Of a stretch of DNA of 64,000 nucleotides, positions 1-64,000 are shown one piece after another. A model generated the notes under the pieces. That model was not told the origin of the DNA and searched no databases. It worked only from the letters and a program-made list of their open reading frames with translations. The stretch comes from Platycnemis pennipes (taxonomy: Eukaryota; Arthropoda; Insecta; Odonata; Platycnemididae): NCBI GenBank assembly GCA_933228895.1, contig OW121854.1, positions 10,605,131 through 10,669,130 of the forward strand, written 5' to 3'. Position 1 is the first letter of the stretch, and each line of letters starts with the position of its first letter. The position numbers and the translations under genes are program-made.

Positions 1-589
1 AAGGGGTTATGACCACGTTAATCAAGTTGTTATTCACTTTTAAAACTCGTGCCATCCGATTTTGATCCAGTCCAAGAACTTGGCATTGGTATGTATTTTT
101 CACGTAGCTTTGTGACATCTGTGCCCTAGTCCGCCAGTAAATTGACAATTAACTTTCCCTTCGATGCCGTTTCAGTAATCTTCAATTTCCCAGAACTACC
201 ACGACACGCCACCTCTTCCTTGAAGAATAGACATTTTCAATTTGTAATTTTACCGAAGGATACATACACGGCCACGGAAATACGATACACGGCCACGAAA
301 AATGCATTAAAAGTGTGTACAAATTGTGTGAGGGTTTAACTTGTCAAGGTTTAATATATATTTTTTCATAAGGGCAGAGGTTCCATATATTTTTTCATTT
401 CTATAGCTTTTAATGTATTAATTTCACCTTTTAAAATTTTCTGAGTTTTGAGGACAATTTAATTCAGCAGAAATAAAGTATTCCGATAATACGAGACATT
501 TTGGCGATCGGTCAGGGAAATTGGTAAAGCCATCAGGGAAAAAACAGGGAGAAGTCAGGGAATTTGAAAATTGATTATCAGTAGCCACC
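1..589. other. No recognisable gene
   Basis: I see no coding similarity, exon or terminal-repeat pair here. The longest open frame (142-339, 65 codons) has no recognisable motif and is AT-rich chance reading. Confidence 0.5.
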
Positions 590-731
590 CTGTCATAGAA
601 TTATTGTGTATGCGTTATCACCCTATAGATGATTTTCTATATAGGTGTTTTTCTGGGTTGATATTTATTCATTAATTAACATAGCTCTTTTACGGGAGTT
701 TGAATCACGGAGACACGGTGGAACCTCCTTA
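590..731 (-). repeat. Partial copy of TTAA-ended MITE family B
   Basis: Read on the minus strand from 731, this matches the first 140 bases of the complete copy at 20192-21145: a terminal GGAGGTTCCACCG, then ACTCCGCG-like sequence, GTAAAAGAGCTATGTTA, and the CACCTATATAG segment ending in a GCATACACAATAAT motif. TTAA sits directly outside the terminal repeat (728-731), as in the complete copy. The rest of the element is missing. Confidence 0.75.
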
Positions 732-803
732 ACATTGGTCTTCGCACCTACTCTCCTACTGTTTAAAATTTTACAATTTAAGATATCTTTTCATTGCTCT
801 AAA

Positions 804-806
<3 letters not shown>

Positions 807-854
<48 letters not shown>
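807..854. repeat. (TA)n microsatellite
   Basis: This is an uninterrupted alternating TA run of about 48 bases. The 10-mer CATTGCTCTA occurs immediately on both sides (793-802 and 855-864), so the tract sits between short direct repeats. Confidence 0.97.
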
Positions 855-857
<3 letters not shown>

Positions 858-889
858 TGCTCTAATATCTGGGTACTGTATTCTCCATG

Positions 890-1125
890 TTAATAGTCTT
901 CATGAATATCTCTCCGTCTCTGCAATCGTAACTCTGTCATCGGCAACACGCAGCATGCTGATTTCTTCCCCGTGGCTTTTAATGGTCTGTGACCTCTTGT
1001 ATGTGCCTCTGTATCGGTAGTAAAAATTATGGGAGACAGTGCACAACCTTGTCATACTCCTTTCTTTAGTCTTGCTTCTCTGCGGCTTGGCCCCGATTTT
1101 AGTGTTGCCGTGAGACGAAGCCCAT
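890..1125 (-). pseudogene. RTE-like LINE reverse transcriptase fragment
   Basis: On the minus strand the translation is a mutated form of the reverse transcriptase core seen intact at 5672-6557. [13 protein letters not shown] stretch is followed by a GEEISMLRVADD segment, where the catalytic FADD has become VADD, and then IAETER. It is short, frame-damaged and bounded by unrelated sequence, so it is a dead fragment. Confidence 0.75.
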
Positions 1126-1379
1126 TCTATTTTTCCGAGCTTCTTTCTCGTCTCGTTTTCAGCATGTGATATTTTTCGTAAATGCCCAGGTGGCGGCAAT
1201 TTCTGAAAGGCAAGATATTCCCTCACAATAAATACGTAAGAAAATTTACCCGGGATTCACGGGTAATTCCAGCAACCTAATGCCATAATTGAACATAAAC
1301 CTCAAAGCGGTACAACGTGGTCGAACAATTAATGAAATATTTTATTGCATGGACAGATAAATATCAGGTATCAATAAGA

Positions 1380-1640
1380 ATCTCTTTCGATCCATAGAAT
1401 TCGATTATAAATCCTGTTTCTTCGTCTGAAAATAATCTCTATCCTTCCATGTTCTAATGGAATCTTCTTTCTACTAACTTGTGTTTACGTGCGCTTCAAA
1501 GTCTGGTATCTGGTGCCAACCGTGATTTCTAGACCTTGATAGAAATGCTTACTTAGATTGGCGCCAACTTGCGTTCACACCGCCAACTTCCTACCGTGGT
1601 AAGCGTAACCAGAATAGAAAGCTAGTGCTTAGAACGGGTA
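1380..1640. repeat. Possible end of the MITE family at 45150-46546
   Basis: The order of short blocks (CTTGTGTTTACGTG, GGCGCCAACTTGCGTTCACAC, CCAACTTCCTACCGTGGTAAG, AGCTAGTGCT) parallels the right third of the element ending at 46546. The outermost CGGGGC terminal repeat is not preserved, so this is a diverged or truncated relative. The call rests on by-eye similarity only. Confidence 0.4.
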
Positions 1641-1976
1641 TCAATAGTGCCGGTCAAAAATGGGAAAGTTGATGTAACAAGTGACGAATGTATTTCACCC
1701 TTCGAACGCGTCGACATCATCAGAGATCTTAGTATTGAGATTTTGACCGTGACTTCCCTCCTCCTTGGTCGCAAGCGAATTACCCAGCATTTTCTAGCCA
1801 GCGTGAGGAAGAGAGTCGAGGGCATAAACAAGGGTGGCCTCATTTAATTCGTTTACGTTTCGCCGTTGACGTCACAGCAGACATCTCGTGCAGTCCTCTG
1901 TATGGGATAACCGAGATTCGAGCCAGTTGTTAAAACTCCGTGAGGATTCGATCAGCGAGACATTTCATTCGGTTAT

Positions 1977-2513
1977 AATGGGGTCGTTTACCATATTTTT
2001 TTATTGCCGAATCTGATAGAGTTTTTAAAATAAAAAGACCCGTATTTTTACGTTTTCTGATCCGTCAATTATTTCTCGAGTTATAAGCGGCGAAAAACTG
2101 ATGTTTTTAATCCTTTCGGAAAAATGGGCTTGGTGCAACCTCTGACGTATAACGACTTCGTCCAATCTTAACTGAGCCCGCGAAGCTGCTTTGCCTTATC
2201 GCAAATGGGGGGGACACAGCTGACTCTGCCAATAGGACAGTTACGACAGCATCTATGTGAGGAGACCTTCCGAGAACCCCCCTCCACTACCTTCCCTTCC
2301 ACGAAAAGCAGTCAAGGACGGGAGGAAAATGACGTCAATGTTATCACAGCAGATTTTTCGGTGGGCGTCACCTTTTGCTTATTTTAATTTTTGATAAATG
2401 AATGAATGGTTGTGGTTAGAAGATTAATGTTTTCACTGAAATTCTTTTTTCGTTTCCATCTAACGATTTCGTGTACGAAATTGCAATTTCGGTTCCGAGT
2501 AAACGACCCCATT
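1977..2513 (+). mobile_element. MITE family A, complete copy
   Basis: A 537-bp non-coding element with inverted ends: AATGGGGTCGTTTACC on the left and its complement GTAAACGACCCCATT on the right. Near-identical full copies occur at 14537-15069 (reverse), 21624-22161 and 51271-51806. Internal landmarks shared by all copies are a GACCCGTATTTTT block, TTATAAGCGGCGAAAAACTGAT, GTGGTGCAACC, a CCCCCCTCCACT run, GGAAAATGACGTCA and TGGTTGTGGTTAGAAGATTAA. There is no long open frame, so it must be moved by a transposase encoded elsewhere. I do not recognise the superfamily. Confidence 0.9.
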
Positions 2514-2930
2514 GTCTCTCATGGGACATCGGAGACAGCATGCCTCACTAAAAAGTTCAGTTTAATTTAATAAAGCAAAAAAGTGTCATGCATGAATGTT
2601 ATTAAGGTTGTGAGTTATACCGAGGTACTTTGTAACCTTGGCAGTGTCTGTGATGGCAAAATTCGTACAATTATTGCTAAATGTGAACTCTGCTCTCGTG
2701 TGGAGTGTACAGTCTTTTTCTCGAAGTTTTCTGCGCAGTTCAGCATTCATAGTTTCCTTTAGTGTCTCTTTGTGTAATCGACATAAGAGATTGAATTTGC
2801 AACAATCTTGTTCTTATAAGACATATAAGACTACGTATGTTCTTGTCTTTCATCCAAGCTTTTCAGTGTGTTGTTTCATTTCAAGGTGGTTCCGCTTTCG
2901 GCTGCAACTTCAGTTTTCATCGCGGAACGC

Positions 2931-3053
2931 AATGGGGTCGTTCACCTATTTTTTTATTGCCCGAATCTGATAGTTTTTAAAATAAAAAGACTCGTATTTT
3001 TCCGTTCTTAGATCCGTCGAGTCGTTCTCGAGTTATAAACAGGGAAAAACTAA
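2931..3053 (+). repeat. MITE A, left-end fragment
   Basis: This matches the first 125 bases of family A, from AATGGGGTCGTTCACC through the GTTATAAACAGGGAAAAACTAATG block, then stops abruptly at a family B segment. Confidence 0.85.
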
Positions 3054-3189
3054 TGTGGTTAAGGAGGCACCGCTATGACTCCGCGCATCAAAATCCCATA
3101 AAAGAGCTATGTTATTTGATGAATAAATGCCGATCCAGAAAAAAAACCTATATCGAAATTCCTCTATATTGTGACAAGGCACACACAAT
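3054..3189 (+). repeat. MITE B, left-end fragment
   Basis: It begins TTAAGGAGGCACCGC and follows the first 135 bases of the copy at 20192-21145 (TGACTCCGCG, AAAAGAGCTATGTTA, CACACAATA). It is sandwiched between two family A fragments in opposite orientation. Confidence 0.8.
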
Positions 3190-3545
3190 AATGGGGGCGT
3201 TTACTCGGAACCGAAATCGCAATTTTGTACACGAAATTGTTAGATGGAAACGAAAAACGAATTTTAGTTAAACAATTAATCTTCTAACCACAACCATTCA
3301 TTCATTTATCAAAAATTAGCATTAAAATTATTAAAATAAGCAAAAATGACGCCCGCCGACAAAGCTGCTTTGATATCATTGACGTCATTTTCCTCCCGAC
3401 CTTGACTGCTTTTAGGGAAAGGGAAGGGAGTGGAGGGGGGTTCTCGGTAGGTCTGCTCGCACAGATCCTGTCGCAACCGCTCCTATTGGCAGAGTCAGCT
3501 GTGTGTCCCCCTTTGCGATAAGGCGAAGTATAGTCTGTGCGGCCT
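3190..3545 (-). repeat. MITE A, right-end fragment (inverted)
   Basis: It starts AATGGGGGCGTTTACTCGG, the right terminal repeat of family A read in reverse, and runs through TTAATCTTCTAACCACAACCA, TGACGTCATTTTCCTCCCG and GGCAGAGTCAGCTGTG before losing similarity near 3545. It holds the part of the element missing from 2931-3053, but inverted. Confidence 0.85.
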
Positions 3546-4636
3546 TAGATGGCAGTGACGCCATGGAAATTGATGACGACATCGATTTTCCACTCTCTAC
3601 CTCTCTCTCTAACCACAACTTCTGGAATTCCTAGCCTCGCTTCTTCGTTGTATGATCTCAAGCCGTTGCGACATTGCTTTTCCCCACATCTCCGCCCTTC
3701 ATCGCGGGATTTTACCTTTATGGAGGTTGGCTCGCGACTGCTTGAGTCAAGTTGTCTGAGGAATCTTATTAATTTAAGTACGAGTATATGCCTGCTAAGT
3801 GGTCCTTACTTCACAAAGAAAATTACCTAAGCTATTGAAAGTCATATGTATCACAAGAAATACGATGGAAAGTCGAAGGATTTCTTTTTTATGATAATTT
3901 TAATCAGTTCGACTATGGAGTCAATTCAGCATTTACTTTAAAGAAATAAATTCATGTACTCAATGAATTTACTAATTTATAATACCAGAATATTACTATC
4001 AAACATTATGTTATAATATTTTTCTGAAATATGCTTTAATATCTCATTAGTAATGATATTATTCATACGCTATACATTTTGGCTAGAGCGACCGCAGCGC
4101 CACTTGAAGACAACTAACGCATTTCGTCTGCTATAAGCGCAGAAATTGGTGGATTTAGCGAAAAATACGGTGGGTTGATGCCTTTTTTTCGTGCCATTTT
4201 ATTTCTTGTGAAATTACGCATAAAATATCAGTTTTTTGCAAAAATGACATATAACTATGGCATTTTTAAACGTTATATTCCCATGTGACGGCCATTCTCG
4301 CCGTTAATCGTATGTAATTTCAAATGCAATTTGTGCAAAAAGGAGTATGGGTTGGTATAATTATCTTCACTTTATTAGATAGAGGAACTTTAGTTCTATA
4401 AGTGCTGAAAATATAAAAAAATGACATGACTTTCACTTTTCGGATCAACCTCCTTAAGCCACTACTCTCTGGCCTCGGCCCCGAAAGAAGCATTCCCCGA
4501 TCGCCCCATGTTCTTCCGCTTGTTGCTCAGTCCTCCAGAGGGTGCGAATTTGAGAGAACACCGTTTGCGTCAGCACTTCCGCCACTCACGCCTTTTGCGA
4601 ATTGAGCTTCCGTATGCTCTGACCAGTCTAGTCCTC
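3546..4636. other. No gene; possible family B end at 4440-4456
   Basis: I see no coding exon. A CAACCTCCTTAA string at 4446-4457 looks like an inverted family B terminus with its flanking TTAA, but the internal sequence does not match well. The open frames at 3549-3830 and 4508-4789 show no family motif. Confidence 0.45.
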
Positions 4637-5370
4637 TCTAAAGGCCCTTTTACACGGTCATTGAAACTGCGAAAGTTAATGTTGATTACGTTTGAGCAGT
4701 CGTCTGCGAAACTCCGTGACGTAGAAAATTGCGAGGACGCTAGCTTGACAGCTTTACACGGTGCAATCTTCGGTGCATTATGTCAGTGACATACCATTCA
4801 TTAGCGTTAATACCGGCAATATATCGCATAACGTCAAGATCTGTTAAGTAGTAATTAATTGGACGTGAAAGATGCGATAAATTACGAGCACTTTATATAT
4901 GTTTTAAGCCATAGTCTAAACATAATAGTGGAGACCCTAGTCCCGTATACTTAGCCCAAAATTTGCACCACGAACGAACGGATGTGGGCTAAGGTAACAG
5001 GTTCTTCCTTTAAGCACAAAATTTAAGCTTCCACGTGATAAATCGCCCAGCTCATCATTATTACACTTTATTCACTGCCTAAGGAATTGAGTGCAAACAA
5101 AAACACCCAACTCAATCGTCAACAACCTATTAAATTGCTAGAATTCCCCAGGTAGTTGGTTGCCGCTACATCTGCACCATCTATTGAGAGAAATAAACTT
5201 CAAACTTACGCGAACGCATGTATCAGATTAGAACATGTTCTAATTTGGTCGCAAGCGTTCGCGCATTGGCGCTGCCTGTCCTCGCAAGTCGTCACTTTAC
5301 GCGGTGCAATATTTCTTGCGCAAGTGTTCTCGCATCAAGTATCAATGACCATGTAAAACGGCCTTTAGAG
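4637..5370. mobile_element. MITE with CTCTAAAGGCC ends
   Basis: About 730 bp bounded by inverted repeats of roughly 29 bases with two mismatches: CTCTAAAGGCCCTTTTACAC inward on the left, and on the right a sequence whose complement reads CTCTAAAGGCCGTTTTACAT. A GGTCATTGA block follows on both sides. There is no transposase. The same end style (AAGGCC, TTTTACA) appears on the short element at 49792-49990. Confidence 0.85.
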
Positions 5371-5671
5371 TGGAACTCACGGGCGTGATAGCCCGAGAGA
5401 TAAGGCGATTGGCATTGCCGAAGATCTGTCGACCGACGCAAAAGGCAGTCGGTCGGTTGTGGCTTTCGTGAGAGCCTCCTCCCTTCGCTGAGAATGTATT
5501 CCTCGGAGGCAACCGCCGGCTACACTCTCCACAAGTGGAGTGTTGTGTCGAAGATTGGTCAGTCACGCAGTACATGACATAAAAATCGTCATCGCTAGTT
5601 ATCCTAAGGTGGGTTGGGCTCTACTCTCCGATATTGTCTACTCCGCATGAATAATTCCACTCTGTACTTGT

Positions 5672-6575
5672 CTAATGAGTGAGACAAGGCTGTGCACTGT
5701 CTCCCGTAATTTTTAATGTTTACGTTAAGAGAGTCATCAATGAAGTCAAGGAGAAGTGTTCTGGATTGAACATCCACGGAGAAACAATCAGCATGCTACG
5801 ATTCGCTGATGACATAGCTCTCATAGCAGAGACAGACAAGGAGCTGAATAAGATGCTAACAACCATGGAAAGAACAATGGCCATGCATCAGCTGAAGATC
5901 AATAAGAAGAAAACTAAGATATTGGTGAGCAGCAAGAGAGAGGAGGCCAAAACCAACGTTATACTAGGAAAACAGAAACTGGAAGAGGTGAAAGAGTTCT
6001 GTTACCTGGGAAGCAGAGTAACCAACGATGGACGAAGCAAGAAAGAAATAGTAAGTAGAATAGCCCAGGCAAAGAGGGCATTTTATCAAAAGAAGAATCT
6101 ACTAACAGCTGGAAATACAAGCTTGGAAGTAAGGAAGCTATTCATCAAAACGTATATCTGGAGCATGTTCCTTTACGGCAGTGAGGCATGGACGATGACA
6201 GCAGCGGAGAAGAAAAGGGTGGAAGCATTCGAAATATGGTGCTATCGAAGAACGGTGAAGATAAAATGGATCGACCGAGTGACAAATGAAGAAGTCCAAA
6301 GAAGAGTGGGAGAAAAGAGAAGTGTGCTGAAAACTATAAAAAGAAGACGGGACAACTTAATCGGCCACATCTTAAGACACGATGGCCTGATGAAGACAAT
6401 CATCGAAGGAAAAGTGAACGGAAAAAATGGAAATGGCAGGCCTCGTATGAGTTACATAGAACAGGTCGTAAAGGACGTGAAAGAGAGGAGCTACGTTAAT
6501 ATGAAGAGGCTGGCCGATAGAAGAATCGAGTGGAGGTCTGCGTCAAACCAATCATAGGATTGTTGACCCTTGATA
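5672..6575 (+). pseudogene. RTE-like LINE, 5'-truncated, 3' half of reverse transcriptase ORF
   Basis: An open frame (5679-6557, 292 codons) begins inside the reverse transcriptase at RQGCALSPVIFNVY. It carries the catalytic FADD box ([15 protein letters not shown]), the [10 protein letters not shown] and [12 protein letters not shown] motifs, the [11 protein letters not shown] stretch, LYGSEAWTMT, a WCYRR block and the [12 protein letters not shown] segment typical of the arthropod 'craniofacial development protein 2-like' endonuclease-reverse transcriptase, which I place in the RTE clade. The endonuclease and the first reverse transcriptase motifs are absent, which is ordinary 5' truncation on insertion. 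The 3' end reads CAAACCAATCATAGGATTGTTGACCC and a TGATAATGA-like tail. The frame is uninterrupted, so the copy is fairly young, but it cannot be autonomous. Confidence 0.88.
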
Positions 6576-6725
6576 ATGACTTGTCTAATGATGTGTTCGA
6601 TGCATCCTATACGAGGCCTTCGTCGTCCATGCTTCCCATTCTCTTTTCCCTCGATGACTGTCTTCATATGGCCATTATGTCTCAAGACATTGTCAACTAG
6701 GCTATCCCGTCTTCTGTTTCAATTT
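6575..6725 (-). pseudogene. RTE-like LINE fragment, C-terminal coding part
   Basis: The minus-strand translation contains MRHNGHMKTVIEGKENGK and a RRRPRIGCIEH segment. These match the [14 protein letters not shown] and GRPRMSYIE parts of the neighbouring + strand copy. The two copies therefore meet tail to tail. Confidence 0.8.
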
Positions 6726-6915
6726 TTCATCATCATCATTGGTCAACAATCCTAGAATTGGTTTCACGCAGCTTTCCACTCGATTTATCCATCGGCCAAC
6801 CTTTTCATTGTGACGTAATTCTTCCCTTTTCATCAGACTTCTCTTTTATCCCACGCTTCCCAGAACGTCCTCGTCTTCCATTGCATCCATCCATTTTATC
6901 ATTCAAATGATCGAC
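6726..6915 (-). repeat. RTE-like LINE 3' end with ATGATGATG tail
   Basis: On the plus strand this reads CATCATCATCATTGGTCAACAATCCTAG, the reverse of the RTE 3' end and its short-repeat tail. It is followed by complementary ADRRIEW coding sequence (CACTCGATT, ATCGGCCAACC) and then a decayed SLLPRV part. It is a second minus-strand fragment adjoining the previous one. Confidence 0.8.
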
Positions 6916-6958
6916 GTGAATGAATCTTCAACACATTTCAGATGCTTCCAGTCTTATG

Positions 6959-7489
6959 CCCAGTTCACACGGTGCGTTTTTCCTTGAGTGCTAGCTAGCT
7001 GGATTTCGTACATGCTACTCAGCGGGCGAATAAGGTAGCCGCTAAGCTGGCTTCGCTGATGGTTGTCGGTTCACACGATGCGAGCAAGCCTCCTTGCTCA
7101 CTCTTTTTGGATTCTCAGCACGAAGATGTTTATTGTGATATTTCCGATTACGAACTGCATATAAACAAGTTTCATCTCTATATGCTTCGATAAGCACCGC
7201 AACTTGGTCCCTAGTCTATAGATTTGCCCTCATTTTTAAACACTATATCAACCATACAACGCTGTCTATTTTGATAACCCGATGCAATGCTGAACTATGA
7301 TTGGCCGGCAACAATAGCCATCAGCAAAGCACGCAAGGAAAATAGCACCGGACCTAACCTCTAAATCAAGCAAGCTAGCCGTTGAGCAGCCGGACAGCAG
7401 TCAGCGTTTCCAGCAAGCTAGCACGCACAGCACCCATCAGCACTCCACGCAAAAAATCCATCCCGGAAAAACGCACCGTGTGAACCGGG
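6959..7489. mobile_element. MITE with CCCAGTTCACACGGTGCG ends
   Basis: A 531-bp element bounded by 25-bp inverted repeats: CCCAGTTCACACGGTGCG followed by TTTTTCC on the left, and the complement CGCACCGTGTGAACCGGG on the right, with one mismatch. The GCTAGC-rich subterminal blocks near both ends (6993-7010 and about 7370-7430) extend the symmetry. No open frame of note. Confidence 0.88.
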
Positions 7490-8283
7490 ATTTACTGTCT
7501 TTGCGGTGAATGACGTCACATTTGGAATATGCTCACTGAGCTGCCGGATGTTTTTATCATCTCCATTTCGTTTCCGCTTGCATCCGTAGTTGGCTGCAAT
7601 ATTGCGAAGTTCAAGAAGGATGTGGTGCATTTCCTTGGGTTAGTGAATTCGCAGCTGGTTCTTCTTGGTGCGATTACGCGTTAACTGCTCGCACGATTCA
7701 ATATTCTCGCGATTTCGTCAATGTCTGTGGAGGTTAGTGGCGACTCTTGCAGCTGGAAAACGAGGAAATCCCAGGCTTTATGGTCCATTTCACTCGAGCA
7801 ATAAAAGCGAGTCGTGGCATATCCATCCCCCGGCCCGCTGATCCTTACCCCGGACGCGCGGTCGGAAAGTCATGTGTGTTTTTCGGCGTCGCAACCCATT
7901 ATTTAACTTCTCTTCATTTTCGTGTTTATAAATATTCAACGAGTTCTCTGATAATAGTCACGTGACAGTTCTTTCCCTAAAACGCTAGATATTGTCTACT
8001 TTATGTAAAATTTTGTACGAAAACAGCTTCCGCATTTTGTAGCATAATAGCACACAAATGTTTCAAAAAGTCTTTGAAACTAAGGCATAGTAAAGGCAAA
8101 GTATTGTGTTCTAATATCAATTCGATGTTTTATTCGATCAAATTCCTCCCACAACGTCACCTTCAACTTAACTTGGAAGATATTCTGAGAAAATTGATGC
8201 CAGAAGTTTTTTTTTGGAAATTTAGTCAGGTTTGAGCCCCTGATTCTAACTAACCGGTGAGAATCATGACAGATGACGTACTA
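7490..8283. other. No recognisable gene
   Basis: No exon, repeat pair or coding similarity is visible. The frame at 7747-7965 has no recognisable motif. Confidence 0.5.
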
Positions 8284-9232
8284 TTACCGAAGGAAGTTCC
8301 ACCGTGACTCCGCGATTCAATATCCTGTAAAAGAGGTATGTTATTTAATGGATAAAAACCGACCCAGAAAAACACCTACATGGAAAATCATGTATAGGGT
8401 GATAACGCATGCACAATAATTGTATGAGTATGCCATTATATAGCGCTTTGTAGTTGCATTCTATTTTTTACAAGCTCTTTTAACTTATTTTGACTTCAGA
8501 ACATGACTGTCGTGTTGTTGCCACGTTTAATTTACAAAGTGAGAGTACATGCTCAATCCCGCTAATACGTATTCTAAAATAGGTTAATTCTTTTCTTTCT
8601 TAGTTTTAAACTATTCCCTTGCAAATACCACTCTTTGTTTTGTATTTTGTTAATACTGACATTTTTGAAAAATGTTTTGCAATACGAAGCTGCTACCATT
8701 TGGAAGCATTGGTATTAATTACACCTTATCAATAACCAATGAAATATTTAAATTGCATAAAAATATAAAAGGACCTCGGGTAGGTATATTCCTAAATAAA
8801 GTGAGTAAATGAGCTTGTAAGCACGTTCCGTCACAAGTACCGTTGCCAATCATAACAACATACTATAGCGCCACTTTCATGTAACTAAGGATTTTCTGCT
8901 TTTCATTTCGAGCAATCATTCATTAATATCAACAAAACAAGTGTGGTGAGTCCAGCACATTTTTACAATGCTTTATTCTACATAAAATTCCGCTTCTTAT
9001 GTTAGTTTTTCGTGAAAGCGACATTTCTCTTTTAATTTTTAGCCTGCAAATTTTACTACTCTCCCGTATATACTCGTAAAAAATTGTTGATTTTCAAAGT
9101 CTTTTCTCTTTAAATATATGACGGAAAGGCCTCGTTATATTATTGGCAATCATTAGAAGGGCCAAAGAATGATAAGTCCTGAAATTTTCACATGAATGAC
9201 ATCTACTTCATAATTCGGTGGAGCCACCTAAA
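8284..9232 (+). mobile_element. MITE family B, complete but diverged copy
   Basis: It aligns from end to end with 20192-21145: GGAAGTTCCACCGTGACTCC at the left, shared blocks such as CATGACTGTCGTGTTGTTGC and TAACCAATGAAATATTTAAA inside, and AATTCGGTGGAGCCACC at the right. The flanking TTAA has decayed (CCGAAGG on the left, CCTAAA on the right). It is non-coding. Confidence 0.85.
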
Positions 9233-9379
9233 TCACCAATCTTAGTATTTGTGTGAAGTTTCAAGTTTATATCTCAAAAAGCAATATAGGACAAATGTCT
9301 AGCTTTTTTCGATTTCCGACCACTGTGCGGCGCGCCGGCGTGAAGAACTCGCATATTTTCCTAACAGTAAATGCAGACT

Positions 9380-10005
9380 TCCATCATGACTTGGTGGTGG
9401 TGAAGTGTGGTGGGATTTTAAAGGCAACAAACAGAAAGGGGAATGAAGAAATGGGACGTTGGGGCACTGATTGGAATGAAGCGGAGGGAATATCAGGAGT
9501 TGGTGGACGGATGCATGAAGGAAGAGGAACAGGTGATGAAGGGCGGGAAATGATAGCGTAGGGTTGAAGAAAGTCGGCTGAGGAAACAATTGGAACAGTA
9601 GACGAGAACGGAATCACGAAAACATGGGTTAAATCTGGATGGAAAGTATTGAGGAAGGAAGGAAATGGAAATATGTTTACGCAGAGCTAGGCAGGATGTA
9701 AAGAAATTAATAATAAAGTAGAGAGCGAGAGAAAAGTGGTTAAGTCGGCACGGTGATGAGATGGAGAGAGAGTTCCTGAGAGAAGAAGGCATAGAAGCCC
9801 TGTACTAGAATGTTATCAGGCATCAAGAAATGGAAAACGATACTGTGAATAGGAGACGAAATGGAAAAATTCAACGATGAAATCAGGAGAAATTCAGCGA
9901 CGGTGGACGGAATATGTAGAAGAACTACACCACACTGAAAATAGTCGTAGTTGGGCAAATAAAAGACATAACAGCGAGCTCAAGCTCGGAATACTGGATA
10001 ACAAA
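9380..10005 (+). pseudogene. RTE-like LINE, region between endonuclease and reverse transcriptase
   Basis: Broken + strand reading contains a KKLRKQLEQ-like run and, near 9880-9960, RRWTEYVEELHHTEN, the conserved linker motif that precedes the reverse transcriptase in RTE-type ORFs. It abuts, tail first, the minus-strand LINE beginning at 10008. The several open frames on the opposite strand here are shadows of this purine-rich stretch. Confidence 0.55.
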
Positions 10006-10007
10006 TT

Positions 10008-10800
10008 CATCATCATCATTGGTCAACAATCCTAGGATTGTTTGACACAGCTTTCCACTCGATTCTTCTATCGGCCAACCTTTTCATTGTGACGTAATTC
10101 TTCTCCTTTACATCCTTCGCAACCTGTATGTTCCATGAATCCCATTCGAAGCCTGCCTTTTCCAATCTTCCCGTTCACTTTTCCCTCGACGATAGTCTTC
10201 GTCAGGCCATCGTGCCTCAAGATATGGCCAATTAAGTTCTTCTTCTTTTTAGATTTGTCAGCAGACTTCTCTTTTCTCCCACTCTTCTTAAGACTTCTTC
10301 GTTTGTTACTCGGTCGATCCTTTTAATCTTCATAGTTCTTCTGTAGCACCACATTTTGAATGCTTCCACACTTTCCTTCTCCGCTGCTGTCATCGTCCAT
10401 GCCTCACTGCCGTAAAGAAACATGCTCCAGATGTATGTTCTAGTGAATTTCTTCCTTACTTCTACGCTTGTATATCCAGCTGTAAGTATTTTATTCTTTT
10501 GATAGAATGCCCTCTTTGCCTGGGCTATTCTACTCACTATTTCTTTCTTGCTTCGTCCATCGTTGGTTACTCGACTTCCCAGGTAGCAGAACTCTTTCAC
10601 TTCATCAAGTTTTTGTTTTCCTAGTTTGACATTGGTTTTTGCCTCATCTTTCTTGCTGCACACCAGTATCTTAGTTTTATTCTTATTGATCTTCAGCTGA
10701 TATCTGGCCATTGTCATTTCCATGGTTACTATAATCTTGTTCGAATCCCTCTCTGTCCCTGCTATGAGTGCTATGTCATCAGCGAATCGCATTCTGTGTG
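10008..10800 (-). pseudogene. RTE-like LINE, 3' half of reverse transcriptase
   Basis: The minus-strand frame 10843-10232 reads [16 protein letters not shown], then [31 protein letters not shown], the [12 protein letters not shown] run, LYGSEAWTMTAAEK and [17 protein letters not shown]. This is the same reverse transcriptase and thumb region as at 5672-6557. The 3' end is at 10008 with a CATCATCATCATTGG tail. It lacks the first reverse transcriptase motifs because the copy is broken upstream by the segment at 10800-11060. Confidence 0.88.
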
Positions 10801-11060
10801 TCACAATAATGCACAGAGCATACACTAGCCTATGCATTTCCACCCTAAGTTGGTGTTATTTTTAATGCGCTAATTTTATAATTTCCATAGGCAAGGCTGA
10901 TTTTGGCATCTTTTGATTTATTTCCCATCCATATTTCTCTTGGATTTCTCAATTTATGGCTTATTCCATTCATTATTTTCTCTGCACACAATTTACCCCC
11001 AGTTTTTGTCATTCTTATGTCTTCTTGTGTATTCAATCAGTTCCATTTCTTTCCCTCAGT
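10800..11060 (-). repeat. Displaced piece of the LINE linker inside the LINE
   Basis: On the minus strand this holds a decayed copy of the linker that normally lies upstream of the reverse transcriptase (an EDIRMTKTGGKLCAEKIMNG stretch, compared with RRKHKNTKTEEGQLCYKRIK at 12020-12205). It separates two overlapping reverse transcriptase pieces that both contain the FADD box, so the region is rearranged rather than a single colinear element. Confidence 0.55.
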
Positions 11061-11910
11061 CCCTCTCTGTCTCTGCTATGAGTGCTATGTCATCAGCGAA
11101 CCGCAGCATTCTTATTTTTCTCCATGGATAGTCACTCCAGAAGACTTCTCTTTGATTTCATTGATGGCTCTCTCGATGTAAACATTAAAAATTATGGGAG
11201 ACAGTGCACAGCCTTGTCTCACTCCTTTCCTTATTCTTGCTTCTTCACTGTTGGGTCCAGATTTAATCACAGCTACCTGGTTTTTATACAGACTTTGATT
11301 AATTCTTCGGTCATTGTACGACACTCCAATTCCCTTCAGCATTCCAAGCATTGAATCCAAATCCACGTTGTCAAAAGCCTTCTCTAATTCCACAAATGCA
11401 ATGAACGTCGGCTTGTTCTTCTCCATTCTCTTCTCTATGCCTCTGGGCCTAAGGGCCAATATTGCTTCCCTTGTACCCTTAGTTTTCCTGAATCCAAATT
11501 GATCTTCATCCAGGAACTCCTCTACTTTTCTTTGTATTCTTCTATAGATGATCCTTGTCAATGTCTTCGATGCATGTGTAGTCAGGCTTATAGTCCTAAA
11601 ATTTTCAAGTTTCTCCGCTCTCTTCTTGGGAATAGGAATGATGATGTTTTTCTCGAAGTCCCGTGGTATTTCTCCTGTTGAGTACATATCGCAGATTGTT
11701 TTGTAAAGATGAGTTAATGTCTTCTCTCCTGCATTTTTATTTAGTTCTGCAGAAGCATCATCAATACCAGAAGCCTTATTCATCCGAAGGTCCCTTACTG
11801 CTGCGTCCAATTCCGATCTTAATATAGATGCCCCCATAGCATCCTTTTCCACTTCGCTTTCCTCTTCAATAGCTTTTATGCTGAAATTGTTTCCATTCTG
11901 CATCTCTTCC
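11060..11910 (-). pseudogene. RTE-like LINE, N-terminal half of reverse transcriptase
   Basis: The open minus-strand frame 11903-11112 (263 codons) reads from AVRDLRMNKASGIDDASAEL through GEIPRDFEKNIIIPIPKK, RTISLTTHASKTLTRIIYRR, EEFLDEDQFGFRKTKGTREA, IAFVELEKAFDNVD (the position of the first catalytic aspartate box) and [19 protein letters not shown] second FADD box, in another frame, lies at 11060-11115. This is the half missing from the + strand copy at 5672. Confidence 0.88.
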
Positions 11911-11939
11911 AGATATTATTTCCATCTCCTCACTTTGTC

Positions 11940-12710
11940 TTCATTTTCAATCAAAATTTCTCCATTGTTGTCCCTTATGGCATTGAATCTTGCACTCCGT
12001 TCCTTGAAGTAGATCCTCACTATCCTATAGGCAGCTTCCACCTTTCAGGGTTCAAGGTTTTTTGTACATCTTCGCATAGATTCTTTATCAACATCTCTCT
12101 AGCTTTCATGGCCTTGCGGCTTATTTCATTCTTTATTCTTTTGTAGCAAAGCTGCCCTTCTTCAGTTTTCGTATTCTTGTGCTTTCTTCTTTCTTCAATC
12201 AGCACTAAGACTTCTTCCGTGATCCATGGCTTCTTCTTGGCAACCTTTCTTCTTCCAAGAACATCTTTTATGAAAACGCTATCCGACGATAGCGTTCCAG
12301 TCTCCTAAAATAATTAGGTTTTCTCCTCCTCTTACCTGTTTCATAACTTCCGTGATATCTTCGTTGACGTATTTCACTTCTTCATATTCATAGTCCGTCG
12401 TAGACATGTAAACCTGCACCACTACGGTATCTACAGCTTTGGTCTCGATCTTCACCATTATTATCCTTTCATTGTGCTGCAGGAAGCATTTCGGCGCTCT
12501 TCCTTAGCATTATGCCTACTCCCGCATTACCATTTAGAGATCCTGTGTGTATAATTCTGTAGCTTCCGCTCAAGAAGTCTCCTTCTTCGGGCCACTTCAT
12601 TTCGCTGATTCCTAATACGTCGAGGTCCATTCTTAGCATTTCCACCTTCAGGTTCTCCAGTCTTCCACAAATCCGAAGCGTTCTCACGTTCCATGTTCCT
12701 ACCCTAAAAT
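11940..12710 (-). pseudogene. RTE-like LINE, linker and AP-endonuclease remnants
   Basis: The minus-strand frame 12687-12469 begins MRTLRICGRLENLKVEMLRM and continues DLDVLGISEMKWPEEGDFLSGSYR and NGNAGVGIMLRKSAE. These are the N-terminal motifs of the apurinic-type endonuclease of RTE-like LINEs. The linker (RRKHKNTKTEEGQLCYKRIK) follows at 12205-12020. The central endonuclease (12240-12470) is shortened and off frame. Taken with 11060-11910, this was once a nearly full-length element. Confidence 0.82.
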
Positions 12711-13250
12711 GTTTATCACATTTGGCTCATGTACTCTATCGGGTAGTCCCCGCCCGGAGATCCGATTGGGGGACTATTTTACCTCCGGAATATTTTACTC
12801 GAGAGGGTGCCATCATGTCTTGATAATAAAGGAAAGAGTGGAGTGGCTGCGACCCCTCGGGATAATAATGTGGTTGTTTCCCCTTGCCTTCCACATCGCG
12901 GTAATACAGCCGTTAAAGTAAATGTTACCACGCCTGTAGTGACATGAGTGTCGCTGTACCGACCTCTGTGGTCTCCACCTTAACTCATATGAAGAAGAAC
13001 TGCCGGCGTAATTATTGGCAGCCTCCTGTCGCCAAGTCACGGCATCTTCACAGGTTCTGTATTATTTAAAGGCCTATTTTACCCAGGGATCGACCAATAC
13101 CCCCTCGGAATGCAGTCGCTTTTTGTCCACGGCTGCTAATTCGACGAGTAAACTCGCTTATCTCGCAGCTACCTCTATATCTAGAGGTCGACCCACCATC
13201 CGCAACCCGGTGGACGCACTCGGTGGCTTTAAGCTCAGCCGTGACGGGTG
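12711..13250 (-). repeat. Probable 5' untranslated region of the minus-strand LINE
   Basis: This GC-richer stretch lies directly upstream of the endonuclease start and has the GGGAAACAACCACATTATTA-type block that also precedes the other LINE endonuclease at 48820-48850 (ACGGGAAACCACCTCAATTA). The right boundary is uncertain. Confidence 0.5.
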
Positions 13251-13489
13251 ACAAGGTAGAGAAGATATTGTGAGAAATGAACGTGAGTAAGGTGGTGGGG
13301 ATGGTAAAGTCCCAGCTGAACTGAAGAACCTACGAAGAGATGGAAAGAAGAGATATTTATGGACTCGTTCGTCGGATGTACGTGGGATGAGTGAATGGAG
13401 GATTGCAAACGATACATGTGCCGAAAAAGAGGGCGACAGAGAAAAGCGAAGACTAGAAGGTCTATAAGAGAAGAATATTGATCCGGAAT

Positions 13490-14132
13490 TCTTTTTTTGA
13501 GATAACTCTGTACACTACCGCGATACCAGCAAAACGTGTAAGTTTACTACTAACTACGATACTTTTGTCTTTGATGTTTTAATAAATAGAAGGGGACTTA
13601 TTACCCTTAGGAACTCATGATGCGATTTGATTGTACTGGACATGATAACATCTATAACAACCCTTTGCTCGCGCGCACTTAAAAATTCCTTAATCCAACA
13701 AATAATATCTTTATTTATCCAAAAAATGTTAACCTCAAGTTTAATTTGCCATGAGAAACCTTATAGAATTCCTATTCCAAATCTAAGAATAATGCATTAA
13801 CTTAATTACCTACTGCTTTCACTGGAGAAAAAGTATCGTGTTTGTGAATAAAGCTGATTGTTTCTCGCAAGATATACCTTTCCGAAATCCATGGTGGCTG
13901 TTTGTGAGTACTGCCTCAATATCAAAATTCCCACTGTTCGAACTGACTGTTATGTGTTGGCATGAGGGTAAACTAAATGAAATTGATCTGAGAGAAACAG
14001 GCCGTGGTTTCTTATTGTTAGTTCTTCCCTGTCGCCGCTTTTAAATGTAGACACAGTATTAGCAACCTTCCAATATTTGGCTACTGTGTGATTTAGTGAA
14101 CTTCACCCAAAGTAACCTTGTCGAACTGCTTC
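13490..14132. other. No recognisable gene
   Basis: Apart from AT-rich sequence I see nothing. The frame at 13838-14044 has no identifiable motif. Confidence 0.5.
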
Positions 14133-14299
14133 ATAATTGAAATGAAAAGGTTACTTGGTTGTTCCACATAGAAATGTTTATTACACGAGCCGGGTTTCGT
14201 CGATGATTGACGACTTCAAGAGATGAAGATGTCGAAACCCGGCTTGTGTAATAAATATTTTTATGTGGAACAACCAGGTAATGTTTTTATTTCAATTAT
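14133..14299. repeat. Foldback element, about 70-bp arms
   Basis: The left arm (ATAATTGAAAT through GGTTGTTCCACATA, TTTATTACACGAGCCGGGTT) is almost perfectly complementary to the right arm (CGAAACCCGGCTTGTGTAAT, AAATATTTTTATGTGGAACA, ending ATTTCAATTAT). A loop of about 30 bases lies near 14200-14232. RNA from either strand would form one long hairpin. The arm contains CGAAACCCGG followed by AATAAA, a pattern also seen in the foldback at 62735-62858. Confidence 0.92.
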
Positions 14300-14536
14300 T
14301 GTGGATTTCTTATTGTTTTATATTATTTCTTGGTGAATGGTTATACCGTATATGCTCTGACGTTTGATACACTCTGGCAGGAATTTGATTGGGACTTGGT
14401 GATTTTTCTTGTCATTGCTCTTTTCCGCAAAATGAAACTAATTTCTGGGGCAGTTATTGGCTGAAAGTGTCCGGGGTTGGCTATAGGATATTGTGAGAAC
14501 ACGTGTTTAAAACGCTTCGGAAATAGAATTGTAAAG

Positions 14537-15069
14537 AATGGGGGAGTTTACTCGGAACCGAAATCGCAATTTTGTACACTAAACCGTTAGATGGAAACTA
14601 AAAACGAATTTCTGTGAAAAAATTGATCTTCTAACCACAACCATTCACTCATAAATCAAAAATTAAAATAAGCAAATGGTGACTCCCACAGAAGAAGCTG
14701 CTTTGATCATTGACGTCATTTTCCTCCCGTCCTTGACTGCTTTTAGGGGGAGGGAAGGGAGTGGAGGGGGGTTATCGGAAGGTCTGCTCGCACAGGTCCT
14801 GTCGTAACCGCTCTTATTGGCAGAGTCAGATGTGTCCCCCATTGCGATAAGGTGGCGTAGCTTCGCGGGCTCAGTTGTGATTGGACGAAGTCGATATACG
14901 TCAGAGGTTGCACCACGCCCACTTTTCCGAAAGGTTTAAAAACATCAGTTTTTCGCCGCTTATAACTCTAGAAATAATTGACGGTTCAAAAAACGGAAAA
15001 ATACGGGTCTTTTTATTTTAAAAACTCTATTAGAGTCGACAATAAAAAAACATGGTGAACGACCCCCTT
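14537..15069 (-). mobile_element. MITE family A, complete copy (reverse)
   Basis: It begins AATGGGGGAGTTTACTCGG and ends with GGTGAACGACCCCCTT, and every internal landmark of family A appears in reverse order. The open frame at 14960-15220 is an artefact of this repeat. Confidence 0.9.
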
Positions 15070-15344
15070 GGCGTTTTATGAACTGTTGGTAACCCTTATC
15101 GCTCTGTACCACGGTCGTCGACACAGGTCTGGGACACCCTTGGCGTTTAGCACAGTGGTACGGCGAGAGCTTAGTGAGGCTGCTTATAGTTGACCCAGCT
15201 GGTGCGTCGTTCTGCGCCATTTGAAAAGCATCAGTTCAGGTGACTCTGGGAGACACGATTTCTGTTGAGTTTTGATCGCAGGGATTTTTTCCTCGTCTTC
15301 CCCTCGATGTTCAAGGCAACATTTCTGTCTCTTCTTTCGTCAAA

Positions 15345-15587
15345 ATGTCATGTCGGTGTATTTTCCCTGGCTGCAAATACGGTTACGATAGTAGCGTAGG
15401 AAATATTTTCGTGACTAATGTGCCAGATGCTGGAATGTGGATGGAATCGACTCCAATTTCCGGCTTCCCGTTGAAACCAAGAGATGTGGTTTGCGAGCCG
15501 CATTTCTCGGAAGATATCGGAAAGAAATCAGAAAATCACTGGAGAAAATACTTATTGAAAGAAACCCAAAAATTTTCTGCGAATTAA
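15345..15587 (+). CDS. THAP zinc-finger domain ORF (single exon or first exon)
   Basis: An 80-codon open frame starts ATG in an AAAATG context. It encodes a THAP-type C2CH zinc finger: C5-x4-C10 (CIFPGC), the invariant tryptophan (W32), a proline-rich turn, and C50-x2-H53 followed by F54 (VVCEPHF). The Cys-to-Cys spacing of 39 lies within the family range. THAP domains bind DNA in chromatin regulators and in P-element-type transposases. After the finger the frame stops with a basic tail and shows no AVPTIF box or other domain. Either this is the first exon of a longer gene whose other exons I cannot find, or a stranded fragment of a gene or THAP-bearing transposon. It lies 275 bases right of a MITE A copy, with no TIR pair around it. 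Confidence 0.65.
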   Translation: MSCRCIFPGCKYGYDSSVGNIFVTNVPDAGMWMESTPISGFPLKPRDVVCEPHFSEDIGKKSENHWRKYLLKETQKFSAN

Positions 15588-18500
15588 TCCAGGGTTAATT
15601 TTTATGTAAGATTATGTCGTGTTCTTTTACACTTTGGTGCAATATTTTCCATTAGAAGTGCATTTTTTCGATTACTGATCTTTTCCGCGATATGAAACTA
15701 TAATTTCTGGCAGTTATTGACTGAAAGAGTCTGTTAGTGAAACTGTTATTTAAATAATGCTTATGGTCTGTCTTCTGTTAATTATGGCTGTTAACTGTTT
15801 TCTTCAATGTGGTGGTTACCTTCGCCTAAGAAAACAGAATTTAAAAATTTCCATTCGTACCCCAACATAAATCATTGATCAAACGAAAATTATTTGGATT
15901 AAGAAATCCCAGTTATCAAGAGAGTAAAATATTAATTTTAAGTTAATCTGAAAAAGCGGGAACCCAGCAGCCTTGTTGATGGCGTAACAGGTGCATGAAT
16001 AATGGGGAACATGCACTATTTTTTATAACTCTTTGAATGTGAAGTTTATTAGCTAAAATGTGCTTGGCGAAAATTTTTCTGAAGAATTAAGTTGCGTTAC
16101 AAAGATATTACTCTTTTAAAATTGTACCTTTTCGGCAGCTTATAAACACGACGTCATCGCATGACGTCACGGCACGGTATCACTAAGGGCGTTGTTTATC
16201 TGTTTATGCGTGGAGGTAAGTTGTTAAATGAATACTTGGCGATAACTTATGTATTTATCTCATTTGTTTATTGCAATAAACGATATTATTTCGATTTTCT
16301 ATTTACGTAGTATGGATGGTAACGGGAAAATCGTCCATTAATTATATAATGTCTGTTTAGTGTCCCAAGAATTTCTACTACGTCTATGCAATCGCTGGTT
16401 TTTTTAAGAAGAACGCCGCCATAAGGGAGTCAACCAAAGGAAATTGTCTGAATGTGCTTTTTTAAGTATTTTTTAAGTCGTCGTTTCTTTCGATAAACGG
16501 CTAAAAACCTCAAAACAATATATTCACTTCGTTTTCTTTTAAATATAATTGTCTATCTCCGTAGTAGTATGGAACCTATACCGTGCAGTGACGTCAGAAG
16601 GGCTTTCAGGTCACGTGACTTTTCTTCGATTTTCGGGAACTTTTTAATATCATTTAATAATCTTTGTGGTGGACGTAGAAAATTTTGGCTTATATATTTA
16701 AATTGGTGAGAAAATTTCACATCAAGTACATCATTAATCTTTGAGAAACAATTTTCATGCATATTCCCTATTTGCCATGCTCGGCACTGGGAATATTCGT
16801 CGCCTGAACTTGTATCTTACCTAGTCCCTATAAAGCTCTGGTTGACTTGCATTAATAATCGCCCATTAAAATTATCAAGGCTTGTAAATAACAATTTTAA
16901 ATTTCCTTGTGGTAAATCCCAAAGAGTCCGCTTCCTGCCATTTACTCCTCATAAATTCAACTTAAAATTCCCTGGCACTTTCTTTGTCATTTTAAAGGTT
17001 CGAAACTTCGAGGAAAACGACTAAATATGAGAGCCCTTCATGAGCCCATGCGCTTTCAGCCATGCAACCGGAAATCGTAAAATTCTAAACTTAATGTCAC
17101 GGATACTGCCAAAGTTACTGCGTTCTACCTCGGTGTAACTCACCAAATCATAATAACCCTATTTCATCACATTATTTTAATTTCGTTCACTGAAATCGAA
17201 TGTTATTGTTAGGGTTGACCACTTAATGTTCCACGACCGGTCACTTGCATAACTTATGAAAACTAAAAAAAAAATAAAACCCATTAATAATTCGGAGAAT
17301 TGGGACGCCTTGAATTCCTCACAAAGAATTCACGGAAAACTCACAGAAAATGACTTCGTTCCAAAAAAATTGGGAGCTGTAATCTTTTATTTTTGAAAAA
17401 CATTGACAATACTTCGCAGTATTCTAGATAATGGTTCACCAGAGTGTACGAGAGAAAACGATAGAGAGAACATCCAAAAAAAAAGCCAGCGAAAGTAACA
17501 CGTTTCGAAAACAGAATAACAGTTGCTAAATGAATAAACAATAAAATAAACAATTCGAAGTTAAATGTAAATAAAATATAAACTGTGCATCAAATAAATG
17601 TAAATTAAATATAACCTTTGCAGAAAGCCGACAGGGCAGTGTATTTGTTTAGATTTATTGTGCTATGAATATGTATGCACAATTTTTTTCCAAGTGTTGT
17701 GCATCTCTAAGTGCTGAATTGAATAAGTTCATAAGAAATTGAATAATGGAGATGTTATTGAGAACTGAACTTGTAAGGTAAAATAGAGTATGCATTTCTT
17801 TTCTTTAACGCGGTATTCAAAATTTCAGATTGTTCTGTTATTGTGCTGAAAAAGAGAAAGATTGGTTAATTTGACCTCGGATCGAATGCCGCGGAGAATG
17901 AAGCGTATTTGTAGGTGATGTGTGTTAGTCAAATAGCTGTGTCTATATCACATACAGTCTGACTGCGGAGACGAGGATTGGAAAAATGAGGCGTCTAAAA
18001 CCTGCTGATGATATAGGTAGCTGTTTATGCTCCAAAAGTCAATTTTATCTCATGAATTTCAGTATTATTTTCATTGAACCGTTTTTTATTTTTATCGATA
18101 ATGAAGAAATACCAACTTCTTGAAGTAATAATGAACCTAGAGAAGAAAGCTCATATTTAAGAAGAGAGGGAGACTGATATTGCCGTGAAAAAGCGGTAGG
18201 TATACATAACTGTAACACGAGCAAGTGACTTTTTGCCTCTTGAATGCCATACGCTTACGCGGAAACCATACTTGAGTATTGCCTGGCTGTGAAACAAATA
18301 GTAATTTACTGTGGGTGATAAATTAATATTCTCTTTTTCTCTAGAGGAAACACCAAATGCTTAGACAGCCAAAGACAGAATTGTACGGGATAAAAAAAAT
18401 AATCCATCGGCGTCAAACTGCATCGCACCATGTAGTAAGTCAGTGAAGAGGTCTCATAGAAACAGCGAAGCATTTTCAATGAAGGGCAGGAAACTGCATA

Positions 18501-18936
18501 CATTAGATATGGTAGATAGAAGTTTTTTTAAAATATTTTATGCTGAATTCACTGCAGCGCATCCAGATTTGCATTGAGAAGGGACGCCTTCTACCGTTTT
18601 AGGAATTCGTGGCTATTTCGCTTTTCCTGATGTAAATAATTCTAACACACAGCTAATGCAACACTTCTAGTACACAACTAAAATGTGGCACACTGATTCA
18701 TATCCACTCTACCGATCAGCGCTGGGAAATAATTGGTTTCGGACCATCATACGCTTCATTATATTCGACGTGCAAATGAAGACAATGCCGCTCCAATCTG
18801 TGGGGGGCGTTGCTGAACACCAATTTACAAGCCATCGGAAAGCATGACAGTTGATCAACATTTTGTATCCATTTTGTGACCGCACACAGTTGACTCCATT
18901 GACATTCCTTCATAGGCGGCCAAAAATGGCATAACG
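15588..18936. other. Long AT-rich stretch without a recognisable gene
   Basis: No exon can be supported. A near-palindromic pair of CRE-like sites (GACGTCATCGCATGACGTC) sits at about 16150-16170. Open frames here (16553-16762, 17341-17553, 18306-18503, 18716-18913, all minus) have no family motif that I recognise. Confidence 0.5.
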
Positions 18937-18944
18937 ATTTCGGG
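18937..18944. repeat. Target-site duplication, left copy
   Basis: ATTTCGGG lies immediately outside the hAT terminal repeat and is repeated exactly at 19820-19827. Confidence 0.95.
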
Positions 18945-18964
18945 TAGGCTTGTGCGATGACCGA

Positions 18965-19225
18965 TTTTGCTCATCGATTGTCGATGAAAAAATTTCATCG
19001 AAATTCTTCGATGACGATGGCTGTCATCGATCATCGAATAGAGTGTACAAGATGATCGATGACTATCGATGAATATCGGATCGATGAATTACGATGATCT
19101 ATGAATGTCGATGAATATCGGATCGATGAATTACGATGATCGATGAATGTCGATGATCGATGAATGTCGATGATCGATGAATTACGATGATCGATGACTA
19201 TCGATGATCGATGACTATCGATGAT
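18965..19225. repeat. Left ATCGATGA array
   Basis: More than fifteen copies of ATCGATGA or its variants (GATCGATGAATTACGATGAT, TCGATGAATATCGG, TCGATGACTATCGATGATCG) are packed in about 260 bases with irregular spacing. A 30-base block containing GAATATCGGATCGATGAATT is itself repeated in tandem. The array is inside the hAT element. Confidence 0.9.
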
Positions 19226-19324
19226 CGGTGCAGATGTCTCGGTTGGCAGTTTGGTTTGGCTATTAAGTGAAGACTGAATTGGGTCAAACTCAATTGAGAA
19301 GGACAAGGCCTATTTATTAAAGAG

Positions 19325-19610
19325 CGAAACAAGCACCAAGTAGCAAATCAAGCAACAACTCTTTGTTGTGGTGCAATACAATTCTCATATCCGCATTTTC
19401 ATCGGTGAGTACAAGTCGGTCGTCCAACACAACGTTCCCTGCATCGCTGAAGAACCGCTCTCATGAAGTGGCAGGAATACAGAGGTATTTCCTCGCGTAC
19501 TTCTGAATGCGGGGATACACATCCTTCCTGTCCCTATACCAATGTAGGACGTTCGAAGTAAATCTGGGACCTCCTTGTACTTGTGGAGCTCCGCCAGGAA
19601 GGGGTCGTCA
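19325..19610 (-). pseudogene. hAT transposase C-terminal dimerisation domain remnant
   Basis: Minus-strand translation gives HWYRDRKDVYPRIQKYARKY, then LCIPATS, a stop codon, ERFFSDAGNVVLDDRLVLTD and ENADMRIVLHHNKEL. This matches the hATC domain pattern of a W-x-R segment, ARKYLCIPATSVPSER-like core, FS-AG, R-L and a terminal LN/LHHN block. The stop lies within the SER motif, and an upstream frameshift separates an ELHKYKEVPDLL segment. The catalytic part is missing, so the gene is dead. Confidence 0.88.
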
Positions 19611-19639
19611 GCTGTGGTAGCGTTTTTCGTGTCAGCAGC

Positions 19640-19800
19640 ACATTACGACTCATCGACATCTATGATTTGCATCAACTCATCGAGTCATCGACATCGATGA
19701 TTCGCATCGACTCATCGACATCGGTGATTCTCATCGACTCATCGACATCGATGATTCTCATCGACTCATCGCAGTCGATGGTCGATGACTTCGATTAATG
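19640..19800. repeat. Right ATCGATGA array
   Basis: The complementary array is made of units such as CTCATCGACATCGATGATTC and CATCGACTCATCGA repeated about four times. It mirrors the left array in inverted orientation. Confidence 0.9.
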
Positions 19801-19819
19801 AACTCATCGCACAAGCCTA

Positions 19820-20191
19820 ATTTCGGGTGCTGAAAATATTCTTGCATATCAATTGTAGGGGCGAAACAGATGGTGTACGAGAGAAGCACCAACGTGAGAG
19901 AGCTTGCAACTTCATGTAGGTACTGAGGCAGTGGTAGAAACACATGCATTCATAGCCATTTTCAATCATAATCCCTTGCCAAACACTTGCTTTCGTGGAA
20001 TTTAACTTTAGTTTGGCCCTTGAAGAAGAATCAACCTTATATTCCACGTGTATAATGGCCTCGAATAAATTGAGAGAAAAGACTTTGCTTGGACTCCTTG
20101 ACAATATAATTCTGTGCTCATGCGTATCACAGAAGAATGAATTAGGTAGCAGTAATAGTATTCGACGTAGCGACGTATTCTGACATGGCTG
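19820..20191. other. Unrecognised sequence flanking the hAT insertion
   Basis: A 95-codon minus-strand frame (20104-19817) begins MSRSPSKVFSLNLFEAIIHV and is interrupted by the hAT insertion at its 3' end. If the element and one duplication are removed, the reading continues only 13 codons to a TGA near 18910. I do not recognise the protein and cannot call it a gene. Confidence 0.3.
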
Positions 20192-21145
20192 TTAAGGAGG
20201 TTCCACCGTGACTCCGCGATTCAATATCCCGTAAAAGAGCTATGTTATTTAATGAATAAATACCGACCCAGAAAAACACCTATATGGAAAATCATCTATA
20301 GGGTGGTAACGCATACACAATAATTCTATGAGTATGCTATTATATAGCGCGTTGTAGTTGCATTCTATTTTTTACAAGCTCTTGTAACTTATTTTGACTT
20401 CAGAACATGACTGTCGTGTTGTTGCCACGTTTAATTTACAAAGTGAGAGTACATGCTCAATCCCGTTAATACGTATTTTAAAATAGGTTAAATATTTTCT
20501 TAATTAGTTTTAAACTATTCCCTTGCAAATACAACTCTTTGTTTTGAATTTTATCAATATTCATATTTTTGAAAATTGTTTGGCAACAATGACGCTGCTA
20601 ACATTTGGATGCATTGGAATTAATTACACCATATCAATAACCAATGAAATATTTAAATTACATAAAAAATATAAGGACTTTTTTAAGGTATATTCATAAA
20701 TTAAGTCGGTAAATAAGCTTGTAAGTACGTTCCGTCAGAAGTACCGTTGCTAATGATAACAACAAACTGTAGCGCCACTTTCATGTAACTAAGGCTTTTC
20801 TGATTTTTTTCGAGCAAACATTTATTAATATCAATTAAACAAGTGTAGTAAGGCGAGCCCTTTTTTACAATGCTATATTCTACATAAGATTGCGCATCTT
20901 ATATTAGTTTTTCGTCAAAACGACATCTCTCTTTACATTATTAATCTGCAAATTTTACTGCACGAGCCATGCTCTGCCGTATAGCCACGTATAAAATGTC
21001 TGTTTTTCAACGTATTTTTTCTTCAAATATATTATGGAAAGGCCAAATTATTTTATTTCCAATCGATAGAAGGGCCAAAAAATGATGTGTCCTGAAATTT
21101 TCACAAAAATGACATCTACTCCATAATTCGGTGGAGCCACCTTAA
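20192..21145 (+). mobile_element. MITE family B, complete copy with TTAA flanks
   Basis: TTAA, then GGAGGTTCCACCG, 920 bases of AT-rich non-coding sequence, then CGGTGGAGCCACC and TTAA. The 13-bp inverted ends differ at two positions. Four of the five family B ends seen in the window border TTAA, so TTAA is probably the target duplication, as in the piggyBac and Kolobok superfamilies. No transposase is encoded. Confidence 0.88.
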
Positions 21146-21623
21146 CAATTGATGCCAAGAAGTAGCCGCACATTTTAACTTATTATAATAAATAGAAAGC
21201 TGGCTTCGACACCGTGGACCAAATGATCAGCAGACACTGCACAACGTCGCTCTTTGCGATGGCCGATAGTTATTTTTCCAACATGGCAGATGTTAGCTCA
21301 CTCGCTTCCTATCCATTTCATTATGCTAAAATAGCAAGATGCTCCCAAAGAAAAACTAGTCAGCGGCGGCAATTCATGCAACGGAACGAACCTCGATCCA
21401 AGGGTTCGGTATCCCTCGTGTCGGGAGGTGGAATATTTTGGACGGGGTTTAACTCAGGAAGCGCGAGAGAAAATTTGCCAGAAAATAACGCGGAGATTGG
21501 GCGATGGGCAGTCTCCTCAGAATGGACGAGCCGTGCTTTGAAACGTTTCGTTCGATTCGAAGTTTTAACCTGGGCTGGAATTCCCGAGAGCTTTTCACCA
21601 TTAGTAAGAGTAGTCTTTCCGCC
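21146..21623. other. Spacer with a weak LINE-like stretch
   Basis: At 21196-21240 the + strand reads KAGFDTVDQMISRH, reminiscent of the KAFDTVDH reverse transcriptase box. Nothing around it supports this. The 155-codon frame 21214-21681 runs into a MITE A copy and is not a credible gene. Confidence 0.35.
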
Positions 21624-22161
21624 AATGGGGTCGTTTACCAAATTTTTTTTATTGCCGAATATGATAGAGTTTGTAAAATAAAAATACCCGTATTTTTCCG
21701 TTTTTTGATCCGTCAATTATTTATTGAGTTATAGGCGTCGAAAAACTGATGTTTTAACCCTTTCGGAAAAGTGGGTGTGGTGCAACCTCTGACGTTAATC
21801 GACTTCGTCTAATCACAACTGAGCCCGCGAAGCTACTTCGCCTTATCGCAAAGGGGAGGACACAGCTGACTCTGCCAATCGGAGCAGTTACGATAGCATC
21901 TGTGCGAGCAGACCTTCCGAGAATCCCCCTCCACTCCCTTCCCTTTACCATAAGAGCAGTCAAGGACGAGAGGAAAATGACGTCAATGTTATCAGAGCAG
22001 CTTTTTCGGTGGGCGTCACCTTTTGCTTATTTTAATTTTTGATTAACGAGTGAATGGTTGTGGTTAGAAGATTAATTTTTTCACTAAATTTCTTTTTTCG
22101 TTTCCATCTAACAATTTCGTGTACAAAATTGTGATTTCGGTTCCGAGTAAACGCCCCCATT
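21624..22161 (+). mobile_element. MITE family A, complete copy
   Basis: It starts AATGGGGTCGTTTACC and ends GAGTAAACGCCCCCATT. All the internal blocks listed for the 1977-2513 copy are present in the same order. Confidence 0.9.
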
Positions 22162-22839
22162 TTCTCGCCCGACTTGAGCAACGAATAGAGATGGTGCCGA
22201 GAGGAGAATTCCATTTGCCAAAGGAACTGATCTCAAGATTTCTCGTTTTCTGCCGCCATGCCGCGGCTGTGGTTGAGCAGATATTCAAAAGGGGACTTCG
22301 CAATGCATTTCTATGTTTTTTGGGGGGAGCTTGTTAACAAGTAATGATTGTTGAAATATCTTTAGGAAGGTTTGAACTGTTAGTTAGCATTCTTGCATTA
22401 TCAGCGCGGTCTTCGCCAATCTTCCGCGACAACTTTACGGGAGTATTTCGAGAATGATGCTTTCTTGCATGCCACGACAGAGAGTATCCCTGTTATCCCG
22501 CACACATCCTCCTGTAAGCTTACTCCTCCGTCAGGTACCGTTCAATGAATGCTCGTCCTTCCGGAATAAGGTATCGTTGCATTGTGGAAGATGCGCCCGC
22601 AACAATAGGACGACTGAAATCGCTCCTGTGGGCCGTGTTTGAAACCATCGGGATTATCTCGAATAGGTCACCAAGGAGTCAGGTACAAACACCAATGGTT
22701 TGCAAATTCATTGTGTTAAATCCGCTGATTACACCTCATTAATTGTTTTCACTTGAGTTTTTCTCATCTTTCTCGATCAATCGAGATCCAAATGAGATAA
22801 AATAGAAGTGTAAATAATGAATGATATATCCATCCATCC
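22162..22839. other. No recognisable gene
   Basis: Several short open frames occur (22119-22337, 22454-22642), but none has a known motif. Confidence 0.45.
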
Positions 22840-24110
22840 ACATAATACCCTGAAAGCCACCATAAAGGTGTGTGGCAGGGGGTGAATTCTCACCAAACAT
22901 GCACTACACATCATGCATAAAAAAGTATTAGTATTTATATACTGCTCTAAACTTCACTATTTAAAAAGATAAAAATAGCCAAGTAAGCATACAAAAACGT
23001 GCTGTTAGTTGGGTTCGCTTGAAGTCCTTATACCAACATGCAGCTACCTACCAATATTATCCATTGCTACACTTGTATTGGGTATATTTACCGTTATTTA
23101 TATCCCTAATAGTACGTGGAAAAAGGACATTTTGAATCTATCAGTTCGGCAATCAATTTATCTAATTTTGTGATTATGGTCCAGTCTACCAAAGTAAGTT
23201 GGGGTTCGCAAAATATTTTTAACATCATCACTGAAAATATGGTCTTAGAATTTGTTTAAGAGATTAAGTCTGAATTTCAACCTTCGATCTGACAGTGATT
23301 CCCAATTTAATTCATTTAATAGACTGATTACGCTAATAAGGTTATCGTATCGTCCCTTTACAAATCTTGCCGATCCTCGCTGCACACGTTCAAGTTATCT
23401 ATTTAGACCGATTTCGTAGGGATCCCATACACTGGCAGCATATTCCAAATGAGGTCTAACAAGGGAAAAGTAACCGATTTCTCGTACATGATCGTCACAT
23501 TTACCCAGTACATTTTTGATGAATCCCAGTTTACGATTAGCTTGACCCATTATTTCACGTATGTGTTTACCCCAGGAAAGATCATGTGTCAGTCTTATTC
23601 TAAGATATTTAATGGATTCCACGTTTTTTAAATTTATTATTACTTATTTTGTAAGTGCTAGGAGGAGAATATTCTTTTTCCAAAAATTCATTACTACACA
23701 TTTTTTTAACTTTAATTCTAACTGCCACGTATCACACCATTTTTCAATTGCTTGTAGGTCATCATTTAAATATTCTTTATCGTTAGGGCATAGAATTTCC
23801 CTGTACACTACTGCGTCATCGGCAAATAGACGAAGCTTACTTTTTACTACCTTATTGATATCATTTATGTACAAAAGGAACAGGAGTGGACCTATCACGC
23901 TACCTTGTGGGACACCTGAAGTTACTTTAATTGCCGGTGAGTTAACACCGTCCAAAACAACTCTTTGCACCCGAACATGCTGAAAATCATTTATCCATGA
24001 TATAATGTTACTGTCTAACCCATAAGATTTTAATTTTAAGATAGTTTGCTATGAGACACCTTGTCAAAAGCTTTTTTGAAATCGAGAAATAAAATGTACT
24101 CGTATGTCAT
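22840..24110 (-). pseudogene. CR1/jockey-like LINE, 5'-truncated reverse transcriptase
   Basis: Minus-strand reading from 24110 gives FLDFKKAFDKVSH, then a frame break, then 23970-23644: SGVPQGSVIGPLLFLLYIND, LRLFADDAVVYREI (catalytic ADD box) and IEKWCDTWQLELKLKKC. From 23622 it continues KYLRIRLTHDLSWGKHI, IMGQANRKLGFIKN and LVRPHLEYAASVWDPY. Past a stop it reads QRGSARFVKGRY, LGRLDHN and KMSFFPRTIRDIN down to about 23090. The endonuclease is missing and there are several stops. The tail end, near 22830-22870, has CCATCCATCC short repeats. The motifs fit the CR1/L2/jockey group; I cannot choose the clade by eye. Confidence 0.83.
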
Positions 24111-24269
24111 ACGTATGTATCTCGTATGTCATATCTCATATCAGTTTACCATATGGTAATCTGTGGTTTTAACTCAGAAAATTTGCGACCCATTCGTGTT
24201 TGCACCACGTGACTCCTTGGTTACCAATTGAAGATGGTCCCGATGATTTCAAACTCAACCCCCCTGCAG

Positions 24270-24544
24270 TCCTGCAGTCAGTCAGGCCAACACCACCGAA
24301 AGTAAACTTTACTTTTCTTTAGGTGGCGTTGGTCAGGCCCTCGCCTCCGATGGCCGTCCGTTGCTCTTCTTCTCATTCCCGCGGCGCGTGTCCCCGCCCG
24401 CGTTGACGGCCGGGACGAGGGGAGGGGCGACGGAGGCAGAGCGCCCCGTTGCGAAACTTCTGGCGGCTTTCTCTTTCGTGCGACCGATGATATCAACAGT
24501 CTCCTCTCTCTGCTCGGCCGTTGCGTGCGTCTCCCGGATTGACA
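24270..24544 (+). promoter_or_regulatory. HGSNAT: CpG-rich probable HGSNAT promoter and noncoding first exon
   Basis: This is the most CpG-dense stretch in the left half of the window (GCGGCGCGTGTCCCCGCCCG, TTGACGGCCGGGACGAGG). It ends in a strong splice donor, GACA followed by GTAAGT at 24545. It lies 750 bases before the first HGSNAT coding exon. The small frames here cannot join that exon in phase, so I infer a 5' untranslated exon. No TATA box is evident. Confidence 0.5.
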
Positions 24545-25221
24545 GTAAGTGTGTTTTGCAAATCGGATGATCGCGAAAGCAGATGCTCGCGGTTCGTACG
24601 ATGTCGTTAGAGTGTCGATGAAGCGGGATCTTCAAATGATTTCGGGCCTCCGACTCGTCGTAATGACTTCCCCAGCCACACGAATGGCGTTAAAGTAACC
24701 ACTGACGTGATCGACTCTCGTAATCTCGGCCTAAGTAGTTCATGCTTTCTTTTTGTTTATGACGGCGCACTCGTTCAAACGCGACCTTAGACAAGCAATG
24801 CAGTTATGTACAGTGGCTGCGCCTTTTATCTCTCTGCGCTTGAAATCTTTTTAGATTAAACTGATATCTCAAAAAGGACTCGACTCGAGGAAAAATCTGT
24901 GCTCCCCAATCAGCTTTGATCAAACCAAAGCATTTTCGTGCGTTCGACCCAAATAATTGCAGTGCCCGTTCTCATTTGGAGAGATTTCGAGTCGTTGTAA
25001 GATAAAGTCCCTCTAGATTACTTTTCCATCCTTTCATCAGATGAGGACGAAAGCTTGGACAATGTCACACAAGGAATGTAGTGGGTGTCTCTTTGTCTCA
25101 TGAATGACCCTGTTGAATTGAAAATTCATGAATGCCATCATTATATTTTCCATTGTAGCACAAGCGACCGAGGTACCAACATTCAATGTCACGGAATTTA
25201 AATCTCTGCTCTCTCCCCTAG

Positions 25222-25292
25222 GAAACTGCCATCGACTGGTCTCCTCTTTGGATTAACTTGTGTGGAAGGTTGCTGTCTTTAGGGTCAACAAA
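25222..25292 (+). other. HGSNAT: Candidate 5' UTR part of the first coding exon of HGSNAT
   Basis: Two possible acceptors precede the ATG: CTCTCCCCTAG ending at 25221 and TGTCTTTAG ending at 25282. A stop in the HGSNAT frame at 25254-25256 means coding cannot extend above it. The start context is CAACAAAATGA, which resembles insect initiation sites. Confidence 0.5.
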
Positions 25293-25439
25293 ATGACTTC
25301 GTGGGTTGAAGCTCCCAACTTCAATCTCTTGCATGGGCACTCCTGGGAGGAGTTAGGGATGGATGAAGCTTTCCTCAGAATCGTGTCCAACAGTGAAAGA
25401 ACTCTAACTTTGATGTCGCTTTCAGAAGACTGCTATCAG
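25293..25439 (+). CDS. HGSNAT: HGSNAT coding exon 1 (start codon)
   Basis: 49 codons, ending in phase 0 at CAG|GTAAGT. The segment [20 protein letters not shown] and SLSEDCYQ matches the human [20 protein letters not shown] and CCYHC region, the N-terminal luminal domain. There is no clear signal peptide: the N-terminus [20 protein letters not shown] is not hydrophobic. This is shorter than the human N-terminus, so a further upstream coding exon cannot be excluded. Confidence 0.88.
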
Positions 25440-28400
25440 GTAAGTTTGGGGATTGTAACTGCGATATATGTCAATGAAGAGGAGGTGTTGATTAACAGAT
25501 TCTTATCAGGAGACTTATCTGGGATGATCATTCCTTTTGGACACCACATCTGGCATTACACACTACATCTGGCACTTAGGAAAAAAAATAAGATGGTAAC
25601 AAAGCTACCCCTTGGACAAACCCATTCCTGAGGAACACATTCTTATTTTTGGTTGAGGCAACAACTTGGTCAAGATATCAGCTATGTTTTTCTCAGTTGC
25701 TACATAATGGATAATTACCGCCTTATTGTTGATACACTCTTTAACATAATGAAACCTCATACGACAACGTTTATTCCTGTCAGTCAACTTATTTGTTTCT
25801 GCTAAAGCATTTGCTCCCTGGTTATCAGCATACATAACCACTGGGCAATCAGAACTATGGCTTAATTCCTCTCTTAACCATATTACTTCCTTACAGGCCT
25901 AAAAAGTGGATAATATTCAGACAGCATAGTACTAGTAGCTGTTATTGTCTGCTTTTTGCTTCTCCAAATTACAGCTCCCCCTGCCATAAACACGACGTGT
26001 CCACCTACAGAAATTGAATTAGCCCTGTCATTAGCCCAGTCAGCAACACAATATACAGTCAAACTCATTTATAACGAGCACGGTTAAAATGAGATCTCGG
26101 CTATTGTGAGGAAAGAGAGAAGGGTTGTTTGGAAATAATGCATTTTATGAGCAATATAATATAACGGTTAAAACAAGACTTTATTAGAGAGCCTTACGGT
26201 TATAACGAGCAAATCTTTAGTCCAAATGAACAAGCAGTGGCTGTGTACTGTCGTACCAAGGACTTATTCTTGTAAATTTAGCGTTTATGTGGATAGTTTA
26301 CTGAATAAATTGTTCATTTTGTAATTTCAATCATCATATATTAATCCTTGTTATTTTATCACATCTGCATTAGAATAGTATGTGTGTGAGCATGCATGTG
26401 TGCGTGAGAGAGGAAAGACAGTGACAGTGACAGTACATGTTGCTACTCGTAACGGATATTACGAGCAAAAGCATTTGGTCCCTTGGATCTCGTTGCATCC
26501 GAGTTTGAGTGTACTTTCACATTAAGGGATGGATCACCTGAGAAGATTAAATTGTGATCCGCTGCCCCTTTTAAGTACCTGAGAACACTTTTGATGGCCT
26601 ACCATGGAACACTTGTAGGAGACTGACAGAATTTAATCAAGCAACCAACAATGAAGGAAGGACAGATCTGGACGGGTGCAAGTACTAATACACATATAAT
26701 GGTCTCCCAATGGCTGCACGGTATAGTTCTTGGCTCACTGGCTCACCTGATGTAAATCAAATCTGCCCCAAAAACACCTGGGCCACTTACACTTTCACAT
26801 TCTGACATATTGAACTCCTTCAGTACATCTAAAATGTAATTCTCCCGGTCAATTTGTAGCACATCTTGACTGGGTCTAGCAAAATGTTAACCCATGAACA
26901 TAGAAATTTGGCACATGTCTTTGGTTTCAACAGATTCAATCCAGTCTTCACGTGATCAACAAAATATATGGTCCCGAAAATTATTATGTCATCTACGTAA
27001 GTACCAACATATCCCTTCCTGATACACAAATACACAGACCATAGTTGGGAAAGTTACCAAAAAAAATTAGCTGATTAAAGTTAAAGTTAATCTCTGTAAA
27101 AATTAACTAGTTAAAGTTAAAAGTTACATCTCTGAAAAAGTAACTGGTTAAAGTTAAAAAAAGTAACTTTTACGCTCAAAGTTACTTTTTCAGTTACTTT
27201 GGCAAATTGGATGCTTTGGTGATAGGGGCCTTGATGGTTTTTTTTGTTTTGAAGAAAATAAGGCAAACTCTGAATACTGTCATTGCGGTTTCTTCCATCC
27301 ATATCCATTTGTTTTAAAATATTCGAAGTGGGGATTTTCGTTGTAATTCCATTTAGTGTCCAGAGTGTTGTTAGTCAGGTTTCCTAGTTTCTGCTGAAAG
27401 GATTCTGCGATTTTTCTGAGGTGAAGCTCCAATTCTGGGATTTTAAGTTGTTGTTAATGTAAGAATATCTCACGAACCATGGTGCACCTGTAATTTGCCG
27501 CAAAAGATTGTTCTGAGTGGTATAAAGTAGTTTTGGGTTAGTTTTTGATATTGATTCCCACATTGCGATGTAAAGTATCCCTTCACAATTGTAAAATTGC
27601 AGTGGAAACAGCTTAGTTACATAGAGTTACAGTAGATGTTGGGGGTGTGCCTGTGCATCCTCTTTTGCAATTCACTGGGGGCTGATGTATTGACGACACA
27701 ATGCCGCGGAGTAAGGCATATGTAGATTGGTGCATTGTGACAGATACGTTAGTTTGAATGAACACCTCCTTATCGTTATCCATTTTTAGGCAACCCTTCT
27801 TCCTTGGCTTTAACTATGTAGTATTGACAACATGATGTCGCTGAGTGAGGCATACGGACCCTCCAGGACATTGTCTTCACATGGTTTCATATTTTTTTGT
27901 CTGAGGGTGTGTTCCTAAACTTTGGCGGTCACTCCCCTCAACCCCACTTTTGTTTGGATGCATTCATCTTGACCTATTCATTGCAACTACCCTTGCATTC
28001 TTAGATACCGTTTCATTTTCCCATTTGTCTGTAGGGCAAGCTTTGCGCCCAAATTCGAACAAGTCGACATTTGCCAAAAATTAACGAAAAAAATTAACTG
28101 AAGTTATTTTTGTATCAGTTAATGTATAATTTTAATGATTAAAAGTTAAAATATAACTTTTAAAAAGTAACGATTAAATTAAATAATTAACTACATTTTT
28201 AACAATTAATTTTAATCATTAATTTTTTAAATCATTAATACCAACTATGGATCAGACAAACAACGCTTCAGCCCCAGACCCAACAGGATTTTAACCAAGA
28301 CTTTATTCTATACTTTACCAGATTGTTTTAACCCTTGGAAACTCTTGTTGAGTAGGCAAACATTTCTAACATTCTTCTTCAACACTTCTTCCCACATCTT

Positions 28401-31400
28401 TGGTTATTCCGTGTAGATAGTTTCTTTCAGAACTCCATTCAAATAAGCAGCTTCTACATAATTCTGCATATTCTATCAACCAACCTTTTGAGACGGCAAT
28501 CGCCAATATTACCCCCAAGCTGTTTTTATGGATTGCAGGACTATATTTCTCCCAAAAATCACTCCCATACCTTTGCAAGAAACCCTGAGCCACCAGACGG
28601 GCTTCATAAGCCATCTTTCCATCAGGTCCTATAGTTTTGGATGGGGAAAGACCCATTTACACCCCACTACGTTACTACGTGGTGGCCTCTTCACAACAGT
28701 TCAAGTGTTGTTTCTGGCATTGTTCTCCATTTCCTGCTCCATTGCCGGAGACCACTCCCTACTCTTCATGGCTTCCTCAGGGGACATTGGTGGCAGGATA
28801 TGACCACCACGTTCATTGACAGAACACCTGGTATGAAGTTTGCGGCATGGTAGTGGACAGCCTGGTGGAGGATTCCGTGCCTGCTCTGATCATCTCGGGA
28901 GCCTCCACGTCGACACAGCCTTCTGCTCTTAGGTCGTCCTCCCCTGGACGATGGCCACCTGGGTCACCCTGACACCCAGGTGGTGGTGGCTGTACTGCAC
29001 CAAGGCCGTCCTCTCCTGGACGGCAGCCACTCGTGAATAGAGGAAAAAAGAACTCCTCCTCCCTCTCCCTATTGCTCCCACAGATGATTCCATTCATCAT
29101 GGGAAGCACATTTTCCCAAAGCGTCTGCTGTCGAGGACCACTTGCCCCTTTATGTCCCAAAGTCTGTATCCCTTGACTCTTCACTGTATCCCAAGAGCAC
29201 ACACTCCCTTGCCCTTGGGGAAAATTTGCCTTTACGCTGCTCTTTGAGCATCCAGGCCCAAACTTGGCATCCAAAGAGTCGGATGTGCTCCAGGTCACTC
29301 TTCATAAGGTCTCTTGACTTCCATATCTCCAAAGGTGTCTTGAATCCGGTCGCCTTACTGGGACACCTGTTTCTGACATAAAAGGCTCTCTGCAGTGCTT
29401 CAGCCCAAAAATTTGATGGCAAGCCTGACTCAAACAGCATACATCTGATAACATTAGAGAGGGTAAGGTTCATTCTCTCGGCAAGGCCGTTTTGCTGTGC
29501 AGTGCAGACTACTCTTTTCCTATGTTTTGCTCCTTCAGCGGTCAAAAATTCCTGAAAAGAGTGAGCTGTGTATTCACTTCCTCTGTCTGACTGTAGTTCT
29601 GACTGTCTTCCTCTGCAGTTCTTTAATTCTTCTCTCCTGCATCACTTCCACCTTTTGTGTGAACCTCTTGAATTCCTTTAGAACTTCAATCTTCTTGGAA
29701 ATTGCCACATCGCTTGCACATACCGAGATGCTTCACCCACAAAAGTTATTATATATCTCTTGAGTCTTAATGAAGGAGGGGATATGGGTCCCATAATGTC
29801 CGAGTGAATTCGGTCCAGCAACATTTTTAGCCTTCTCGCCTCCCCCCACAGGAAATTTTCTCTCCTTTTCAATCTTCCCACTAATGGAACACAAAACTCC
29901 TCTTCGTTCATTTTCATTTTCTTCTTGTTTAGCAAATCTTCCTGAATAACTTCAAGTCTTAGGAGAGCATCTGATGAACGTGTCCTAGCCTGCTGTGCCA
30001 CAATGACAAGGGAGCAACAGGTGCCTTTCCTCTCCTTCATTTGAAGTCATCTTTGATTTCCTGAATTGTTCGACCTCCTACTGTAGTAACATAATACAGT
30101 CTTCCTACTCGAATCGCCTGAAATGCCAACCTCTCACCAATATGCAATGTACACTCACCATCTTTAGACCTCACTTCTAAACCTTTCTCTTCAATTTGAC
30201 CATGCGATAGTAAATTATCCTGCAGTTCTGGTACATATAACACTTCTGAGAACTCAACATTCTTCCCCCCACGTACTTCAGACATAGGTAATGTGATCCT
30301 ACCTTTACCCACGACTTTTATCATGTGCCATCTCCAATTTCCACTTCTGACACTTCTTTAAATTCCTGGAATAGGTCTCGCCTGCTGGTCATGTGGTCAG
30401 ATGCTCCTCCGTCTAGCAGCCAAACTCCATGGTTGCTACTTGTGTGCCTCCTTGCACATAGAGCAACATGCTCCCTCTGTACCACGGGCACAGAGGCCAA
30501 CTTCTTTTCTTCTACCTTCTCTCCAGTCTTGTAATTTGGACAGTCTCTGGCAAAATGGTTCTCCTTTCCACACGCATAGCACCAGATTCTCTGACATGGT
30601 GAACTCTATGGCCTACCCCCAAACTTTGCAGACCCGTTTGCTCCTTCCCTATTACTTTTGGGGTTGCCCGATGGCTTTTTGTTGCCTGATTTACTACCTT
30701 TACAACTGTTCTTGCTCATCTTCAGGGCAACATGGGAACTTCCCAGCTGCTTGGTCTTCTGTTCTTCTTCCTCTTCGAATAGTGCTAGTTTTACGTCTGA
30801 CATTGTCAACTTGTTTGCCACAACAAGTGTCTTGATTGTTATCTCATACTCCGATGGTAACCCAGTTAGACACAGAGCCACCAAATGCTTATCTTTGAGC
30901 CCTAGTTGGTTCTTAGCTAGCATTCTATTCATGTTCTCAAGCTTATTGATATACACCTGCATTGGCGTGTCACTTGATTTCACTGAAGCTCACATTTCGC
31001 GGAATTTGACCACCGTATTCAGTATTTTTCATGTACACCTTCTCCAGTACTTCCCATGAGTCTTTTTCCTCATTGAAATCAGTTATGTCATTCATTAACT
31101 CATCACTTACTGATCGTGATATTAGTGCTAGGGCAGTAAAGTTGTTTTTGGTTCGCCACCTCACTTCCTTCTGGTTAAGTCGGACTCCTTCGGCATCGAC
31201 GTATCCAATTACTGCTTCATAGCGCTCCCAGACCAGCATCTCATTCTTTATCCAAATCCTCCAAGTAGTATAATCGCTCTGTAGTTGCTTGGGGACACTG
31301 AAGGCTTTATCTTCACTAAATATGCTCTCTGCCATTTTTTACGTGGGACCCTGAGTTTACGAAACAGCTAGAGTACGTAATTCCTACCTTTTTCTTGCCC

Positions 31401-34400
31401 CCAATTTTAAATCACCTGGGCCCATAACCTGTTGATCTTCAATATTAAAGTATTGAGGTTAGGGTAGGAATTTAGGGTGCGATAACAGAAAACGACACTT
31501 CATCGAGGGTTGACACAGCACGACTGACTGTTTTTATTAGGACAGCACTCTCAACTGTGCTACAGAAGAAATAATACACAAAAACAAAAAGACGTTCGAT
31601 ATCCAAACAATATATGCCACCAACATTGCTAACATTTTATCTATTATTACATATGAAGATGCAAATTAACATGGTCCTATCCCAAGTATTAGCCCTTAAA
31701 TTTATTCTGACTTCACTAGCTGAAAGTAAAGAGTAGTTTGTGCTGCAGTTATTAGCAAATTAATAATTGAAAGTGATTGAAATATCTGTCCATGCTATTG
31801 ATTATTTATGTATGTACAGCTAGAATTCATTATTCAATAATTTATGAAAATTCTGGTAACTTTTACTATTTTATCATTGCTTAAGCCTTCACTGTTATTA
31901 TTCATAAAATGCTATGCCTGGTCTAGCTTGTTGCATGTCAGTCGTGTAAGTGCCACCCTCATTTGATTTGACAGTGCCTGTATACTTCCTTTGCACCAGT
32001 TCCAAATAAGACGGAACAGGTAATTGTCGTTGACACCAAGTTCCCAGCTACCTTCAAACTTTCATCTGTGCCTTTCCAGAAGAGGAATGCCCTAAAAGGT
32101 GATGAGTAAGTGTTTTTATTTGTCTATTATTGTCGCTATTGATAAATGGTGAACAGTGTTATCATTTGGCAATTAATGGCATGCTTCACATTTAGGATTA
32201 TAATATGCATTATGTACGATCTAAATAATACATAAGTATTTTAATATTAATCTGTACTTTATAATATAAGATTGAAAGCATATTAAAAGGGAAGAAGGTT
32301 TGAAAAGTGGAATTTTGCCCTTCACTAGAGTGAAAAGGAGGGCTAGTAAGAGGTAAATTTTGGCATTTAAATAAGTATGACAGAATGGAAGATTTTGGGA
32401 AAGACTTGAATAAAAGAAAAATAGGGATAACTACTGCACAAGGGAAAACATATGGACAAGATTGCTCAAAAAAATCAGAAAGCCAGGCATTGCTGAAGGA
32501 ATACTCAGCAAGACAGAGAAAAGAATGACTTTGAGGATTTTGGGTAAGGGAGAAGAAGTGCTAAGAATCGAGCATTGATTGGAAAAGTACTGGGAAAGTA
32601 TAATTACACTCTGTTACAAGTACAATTGGAAAATTGGAAGTACATAATTACAATTACAAAGTACAGTAACATTTTTTAAAATTGTCTTGTTGCTGCAAAT
32701 GAGTTTGACTTCTTAATGTCTTAATATTTCAATCATTCCATCTTTTTTCTGCAGCCTCTTACACCCAGTTCCCGGATCACTCTTACCTTTTCACGCTGTG
32801 CCTTGCTCAAGGAGTAAATTAATTCGCTTTGTGGCTGGCAGGGATAAGGGTTACATTGCCAAACACATCAGACAGTAACCTTCATAACTTGATAGTTTTC
32901 ATCAATGGATATGTTTTGAAATATGTAGAACATGCAAAATTCTTTGGACAGTGTATCAGATGTAGATTTCCACAAATATCAGTCGCTTATGTTATTGAGC
33001 TTAATTTATTAAGATAATCATCAATTTATTATCTATAACCATTAATGTTATTGTTCATAAATGATGTCAAATTTCTGATAGTCAGAACTTCATAGGAAAT
33101 CACAGATGGCCGAGGGAAAGTAGCCCTCCACTGAATGTGTGAATTCCATATGACAATGGCTTAATATGGAATGAGCTCCACCTATCAAACAATCCTTCGG
33201 GTTGAACACAGAGAATGAAAGTGTAAGCTCTTAGGGAGACAGACACTCCATGCTGAAATTCACATTAGAATATTTCCCCTAAAGTTAAAAGGTTCCAGTC
33301 AGAATAATATGTGTGTACATTTGAACCTGATTCCATCTTAAAAATCACTTCAGCATTTTCTAACATCATTTTCTGCATCCACACCATGGAACCATCTTTC
33401 TCAGTATTCCAGATTTAACTCATATTTTCTTCCTAGCATTTGACAAAGAGTTCCTGGCATGATTTCTCTCTCCCTGGTAAAAGTTTGTTGTCTAATACAC
33501 TTCTCCTATGAAGAAGTTTCCTCGGGTTTATAGCTGCTTGAAGGTGTTAATAGGCACCAATGTTTCAAAGGTGTGAACACCCTCACCCAGCTGGAAAGCC
33601 AAGGAAACTTCATCAGTAGTCACCAGAAAAATCATTGCTCTTGAATTTCTCCCATTTTTGTATTTGTTGCTACACATTTCTTCCTAAATTCAATATTCCA
33701 TATAGAAATTATAACTGAAAGTCAAAGCCTGCTCCAGTTTCTACCAACCTGGCTCTATGTATAGCTGTGACCTCATTTTCCTATAGAATCTCATCACATT
33801 AATTTTCCATGATTAATCTTTTTCATTCCTTCCACATTGAATCTGTGGCACACCTAGCAACAATTGCAACTATGTACTTGGCTAACTAATGCTTGGTCTC
33901 CAACAAATCGAACTACGTATATTTATCCACACACCCCTGCCCTCATTTGTACACCTACCTCCTATAAGATTGACAAACTATTTCTTTGGCGCATATATGT
34001 ATGTTAGAAGCTTAAATTCCAACCATTTGAATGTTCTATGTACCTGCTATTCTTACCTGTACAGTCTGTGCTTCTACTAGTTGCAAGTGAGTCACATGCC
34101 TTTCCAATCTAATCATAACATTTGCAGTACAATTCATTGACTTTTCCTAGTCTATATTGCCAACAATCTGCTGTTTCCTCCTCGTGGTATCGGAGTTAAG
34201 TCTTCTCGAGTGTCACATTTCATAAGTGACTCGCTCTTCATCTTCAGTGCTCTCCTAAATGCTGTTGCCTGAATACCTCCATCTTATACCTCCATCTTAT
34301 GCCTCCATCTCTCAGCCTTAGGTCATGTTGTGTCTTCTGATTGGAGGAGATGTTAGTTTGACTCCATGCATCTTCCGATTGGCTGGCTGTTGTCCCTCAT

Positions 34401-37400
34401 ACCGGATGAAATTTGAAAATGCCTTCCAGATATGCCTCGGGTGGAAACCAAACTCTCAATTGAGGCTGTTGTTTCTAAGATGTATGTGGAATGCCTCCTT
34501 TCTTAACACATTCGCTGCGGCGTGACCCACCGGTGGGTCACGCTAATCCTTCTAGCACCGCAGCCTTTTAATTCTTTGAATTGTCTCAACTTGCGAGGAG
34601 TATTGTGAGAGTAGGAATCGAGATCTTCTCGAGTGACTTCACCCAGAGGTTAGTCACAGTTCAAATAACAGACTGCTATGTGTCACTTAGTGTGACCCAC
34701 CGGTGGGTCACGCCGCCCCTCCTGAAACTTTTTTCAGCGTGAGCGGTGTGACCCACCGGTAGGTCACGAACAAATTTACATATTAGCGTATTATATCCAA
34801 AATACGTTTATTTTTGCTTTCTTTTTGCTTTTTCATGTTTATGCCATTTTTTATACATAAGGATGAACAATACTCGATATAGTAAAACATATCAACTTAT
34901 TAAAAATAATGAAAATGTTTAGGACAATTTTTTCTCCTCAACCTCTTGGCTGTCCGTCAATTGCTCGAAACTAAACAGTCCGAACTGCACTCGCCTGGCT
35001 GTGTGAGAGATTGACTCTCTCTCTTCCCTTCACCCCCCCCCCTCTACGGAAGGGCAATTGGGAAAGAGTCGCGTAGCGTTCTTGAGCCAATCCCTCAGTG
35101 GTGGATGAGTGACCGTGCCCTTGCCGGGTGAACGTCTTCCGAATTGCAGACACTACTTTTTTCTGAGTGAGACAAACCACTATGTACTCTTTCCAAAGGA
35201 TCCCCCTTCCCTTTTCTCATAGTGTGAGCAGGGCTGGGGAATCGGTACGCACGGACGGGCGTCTACGTCTCACAGATGGGCGCGAACAAGGGCAGGCGCA
35301 ATAAACAGAGACGGGTGGGAGTCTCCTGGGTTTTCCGAACGTCAGCAAATCTTTATCACATGCATTGTATTGTTGCCCATCCCTTCCCCCATCCCACGCC
35401 AGGGTCTAGCTGATAGCGTGCCCCACGTGGTCAGGGGAGGGGTGGGTTGGGGGCGAAGCTGGGAGTAGCCTCCCCCAGCCTTCCTCTAATCTCAGGAAAC
35501 AGCTGAGTATTGCCGCTTCAACCACCATCCCTCGGCAGTGGCCAGAAGCTCGGAAGGACTCTGACCCACCGGTGGGTCACACCGCCCATGCAAAAGGCTG
35601 AGTGTGACCCACCGGTGGGTCACGCCGCGCTGTGAGGAGTAGGGCTTTAAACAGCTCCGCAGTGAACGTGTTAACCAAGGAGCCATGGGAGCGATAAAGT
35701 AATTTTGCCTTGTCCCACAACGTCACATGGTCTATTGTGAAGCTGTGTTCAGTGACAGTCAATTCTCTCTGGTTGGACTGCTCATCAGAAATGTCAGCCA
35801 TATTCTCCCTATCATCTTAGCCATCTCATCCCTATGGTTCTGCAACTCTCTTTCACAAGAGATGACCACACTCACACAGGATACTACTGCTGGCCAATGA
35901 GATCCTTTGCATTCACCAGTCAGTCTTTTATTTTTAGCGGTAGCTAGTGAATGGCTTCCATGTTGTAGCACTAGTTTACAGTCAGTTTTTCCTCATCTTA
36001 TGAAGACATGCAGGTTTTGACTGGTGGTCCATGGTCCCCAATGCTGACCCTTAGACTACTCTGTCAAACTCCTTTGTGAAGTCTACAGAACAAGTATTAT
36101 CATGCCACTCTTGTATTTGCATGTATGCATACATATTCCTTTCTCTTAATATTCTGTTGATATGATAGCATCCTTGACTAGAACCAATCATTTCCTAAGA
36201 AGTCATTTGTCATCCCACTGGCCTTCAGTTAAGAATGCAAAGGATATCCTTTGTAACATTAGAAGTCAACCTTATTGCCCTGTGGTCCTTGCTGACTTGT
36301 ACTCTTCTCTTTTTCAGTACAGGGATCAAAACTTTTATTGCAAAGCCCTTGGGCCAGATTCCTTCAAAGACCCCATGGATAAGAGTGAAAAATACATATA
36401 TATATATATATATATATATAGCAATTTCAGGAAGCACGTGACGTGTAACACATGTATAATAGTCACTAGTTGCGACGACATAAAAAACACAGAAAACACA
36501 AAAAAGGGGACACTCACAAACGAATAAAACAGGAGCTTTCGAACAGCGTTGCTGTCTTTCTCAACCAGAAAGGAATACTGAGAGGATATGGGGGAAAGGG
36601 TGTTTAGGAGTGGAAGGGGAATGGAGGGGAAAACGGAGAGTCGGGGAGGGGAAGAAGGAGAAACGGGGAGGGGAAGTGGTGGGGACACATTGTAGTCACA
36701 ATGAGTACAAGTGTCGGTTAAAAGGACACATTGAGCCCAGGGGGGGTGCATGCCCTGAGGAGGAGTATGCAAGTTTGTTCAAGTGTGTGCAGGTTGACGG
36801 CGGAATCTGAGGGGGGGGAGGGAGGCAATAACGGAAACATTGAAACGTTGATTGAAGGGCATGTCATGAGTAGACGCGTGTTTAGGTACTGGTAGTGATG
36901 AGTGCGGGGATGACGGAATACGGTGATGACGGTGATTATTGACTCTTATGTTAAGAGGGGTGGTGCATTGTCCTACATAGAAGGCAGGACAGAAGTTGCA
37001 TTGGAGGAGGTAGATGATGTTGGTGGAAACACAAGTAGATGAAGGAAAAATTGGCAGAGACCTGAGTGTGGGAAGGAAAGAGGCAGGAGGAGAAGAGAAT
37101 ATAGGGCAAGTCTTGCATCTCGGACGTTTGCATGGAGAGGGGGGGACGTGAGTGTGTGGTACGGATTTGAGAAGCGGGCGGGTAGTTTTGAAAATATTGC
37201 TCAAATTAGGCGGTCTTTTGTATGTAATGCGGGGACATTTTGGGAAAAGTTTTGAAGTGGAATTGTGGTCTGAAAGAATAGGGAAAAGATCTTGTAGGAC
37301 TCGTTGTAAGGAATGTGCGCCAGGAACATATATATATACATATATATATATGTCTTGTATTCTTTTTGTACAGTTCAGTAAAACTGCATGGTCCACGTGG

Positions 37401-40400
37401 TTGTACCCTGAAAATATTTAAACCATAATTTATGCTTGTTTTCCATTTACATTACCCTTTAAGCTCCCATTTAATATCATTACTTGACTAATGTTGAACA
37501 AAATGTCATTCATCACAATAAGATATGAAATGAAAACTTTGTACAATAGCAGCCAAATCATAAGTAACTCTTTCCACATCACAATTTCTTTCAGACTCCC
37601 TGATTCTTGGCCCAGTCCCTTCACCTCCTTTACCGACTCTTTCCCTGCATCCTATTGCCATTTCAAAATGTACAGTTTTATCGTTGTTCATGTTGCTAAT
37701 TATTTTCTAATTTTTCAAAAAAACCATTTCAGGTCTGTCGTGTGCAACGTGGAGACGCATGGCAGTGCCTCAAGGATGGGAGAGTTTGGTTTCTACGAGC
37801 TCACGGTCAATGACACTGGCTCTGTCTCCTCCTGCCACCTCAAAACTGTTGCCGAACCAGTCAACATCTACCTCTGTAATTACTCTAATCATTATAATAA
37901 GCTTCCAAAATTCTTCAGGGAGCCTGCTTGCCTGAGCATGCTACTTGCGCTTGTTTCTCTCTGCTGTTGATGGCATCTACACCTCTGTGCGATACTATTG
38001 AATGTTATATTGTTTGCACCCCCCATATGTGTAAGTTATCTGATCTGATATATTTGTTCAAGGTTATCAGTCTTTTTCTCTTGAAATTAGCCCATGGCCA
38101 TTTGTAAACATTTTCATTTGTGGATTTGTAAGTTAAATACATCAAATTAACTATCATAGCTGCAGTTTGCACACAACTATTTGAGTCTCACCAGAAGGAA
38201 AACTGGATCAAAGTTTAAATAATTATTTCATTCCGTATTGTTCACTATGAATTTTGCTGAGTATAATCCAAATGATGAAGCTTTCTTTTCTTGTAATTTT
38301 TATGGATTTTTAGTGCCTGGATGTGTTAAAGGCATTTATCATTTTCAAATCATATATTGTATAGCATGTTTTCCAAAATACTTATCCTCTCATTTTCCAC
38401 ATAAAGAAAAGAGTTTCCATAAATTTCAATTCTTTTAGTTCAAAGCATGGAGCAAATGTTAATTTATCGCAGAAATAGAAACCTGTGATCATCTTCCATG
38501 CAATAGTGAGCTGAAAGGTGTAAGCAGTTGTAGACTTCAGTCTATGGCAACATTTTTCCCATATAAAATGCTCTGGGTGATTTCAGTCTCATAAATTGTG
38601 GTTCAAGTGCTGTGTAATGTTCTCTCTCTAGTGCTGTGATGTTGGTTGGCATGGATCATCCTTGCGTATTCCAGGTTTGATGCCTCCATGTTCAAGAATA
38701 CAGATCTGGTGTGCGCAACATTAGAATTGCGTATTAATCATTTGCTGCCTGAGAAGTTGTTAGCCTGACAAATGAAGATATAGTTGCCTACACTGAAATT
38801 CCAATGTTATTGTTTGGGGATAACAGTAAGCCCTTGATAGATTCCACTTAATTTTACACTTAGTTGCTTGTTTCAGTGACAGCCGGGAATGTCTTTTTAG
38901 ATTTTAATTGTGACCTCAAATGTATGTTAAATGGTTTTTAATGGCTCGGTGTTGCAGTTGTAGAACACTTTTGATTTTCTAAAGTAATGAGCTCATTTGC
39001 TGCCACCTGCTGAAATAGTCCTCAAGCCTGTTGTCTGACTTTAGGAGGTTGCACTGGGAGTCGAACTCAATGACATGGAGTGCTTTCTTAGGGCTGGGAG
39101 GTGGGGACACTGCTGCTTAAAGTTTGGCTGCCTTGGCCAGTTTCTTTCTTTGGCTATGCACGCCATTATAAACCCACCATCTCACCTTTCATTAGCATGC
39201 CTGTTATTCCTCTTACTCTTTCCAATATCCTTGTGTTTGTCTACCTCTTTTGCGGTGAGTGAAACAGCCCTGGCACCATCTCTTTGATCACCTCACTTCG
39301 GAAAAATAGTGAAATAAACCCCTGCCAATTTTTCAGTTAATTGCTTCAATTGGGTGCTGTATAATGTTGGAGCATCAGACTGAAAAGCTGGGGATGTGTG
39401 GCCCAAGTCCCGTTCGGACAAACTCATTTCTGTGGAAATTTGGCTGGCATGCTCACTGTGACACATGCAGCCATGGGGCTGGAGGTGTCCTTCCTGCGCA
39501 TGTTAATGCCTGAGAGGCCCAGTTGGTAGCACAATGGAGATGGCATTGCACATGAGAGACACTGAAAAGCATTCAATCGGCATTAGGCAGAGAGAGAGAG
39601 AGTCTGCAGTGGATCACAGTTGCTAGTTAAACAATCCAATCTAATTATGTATCCAATAAACTAATCATCAGCACACATACACCCCAGTGTTCTTAGTTAT
39701 TAGTGGATTTACAATCCAAATTCCCCTTCACCCACATTCTGTGTGCTTGTGTTCCCTACCTCCTTTCCATTCTTATCCTTAGCATAATTTAAATCTCCTT
39801 TGAGTATATTTTCATCTTCCCATGCCTAAACCTTGGCTGAATGTCTAATTAATAACTCTTGCTTTCATGCCAAAATATAAGGTAAACCCAAAAAAGGTAT
39901 GAGACAATCGATTTCATTGTGTGTACAACATTCCTTGTTTATTCTTTCAGCTCTTCTGCTGATTGTTATCATATTTGTTGCTGCCATACTTTTGTGGAAG
40001 ATTCTCAAACATGCTCCCAAATTGCTGCATAAATATTTTCCAAATGGTGCAGGGAAAGCAGATGCTAGTGGGGCCGAGGGTCAAAAGGCAGAGAACACCA
40101 AGAAGAGGCTCAAGTCTTTGGACACATTCCGAGGGTATTTTAAAACTTGTTTTTTTTTCTTTTTTTAACATCTAATGTAGAGATGGGTCAATTACCATAA
40201 TTTTCAATTGAGGTAAATTACCGTGGTAAATTGCGGTAATTTTCGAAAATGACCGTAATTTTCTGGTAATTTTAAGTTATGAGCTGCAAACCCTTATCAG
40301 AGGACTCAAAACGAAAGTAAATGTCATTGCGATATAAATGCCGATGCTTATATCAAACATATCATGATGTTTATCTATTATAAGTCATTGAAAAAATTAT

Positions 40401-43400
40401 AACAAAGTTGGCAGAAACATGCAATTTGCCTCTCTTTTGTCACACCATGAGAAATTTTCGTTCCACAGACATACCTCTGCACAATGTGCATTTGTTGTTT
40501 TACTCTGAATTAATCATGGACACAATGTAAACAAAATCATGTTAGCTACCTAATTTATAATATCACCCATTCCAATGATTTCTTCGTGAGGAAGAAATTT
40601 TATGAAAAAGAACTTTTCTTAAAATTACCGTTTCTCACGGTAATTTTCAGGGGGGTTGGTAATTTACGAAAAATACTGCAGTAATTTACCGAGTTGCCCA
40701 TCTCTACTCATCAGTATCACAAGTTGTAATGGTTTGTTTCTGATAAATATGTGTGTGATTAGTACACTATGGGTGAAGGTAGGTCTAAATAGACGTTAAA
40801 TTCTTCCCGCAACCTTTCACACAAGGTCCCTCTTCATCCCCGCACACTTCCTGCCACCCATTGGTCTATCCAAGGGGCCCATCCCCCTCCTTCCCCTAGC
40901 CTGCATTCCTCCCTCACTCACTCCTTTCCACACACCTCTTCCCTTCTCCATCCACACCTTCCGTCCATCTCCTCCCTAACAGCCTCCTCTCCTCTCCCAC
41001 CAACTGCTGCACTTCTTCATTTGTCTTCCTCCCCTCCATCCTTCTGCATGCTCACATATAAAAAGCCGCGAGCCTGTTTTCATCTGCTTTTCCTTCTCTG
41101 TCACTGTCAAGCACCGTACAGTTATGCTCTGATAGCATGAAACTGGATTCTGGTACATACACGGTAGTGTGTGCCAAGGAGGAGAGAAGGGTTGTGCATC
41201 ATGGGAGGGGGGTGAGTGAGTGCCGGAGGACGGGGGGTGTGTGGCGTGGCGTGTACTCTACGGGAGAGGGACCCCCCCCCCCCCCCCCCACAGAGTGTGA
41301 GAAGAATGTCATCATCATCATCGTTCCCATTCCCAAATAAAAGAATAATGATAATATACTTGTCAGGCGACAAGTATTTTACATGCATTGTATGTGGCAC
41401 ATCAATTAAGAGAATTGAATATCTAGAAAATAAAAGGGAAAAAAGTGAGGGTTACATAGACAAATATACATCAATTGAATAATAACCTCTGGACAATAAA
41501 AAGTCTTTGACCTTTTGCTTGAAAACCATAGTACTCATAGGAGTTTTAATAACCTTTGGTAGCTTGTTATATAGCACTGAGCTCATAGATCTAAAGCCAC
41601 AGGCGGCTTTGCGACGCCTTTACCGCGAATAGAATAACTGAAACAAAAATTCCTCTCTCTAACAACTCGGGCGCCAGGTCTCCACGACCACCAGTTTAGC
41701 GATTAAGGCCGCCTCCGGCCTTAACCCACCCAGATAGTCTGCAGTGGCGACAATTTGCCAGGGTACGATGGGGTGATACGGGAACAATCAACAGGAACCC
41801 CCACACGTTAAAGTCAATTTCGGTATTTATTTAACTTGCAATTACAAAAGTTAGTCAATGTGGGCATAACACAGTAACACAAATTATTCACGGCTCAATC
41901 CCTCTCAAAGACATGAAATAAGTTGGCACAAATGGATTAACAGAACTGACTACATAGTGATACATAAATTATTTGGGGCTCGATCCCTCGCGAAGACATG
42001 AAATAAATTGGCACAAATGGATTAACAGACTTGATTGCCTTCCAAACGGTTGACTTAAATGGTTAACCCATTTAACATATTTGACACATTTAACACAAAC
42101 CCTGTCAACCTAACAGACGAAACTAATATCGATGTTTGGCTGAACTAAAATTAACTACTTAAGTAAACTGAACTCAGATGGGTAATAACCGCGGAAAAGC
42201 AAATTCCACAGACCGACACACACTTTCAGGACCCTGAAGCCACATACCTTCCACTCGTGGACAAATAGACCCAATATGGTGAAGTGATCACCCGTGGTTA
42301 ACACCTGAACACAGTCACGGTGCTCAACCACTACACCAGAGAGTTCGCGAGGAGAACCATCCCCGATGGAGTCCGAGAACCAAGAGAGAGCTTAACGCCT
42401 CGCTCCGCCGTCTCCTTGAGCTACGTCCCCATGGCGCAGGCACGATGACGCAGCTCCGTCGTCTGCTACAACGACCACGCACTATTGTAGCGCAAGCTTT
42501 CATCCGGCAGGCCCTGCCGAATTACTTGCTCGCTGGCGGTCTAGTGGGAGGCTCGACTGGCCAGATCCATGCCTCCTCCTCCACCCGGCAGCCCTTCAAT
42601 GTCATAGCTCGCTCTCTCTCTCTTTCTCTCTCTCATTTTCTCTCTCATTCTTTCAAAGGTAACGGGAAGTAGGAAAAATACGTGGCTTGAATTCCCAAAA
42701 TATACCCATCTCCAAGCTAACCCAAAAATTAGACATCGTTTACAGTTTCTCCATCCATTAACAAATACATATAAAAATAGAAAAAAAAAGCCAGTTAGAG
42801 AACATGTCATTTAGGAACAATAAGCAATAACAAATAATAGCATAATAACAAAGCAAATATTGGTTTACAAACCACTAACAAAATACCCTTTTGCTGCACT
42901 TGGGTCCCGGACTCCATAATCTCCCGTGTGCCAAACGCACTAAAAATAATTTCGTTACAGCTTTCGTAGTGCAAACAAATGGGATGTGCTAGTAACCATG
43001 TTGCCTAGTAACATGGTTATGGATTGCAGAGTTCAGTACTGAGTCTTGGTCATTACCTATGATGTGTAGAAAGGATATAAATGCAAGGTACAGGTAATGC
43101 ATGGGGGAATTTAAACAATGTTAACAGTTTTGGGCTTAGCAGTGTGGAAATCTTTCATCGTAGGAATGAAGGTTGAAATAGAGCGTTGCAATGCAACATC
43201 ATCAGGTGATGATGTTGCCTCGCAACGAAACCATGATCAGGGACAATAGATATATGTGTGGAAATTGCAGTGTTTCTATTTCAACCGTCATTCCTACAAT
43301 TTAAACAATGGGCAACAGGGAGAGAGCCAGAGAGTTCATTTGCAACTAAATGTATGACTGTCTTTTAAATTTTAAATATGTCATTTCATTGCTTGTGACA

Positions 43401-46400
43401 AGGACCCCAATGAAGAATGTTGTATAGTAAATGAGAATGAAATTCACTGTAGTATACAAATAAAAGAACAGTAGTGGATACAGTGGACCTTATTAGAAAG
43501 CACACTGAGCCGAGTGAAGAGGGTTGAGAGCTGTGAAAATTTGAAGGACTATTAACATGACAACACATGCCTCGAAGATGTTGATGATGCTCATGTACAG
43601 AAGAACTAAAGCCAAGGAGTGCAGTCCAAATTAGTTCAGATTTGATTTTGATCTCAAAGTGATAGTGTTTTCCATGCTGCTTCTCCACGTTGTGTCCAGT
43701 GAGCTGCTGCAAGGGGGTTTGATGCCTTTTCAAAATCGTAATCAGAGTATGTTTCGTTGGTTGGTTATTCAACGGAGGCGACCGACAGCTGAGGTCATTT
43801 GCGCCATTTAGGATAGGTGGGTAATTGGTAGGAGTTTTCAGGGAATGGAGGAAGGGTGGAGAGAAATCCGGTGTCGGCATTAGCCTACTCTTAACGAAAG
43901 GCACCAAGGGGACCATGGCTTAACGTCCCATTCGACGGACGGAGTACTGAACTAGAAATGCCTTCAACGAGGCACTCAAGTGGGGACCGGTTTTCCACTG
44001 AAAATTTTGCCACTGCCGGGAATTGAACCCGGGTCCTCGGGATGGGAGGCCAGTACTCTAGCCACCACACCAACCCGATCTCCATATGTTTCGTTATCAA
44101 CTGCCTGTAGTATTGTTTGCCACACAATAGATAGATGCATGTGAGTATGTGCATATATAAAGTTGCATTGCAGAGGCATGACTTATAATTTGTTACCCAG
44201 TGGCAAGAGTCCTATGCTCGGAGTTTGAGCAGGGAATAAAATGCTTAATAAAAGAGGCCGTGTATTGTGACAATATTAACACATAACCCAATACATTCAT
44301 TAGAAATACGTATATAAATGCAATGATGCATTAGGTAGTAGATTCTGTGACAAACAAAAGACTGTTTGACTTAAAACTGGATTAACTGGTGAAGTCGTAC
44401 CCATGCATTTATTTATATTTATTTCAGGTAATGGTGAATGATTTTATTACTAGTAGGTTGAGCATGCAATTTTTATCGAAGAGCATGCTTTCAGGCTATG
44501 ATGGAAAGAAGCAGGTTCAGGAGAAAAAAAATAATTTTTAGATGAAAATAATTTTTCTTCTCATGAGCCTGCCCAAAAATGGGGGTTTGTGATATTCACA
44601 AGGGCACAACTTACGTCATATACTATACTTGGGTTGCTTTTGTTGAAAATATATTTATGTCAATGGCACTTGCCATCTGCAGCGGCTATCCATTTTCAAA
44701 ATGTCCCTTGTTTTACAGGATCAGCATTATTGTGATGATATTTGTTAATTATGGTGGTGGCGGATATTGGTTTTTGGACCATGCTACTTGGAATGGGCTG
44801 CAGATAGCTGATCTTGTCTTTCCATGGTAAGATTTTCATGTAGGTATTATGAAAGAAAAAGTGAACCATTGCTGTACAGATGTTCACCACTTGCCTGTAT
44901 AATTTCTTATGAAAGCCAAATGACTTCTGTCCAAGTGTCCATAATGGGGAGAATTAATATTCTCTGCTATGCTGTATGAATGAACTTCAGTGGCTACAGC
45001 TGTAGGCGAAAAACATGGTGCTGTCCCTTCTTTAATAATATCTTGTTTGAGAGCATCACAATGTGAGACTTCATTATTCCATATTCTGTCTGAGTGAAAG
45101 ATACATTGAGTCTTCAAATCAAGCCTTTAGACATGTTCACTTCTTTCAGGCCCCGTTTACATTACTAGGGTAAAATGATAGTTAATATGGTGGCTAAAAC
45201 TAACCTGCGTTCAAACGGCCTACCCAGAACCATTGTAAAGACTCTAGTGACATCTATCGGAGAGTGAAATTAAGTCAAAATAACAATGGAGGGTAGGTTA
45301 GCAGAAGGACTTTGTCTTGCAAAGATTGGGAGCGTAGTTTAACGTATGTGCAAATTAGATACATTATGATTATTTAATCGAACTTTATAAATGCAGTTTC
45401 CTAGATCCCTTTTTATAAATCAACCAAAATATTCTTCTTAAATTACTTCCTCATGATTGACAGTGGGTCATATCTCTGAGATACTCAATGGATTCTGTGA
45501 TAGTTACTTTTATAAACATCAATTTTAAATATAAAATTGAATGCAATTGCCATTTGCTTTGAATAGCTCCAAAGTAATACGTTAAAAAATATGTAAAGTT
45601 TGTACAATGATGAACACCCTCAGTGTCTTTAATTTCCAGATATTTAAGACATTCAGCCTTTACCTTTTTTTCCTCGCATATTTCCACTGATATTTTTACA
45701 CTTTAAATTTATTAACGTTTCCTTGCCTGTATTTTTATTCGTTAAGCTTATATATGGGCATCACACACCAAGAAATGCAGTCAACCATGGAACGACATGC
45801 TATAAAATGATTAATTGTTCACCTCTCAATAAGTTATCGCTCATGTTAACCCATTTCGTAGACAAGTTCATGCATCCAAATAGAATATATCCAAGTATAC
45901 ATAATGAATTTGTTGCTCTTATCAAAATTCAGTATTTTTAAATCCGATATCCCAAGTTTACTATATTCTGCTGTTTGTGAAAGCAGCTATTTAAGAGAAT
46001 AATGCTGAAAATTACTTTTAACGCTGTCCTAAGGAGCGAATACGTAAAAAATAACACAAGACGAAGTTCCTGCCAATGTTTGCTACTTATTACTTATTTA
46101 ATTTCCACATGTATATTTTCTGCACGGCGAGGTAAACACACAAAAATATATAAGCGTACATACTTAGGATTCAGGGGTAAAGCAAACTACTTAACACTAT
46201 TATTGAATAACCGAATCAGTGGAATGTGGTAATACAACTACTAAAATATATCACAGGGCGATTAAATAAATATCGTTGTAACTAAGAATCATTTCCAATC
46301 CATATAATGCGATCCGGTCTCTTCATCTTCAAACACTCTACGTCCATTTCCACTTCCATTTTCAAGACAAACCTCTTTCTACCATTATTTGCGTTCACAG

Positions 46401-49400
46401 ACCCTTAAAATACCAATAACTAGCGCCAACCATAGTAACTCAATCGTGGTAGAAAAGTTTACAAGGGTTAGCGGAAACTTGTGTTCACACGGCCAATGTC
46501 CTTTGTAAGCCTTACCATCGTAAAAAGCTAGTAGTGTAAACGGGGCATCAGAATCACTTTTTTTTTAATACTCTATGCATTTCACATTAAATCCCATCCA
46601 GCTATTGCATTTCTTACTCCATGCGTACTGAAAAAATATTTCCTGAGAACTTGCTAATTTGTACGGTGTAAAAAATAAGAGTGAATTTTGCAACTGGAGA
46701 TCTCCTGTAGCAGGTAGTTAAAATCTCATTGGCGTTGAAGTCCCACCAACTCCCACGCAACTCTAACCTGCTCCTCCAATCACCTTGTCGTCTCCACCCT
46801 CTCAATTCCCCTCACATATTTCTTCTCTTCCACGGTTCTGCCTAGCTCTCCATAATTTCTGCATTCCTCTAACCTGATATGCATCCTTAACATGTCTAGT
46901 CCATTCCTATCTTCTTTCCCCTTGCTTTGCGCCTCTGTAACATGACATACAACATCAAGTCGAGCTCGTCACATTTCCCTTGGTCCTCCCGTTGCTGGTG
47001 ACTCCCACTCTCTGATGTTAGGTCCCCTCTTCTCTCCCAATGGAGTCGCACCTTAATGGGAAGCGTTCATTGCAGGTATAATGGACTTGAAAGGCCAGAG
47101 ATATGATTGGTGGCCAATGTAACACAATTTGTAAGTTTGAAGTACATAGATTGACACTTATAAAATTTGTAACAGGCTTAATGAGTAATGATTGAATTAG
47201 GTCATCCAATATAATGGCCTGCTGTCAGTTTTCGTGCCACCAGGGAGGACTGATACCTGAATGGGCCCACAGGCGATGAAAAGTATAACAAAGCATTCTC
47301 TAGATTTATGTCGATTATGTGTCTAGCAGTGCTTCTTCATTTTGTCAGGCAGAAAGTAATTTTACTTTGCATAATGTGTCTCTCTTCTGGTGATGTATGT
47401 GGCCCTGAAACTATCCTTGTAGCCATAGTTTGCCGGCCCCGGTGGCAGAATCCCTTACCGTTCAATCCCAGGGTTGCAGGTTCAAATCCTGACTGGGGAG
47501 GATTTTCACCCTCCGGGGCATGGATGTTTGTGACGTCTACCATGTTAATTGGAAGAGAGGACTGAGTCCTAAATTCACAGGTTAAATAAAGACAAATAAA
47601 AAGTGTAATATGAATATACCTTAGAAATGCATTGCCTCCATGATTCCTTTTACAGAAATGATTTGAGGAAGTGTCATTTTCTTGAAATGATTAGCAATGG
47701 CCTGCCATATTCATTGCCTCTCTTATATTTACATAAGAGTTATTGCCCAATTATTGCTATTTATACTTCCTATGATACCTACATGGTCTTTCTTCCCCTA
47801 TGCTGTATTACAGAATGTGTCAGCATTATCTTCAACAATGTTCAGCAGTGAAAAGCCAAGACAGAGTTATGAAGCATATTGGAGGGTCCTATTTGCGTTA
47901 TAACTTCCATTGCTCTCAACATCCTTTTTCTTTCTTTGTGCAGGTTTATGTGGATAATGGGTGTGTGCATACCAATTTCAGTGAGATCCACTTTAAGGAG
48001 AGGAACTTCTCAGAGTGCATCAATTTTAAATGTTGTGCGGGTGAGTCTAAACCATCCCATGAATTTCCACGGAATATTTGGATGCATGCAGAGTGTGAAT
48101 GTTGTTTTGTGGCCAAAATGTTTCTAGTAGAAAAAGGGGCCTCCCTTTACATTTCTTTTGGAATGCTTATTAGCTGTGGAGAACATTTCAAGAGGGCAGT
48201 GAAAAAGCCATAGCTTAAGATGCTTTATTGAGATATTACCTGTTTATTAGTCACTTTGTGTAAGCTTGTAAATAATAATAATATATTTATCGGTTCCCTA
48301 AAGACATGTCTTATCCATGTATGGAACAGGTCACAAATATCAGTTCAATGAATGGTTAGGGTTTACAATTTGCTGGAGGTAAAATTGATAGTTTAATATT
48401 TCGACTTTAAGCATGTATTATAGTCATGCAAAGTTGTGTCGTCACTTCATTATTGTTAGATATTTCACTTTTAAAATGGATAAAATGCAGATGTCTCTGC
48501 TCACAAACAGACTGGCTCTTGAACTCATTAATTTAAAATCCATATTGCTAAATGATAATCCTTACATGCCTACAACGCCTTGTCATGGTGGGATTGGGGC
48601 TTGCATGTTTCCGTGACCCCTAGAGCTGCACCGGTAGGAGCAACTAATATTGCTCATGGTAGGGTCACCCATGCCAGATAGGTTGAAGGGTAGCAGCCTG
48701 AAAATAGGAAGTCCATGTATCATACTAGCAGCGTTTGTTCCTCAGTGAGGTGGCTGTGAGAAGGCCTCTGACCCCAGTGGGGCGGCCTATCAAGTGATGG
48801 TGTCACGACAAAAACACTATTGAGGCAGGCAACGGGAAACCACCTCAATTAAACTCTCCCAAGAACATCATAATGGATTTGGACAATAGAGAATTGAATC
48901 CTGGCAACTATGGGGTCCGGGACCAAATTAGTGGGGTGGGTGTCGTGCCCGGCAGCAGGGTAAGCAACGACTCTGCAGTTGTCATCTCACAAAATCCTTG
49001 CACGAAAAGAAAGACAGCAGCAATGAAGAAGAAACCAGAGAAGAGAGCAACAATGCTAAGGATTGGGACAATGTTAAGGGCAGGAAAACTAGAAAACATT
49101 AAGCATGAAATGGAGAGGGGGAAGATCGATTTGTTGGGATTAAGCAAAGTAAGACAGAAAGACCAGGGGGACTTCTGGAGAGAAAATTACAGGGTTATAT
49201 ACGGTGGAGGGGAAGAGAGTCAGTGGGGAGTAGCAGTTGTATTGAATGCAACACTAGGAAAAAGGGTATTGAATGTGGAACAAATAAACGATAGAATATT
49301 GGTTATCAAAATCAAAGCAAAGCCGGAGAATGTAATCATAGTACAGGTTTACATGCCGATAGGGGGACATAGAGAAGAGGAAGTAGATGGAGTATACGGC

Positions 49401-52400
49401 CATTTGGAAGAATTAATCGGGAAAGTAAAGGGCTGGAAGAACCTAATACAGGGTATCCAGCATCAGAGAAAAGCTGGAAAACCAGGAAAGGGATTTGCCG
49501 CATGAGGGAAAAATCAGGGAAATGTCAGGGAATTTCGTCTGTAGTCAGGGAATTTTGAAAACTGCTGTTCAAAAACTACCATATTTCTCAGTCCATAAGA
49601 CTGTTTTTTACTCCAAAATGTGCTATAAAATCAAACTGCATCTTATGAGGCGAGGGTATAACTTCGTCTTCTAAGACGTAAAATGATTCTGTTAAATTCT
49701 TAAAAAGACGTAAAATGATTCTTCTAAGACGTAAAAAGATACTGTTAAATATACTTTCCTGTGTCAGGCATGGAAAATGGTTGCCTTTGTTAAGGCCATT
49801 TTACATGGTACATTTGTTTGCGCAATGTATTGCGTGAATGCTTGCACGAGGAAAGTGGTTCCACATACAGCGTCAAATTGTGTGAACTTGTGCGAATGTC
49901 TGAATGACTGAATGGGAAATAGAACCTGCTCTAATTCCATTCATTCAAGTATACAGTTTGGGATTCAGTCATGTAAAACAGCCTTTACAAATGTTGATTA
50001 TAACACTGTTTTGACCCAGTAGAAAGCAGTAGCTTTAATATTTCCTTGACAGTACTTCCATAAAAAATTCCCAAATAAGTCGTATTGTATACAGTGTGGT
50101 GTATGTGCATGTATACTATGCACTGCGCGATCAGAATGACTGTTCATATTGGAGCAGGCTGTACATTTTGCGATATCTCAGCTTCCAGGCATCGAAGAAC
50201 CTTCTTTCTTTTAACCCATTTATGCTGAACGGGTCGTTTTTGACCTATTCAGAAAAAAAATCGGCCTTTGAAAATGTATCACAATGTAAAAATTTAGGTG
50301 CATGGACAATGTTTCAGAAAGAGTTTTTGAGGGATTTGTATGCTTATTTCGCATACATTTCACTACAGTCACTCGTGTGGACTTTCAAATTCATGATGGA
50401 AAAGAAGTGGTGTTCCCTTTGCGTTAAATCGTAAGTAGCTTTAAATGTAACCGTTTTACATGCAATTTTTTCACGGCAACACTGCATGGCTTAAACCATG
50501 CTGGTTGCTTCCTGAGAGAGCTTGCTTTCGCCAGCATAAATACCAATCGATTTAAATTAAACACATACGTTGAAATATTAGACAATTACATATTGGATAT
50601 GTTCAGGACATGTGGATTATAACTCGACCAAGAATGAAATTCTATGACACCCCAGTTTTGAAATGCTAACTTTTTATAAAATTTATAACAACCTTCTTCT
50701 ATTAAAGTTATAGACTGCAAACTTACAATGTAAAGATAAGATGTAAAGTAGGATATAAAGATAAGTAAGTATAACTTTGGACTTATCTTTGGTGAAATAT
50801 AAAATTTATCTTTGTTCAAAATATTTCATAATTCTTCTTAATACATTGAAGCAATGGTAAGGGGTTGTAGTGAGGGGGTAGGGGGTGGTCATGCATTCAC
50901 AAAAACTAATAAAAATGGCTAAATGACACAGAAAATGGAAAAAATATTATGAAGTTAAATGGCAATGGAAAAAGGATGGCAAGTTATTCTTTATTCCCAA
51001 AACACAACAATAAATCAATTACTAGTGATTGAACCAATCTTTCAAAGAAAGCATGCTGAAATTCAAAACTCCACAAAAAATAAAAAATTGCTGTAGTTAG
51101 AAATGGCACACATTGGACAGTAGCTAGGGACCAACTGAAGAACGGTGAAGTGAAAGTAAACCAAAAGAGCTGTGCATAGTTCCGTTCCACCCCACGAGAT
51201 AGGACCCAAGGTTATGGAGGCCATCTATCTTGCGTTAATGCACTATGCAAAGGAGAGAAGGAAGTGTTCAAAATTGCCGTTTACCATATTTAGTTTTTTG
51301 CCGAAACTGATAGAGTTTGTAAAATAAAAAGACCCGTAATTTTCCTCTTTTTGATCCGTCAATTAAAAATCGAGTTATAAGCGGCGAAAAACTGATTTTT
51401 TTAACCCTTTTGGAAAAGTGGGCATGGTGCCACCTCTGACATATATCAACTTCGCCCAATCACAACTAGGCCCGCAAAGCTACTTTGCCTCATCACAATG
51501 GGGGACACAGCTGACTCTGCCAATCAGAGCAGTTGCGACAGCATCTGTGTGAGCAGACCTTCTGAGAACCCCCCTCCACTCCCTTCCCCCTCCCCCGAAA
51601 GCAGGCAAGGACGGGAGGAAAATGACGTCAATGTTATCACAGCAGCATTTTCGGAGGGCGTCACCTTTTGCTTATTTTAATTTTTGATTTATGAGTGAAT
51701 GGTTGTGGTTAGAAGATTAATTTTTTCACTAAAATTCGTTTTTCGTTTCCATCTAATGATTTCGTGTACAAAATTGCGATTCCGGTTTTGAGTAAACGCC
51801 CCCATTATAGACAGAAAGAGTGTTTGTTAAATGACCGTTGGCATTCTCCTTCCTTGTCCATTGCCTTTCCTCAAGGAGACTCCACGTGAGTTTGAGCAAC
51901 AACACCCCCCTCTTCCCTTGCCTCGCTCAATCCACGTTAGAGGGTGCTTCCCCGTTACCACCCCACCCTATCCGACCCACTTCATCCACCCTTCTACCAC
52001 CTCCTCCCCGCTCTGCTCCCCTCCCCCCTCACTATAGAGGCATGTGCACAGATATATGTAGCAGGGTCTTTACTGTTTGGAGGCACCTTGAGAGATGACA
52101 GTGATCCATCGAAACTTTGGTTTCATCCCTAGACAACTCAGACCTTCAAATGAAGGAGTATAAGGTTTATAGTCATTACTTTGTTAGAAGTGTTACTGGC
52201 AGATTACAGGCTAGTTTTTCCATAAGTTATTATTATTGTGTTTACAGGACTGTCAAAAGAGTGTATACATCTACAGTAGAACCTCTATTTTACAAAGTTG
52301 AAGGGACCCAAAAATTTGAGTTTTGTAAATTGGAGGTTATCTTCCACTAACTCCTCTGTCTCCGGAACTGATGTGTCACCAAAACCAGCTGATCTCCAAC

Positions 52401-55400
52401 AGTAGGAAATAGTATTTGTGGTGACACTCCCATGCTCTGGCAACACCTCGCACAGCATGGAGCAATGTCCATGGAGGCGCATCATGCGCATAAGAGGCTT
52501 GATCTGCAACAAATGTACGTCAACTAAAACTCTGCTGACAAGAATGCGAGTATACTTTCAATGCAATTAAACACTATGCTGTACTTAACTTGTCAAATAG
52601 TTATGTTAGGGTTGAAATCAAACAAATTACTATAACAAATACTAGTCATCTGCTCATTCTGGGGAAAAACAACAGATATTACGTGAAATTCTCTGTGTGC
52701 AGTGTATCTACATCAAATTGAAAGGATTTAAAAATTACACCTCAATTGTATTGATTCGCTATATAGCATAGGCATTATTCCTAAGGCAAGGAGACTCACT
52801 TTAGTAAAAGAGAATGAAACAGCCGTGAATTTAAAAAAAACAGGTGAATATTTTTCTACAAATTTATAATGGTATGAACTTGGCTGTTGCAACTGAATTA
52901 AGTTCTTGTAGCTGTTCACTTGGTAGATCTCAGAATAAGGGGAATAACTTATAAGAGAATTAACTCATCCTGCTGAGTATTTTAAGCATATGCAGTTATG
53001 CATTAATTAACGAAAGGGGTACATTTAGTGCTAGTCGATTTGTGTTTAAAGAAGCCATTTTTAGCCAGGGATGCATTTTAACTAGGAAATTTCAAAACAA
53101 AGTTCCAACTGACCCAGTATATTTCAGTGAAAAGTTTTTGAAGAAAGCGTATCGTTTGAAATATATTAAATAATATTTCGCAGCTGATGAAAGTCAATTT
53201 TCGAACTTCACTCGAGTTAATTTGAAATTCCTTCTTTTTAAGATGCGTTCTACAGTGCTGACATCTAGCGGTGATTTGTGAGAACTATTTACTCGTGGCT
53301 ACAGAAAGCAATCGCGATCTCAAAGTCGCGATCGCAAATTCTTACTTAACGGCGTAAAACACTTCTAATGAAAAATTAAATAATCGAATTGCATCAAGAT
53401 TTGAATATAAGTAATTTATTATTGCAAAAGTAGTATTTAAGTTCTAACTAAACTAAACTAAGCTCCACGACAGCTGCAGCAAAGATCTTCCTACGGGAAT
53501 GCTATTTTCAAGTGAATGGCTGAACAAATTTATGAATTGGAGTTGCCGCGGCTACCTTAAAGCTAATTTTAAATAATTCCAGAGAAAATATGGATCCTTT
53601 CCCAGCCAGCACAGTCCGCATTGCATCTGTATGCGAAGAGGATGCAATGAGGATGCGATGTTTGACAGGATGCGCTGGCTACCAATTTTCCCTTTGGCAT
53701 CCTTTGCTAGGTGCCAACTTTTCCGTGTTGCAGTTTCACCTCATGTATGATATTTTAATAAATCATATGATTTTATAGTAATCTGTGACATAATGATAGA
53801 TGATTTGGGAGATGGAAGACGGGGAAATGTACCGCTATATTAATTGCAAATTGTCGAGCTATACATAACAACCCTCACTTTTTGCCAATCTAACCTGGTG
53901 GTAATCCCGAAATGTATTCACGCAGTGTTCCGAAGCCGGGAAAGAATAGTATGTTTTTCTAACTATTTTTCTAACGAATAATATGCGAAAACTGTAGTGG
54001 GTGTAAGTGGTACACCATACGGCTGATAGGTGGCAGCGCTGTTAGTGTCACTGGTAATTCTCGTTTTGGCCGGTAGGTAGCAGCACCTACAACCGCTAGT
54101 ATTCAAGGAACGGGCATCCTCTTCGCATCTCTCTACAGGCAGCGGTATCTCCCCTTCGCATCCACTCGGCAGCGGTTCGACATACGGATGGCATCCAGAT
54201 GAAAGTATGCGCGCCTACCGTTGGCATCCGGATGGCATACATATGCGAAGGGGATATTAGATGATTTGTGCCGGCTGGGTTGTGACGACGAGTTAGGTAT
54301 TCACAATACACAAAATGATAGAAAAGGAATAGAAATTACCAAGCACTAATCCGATTATTTTATGAACTGGGGCATTGTTTTCAAGAGGTAGGCGTCGTGC
54401 CATGCGTCTTTGAACATGTTTTCCTTGGATCATATAATTAGGATTGAATTGCGATTTGGATGATCAGTCTCTGGGATTTTTGCTACAGTTTAAGCACTTC
54501 AAAAAGCACTATGCTCACATTCGATTTTTGCACATTTTCCCATATGAAATACTTGGACCGAGGGCCCTCTCAACATGACCTATCTGGCTTCAGCTGCTCC
54601 TGTCACGGGATACAGCGATCGTTATTCCATTGTACTGAGTTCAGTGCTACAAAATCATTTCAAAAACTTCGTAAAACAGAGGTCAATTACTCCTAGGGAC
54701 TGGCCTCTCACTTCGTAAATCAGTAAAATCAAGGTTTCATAAAATAGAGGTCATTTTACATGGTTTTCCTATATACAAAGATTGGGACCGGCAGAATGGT
54801 TCGTTAATTGGTGTCATTTCGTAAATTAGAGGCTCGTAAAAAAGAGGTTCTACTGTATATTTAAGAGTGCAATTGGCCCATAATTGTTCAGGTCATAAGT
54901 ATATCCTTGATTTTAATGAAGTGGAACTATATATGAATGCTCATAACTTTTCTGCATGCTATGTGGAAATTAGCCTGTTATAGTGATCGCAGTGGAGAGG
55001 ATCATATCATACTTTTCTTAGCGCAGTTTTCTCTTTTCCTCAGCGGGCCTTGATTCTGTTTGGCTTGGGACTTATGCTCAACACGGCAGGGAGGGGTGCT
55101 GACTTTGGAGTCCTCCGGATATTTGGCGTTCTTCAGCGGTTTGGTGTGGCCTACTTTGTTGTGACCACATGTGCCATTCTTCTTGCTCCTAAAAATAGAT
55201 ACCAGGCAATTGAGAAGGTAAGCAAGTGGAGCCATTTTGTCAAGTAAAGCTTCATTTGAGGTTTATGAAGCTTTATTTGAGGCTTCATTTAAAAATAAGA
55301 AATTTAAGTTCCATTGTTTAAGGTTTTTGATGATCAGGTGAGTATAATGAATGTGGTTGCTTACCCTGGATTGGAGCATTAACAGGAATGTTAATGCTCC

Positions 55401-58400
55401 AATCCAGTAATGCTCCAAATTGTATTAGACCTACATAATTAATAAATGCCACATGTATATTAATAATTAATACATTTTTCAATGAAATATTTATTCTTTG
55501 ACTTGATTTTTCAATGTAAAAATAACCAAGATAAGTTAATATTTCCTAATTATAGCTAAAAGGTTTTAAATATAGTACAGGCACAAACTTGGAACAAATT
55601 TTACGACAAGATTTTGACAGTTTCATAGGTAAATGTAAGCAGGAGAGTTACTTAAGATAACCGTGCTTGCTCTAAAGTTAATCTGGAAGAATATGCAAAT
55701 TTTCCATGCTAGGAAATAAATTATACATGTATAATTCTGTGCATTAATATCAGCCGTTCACTGGCCATGCTGAAAGACATGAAGTTGGCCATGAATCTGT
55801 CCCGGAGGAATGTAAACATAGCTTGGTATTGGCTGCCAGAATTTTTGCTTTCTGATCTTTACGGTTCTCATACTGGAAGGAGCTGGCTTTGTCATTGCAG
55901 CTCAGAACTGGGTAATTTATAGCCCAGCTCGATATAGATGTTGTCGTGACATTGGAGGGAATAATATAACCGATTGGCTGTTTATTGGCCGAACAAGAAC
56001 CCGTTTATTATGCTCATGGAGTGTTTGCTGGGATGGGGTGGCAGCCTTGCTGTAAGCTGACTAGGCCGAGGGGAAGATGCTCAGAGGGCATCAGCAAGCA
56101 GATGATCGGGAGGATCAGGAAGAAACCAAAGCGGAAGCTACCATCTCTCCCACGCCTAGCGGTCCACACCTTCCGAAATTACTACAAAGACTACTCCGTC
56201 CATCCACCAGCCTTTAGCAACATATCACTGCTGTCACATCTGTTGCCTGATCCTGCGATCTCCACCTGGCTGCCAAAGAAGAAAAGGAAGAAGACAACAA
56301 GCCCCTCACAACCAGTGCTCCAAGAAAGTTCCCAGTGATGGTGAAACAGACAATGCAGTGACCACAGAACTATTTTTCCAAATTATTATATATATGTACA
56401 TGAATTCATATATTTATTTATCCATATTGTAACTGCTCCCGAATGTGAACAATCACATGTTGGGCCAGTTGGATGATAGCGACCAAGGGGAGTCAAGTCC
56501 TTCCCATCCCTTTTTTTTTCTTTCCTCCTATGTGCATTTAACTTTAGTTTAGTCATAAGTGTAGATGGGCAACTCGGTAAATTACAGTGCTAATTTTTGT
56601 AAATTACCATGGTATTTTTTGTAAATTACCAACACCCCTGAAAATTATGCACTGTTGTGCACCCCCACCAAAAGAGTGCACTGTCTCCCATAATTTTTAA
56701 TGTTTACATTGGGAGAGCCATTAACACATTCAATGCGGGAGAATTTAACCTGTCCGTCATCCGGTGACGGGAATTTTTTTTTCGTCTTTAATACGTTAAA
56801 ATAACGTCATTGGACTAAATAAATAGTTCTTTTGCGTGGAATTATATTTGTTTCATTTTTATTCCATTTTGTATCTATGGCCTCTTAAGAGGCCACGCGT
56901 AATCAGCAACTACACCTACATATGCAACCCGCTTCGCATGCCGTATTATTTTTTTCCCGTTGACGTAAAGATATATATTTTTTCTGTTGTGACGCATTTC
57001 TTCGAACAGGACTTGAAAACTGCCTACTTTCATTTTCTTCTCTCATTTCCATTGAAGTCAAATGTATGTACTTATGTACATTGTATGCTTCACAAATGGA
57101 AACCTGCAATGCTCTTTGACAACTGCTGGACCTAATGATAAGACGCTCCTGAGGCAAAGTTATCAGGAAATTGGGAAAAGATGTTTTTCGCAAATGTTAT
57201 TATAAGTTGAAATTACTTTCAGTCCAGGTTTTGGTTAAAGATACATAAGTATTTTTTGGATAATCTGCGATTTTTTAGGTTTTCCTGGGTGTGTGATGAA
57301 AAGTAATGCTGATTGGCAAAAACTACTTACAGGTATGAATTCAGCGTGAAATGTCCTACAAGGAGATGGAAATTTGTTTCTTGTAAAAGAAAAAAAGTTT
57401 AACTTTGAAAATGGTTTTTAATAATTGGAAAAATACATCAAAATTACATGCTATGATGGTCAATGAAGCAAGGCCTTAGGCACAATCCTGGCTCACCATC
57501 ACAATCAGGACAGAATGTGGTGACTTTCTTCACCACACCCTTCGAATAGCAACCCTGGCATCTTTTCTGCTTCCTTCTGTCCCCAGTTGAAAATGGGAGG
57601 TAGTCTGGGAAGTGCGCGTCCATTGGTTTGGGAGTTGAAGGACGCGAGCCTTGTCTTGAGTTGGGAGGAATCAAAGATTCGATAACTTCCAGACGGAAGT
57701 CATAAAACGACTTTTTTTGGTCACTGTACTTTTGAAACAAAAAATAACTATTCATTAGTAAAATTTGGAATATATGTATACCTAGTTTCTTGTACCATTT
57801 CACCGTTTTTCGCTCGCAAGCGTAGTACGACATCATTTGGTCGGAGCGGTCGACACCGCTCATATACTTATTGTAACATACGATGGCTTCTGGTTTTGTT
57901 GTTTTTACACCTCTCCTATTTTGAGTCTCTATTAGCTCTGATCCATATTCGCTGCTTATGGCGAGCACATCTCGCTTGTCTTTCCATTTTAGGACGCACA
58001 CTCCCTTATTGTTCCACAAGGAAACCACGTTACCTTTTGATAATTTTTTGCTCACTAAATCAGAAGGATTACCTTTTCTTGCTGATCGCAGTGTCCCAGT
58101 GCAATAAATCTTGTCATCTAGCAATTCCTCACATAGTTGAACACTGTTATAAAAGTTATCGAGAAACACTGAATGCCCAAGTCCTTTGAAATCCCCCAAT
58201 AAACTATGTACCACTTTACTAACATGCCCTTTTCCTCCTACCTCTTTGTCTGCAGATCCAGTGTAAACAATCAACCGCAAAACTAGGCCTGACGGCTCCG
58301 TTAGCATGTATAATTTCACACCATACTTATGGCGTTTATTTTTTATATATTGGCGAAAGGAAAGCCGACCCCTCCACAACACCATTGATTCGTCCAGAGA

Positions 58401-61400
58401 TAATTCCTTTTGGGGAGAATAAACTGTTTCCATAGTTTGAATGAAATTGTCGATTAGGGGCCTAATTTTGTTCAATGCATCCCCACTCCGTTCTTCGCCA
58501 CCTCGTGTTGCAGAGAAATTAAGGGCCTGCAAAATCCCTAGGAATCTATCCCGTGTCATGTTACTGGAAAAAGCTGGAAAATTGAAAAGTCTGCTCTTTT
58601 TCCAGTAGTCCACCAATCGATTTGTTCGAATTGTCCCAGTATGAAAAAGCAGTCCAAGGAAAATCTCGAACTCGTCTCGGGATAATCTCTTCCAATCGCC
58701 AATTCTGCTACGGGTGGCTGTATTTACCGTCAATATTTCGTCTGCCTTAGCGTTTGTGGCATCTATGACCAAGTCAAAAAAACCATCGTTGGCGAGAAGG
58801 TCAAAGTAGTGGCGTGGACTATTTCCTTGAGGAAAGACTTTCAATCCTGGGGTTCCAATGAACCGGAGCCTCGGAATACAAGGGCGGCCGGTGACCCAGA
58901 GAACGGGTTCCGGAGTAGTAGTGCTTGGCGATGGACGCAAAAGGGGAGCCGCGGGAGGTGCTGAGTCCCTTGAAATTCCGTCAGATATTACCGTTGATGC
59001 CTCTGTGTCATCATCCCCGCTGCTTTCACTCTCTTCAGAGTCAGTTCCGCTTCCACTCCAACTAAACAGCTCATCGTCATCGGAGGACAAATCATCCAAC
59101 ACCTGTCTCAGTTGATCATCGGTGAGCACCTCCTTTTCCTTGGACAAAGTTGCGCTAGATCTCTTTCTTTCTAAATTATGAAGTCCTGGAAATAAAAATA
59201 AACAGATAATGACCTGGCTTCATGAAGAATTGATAAATAAGATTCTTTTAGCACTAGAGCAATGGATAACTAACCGGAGGTAGACGGAACGGGTTCCTGT
59301 TCTTGACGCGTACGGCTTATTTTTTTCGGGCCCATGTCTGGAAAATTAAAATCAAATGTAGTTATGATACAAAAATCTCTAATAATTCATTTTCAGTGGC
59401 ACAGCTAATTATTCAATATAATCAGGATGAGAGTTTGCATTTACAGTATTATAGTAGAGAAGAGTATATAATTGAATTTTTTTATTTTAATAATTTGCTC
59501 CAACAGAATAACACTGCTTTTTTCCATAGTTTATTTATCATACTTGATTCAAAGTAGTTAATGAATTAGTCAGTTGGAGTAAAACACCCAAAGAATTTCA
59601 GGGATTTCAGTACTTATTTTTTTCAATTACGACGAATAGTAGTATATACAAAAAGAAATACTCATTTAATTTACATATATGTACAGTAATATTTACCTGA
59701 GGGTTGCCGAGTGCTCCTAAAAATCAGTCAAATCTTCACTAAAACACAGTTCTTTGCGTAGATAAAAGAACACTGTCTCTTCATAGATATTCTCTCTTCA
59801 AATGCCTCGTAAACCACTGACAAGAGGTGCAAAAACTTGCAACAGTCTGGTTAGGGTTTGACTGATGCTCACATGGTCTGCGAGAGCCCAAGTACTTGGA
59901 AGAACCGTGATGCGTCCGTGAGGTGAGGGCACCTTCGAGTGACTCCGTTTACTTCCCACTCGATTGCTGGCAAAGCGCGCGACCCAGGTCCGTGTCCACA
60001 CGCTCCCGGCTTACGACGAACACTCCTTGAAAAACCCACGCGACACCCACGCCGAAGGCAGAGGGCCCGGACTGGAAAGGGTTACTGAACCCTTGAATAG
60101 CGGTACCGCCAAGAAGTTCCCACTCCAAAGGGTATGTGTGAATCCTTATTGTTGGCAGCCGCCAGAGAAAAGGACCGGTCGAAGCTGCGAAGAAGCCCTA
60201 ATCCTGGAAAAACCAGAAAAGGGCGCCACTCGCCCGAACCGACGTGACCGGGGGAGGAGAAAAGGACCCAATAGCTCGAACAAGCTGCCATGGTGGTATG
60301 ACATGCTAACCCACCTTAGAAACAACTGGGAGGCCCAGGATCGAATGTCGGTCATATCACATGACTCTCAACTGACTTTCTATTGATTGATAAGAATTTT
60401 CTCATGTTTAATGCATGATTTAATAAAAAAATATTAAGTATTTTATCTAATATGTATAAACATTTAATTATGTAGTCATTTTTACCTCACAATCACAATT
60501 TAGTTTCTATAAAAAATGAAATAGTCTTTAAAAACATTTACAGCCTAAACAATAATGAGTATCGCAAATGTCGTTTACAATAAAACACGAAATTCTGAAT
60601 AGAAGCGCACATGAGAGAAAAATCTCCCTATTTGATTTTCTCTCTACAAAAAACATGGAAATCACGAAAAGTAAAAACGAAAACATGTATCAGGCCAAAA
60701 ATGGTTATATTAAGCACTGAAATGCTTGAAACGTCCCCTAGAGTGACTTCCGAAGCCAAGGAACCGAAAGAAACATTGAGAGAGCACGTGGCCTCTTAAG
60801 AGGCCATCCGTCATTCCCAAGAAACCAGCATGGCCTCATAAGAGGCCATCCGCATTGAACGTGTTAATGAAGTCAAGGAGAAGTGTTCTGGAGTGAACAT
60901 CCACGGAGAAACAATCAGCATGCTACGATTCGCTGATGACATAGCTCTCATAGCAGAGACAGAGAAGGAGCTGAATAAAATGCTAACAACCATGGAAAGG
61001 ACAATGGCCAGACAGCTGAAGATCAATAAGAAAAAAACAAAGATATTGGTGTGCAGCAAAAGAGAAGAGGTCAAAACCAACGTTAAAATAGGAAAACAGA
61101 AACTGGAAGAGGTGAAAGAGTTTTTTACCTGGGAAGCAGAGTAACCAACGATGGACGAAGCAAGAAAGAAATAGTGAGTAGAATAGCCCAGGCAAAGAGG
61201 GCATTCTATCAGAAGAAGAATCTACTAACAGCTGGAAATACAAGCTTGGAAGTAAGGAAGCAATTCATCAAAACATATATCTGGAGCATGTTCCTTTACG
61301 GCAGTGAGGCATGGGCGATGACAATAGCGGAAAAGAAAAGGATTGAAGCATTCGAAATATGGTGCTATCGAAAAGTGATGAAGATAAAATGGATCGACCG

Positions 61401-63297
61401 AGTGACAAATGAAGAAGTCCAAAGAAGAGTGAGAGAAAGGAGAAGTGTGCTGAAAACTATAAAAAGAAGACAGGCCACATCTTAAGACACGTTGGCCTGA
61501 TGAAGACAATCATCGAAGGATAAGTGAATGGGAAGAATGGAAAAGGCAGGCCTCGTATGAGTTACATAGAACAGGTTGTAAAGGACGGGAAAGAGAGGAA
61601 CTACGTTGGCATGAGGAGGTTGGCCGATAGAAGAATTGAGTGGAGGGCTGCATCAAACCAATCCTAGGATTGTTGACCCTTGATGATGATGATGAGCATC
61701 CTTTCAAAGGGGAAGCACTTTCAGAAGAGGGAAACACTCTGCTGAGAGAGTCATGGACAGTGGATGGTAACCTTGTATGGACAATTATGGTGTAATCCTG
61801 CATGCTGTATGGACGGCAGAAAGAGGAACCGAGTAGGTGGTGTCGTGGGACTAAGACAGTTTATTCTCTCTTCATGATCAGGCTCTTTTGGATTGCATTT
61901 GACACAGGGGGACAGTTTGGGTGAAGCTTCATGTGGGACAGGTCGTCAAGAAAGGATTGACCCGTACAAGTGCTGTTTCTTCTCACGCTGTGTGCACAGC
62001 ACCACAAGATGAAAGTCACTAAGGTGCTTTCTTCATATGTGCCAATCCAAGGATTGTAAAAGCCTTTAGAAATCCACCGTGAGGGAGGGAATCATGAAGG
62101 TTAAACCTTGTTCATCTCACGCCCTCTTTTCCGCAATCATATCGTGTTAACCATCAGAATGAGAAGTCGGGATGGTGGGGCTGCATTTTTTCACAGCCAG
62201 AAAGAACCGAGGCTGTATTTTATAGGGCTCCTTGTTCTAGTCAGTAGAGAGAAACTTGGTGTCTTGGTCACCCATGTTGAAGAGGTTGTCTTCCAGGAAA
62301 TGAGCCACGACTGTACTGAGAGAGCAGAATGCCAATCGGCATCTCTCAACTCAGGCCTATTAAGGAACACATCTTACCAGTGTTGTGGGGATGAGTGGGA
62401 TTTAATTGCCTCTGGTCATAATACTGGTGAGTATAAGGAGTACCTAATTGAGTTGGATTGTGGGGACATTATTTGTTTTATGCAGTCTGTCTGAAGTAAG
62501 AAATATTTTGCCCTAAGTAGGTATATAAAGATTAGGAAAAGATTAGAAGAAGAAGGATAGTCAGCATGCCTTCTCAAGCTTGTTCTGTATTCCTTTCATA
62601 ATAAAACTGAATTTAAAGGTGAAATTATGTTTTTTTTCTAATTTGTTGATCATCATGAATTTAAATGATGACAGTACAAACAGAAGCACAAGCTAATCAT
62701 GTAACACAAAAAGTGAATACTTTGTTATTTTACACACTATTTATTTAACCTCTACCGGCTTCAACATGTTCACGCCATTATCAAGAGGTTCAACACAAAG
62801 TGAACCTTTTGATAATGACGTGTAAATGTTGAAACCGGTGGAGATCAAATAAAGAGTGCTGAAAATTACAAAGCTCTTGTAATGGATAAATTCCATAAAG
62901 TCAACTCGTCAACAATTAATTTTAATTATGTATCACATAGCCTAGTGTGAAGTTTAAATAATGCACCCAGCTTTACAGGTGTCTCAAGGCCAAAATTTTA
63001 TGTTTTTTTGATCAGTGCATTATTTGAAATGGGAATCCCCCCTTACTGGAGTCTTACTAGTGTGGCGTCATTGAGGAAACGGAGGAGGAGTTGTTTGGAC
63101 TGTGGTGGTTAATGTGATGATTTGTTGTTCCAGGGAAATGAAGAAGGCAATGCAGGCACACAGCAGGAAGGGGGAAGGGACTTCTGGGATAAAGTGGTTG
63201 ATTTGACGTCCCTGAAACTCCAGTGGCTGGTCATGGTGGCCATTGTAGCGGTCCACTTGCTGATCACTTTCCTGCTTCCTGTGCCTGGGTGCCCTCG
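25293..63297 (+). CDS. HGSNAT: HGSNAT, heparan-alpha-glucosaminide N-acetyltransferase (gene span, incomplete at 3' end)
   Basis: HGSNAT is the lysosomal membrane enzyme that moves acetyl groups from cytosolic acetyl-CoA across the membrane onto terminal glucosamine of heparan sulfate, a step in its degradation. Eight coding exons with GT-AG borders join without a phase conflict into 382 codons plus two bases. Order: N-terminal luminal region (exons 1-3), first membrane helix and cytosolic loop (exon 4), the [19 protein letters not shown] segment with the active-site histidine (exon 5), the PW-FMWIMG helix (exon 6), [12 protein letters not shown] to [11 protein letters not shown] (exon 7), and [17 protein letters not shown] (exon 8). 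The human protein continues for about 240 more residues after this point, so the remaining exons lie past 64000. Introns of 1.8-7.9 kb hold nearly all the transposons on this side of the window. No stop, frameshift or missing key residue is seen, so the gene looks functional. Confidence 0.95.
25605..26055 (-). pseudogene. Copia RNase H, C-terminal part
   Basis: The frames 26068-25883 and 25841-25605 read [41 protein letters not shown] and, after a break, [29 protein letters not shown] and [11 protein letters not shown]. These are the copia RNase H motifs: ADWA, the usual SKKQ-T-A-SSTEAEY box (here with TMLSEY), DN, and H-IDI-HFVR-like, then ADI-TK. The missing part of the box and the frame break mark it as dead. 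Confidence 0.88.
26056..26511. mobile_element. Pogo/Tigger-type MITE in copia RNase H
   Basis: A 456-bp element with ends CAGTCAAACTC and GAGTTTGAGTG inside a TA duplication (26054-26055 and 26512-26513). Removing the element and one TA restores the copia frame on the minus strand as [14 protein letters not shown], which fixes the insertion to the base. CAG ends and TA targets are usual in the pogo/Tigger branch of Tc1/mariner. Inside are ATAACGAGCA and TACGAGCAAAAG blocks and a GTGTGTGAGCATGCATGTGT tract. No coding capacity. Confidence 0.9.
26514..27038 (-). pseudogene. Copia reverse transcriptase, C-terminal part
   Basis: The minus frame 27035-26829 has [15 protein letters not shown], the YVDD catalytic box of copia reverse transcriptase, followed by a decayed connection region. 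Stops follow shortly downstream. Confidence 0.88.
27039..28250. mobile_element. 1.2-kb MITE with CCATAGTTGG ends
   Basis: Inverted ends CCATAGTTGG and CCAACTATGG bound an AT-rich element. Both subterminal regions are built of TTAACTTTAACT-type words (AAAGTTAAAGTTAATC, AAAAGTAACTGGTTAAAGTT at the left; AAAAGTTAAAATATAAC, AAGTAACGATTAAATTAA at the right). It separates the copia reverse transcriptase codons LGLKRCLSD from [18 protein letters not shown] see no exact target duplication. The end style suggests hAT, but this is not proven. Confidence 0.75.
28251..28810 (-). pseudogene. Copia reverse transcriptase, N-terminal part
   Basis: The minus frame 28656-28366 reads [40 protein letters not shown] and [16 protein letters not shown]. 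These are the KARLVA-GF-Q-G-D-ET-SPV and AAQ-W-QLDV positions of copia reverse transcriptase, with some residues decayed. A fragment toward LGLKRCLSD follows before the MITE. Confidence 0.88.
28811..30060 (-). pseudogene. Copia integrase
   Basis: From the minus strand: a CPLGKLKR-like zinc-binding stretch appears as [19 protein letters not shown], then [11 protein letters not shown] (first catalytic aspartate region) and [14 protein letters not shown] at 30040-29678. After a break, 29545-29150 reads [20 protein letters not shown] (catalytic glutamate box), [30 protein letters not shown] and [13 protein letters not shown]. At least three frame breaks occur. The region 29300-28810 is the poorly conserved stretch between integrase and reverse transcriptase. 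Confidence 0.88.
30061..30600 (-). pseudogene. Copia zinc knuckle and protease
   Basis: Near 30600-30540 a CCHC knuckle reads [14 protein letters not shown]. Near 30430-30380 the protease active site is [12 protein letters not shown], with glycine in place of the usual serine of the D-S-G-A-S/T motif. The protease body follows in the frame 30324-30037 ([36 protein letters not shown]). Confidence 0.85.
30606..31335 (-). pseudogene. Copia gag
   Basis: Two frames, 31335-30970 and 30983-30606, overlap with a one-frame shift and make up a copia gag of the UBN2 type: [50 protein letters not shown], then [35 protein letters not shown] and a basic tail leading to the zinc knuckle. The ATG at 31333-31335 is the likely gag start, about 80 bases after the primer-binding site. 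Confidence 0.88.
31415..31429 (-). other. Copia primer-binding site (initiator tRNA-Met, anticodon loop type)
   Basis: The minus strand reads GGTTATGGGCCCAGG directly after the LTR. This is complementary to the anticodon stem-loop of initiator tRNA-Met (GGGCCCATAACC), the half-tRNA priming site known for copia elements. It supports both the LTR boundary and the element class. Confidence 0.9.
31430..31625 (-). repeat. Copia 5' LTR
   Basis: A 196-bp segment that on the minus strand starts TGTTGGTGGCAT, contains an AATAAAAACAGTC block as candidate polyadenylation signal, and ends GAAGATCAACA immediately before the primer-binding site. TG...CA ends agree with an LTR. No second copy exists at the other end, so identity rests on position and ends. 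Confidence 0.75.
31626..31974. other. HGSNAT intron 1, right remainder
   Basis: AT-rich intronic sequence with no recognisable gene or repeat, ending in the acceptor TTTGATTTGACAG. Confidence 0.5.
31975..32105 (+). CDS. HGSNAT: HGSNAT coding exon 2
   Basis: 131 bases, phase 0 in and phase 2 out, bordered by GACAG and GTAAGT. It encodes [20 protein letters not shown] and [16 protein letters not shown], continuing the luminal N-terminal region (human CYHCLFQVLVNVP). The split last codon (GA|G) completes with exon 3. Confidence 0.9.
32106..34300. other. HGSNAT intron 2, left part, no gene recognised
   Basis: No coding similarity found. A 20-base imperfect inverted motif near 33535-33600 (GGTGTTAATAGGCACC and GGTGTGAACACC) is the only structure noticed. 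Confidence 0.45.
34320..34502 (-). pseudogene. Penelope-like element C-terminus, part 2
   Basis: The minus strand reads [15 protein letters not shown], stop, then EFGFHPG and [19 protein letters not shown]. This matches the tail after the GIY-YIG domain of Penelope-like polymerases (I-EA-EI-L-NNTLNR-DG). It continues from the part at 35675-36000, from which it is separated by the MITE at 34507-35670. Confidence 0.7.
34503..34506. repeat. TTAA target duplication, left
   Basis: TTAA directly outside the MITE terminal repeat; the partner is at 35671-35674. Confidence 0.85.
34521..34767. repeat. Left palindrome cluster
   Basis: GTGACCCACCGGTGGGTCAC occurs exactly at 34522-34541 and 34692-34711, and with one change (GGTAGG) at 34748-34767. 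The first copy begins one base after the terminal repeat and its symmetry extends to 22 bases. Confidence 0.95.
35561..35623. repeat. Right palindrome pair
   Basis: Copies at 35561-35580 (first base C instead of G) and 35604-35623 (exact), spaced 43 bases start to start, about 50 bases from the right end of the MITE. Confidence 0.95.
35675..36000 (-). pseudogene. Penelope-like element, GIY-YIG endonuclease remnant, part 1
   Basis: Minus-strand reading gives [10 protein letters not shown] (matching the SIPCECG-VY core of GIY-YIG domains), a [16 protein letters not shown] segment, [20 protein letters not shown] and [11 protein letters not shown]. The last parts match AEH--T-GH-I-F-DAK-L-R in Penelope-like endonucleases. 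Stops interrupt the core. The reading continues on the far side of the MITE at 34502. Confidence 0.7.
36050..36395 (-). pseudogene. LINE-like reverse transcriptase fragment
   Basis: The minus strand reads [38 protein letters not shown], then a stop-broken [14 protein letters not shown] and FCRLHKGV. These match the W-PVPK-G, DYRPISLTS, Q-GFR-GRS-DQI and F-KAFD positions of non-LTR reverse transcriptases. It is cut off by the (TA)n tract at 36398. Confidence 0.65.
36398..36420. repeat. (TA)n tract, left of Penelope-like insertion
   Basis: ACATATATATATATATATATATA run; the matching tract lies at 37326-37350. Confidence 0.95.
36421..37325 (-). mobile_element. Penelope-like element, 5'-truncated, GIY-YIG domain
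   Basis: The frame 37396-36779 on the minus strand encodes [16 protein letters not shown], then a cysteine cluster ([13 protein letters not shown]) and [33 protein letters not shown], the GIY-YIG endonuclease core with its preceding CxxC fingers as in Penelope-like elements. The frame continues to about 36780, followed by a 3' region down to 36421 containing a GAAAGACAGCAACGCTGTTCGAAAG block. The reverse transcriptase is missing. TA-rich tracts border both ends. The frame is long and unbroken, so the insertion is recent. Confidence 0.82.
37326..37350. repeat. (TA)n tract, right of Penelope-like insertion
   Basis: ACATATATATATACATATATATATAT; the frame of the Penelope ORF reads through it as IYIYVYIYV before its upstream ATG, which is not a genuine start. 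Confidence 0.93.
37733..37875 (+). CDS. HGSNAT: HGSNAT coding exon 3
   Basis: 143 bases, completing the codon from exon 2 and ending one base into the next. It encodes [30 protein letters not shown] and [10 protein letters not shown], matching human EVCRLEYRFGEFGNYSLLV and CDLAVNEDPVDSNLPV. The two cysteines (VVC and SSC) are conserved, as expected for a luminal disulfide domain. Donor: CTCT|GTAATT. Confidence 0.93.
37876..39950. other. HGSNAT intron 3, no gene or clear repeat
   Basis: A stretch at 39345-39440 (TTGGAGCATCAGACTG and a CCCGTTCGGACAAACTC) resembles the two boxes of a tRNA-derived promoter and may be a very old SINE. A short (AG)n run lies at 39590-39603. Nothing else is recognised. 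Confidence 0.45.
39951..40134 (+). CDS. HGSNAT: HGSNAT coding exon 4
   Basis: 184 bases between TTTCAG and GG|GTATTT. It encodes the first membrane helix ([18 protein letters not shown]), a cytosolic loop rich in K, G and A, and the conserved [12 protein letters not shown] (human LRSVDTFRG) that opens the catalytic domain (DUF1624/HGSNAT_cat). The final glycine codon is completed by exon 5. Confidence 0.95.
40178..40706. mobile_element. 529-bp MITE with TAGAGATGGG ends, hAT-like
   Basis: Ends TAGAGATGGG and CCCATCTCTA bound a non-coding element whose subterminal parts are rich in GGTAATTTACC, CGGTAATTT and AAAATTACCG words in both orientations. TAG-type ends suggest hAT. The 8-bp flanks (ATCTAATG and CTCATCAG) match poorly, so the duplication has decayed or the class is wrong. 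A piece of the same family lies at 56562-56650. Confidence 0.82.
40780..41110. other. C/T-rich intronic stretch
   Basis: CT-rich sequence with many CCTCC, CCCTTC words and no coding or repeat structure recognised. Confidence 0.5.
41272..41289. repeat. C(18) homopolymer
   Basis: Eighteen consecutive cytosines; the length may be an assembly estimate because such runs are prone to error. Confidence 0.9.
41300..41650 (-). pseudogene. LINE 3' end, reverse transcriptase C-terminus
   Basis: The minus strand reads [20 protein letters not shown] and [20 protein letters not shown], then RGYYSID. This matches the LYN-LP--I----S---FK--LK-FLLS--FYS end of many LINE ORFs. It is followed by a 3' region with ACAAGTATATTATCATTATT and a GATGATGATGATGA tail at 41309-41322. 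The upstream part of the element is missing. Confidence 0.68.
41651..43140. other. HGSNAT intron 4, middle; no gene recognised
   Basis: It contains a direct repeat of about 60 bases (CGGCTCAATCCCTCTCAAAG at about 41890 and GGGCTCGATCCCTCGCGAAG at about 41977, each followed by ACATGAAATAA and TTGGCACAAATGGATTAACA), and a (CT)n run at 42610-42650. No coding similarity found. Confidence 0.5.
43160..43297. repeat. Foldback element with nested palindrome
   Basis: The outer arms GTAGGAATGAAGGTTGAAAT and its near complement ATTTCAACCGTCATTCCTAC are about 23 bases long. Inside, GCAACATCATCAGGTGATGA runs into TGTTGC to form a second palindrome, followed by CTCGCAACGAAACC. The central part resembles a GATGA - stem - GAAA arrangement. 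Confidence 0.85.
43759..44084 (-). mobile_element. tRNA-derived SINE with 11-bp target duplication
   Basis: On the minus strand it starts GGAGATCGGGTTGGTGTGGTGG. There is a pol III A box (TGGTGTGGTGGCTAGAGTA) and a B box (GGGTTCAATTCCC) in a tRNA-like head, then a body ending in ATAACCAACCAAC. The 11-bp TATGTTTCGTT flanks it exactly (43748-43758 and 44085-44095), evidence of LINE-mediated insertion. Confidence 0.9.
44096..44718. other. HGSNAT intron 4, right end
   Basis: AT-rich sequence with no recognised feature until the acceptor TTGTTTTACAG. Confidence 0.5.
44719..44826 (+). CDS. HGSNAT: HGSNAT coding exon 5 (active-site histidine)
   Basis: 108 bases. It encodes [20 protein letters not shown] and [15 protein letters not shown], nearly identical to human [20 protein letters not shown] and WNGLTVADLVFPW. 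The catalytic histidine (human H269) and the asparagine eleven residues before it (human N258) are both kept, so catalysis should be intact. The tryptophan codon is split TG|G at the donor GTAAGA. Confidence 0.97.
44827..45149. other. HGSNAT intron 5, left part
   Basis: No recognisable feature. Confidence 0.5.
45150..46546. mobile_element. 1.4-kb MITE with GCCCCGTTTACA ends
   Basis: Inverted ends GCCCCGTTTACATTACTAG and the complement of GCCCCGTTTACACTACTAG, one mismatch over 19 bases. The interior is AT-rich with short open frames lacking motifs. Sequence near the right end resembles 1380-1640. Confidence 0.82.
46547..47430. other. HGSNAT intron 5, middle; no gene recognised
   Basis: No coding motif or paired terminus found. 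Confidence 0.5.
47431..47602 (+). mobile_element. tRNA-derived SINE
   Basis: It begins TGCCGGCCCCGGTGGCAGAA with an A box (GGTGGCAGAATCCC) and a B box (GGTTCAAATCC) at tRNA-like spacing, a short body with ACCCTCCGGGGCATGGATG, and an AAATAAAGACAAATAAAAA tail. I see no clear target duplication. It is a different family from the SINE at 43759-44084. Confidence 0.8.
47944..48040 (+). CDS. HGSNAT: HGSNAT coding exon 6
   Basis: 97 bases. It completes the tryptophan of DLVFPW and encodes [20 protein letters not shown] and [12 protein letters not shown], matching human [20 protein letters not shown] and CSKFRLLGKIAWRS. It ends in phase 0 at CGG|GTGAGT. Confidence 0.95.
48262..48410. other. Possible LINE or SINE tail
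   Basis: An AATAATAATAATA run followed by TATTTATCGGTTCCCTAAAG and ATGGAACAGGTCAC has the look of the 3' end of a retroelement in reverse orientation. Not provable by eye. Confidence 0.3.
48575..49505 (+). pseudogene. RTE-like LINE, 5' end with AP-endonuclease
   Basis: A 5' untranslated stretch (CTAGAGCTGCACCGGTAGGA, ACGGGAAACCACCTCAATTA) leads into a + strand frame with [40 protein letters not shown] and a [20 protein letters not shown] run, then [20 protein letters not shown] and [11 protein letters not shown]. These are the N-terminal and middle endonuclease motifs. LSKVR stands where the family has the catalytic E in ISE-KW, so the catalytic glutamate is lost. The frame loses similarity at about 49440. 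This is an unusual 5' fragment without the 3' end. Confidence 0.8.
49792..49990. mobile_element. Short MITE with TAAGGCCATTTTACATGG ends
   Basis: About 200 bp with ends TAAGGCCATTTTACATGG and, on the right, a sequence whose complement is TAAAGGCTGTTTTACATGA. Its ends resemble those at 4637-5370. Confidence 0.7.
49991..51270. other. HGSNAT intron 6, no gene recognised
   Basis: A TTAACCCATTTATGCTGAAC word at 50213-50232 resembles a piggyBac-type end but has no partner. The 112-codon frame at 50096-50434 shows no motif. Confidence 0.45.
51271..51806 (+). mobile_element. MITE family A, complete copy with decayed left end
   Basis: The left terminal repeat has mutated (ATTGCCGTTTACC in place of ATGGGGTCGTTTACC), while the right end GAGTAAACGCCCCCATT and all internal blocks are retained. 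Confidence 0.87.
52274..54855 (-). mobile_element. 2.58-kb pogo/Tigger-like transposon, decayed
   Basis: Ends CAGTAGAACCTCTATTTTAC and the complement of CAGTAGAACCTCTTTTTTAC lie inside a TA duplication (52272-52273, 54856-54857). A minus-strand frame at 52512-52285 keeps part of a transposase C-terminus: [20 protein letters not shown] resembles the V-TIANCWRHAGF motif of Tigger/pogo transposases. The DDE core is not identifiable. A second element (53601-54279) is inserted. Size minus that insert is 1.9 kb, within the range of autonomous pogo elements. Confidence 0.85.
53601..54279. mobile_element. 679-bp MITE with CCCAGCC(A/G)GCACA ends, nested
   Basis: Ends CCCAGCCAGCACA and TGTGCCGGCTGGG are inverted with one mismatch. 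Subterminal GATGCGAAG and GCATCC words recur on both sides (GCGAAGAGGATGCAATGAGG at the left; TCCTCTTCGCATC, CCTTCGCATCC at the right). It lies inside the pogo-like element. Confidence 0.82.
55044..55217 (+). CDS. HGSNAT: HGSNAT coding exon 7
   Basis: 174 bases (58 codons), phase 0 both sides, from TTTCCTCAG to GAGAAG|GTAAGC. It encodes [40 protein letters not shown] and [18 protein letters not shown], equal to human RSFLLICIGIIIVNPNYC and [20 protein letters not shown]. The VLQR segment is the conserved membrane-interface motif. Confidence 0.96.
55218..56561. other. HGSNAT intron 7, left part, with an unrecognised 117-codon frame
   Basis: A + strand frame 55985-56338 starts [20 protein letters not shown] and ends in a lysine-rich tail ([14 protein letters not shown]). 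It is in an HGSNAT intron, has no known motif and no obvious splice partners. I do not call it a gene. Confidence 0.4.
56562..56655 (-). repeat. End fragment of the TAGAGATGGG MITE family
   Basis: TAGATGGGCAACTCGGTAAA and the following ATTACC, ACACCCCTGAAAATT blocks match the right end of the element at 40178-40706 in reverse. The sequence stops just before a remnant of an RTE-like LINE. Confidence 0.8.
56675..56720 (+). pseudogene. RTE-like LINE, left part split by piggyBac
   Basis: GTGCACTGTCTCCCATAATT and TTTAATGTTTACATTGGGAG match 5691-5740 of the LINE at 5672-6575. The LINE resumes at 60864. Confidence 0.93.
56721..56724. repeat. TTAA target duplication, left
   Basis: TTAA outside the piggyBac terminal repeat; the partner is at 60864-60867. 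The uninterrupted LINE would read GCCATTAATGAAGTC. Confidence 0.97.
56755..56771. repeat. Imperfect palindrome next to left end of piggyBac
   Basis: CCGTCATCCGGTGACGG is self-complementary apart from the centre. It lies 30 bases inside the left end. Confidence 0.75.
56877..56896. repeat. Left GGCCTCTTAAGAGGCC palindrome of piggyBac
   Basis: ATGGCCTCTTAAGAGGCCAC, with a perfect 16-bp core at 56879-56894, 154 bases inside the left end. Confidence 0.95.
57444..59335 (-). CDS. piggyBac-like transposase, two exons, 600 residues, intact
   Basis: Exon 1 is 59335-59275 ([20 protein letters not shown] plus one base), donor CCG|GTTAGT. The 89-base intron 59274-59186 ends in TTTATTTCCAG. Exon 2 is 59185-57444, joined in frame through [20 protein letters not shown]. 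The joined protein has 600 residues, a normal family length. It begins with an acidic serine-rich region (about residues 45-90). The DDD catalytic domain has its aspartates in LSLDES (about 285), VFLDNFY (about 363) and SGVDRSDQ (about 466, with the neighbour at 469). A C-terminal cysteine-rich domain follows ([27 protein letters not shown], about 563-598), which in this family binds the element ends as a zinc finger. It cuts at TTAA and pastes the element, normally without scars. No stop or shift is seen. The unspliced frame alone lacks an ATG, which supports the two-exon model. Confidence 0.93.
59336..60780. other. Upstream non-coding region of piggyBac
   Basis: 1.45 kb between the transposase start and the right-end palindromes. 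It contains a GC-richer block at 59880-60310 (GCAAAGCGCGCGACCCAGGT, AACCGACGTGACCGGGGGAG), possibly promoter sequence for the minus-strand transposase. The open frame 59964-60386 on the + strand has no motif. Confidence 0.45.
60788..60847. repeat. Right palindrome pair of piggyBac
   Basis: Two copies, GGCCTCTTAAGAGGCC at 60790-60805 and GGCCTCATAAGAGGCC at 60832-60847, 42 bases apart. Each is followed by ATCCG, the second just inside the terminal repeat. Confidence 0.95.
60864..61690 (+). pseudogene. RTE-like LINE, right part split by piggyBac
   Basis: It begins TTAATGAAGTCAAGGAGAAG and follows the copy at 5740-6575 closely: [80 protein letters not shown]. Single-base losses break the frame near 61125 and 61470. 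The 3' end is CAAACCAATCCTAGGATTGT with a TGATGATGATGATGAG tail at 61681-61696. Confidence 0.93.
61697..63133. other. HGSNAT intron 7, right part, with an unrecognised 128-codon frame
   Basis: A + strand frame 62108-62494 begins [20 protein letters not shown] and has six cysteines in its second half, but no motif I know. With no splice context it is probably chance or an old repeat. The foldback at 62735-62858 is listed separately. Confidence 0.4.
62735..62858. repeat. Foldback element, 57-bp arms
   Basis: The left arm (CACTATTTATTTAACCTCTA, CCGGCTTCAACATG, CCATTATCAAGAGGTTC) pairs along its full length with the right arm (GAACCTTTTGATAATG, AAATGTTGAAACCGGTGGAG, ATCAAATAAAGAGTG) around a loop of about 10 bases. 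The right arm holds GAAACCGG followed by AATAAA, as in the foldback at 14133-14299. Confidence 0.93.
63134..63297 (+). CDS. HGSNAT: HGSNAT coding exon 8 (last in window)
   Basis: 164 bases from TTGTTCCAG. It encodes [20 protein letters not shown], then a membrane helix ([20 protein letters not shown]) and PVPGCPR, equal to human [20 protein letters not shown] and [11 protein letters not shown]. The donor is taken as CTCG|GTACTA by comparison with the family, where the next residues are GYLGPGG; this splice site is weak. Reading on would reach a stop at ISA after 13 codons. Confidence 0.9.
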
Positions 63298-64000
63298 GTA
63301 CTATGCGCCTTTCTCTCAAATATCAGCGTGACTCTTGTTCTCAATTTTGTCATGCTTCGTAATCCACCAAAAGTAGCTAGTAGTCCTTTGTATGAGGGCC
63401 ATTTCAGTAGCGATGTGGGCCATGGGCAAAGCCGTGTACTGGGGCCCCTATGATAACCACTCAATGGCACAAAAATGTAAATAGTCAATAAAATTAATCA
63501 TATACTGTGAAACCACATATTTATGCTTTTCTAGGGACCACTAGAAAAAAGTGTATATTTCAGGAAAATGCAAATACATAGTGGGAAAAAGACAATTTTC
63601 AGTTTCTCATGCATACTTTAGCAATATAAAGTAAATATATAAATAAGAAGCATCACTAAACTCAATTAGAGCAATATTAAATAATTGTTTCTTCAAGCAT
63701 AGAGTTGTCCTTATTTATTTTTGCACAATATATTTCTACCGATGTTTCGACCAGCCATTGGAGGGTGTCAACTCCATAATTCCCAAACTTAAACATTATA
63801 CAATGCCTTTTCTCTAATGACGAAGCCATTCACGGTGATATTAGACAAGATCTAGATCTAGATCTTAGTAACTGCCTTTACGTTAGTATTCCTTCATACC
63901 ATGATTTCTTGAAATTTTCTCTTTTTCGACAGGTTTCTGCACTACTGTCTGTAAAAAAAAGCAAGACACCCGAGTTTGAGGAGCTCTATCGTCTAAACGG
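63298..64000. other. HGSNAT intron 8, start
   Basis: AT-rich intronic sequence. GATGTTTCGACCAGCCATTGG at 63742-63762 resembles Penelope-type or SINE foldback arm sequence. A good acceptor, TTTTTCGACAG, lies at 63923-63933, but the sequence after it does not fit HGSNAT in the expected phase. Confidence 0.5.

Follow-up and report, generated by a model that had tools for sequence, protein, structure and literature searches.

Two described transposon systems are closest to the element analysed here. In piggyBac of Trichoplusia ni, passages of PMC7351741 describe two cysteine-rich domains (CRDs) of the transposase dimer that hold the palindrome of one end and bend the DNA; on the left end the CRD dimer covers bp 17-33, with its groove centre at about bp 25. 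In piggyBat of Myotis lucifugus, the left end has G motifs at 11-16, 55-60 and 99-104, each with a palindrome 3 bp downstream, and the right-end motifs lie at 12-15 and 44-48 (passages of PMC11707139). The GCGG motif of piggyBat is described as contacted by the transposase core. One dimer sits at the tip, and a second, inactive dimer on the next unit holds the ends together, as outlined in part of PMC13405395. An added site is stated to raise piggyBac activity about two-fold (PMC7351741, in part), and a third site to restrain piggyBat (PMC11707139, in part). Non-coding relatives are also known: piggyBac-derived MITEs such as the coral CMITEs have TTAA duplications, short tips and many copies (passages of PMC2872659), as does the MITE studied here.

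We analysed 64,000 nucleotides of the Platycnemis pennipes genome (the window, meaning the whole of that stretch), in which we identified a piggyBac-type MITE and a piggyBac-type coding element, F0. The MITE carries five palindromes, which we read, at a probability of roughly 85%, as predicted subterminal sites for the CRD dimer of a piggyBac-superfamily transposase distinct from that of F0.

A MITE with five motif-plus-palindrome units

The element and its parts are located as follows (window positions).

34503..34506, no strand: TTAA, left copy of the target-site duplication
34507..35670, + strand: piggyBac-type MITE, 1,164 bp
34507..34520, + strand: left terminal inverted repeat CACATTCGCTGCGG, with GCGG at bp 11-14
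34517..34541, + strand: unit 1, GCGGC and exact palindrome 34522-34541, centre bp 25.5 from the left tip
34692..34716, - strand: unit 2, exact palindrome 34692-34711 with the G motif inward, centre bp 195.5 from the left tip
34743..34767, + strand: unit 3, GCGGT and one-mismatch palindrome 34748-34767, centre bp 251.5 from the left tip
35561..35585, - strand: unit 4, one-mismatch palindrome 35561-35580, centre bp 100.5 and G motif bp 86 from the right tip
35604..35628, - strand: unit 5, exact palindrome 35604-35623, centre bp 57.5 and G motif bp 43 from the right tip
35657..35670, - strand: right terminal inverted repeat CACGTTCACTGCGG
35671..35674, no strand: TTAA, right copy of the target-site duplication

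The palindromic word GTGACCCACCGGTGGGTCAC is found exactly at 34522, 34692 and 35604 and with one mismatch each at 34748 and 35561; it was absent from all 100 shuffled controls. The preliminary description had placed a perfect palindrome three times near one end of the MITE and twice near the other, and coordinates and copies confirm this layout. The consensus of 30 genomic copies indeed has all five in exact form, although in the window copy only three are perfect and two have a mismatch. GCGG(C/T) directly adjoins one flank of each palindrome (5/5), and the repeated entity is thus a 25-bp unit composed of GCGGY and the palindrome. In unit 1 the palindrome extends to a perfect 24-bp palindrome (34520-34543), and units 2 and 3 are paired in inverted orientation, with 36-nt arms (83%). 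Both tips have GCGG at bp 11, and the motif recurs at bp 54 of the left end (consensus) and at bp 43 and 86 of the right.

A local tblastn search with 120 transposases gave no transposase remnant in the MITE, the weak short matches reaching E 0.052 for the best one listed. With its TTAA duplication, tips common with a coding element (12 of 14 bases are identical to those of F0), lack of a transposase gene and many copies, the element fits a piggyBac-superfamily MITE.

The left end, with GCGG at bp 11 and a palindrome centred at 25.5, has the layout of piggyBat and piggyBac; in piggyBat, too, GCGG at bp 11 precedes a palindrome near bp 25 (passages of PMC11707139 and PMC13405395). The earlier statement that the palindromes are not explained by ordinary MITE structure was therefore too strong, since motif-plus-palindrome repeats already exist in piggyBat (PMC11707139, in part) and this kind of arrangement is known. 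The piggyBat units are described as tandem every ~44 bp, with imperfect palindromes on the left end only, whereas the word of the MITE is a perfect 20-mer present at both ends, and its two inner left units are inverted to each other. The right-end motif at 43 is comparable to that at 44-48 in piggyBat (PMC11707139, in part), but in the MITE it is followed by a palindrome. The MITE also resembles the piggyBac ends LE35/RE63, both of which carry a CRD-bound palindrome at unequal distances from the tips: internal repeats lie 3 and 31 nt inside the piggyBac tips (passages of PMC12324416), and the MITE palindrome starts 15 and 47 nt inside. However, piggyBac has one palindrome per end and the MITE has 3+2, and the palindrome sequences are unrelated. 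Repeated perfect palindromes are not reported for coral CMITEs in the passages of PMC2872659 that concern them.

The perfect 20-bp word at both ends, the 3+2 layout and the exchange of words between families within one frame (see below) did not turn up in the literature searched, which contained no report of the MITE word or of a family-wide palindrome address. Bouallegue et al. 2017 reportedly discuss inner inverted repeats.

Other repeats were seen in the window. Two near-identical palindromes, AACAATCCTAGGATTGTT and ACCAATCCTAGGATTGTT, lie 51 kb apart at 10025-10042 and 61657-61674 and perhaps belong to another repeat, and a 26-bp palindrome with one mismatch, GCAACATCATCAGGTGATGATGTTGC, is located at 43193-43218. 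RVT_1 reverse-transcriptase fragments at 5679-6554, 10235-10843 and 11115-11903 are retrotransposon remains.

Copies of the word and of the MITE across the genome

The exact word occurs at 2,071 places in the 1.79-Gb genome (88 contigs); base composition predicts ~0.0002 and the reversed control gave 0. With the MITE as query we obtained 1,047 genomic candidates, and the 40 that were scored match over almost the full length at 93-100% identity. The best 30 differ from their consensus by 1.5% on average, and 29 have TTAA on both sides. Their flanks show no mutual similarity at E 1e-20, which indicates independent insertions.

As to variation of the ends between copies, the right tip is CACGTTCACTGCGG in 30 of the 30 best-matching copies and the left tip is CACGTTCGCTGCGG in 24 of them, but one or two bases vary in less selected loci. 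Among 20 such loci, CTAG flanks one on both sides and ATAA another on one side, and the exact GCGG flank is kept at 56 of 84 sites. The proposed tie between the palindrome and piggyBac-type ends was borne out on contig C1, where loci were picked for the exact word and not for tips: each of the 22 word clusters listed on this contig, a small share of the 2,071 places, has a palindrome at 15 or 46-47 bp from a CACGTTC-like tip, and no cluster lies away from such ends. Both tips were recognised in 18 of the 22.

Some copies have fewer units. Five loci (L035, L036, L037, L045 and L048) have a 3+1 form, and three (L046, L047 and L059) have a short 1+2 form of about 240-250 bp. Copies that have moved can thus lack the inner pair on the left, or the second unit on the right. 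In L047 (G000:C1:25444300-25447500) the short form, near 1584-1832, lies between copies of CTAG and not of TTAA.

Public viral contigs and prokaryote genomes contained no exact match to the MITE palindrome. The tip pattern had three matches in viral contigs, which we attribute to chance; none has a bp 25 palindrome in the first ~75 bases.

Each of the five palindromes is exact in 26 to 28 of the 30 best copies, and their identity is 99.5% vs 98.3% for the rest of the element, a value that 20 of 5,000 random sets reached. Among the 20 less selected loci, mismatch at non-CpG positions is 2.6% in the palindromes, against 3.3% for the rest of the interior and 7.2% for the 30 bp surrounding palindromes; at CpG positions the values are 7.3%, 9.7% and 9.1%, and the CpG sites of the tips mismatch at 17.3%. 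Conservation of the palindromes is weak evidence, and we give it little weight because the gain is small and because these loci were chosen for an exact palindrome, which favours that outcome.

The coding element F0, an improbable source of the partner

The coding element in the window comprises the following features.

56725..60863, - strand: piggyBac-type coding element F0, 4,139 bp, between TTAA at 56721-56724 and 60864-60867, with tips CACATTCAATGCGG and CACGTTCAATGCGG
57444..59147, - strand: main open frame of the F0 transposase, 567 aa
60830..60849, - strand: palindrome with one mismatch, 5' end, centre bp 24.5
60789..60806, - strand: palindrome TGGCCTCTTAAGAGGCCA, 5' end, centre bp 66.5
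56878..56895, + strand: palindrome TGGCCTCTTAAGAGGCCA, 3' end, centre bp 162.5

An upstream exon is likely, judging from the sequence, with an ATG at 59335 and a GT..AG intron joining at about 59185. The protein has a DDE_Tnp_1_7 domain (E 4.6e-90) and its sequence is nearer to piggyBat (9c0f, E 5.2e-64) than to piggyBac (6x67, E 4e-28). The nearest protein is from the damselfly Ischnura elegans (56% identity over 98% of the query), and no relatives were found in viral contigs. Seven Cys/His residues at its C-terminus make up a pattern that hardly varies among 58 relatives. This CRD scores 19.9 bits against a zf-Tnp_2 cut-off of 24 and, searched alone, gave no useful sequence match. The predicted structure has a pLDDT of 84.8 overall and 91-97 over the CRD, and its best structural matches are again 9c0f and 6x67. 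As regards the C1-like cross-brace zinc fold of a piggyBat-type CRD, the VIA-align superposition on 9c0f extends to residue 567, but at 8.2 A rmsd.

The transposase at 57444-59335 had been proposed to bind the MITE palindrome. This is not what the element suggests: where the MITE has its word, F0 has TGGCCTCTTAAGAGGCCA, and no site in F0 comes within 3 mismatches of the MITE word. Given this different palindrome, the F0 transposase is an improbable partner for the MITE. The possibility that the MITE is a deletion derivative of F0 was rejected, blastn having matched only the right tip (15 nt) apart from short chance matches.

Piggybac families with one frame and different words

Searching the genome for transposases yielded 77 scored matches among 11,208 candidates, and 58 of the 77 lack an internal stop by our own count; this piggyBac set is rich and perhaps recently active. 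End stretches were read at 20 transposase loci, which represent 13 groups by C-terminal sequence. We found 5' ends for nine of these groups, making ten families with F0, and none in the other four (F6/F8, F11/F14, F13/F19 and F20).

A palindrome with a score of at least 8 is centred at 24.5-25.5 in nine of the ten families with a readable 5' end (the score of F0 at bp 24.5 is 8). The palindrome of F2/F3 is imperfect, scoring 2 at bp 24.5 and 7 at 66.5. Scores of at least 8 occur at 0.19% of 53,840 background offsets, true sites counted in, and regenerated end controls reached 8 in 4 of 16,000 cases and 10 in none of 16,000. The tips of seven families were called from TTAA and the tip letters only, ignoring the palindrome, and six of the seven score at least 10 at 24.5-25.5. 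For F15-F17 and F18 the palindrome aided the choice of tip. Copies set in unlike flanks confirmed the tips of F15-F17 and of F2/F3 (identity falls to 40 or 35-38% outside, from 98-100% inside), a second copy confirmed that of F9, and F18 is without a confirming copy. In the flank of the second F9 copy (L102, G000:C44:80937414-80937914) lies a stretch that by eye resembles the start of a THAP-type protein on the strand of the F9 gene.

A second palindrome scoring at least 7 is present at 66.5-68 in seven of the ten families (F0, F1, F2, F4, F7, F10 and F15); F5 and F9 score below 7 there, and F18 has an inverted repeat of unlike sequence at 65.5. Eight of the ten have GCGG at bp 11, and in seven of those eight GCGG or ACGGA recurs at 53-56. 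The frame thus consists of the tip, a motif at bp 11 and palindromes near bp 25 and 67, often with an outer TGRC...GYCA; outer TGAC/GTCA is common to the palindromes of several families. The words filling this frame differ, and are ATGACTGCTTAAGCAGTCAT in F1, ATGACATACATGTATGTCAT in F4, ATGACTGCCCTGGCAGTCAT in F5, ATGTCATTCATGAATGACAT in F7, ATGACTCACACGTGTGAGTCAT in F9, ATGACAGCCCAGGGCTGTCAT in F10, GCGCCATCAATAGATGGCGC in F15-F17 and CCGACGACAATCGTCGTCGG in F18. At the F9 5' end (L078), one half of the second palindrome, TGACCCACC, equals a half-site of the MITE word and is joined to ATGTGAGTCA.

Three 3' ends were found. Those of F0 and F9 share G motifs at 11 and 43 and a palindrome near bp 162, and that of F2 has the motif at 42. 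The right end of the MITE shares the motifs at bp 11 and 43 with the family 3' ends, but has palindromes after 43 and 86. As for a partner of the MITE among the 20 transposase loci, the end stretches read there, which cover parts of the elements, lack the word core GACCCACCGGTGGGTC.

These observations suggest a wider reading, for and against which we see the odds as even: the subterminal palindrome would act as a family address, with at least ten piggyBac families using one frame and a core, differing per family, that a fast-evolving CRD reads, so that numerous transposases and MITEs could live side by side with no cross-mobilisation, and the MITE would have spread with more copies of the address, at both ends, than its coding relatives.

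A candidate partner locus on contig C44

A genome search with a pattern of two MITE words, spaced as in the coding families, had seven matches. Judged from the matched letters, five are right ends of the MITE with a 1-bp deletion, and one has no second word and apparently arose by chance. On contig C44 we found an end with a CACGTTC tip and three tandem MITE words (3, 1 and 3 mismatches); the word centres are 25.5, 67.5 and 111.5, and GCGG stands at 53 and 97. This three-unit layout is equivalent to that of the piggyBat left end. An extra A separates TTAA from the tip, and the first motif is CCGG.

A few hundred bases inside this end, on the opposite strand, is a decayed piggyBac transposase (G000:C44:96394403-96395691). 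It contains stops, is matched by 121 of 121 query transposases, shares 34% identity with the F0 protein and no more than 41% with any other, and retains a CRD-like piece, KKVVTYCPDCENQPAFCLK. Relative to this gene the palindromic end lies on the C-terminal side, whereas in families F0 to F18 it lies on the N-terminal side, and the second end of the element was not located. From its linkage to the word, the decayed gene likely represents a partner lineage of the MITE.

Alternative explanations

The palindromes could be irrelevant to the match between transposase and MITE, which the F0 transposase (57444-59147) would then move via the common tips CACRTTCRMTGCGG. The tips are indeed alike at 12 of 14 bases and both elements lie in one window. 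Yet the palindrome that F0 carries at bp 24.5 and 66.5 is another one, F0 has nothing within 3 mismatches of the MITE word, and that word is instead found beside the decayed transposase on C44; we regard mobilisation by F0 as highly improbable. The units might also be passive, that is, tandem duplications of the tip region that are functionless apart from the tips. Unit number differs among copies (3+2, 3+1 and 1+2), which shows that the element can do without some of its inner units, and for the inner left pair this explanation may hold. For the whole set it is quite unlikely, as all five palindromes are exact in the consensus although the flanks between them are unrelated, and the 42-45 bp spacing recurs in other families and at the C44 locus.

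A host DNA-binding protein rather than a transposase could read the palindrome and open or silence MITE chromatin. TGACCC-N6-GGGTCA is what we take to be an everted pair of nuclear-receptor-like half-sites, and the outer TGAC/GTCA is repeated in several families. Against a host factor stand the fixed distance of the palindrome from the tip (15 or 46-47 bp) and the unrelated words TGGCCTCTTAAGAGGCCA, GCGCCATCAATAGATGGCGC and CCGACGACAATCGTCGTCGG at the equivalent place in other families, which a single host factor would not read; we judge this explanation highly improbable.

The position of the palindromes, the adjacent GCGG, the family-wide frame and a transposase-linked end with the MITE word all support the preliminary comparison with CRD-dimer sites of piggyBac, and the palindromes are putative sites of this kind.

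Proposed mechanism and significance

By analogy with the described systems, a CRD dimer would bind the MITE palindrome. In each repeated unit, the GCGG motif would serve the transposase core and the palindrome two DNA-bending CRDs. Units 1 and 5 could form the working complex together with both tips, and unit 4 may offer a second dimer site. The inner left pair (units 2 and 3) might, as a guess, capture transposase or restrain the reaction. The palindrome word would determine which transposase moves the MITE, and the extra units may influence capture or regulation. They bear on a conflict in the literature, in which an added site raises the activity of piggyBac and a third site restrains piggyBat.

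In two structures of the piggyBac superfamily, the CRDs sit on palindromes that are unrelated in sequence. One genome with at least ten families that have a common frame, different words and adjacent CRD sequences makes a CRD-to-palindrome code testable. Such a code would explain the loyalty of a MITE to one transposase, and the family words could yield mutually blind transposon systems.
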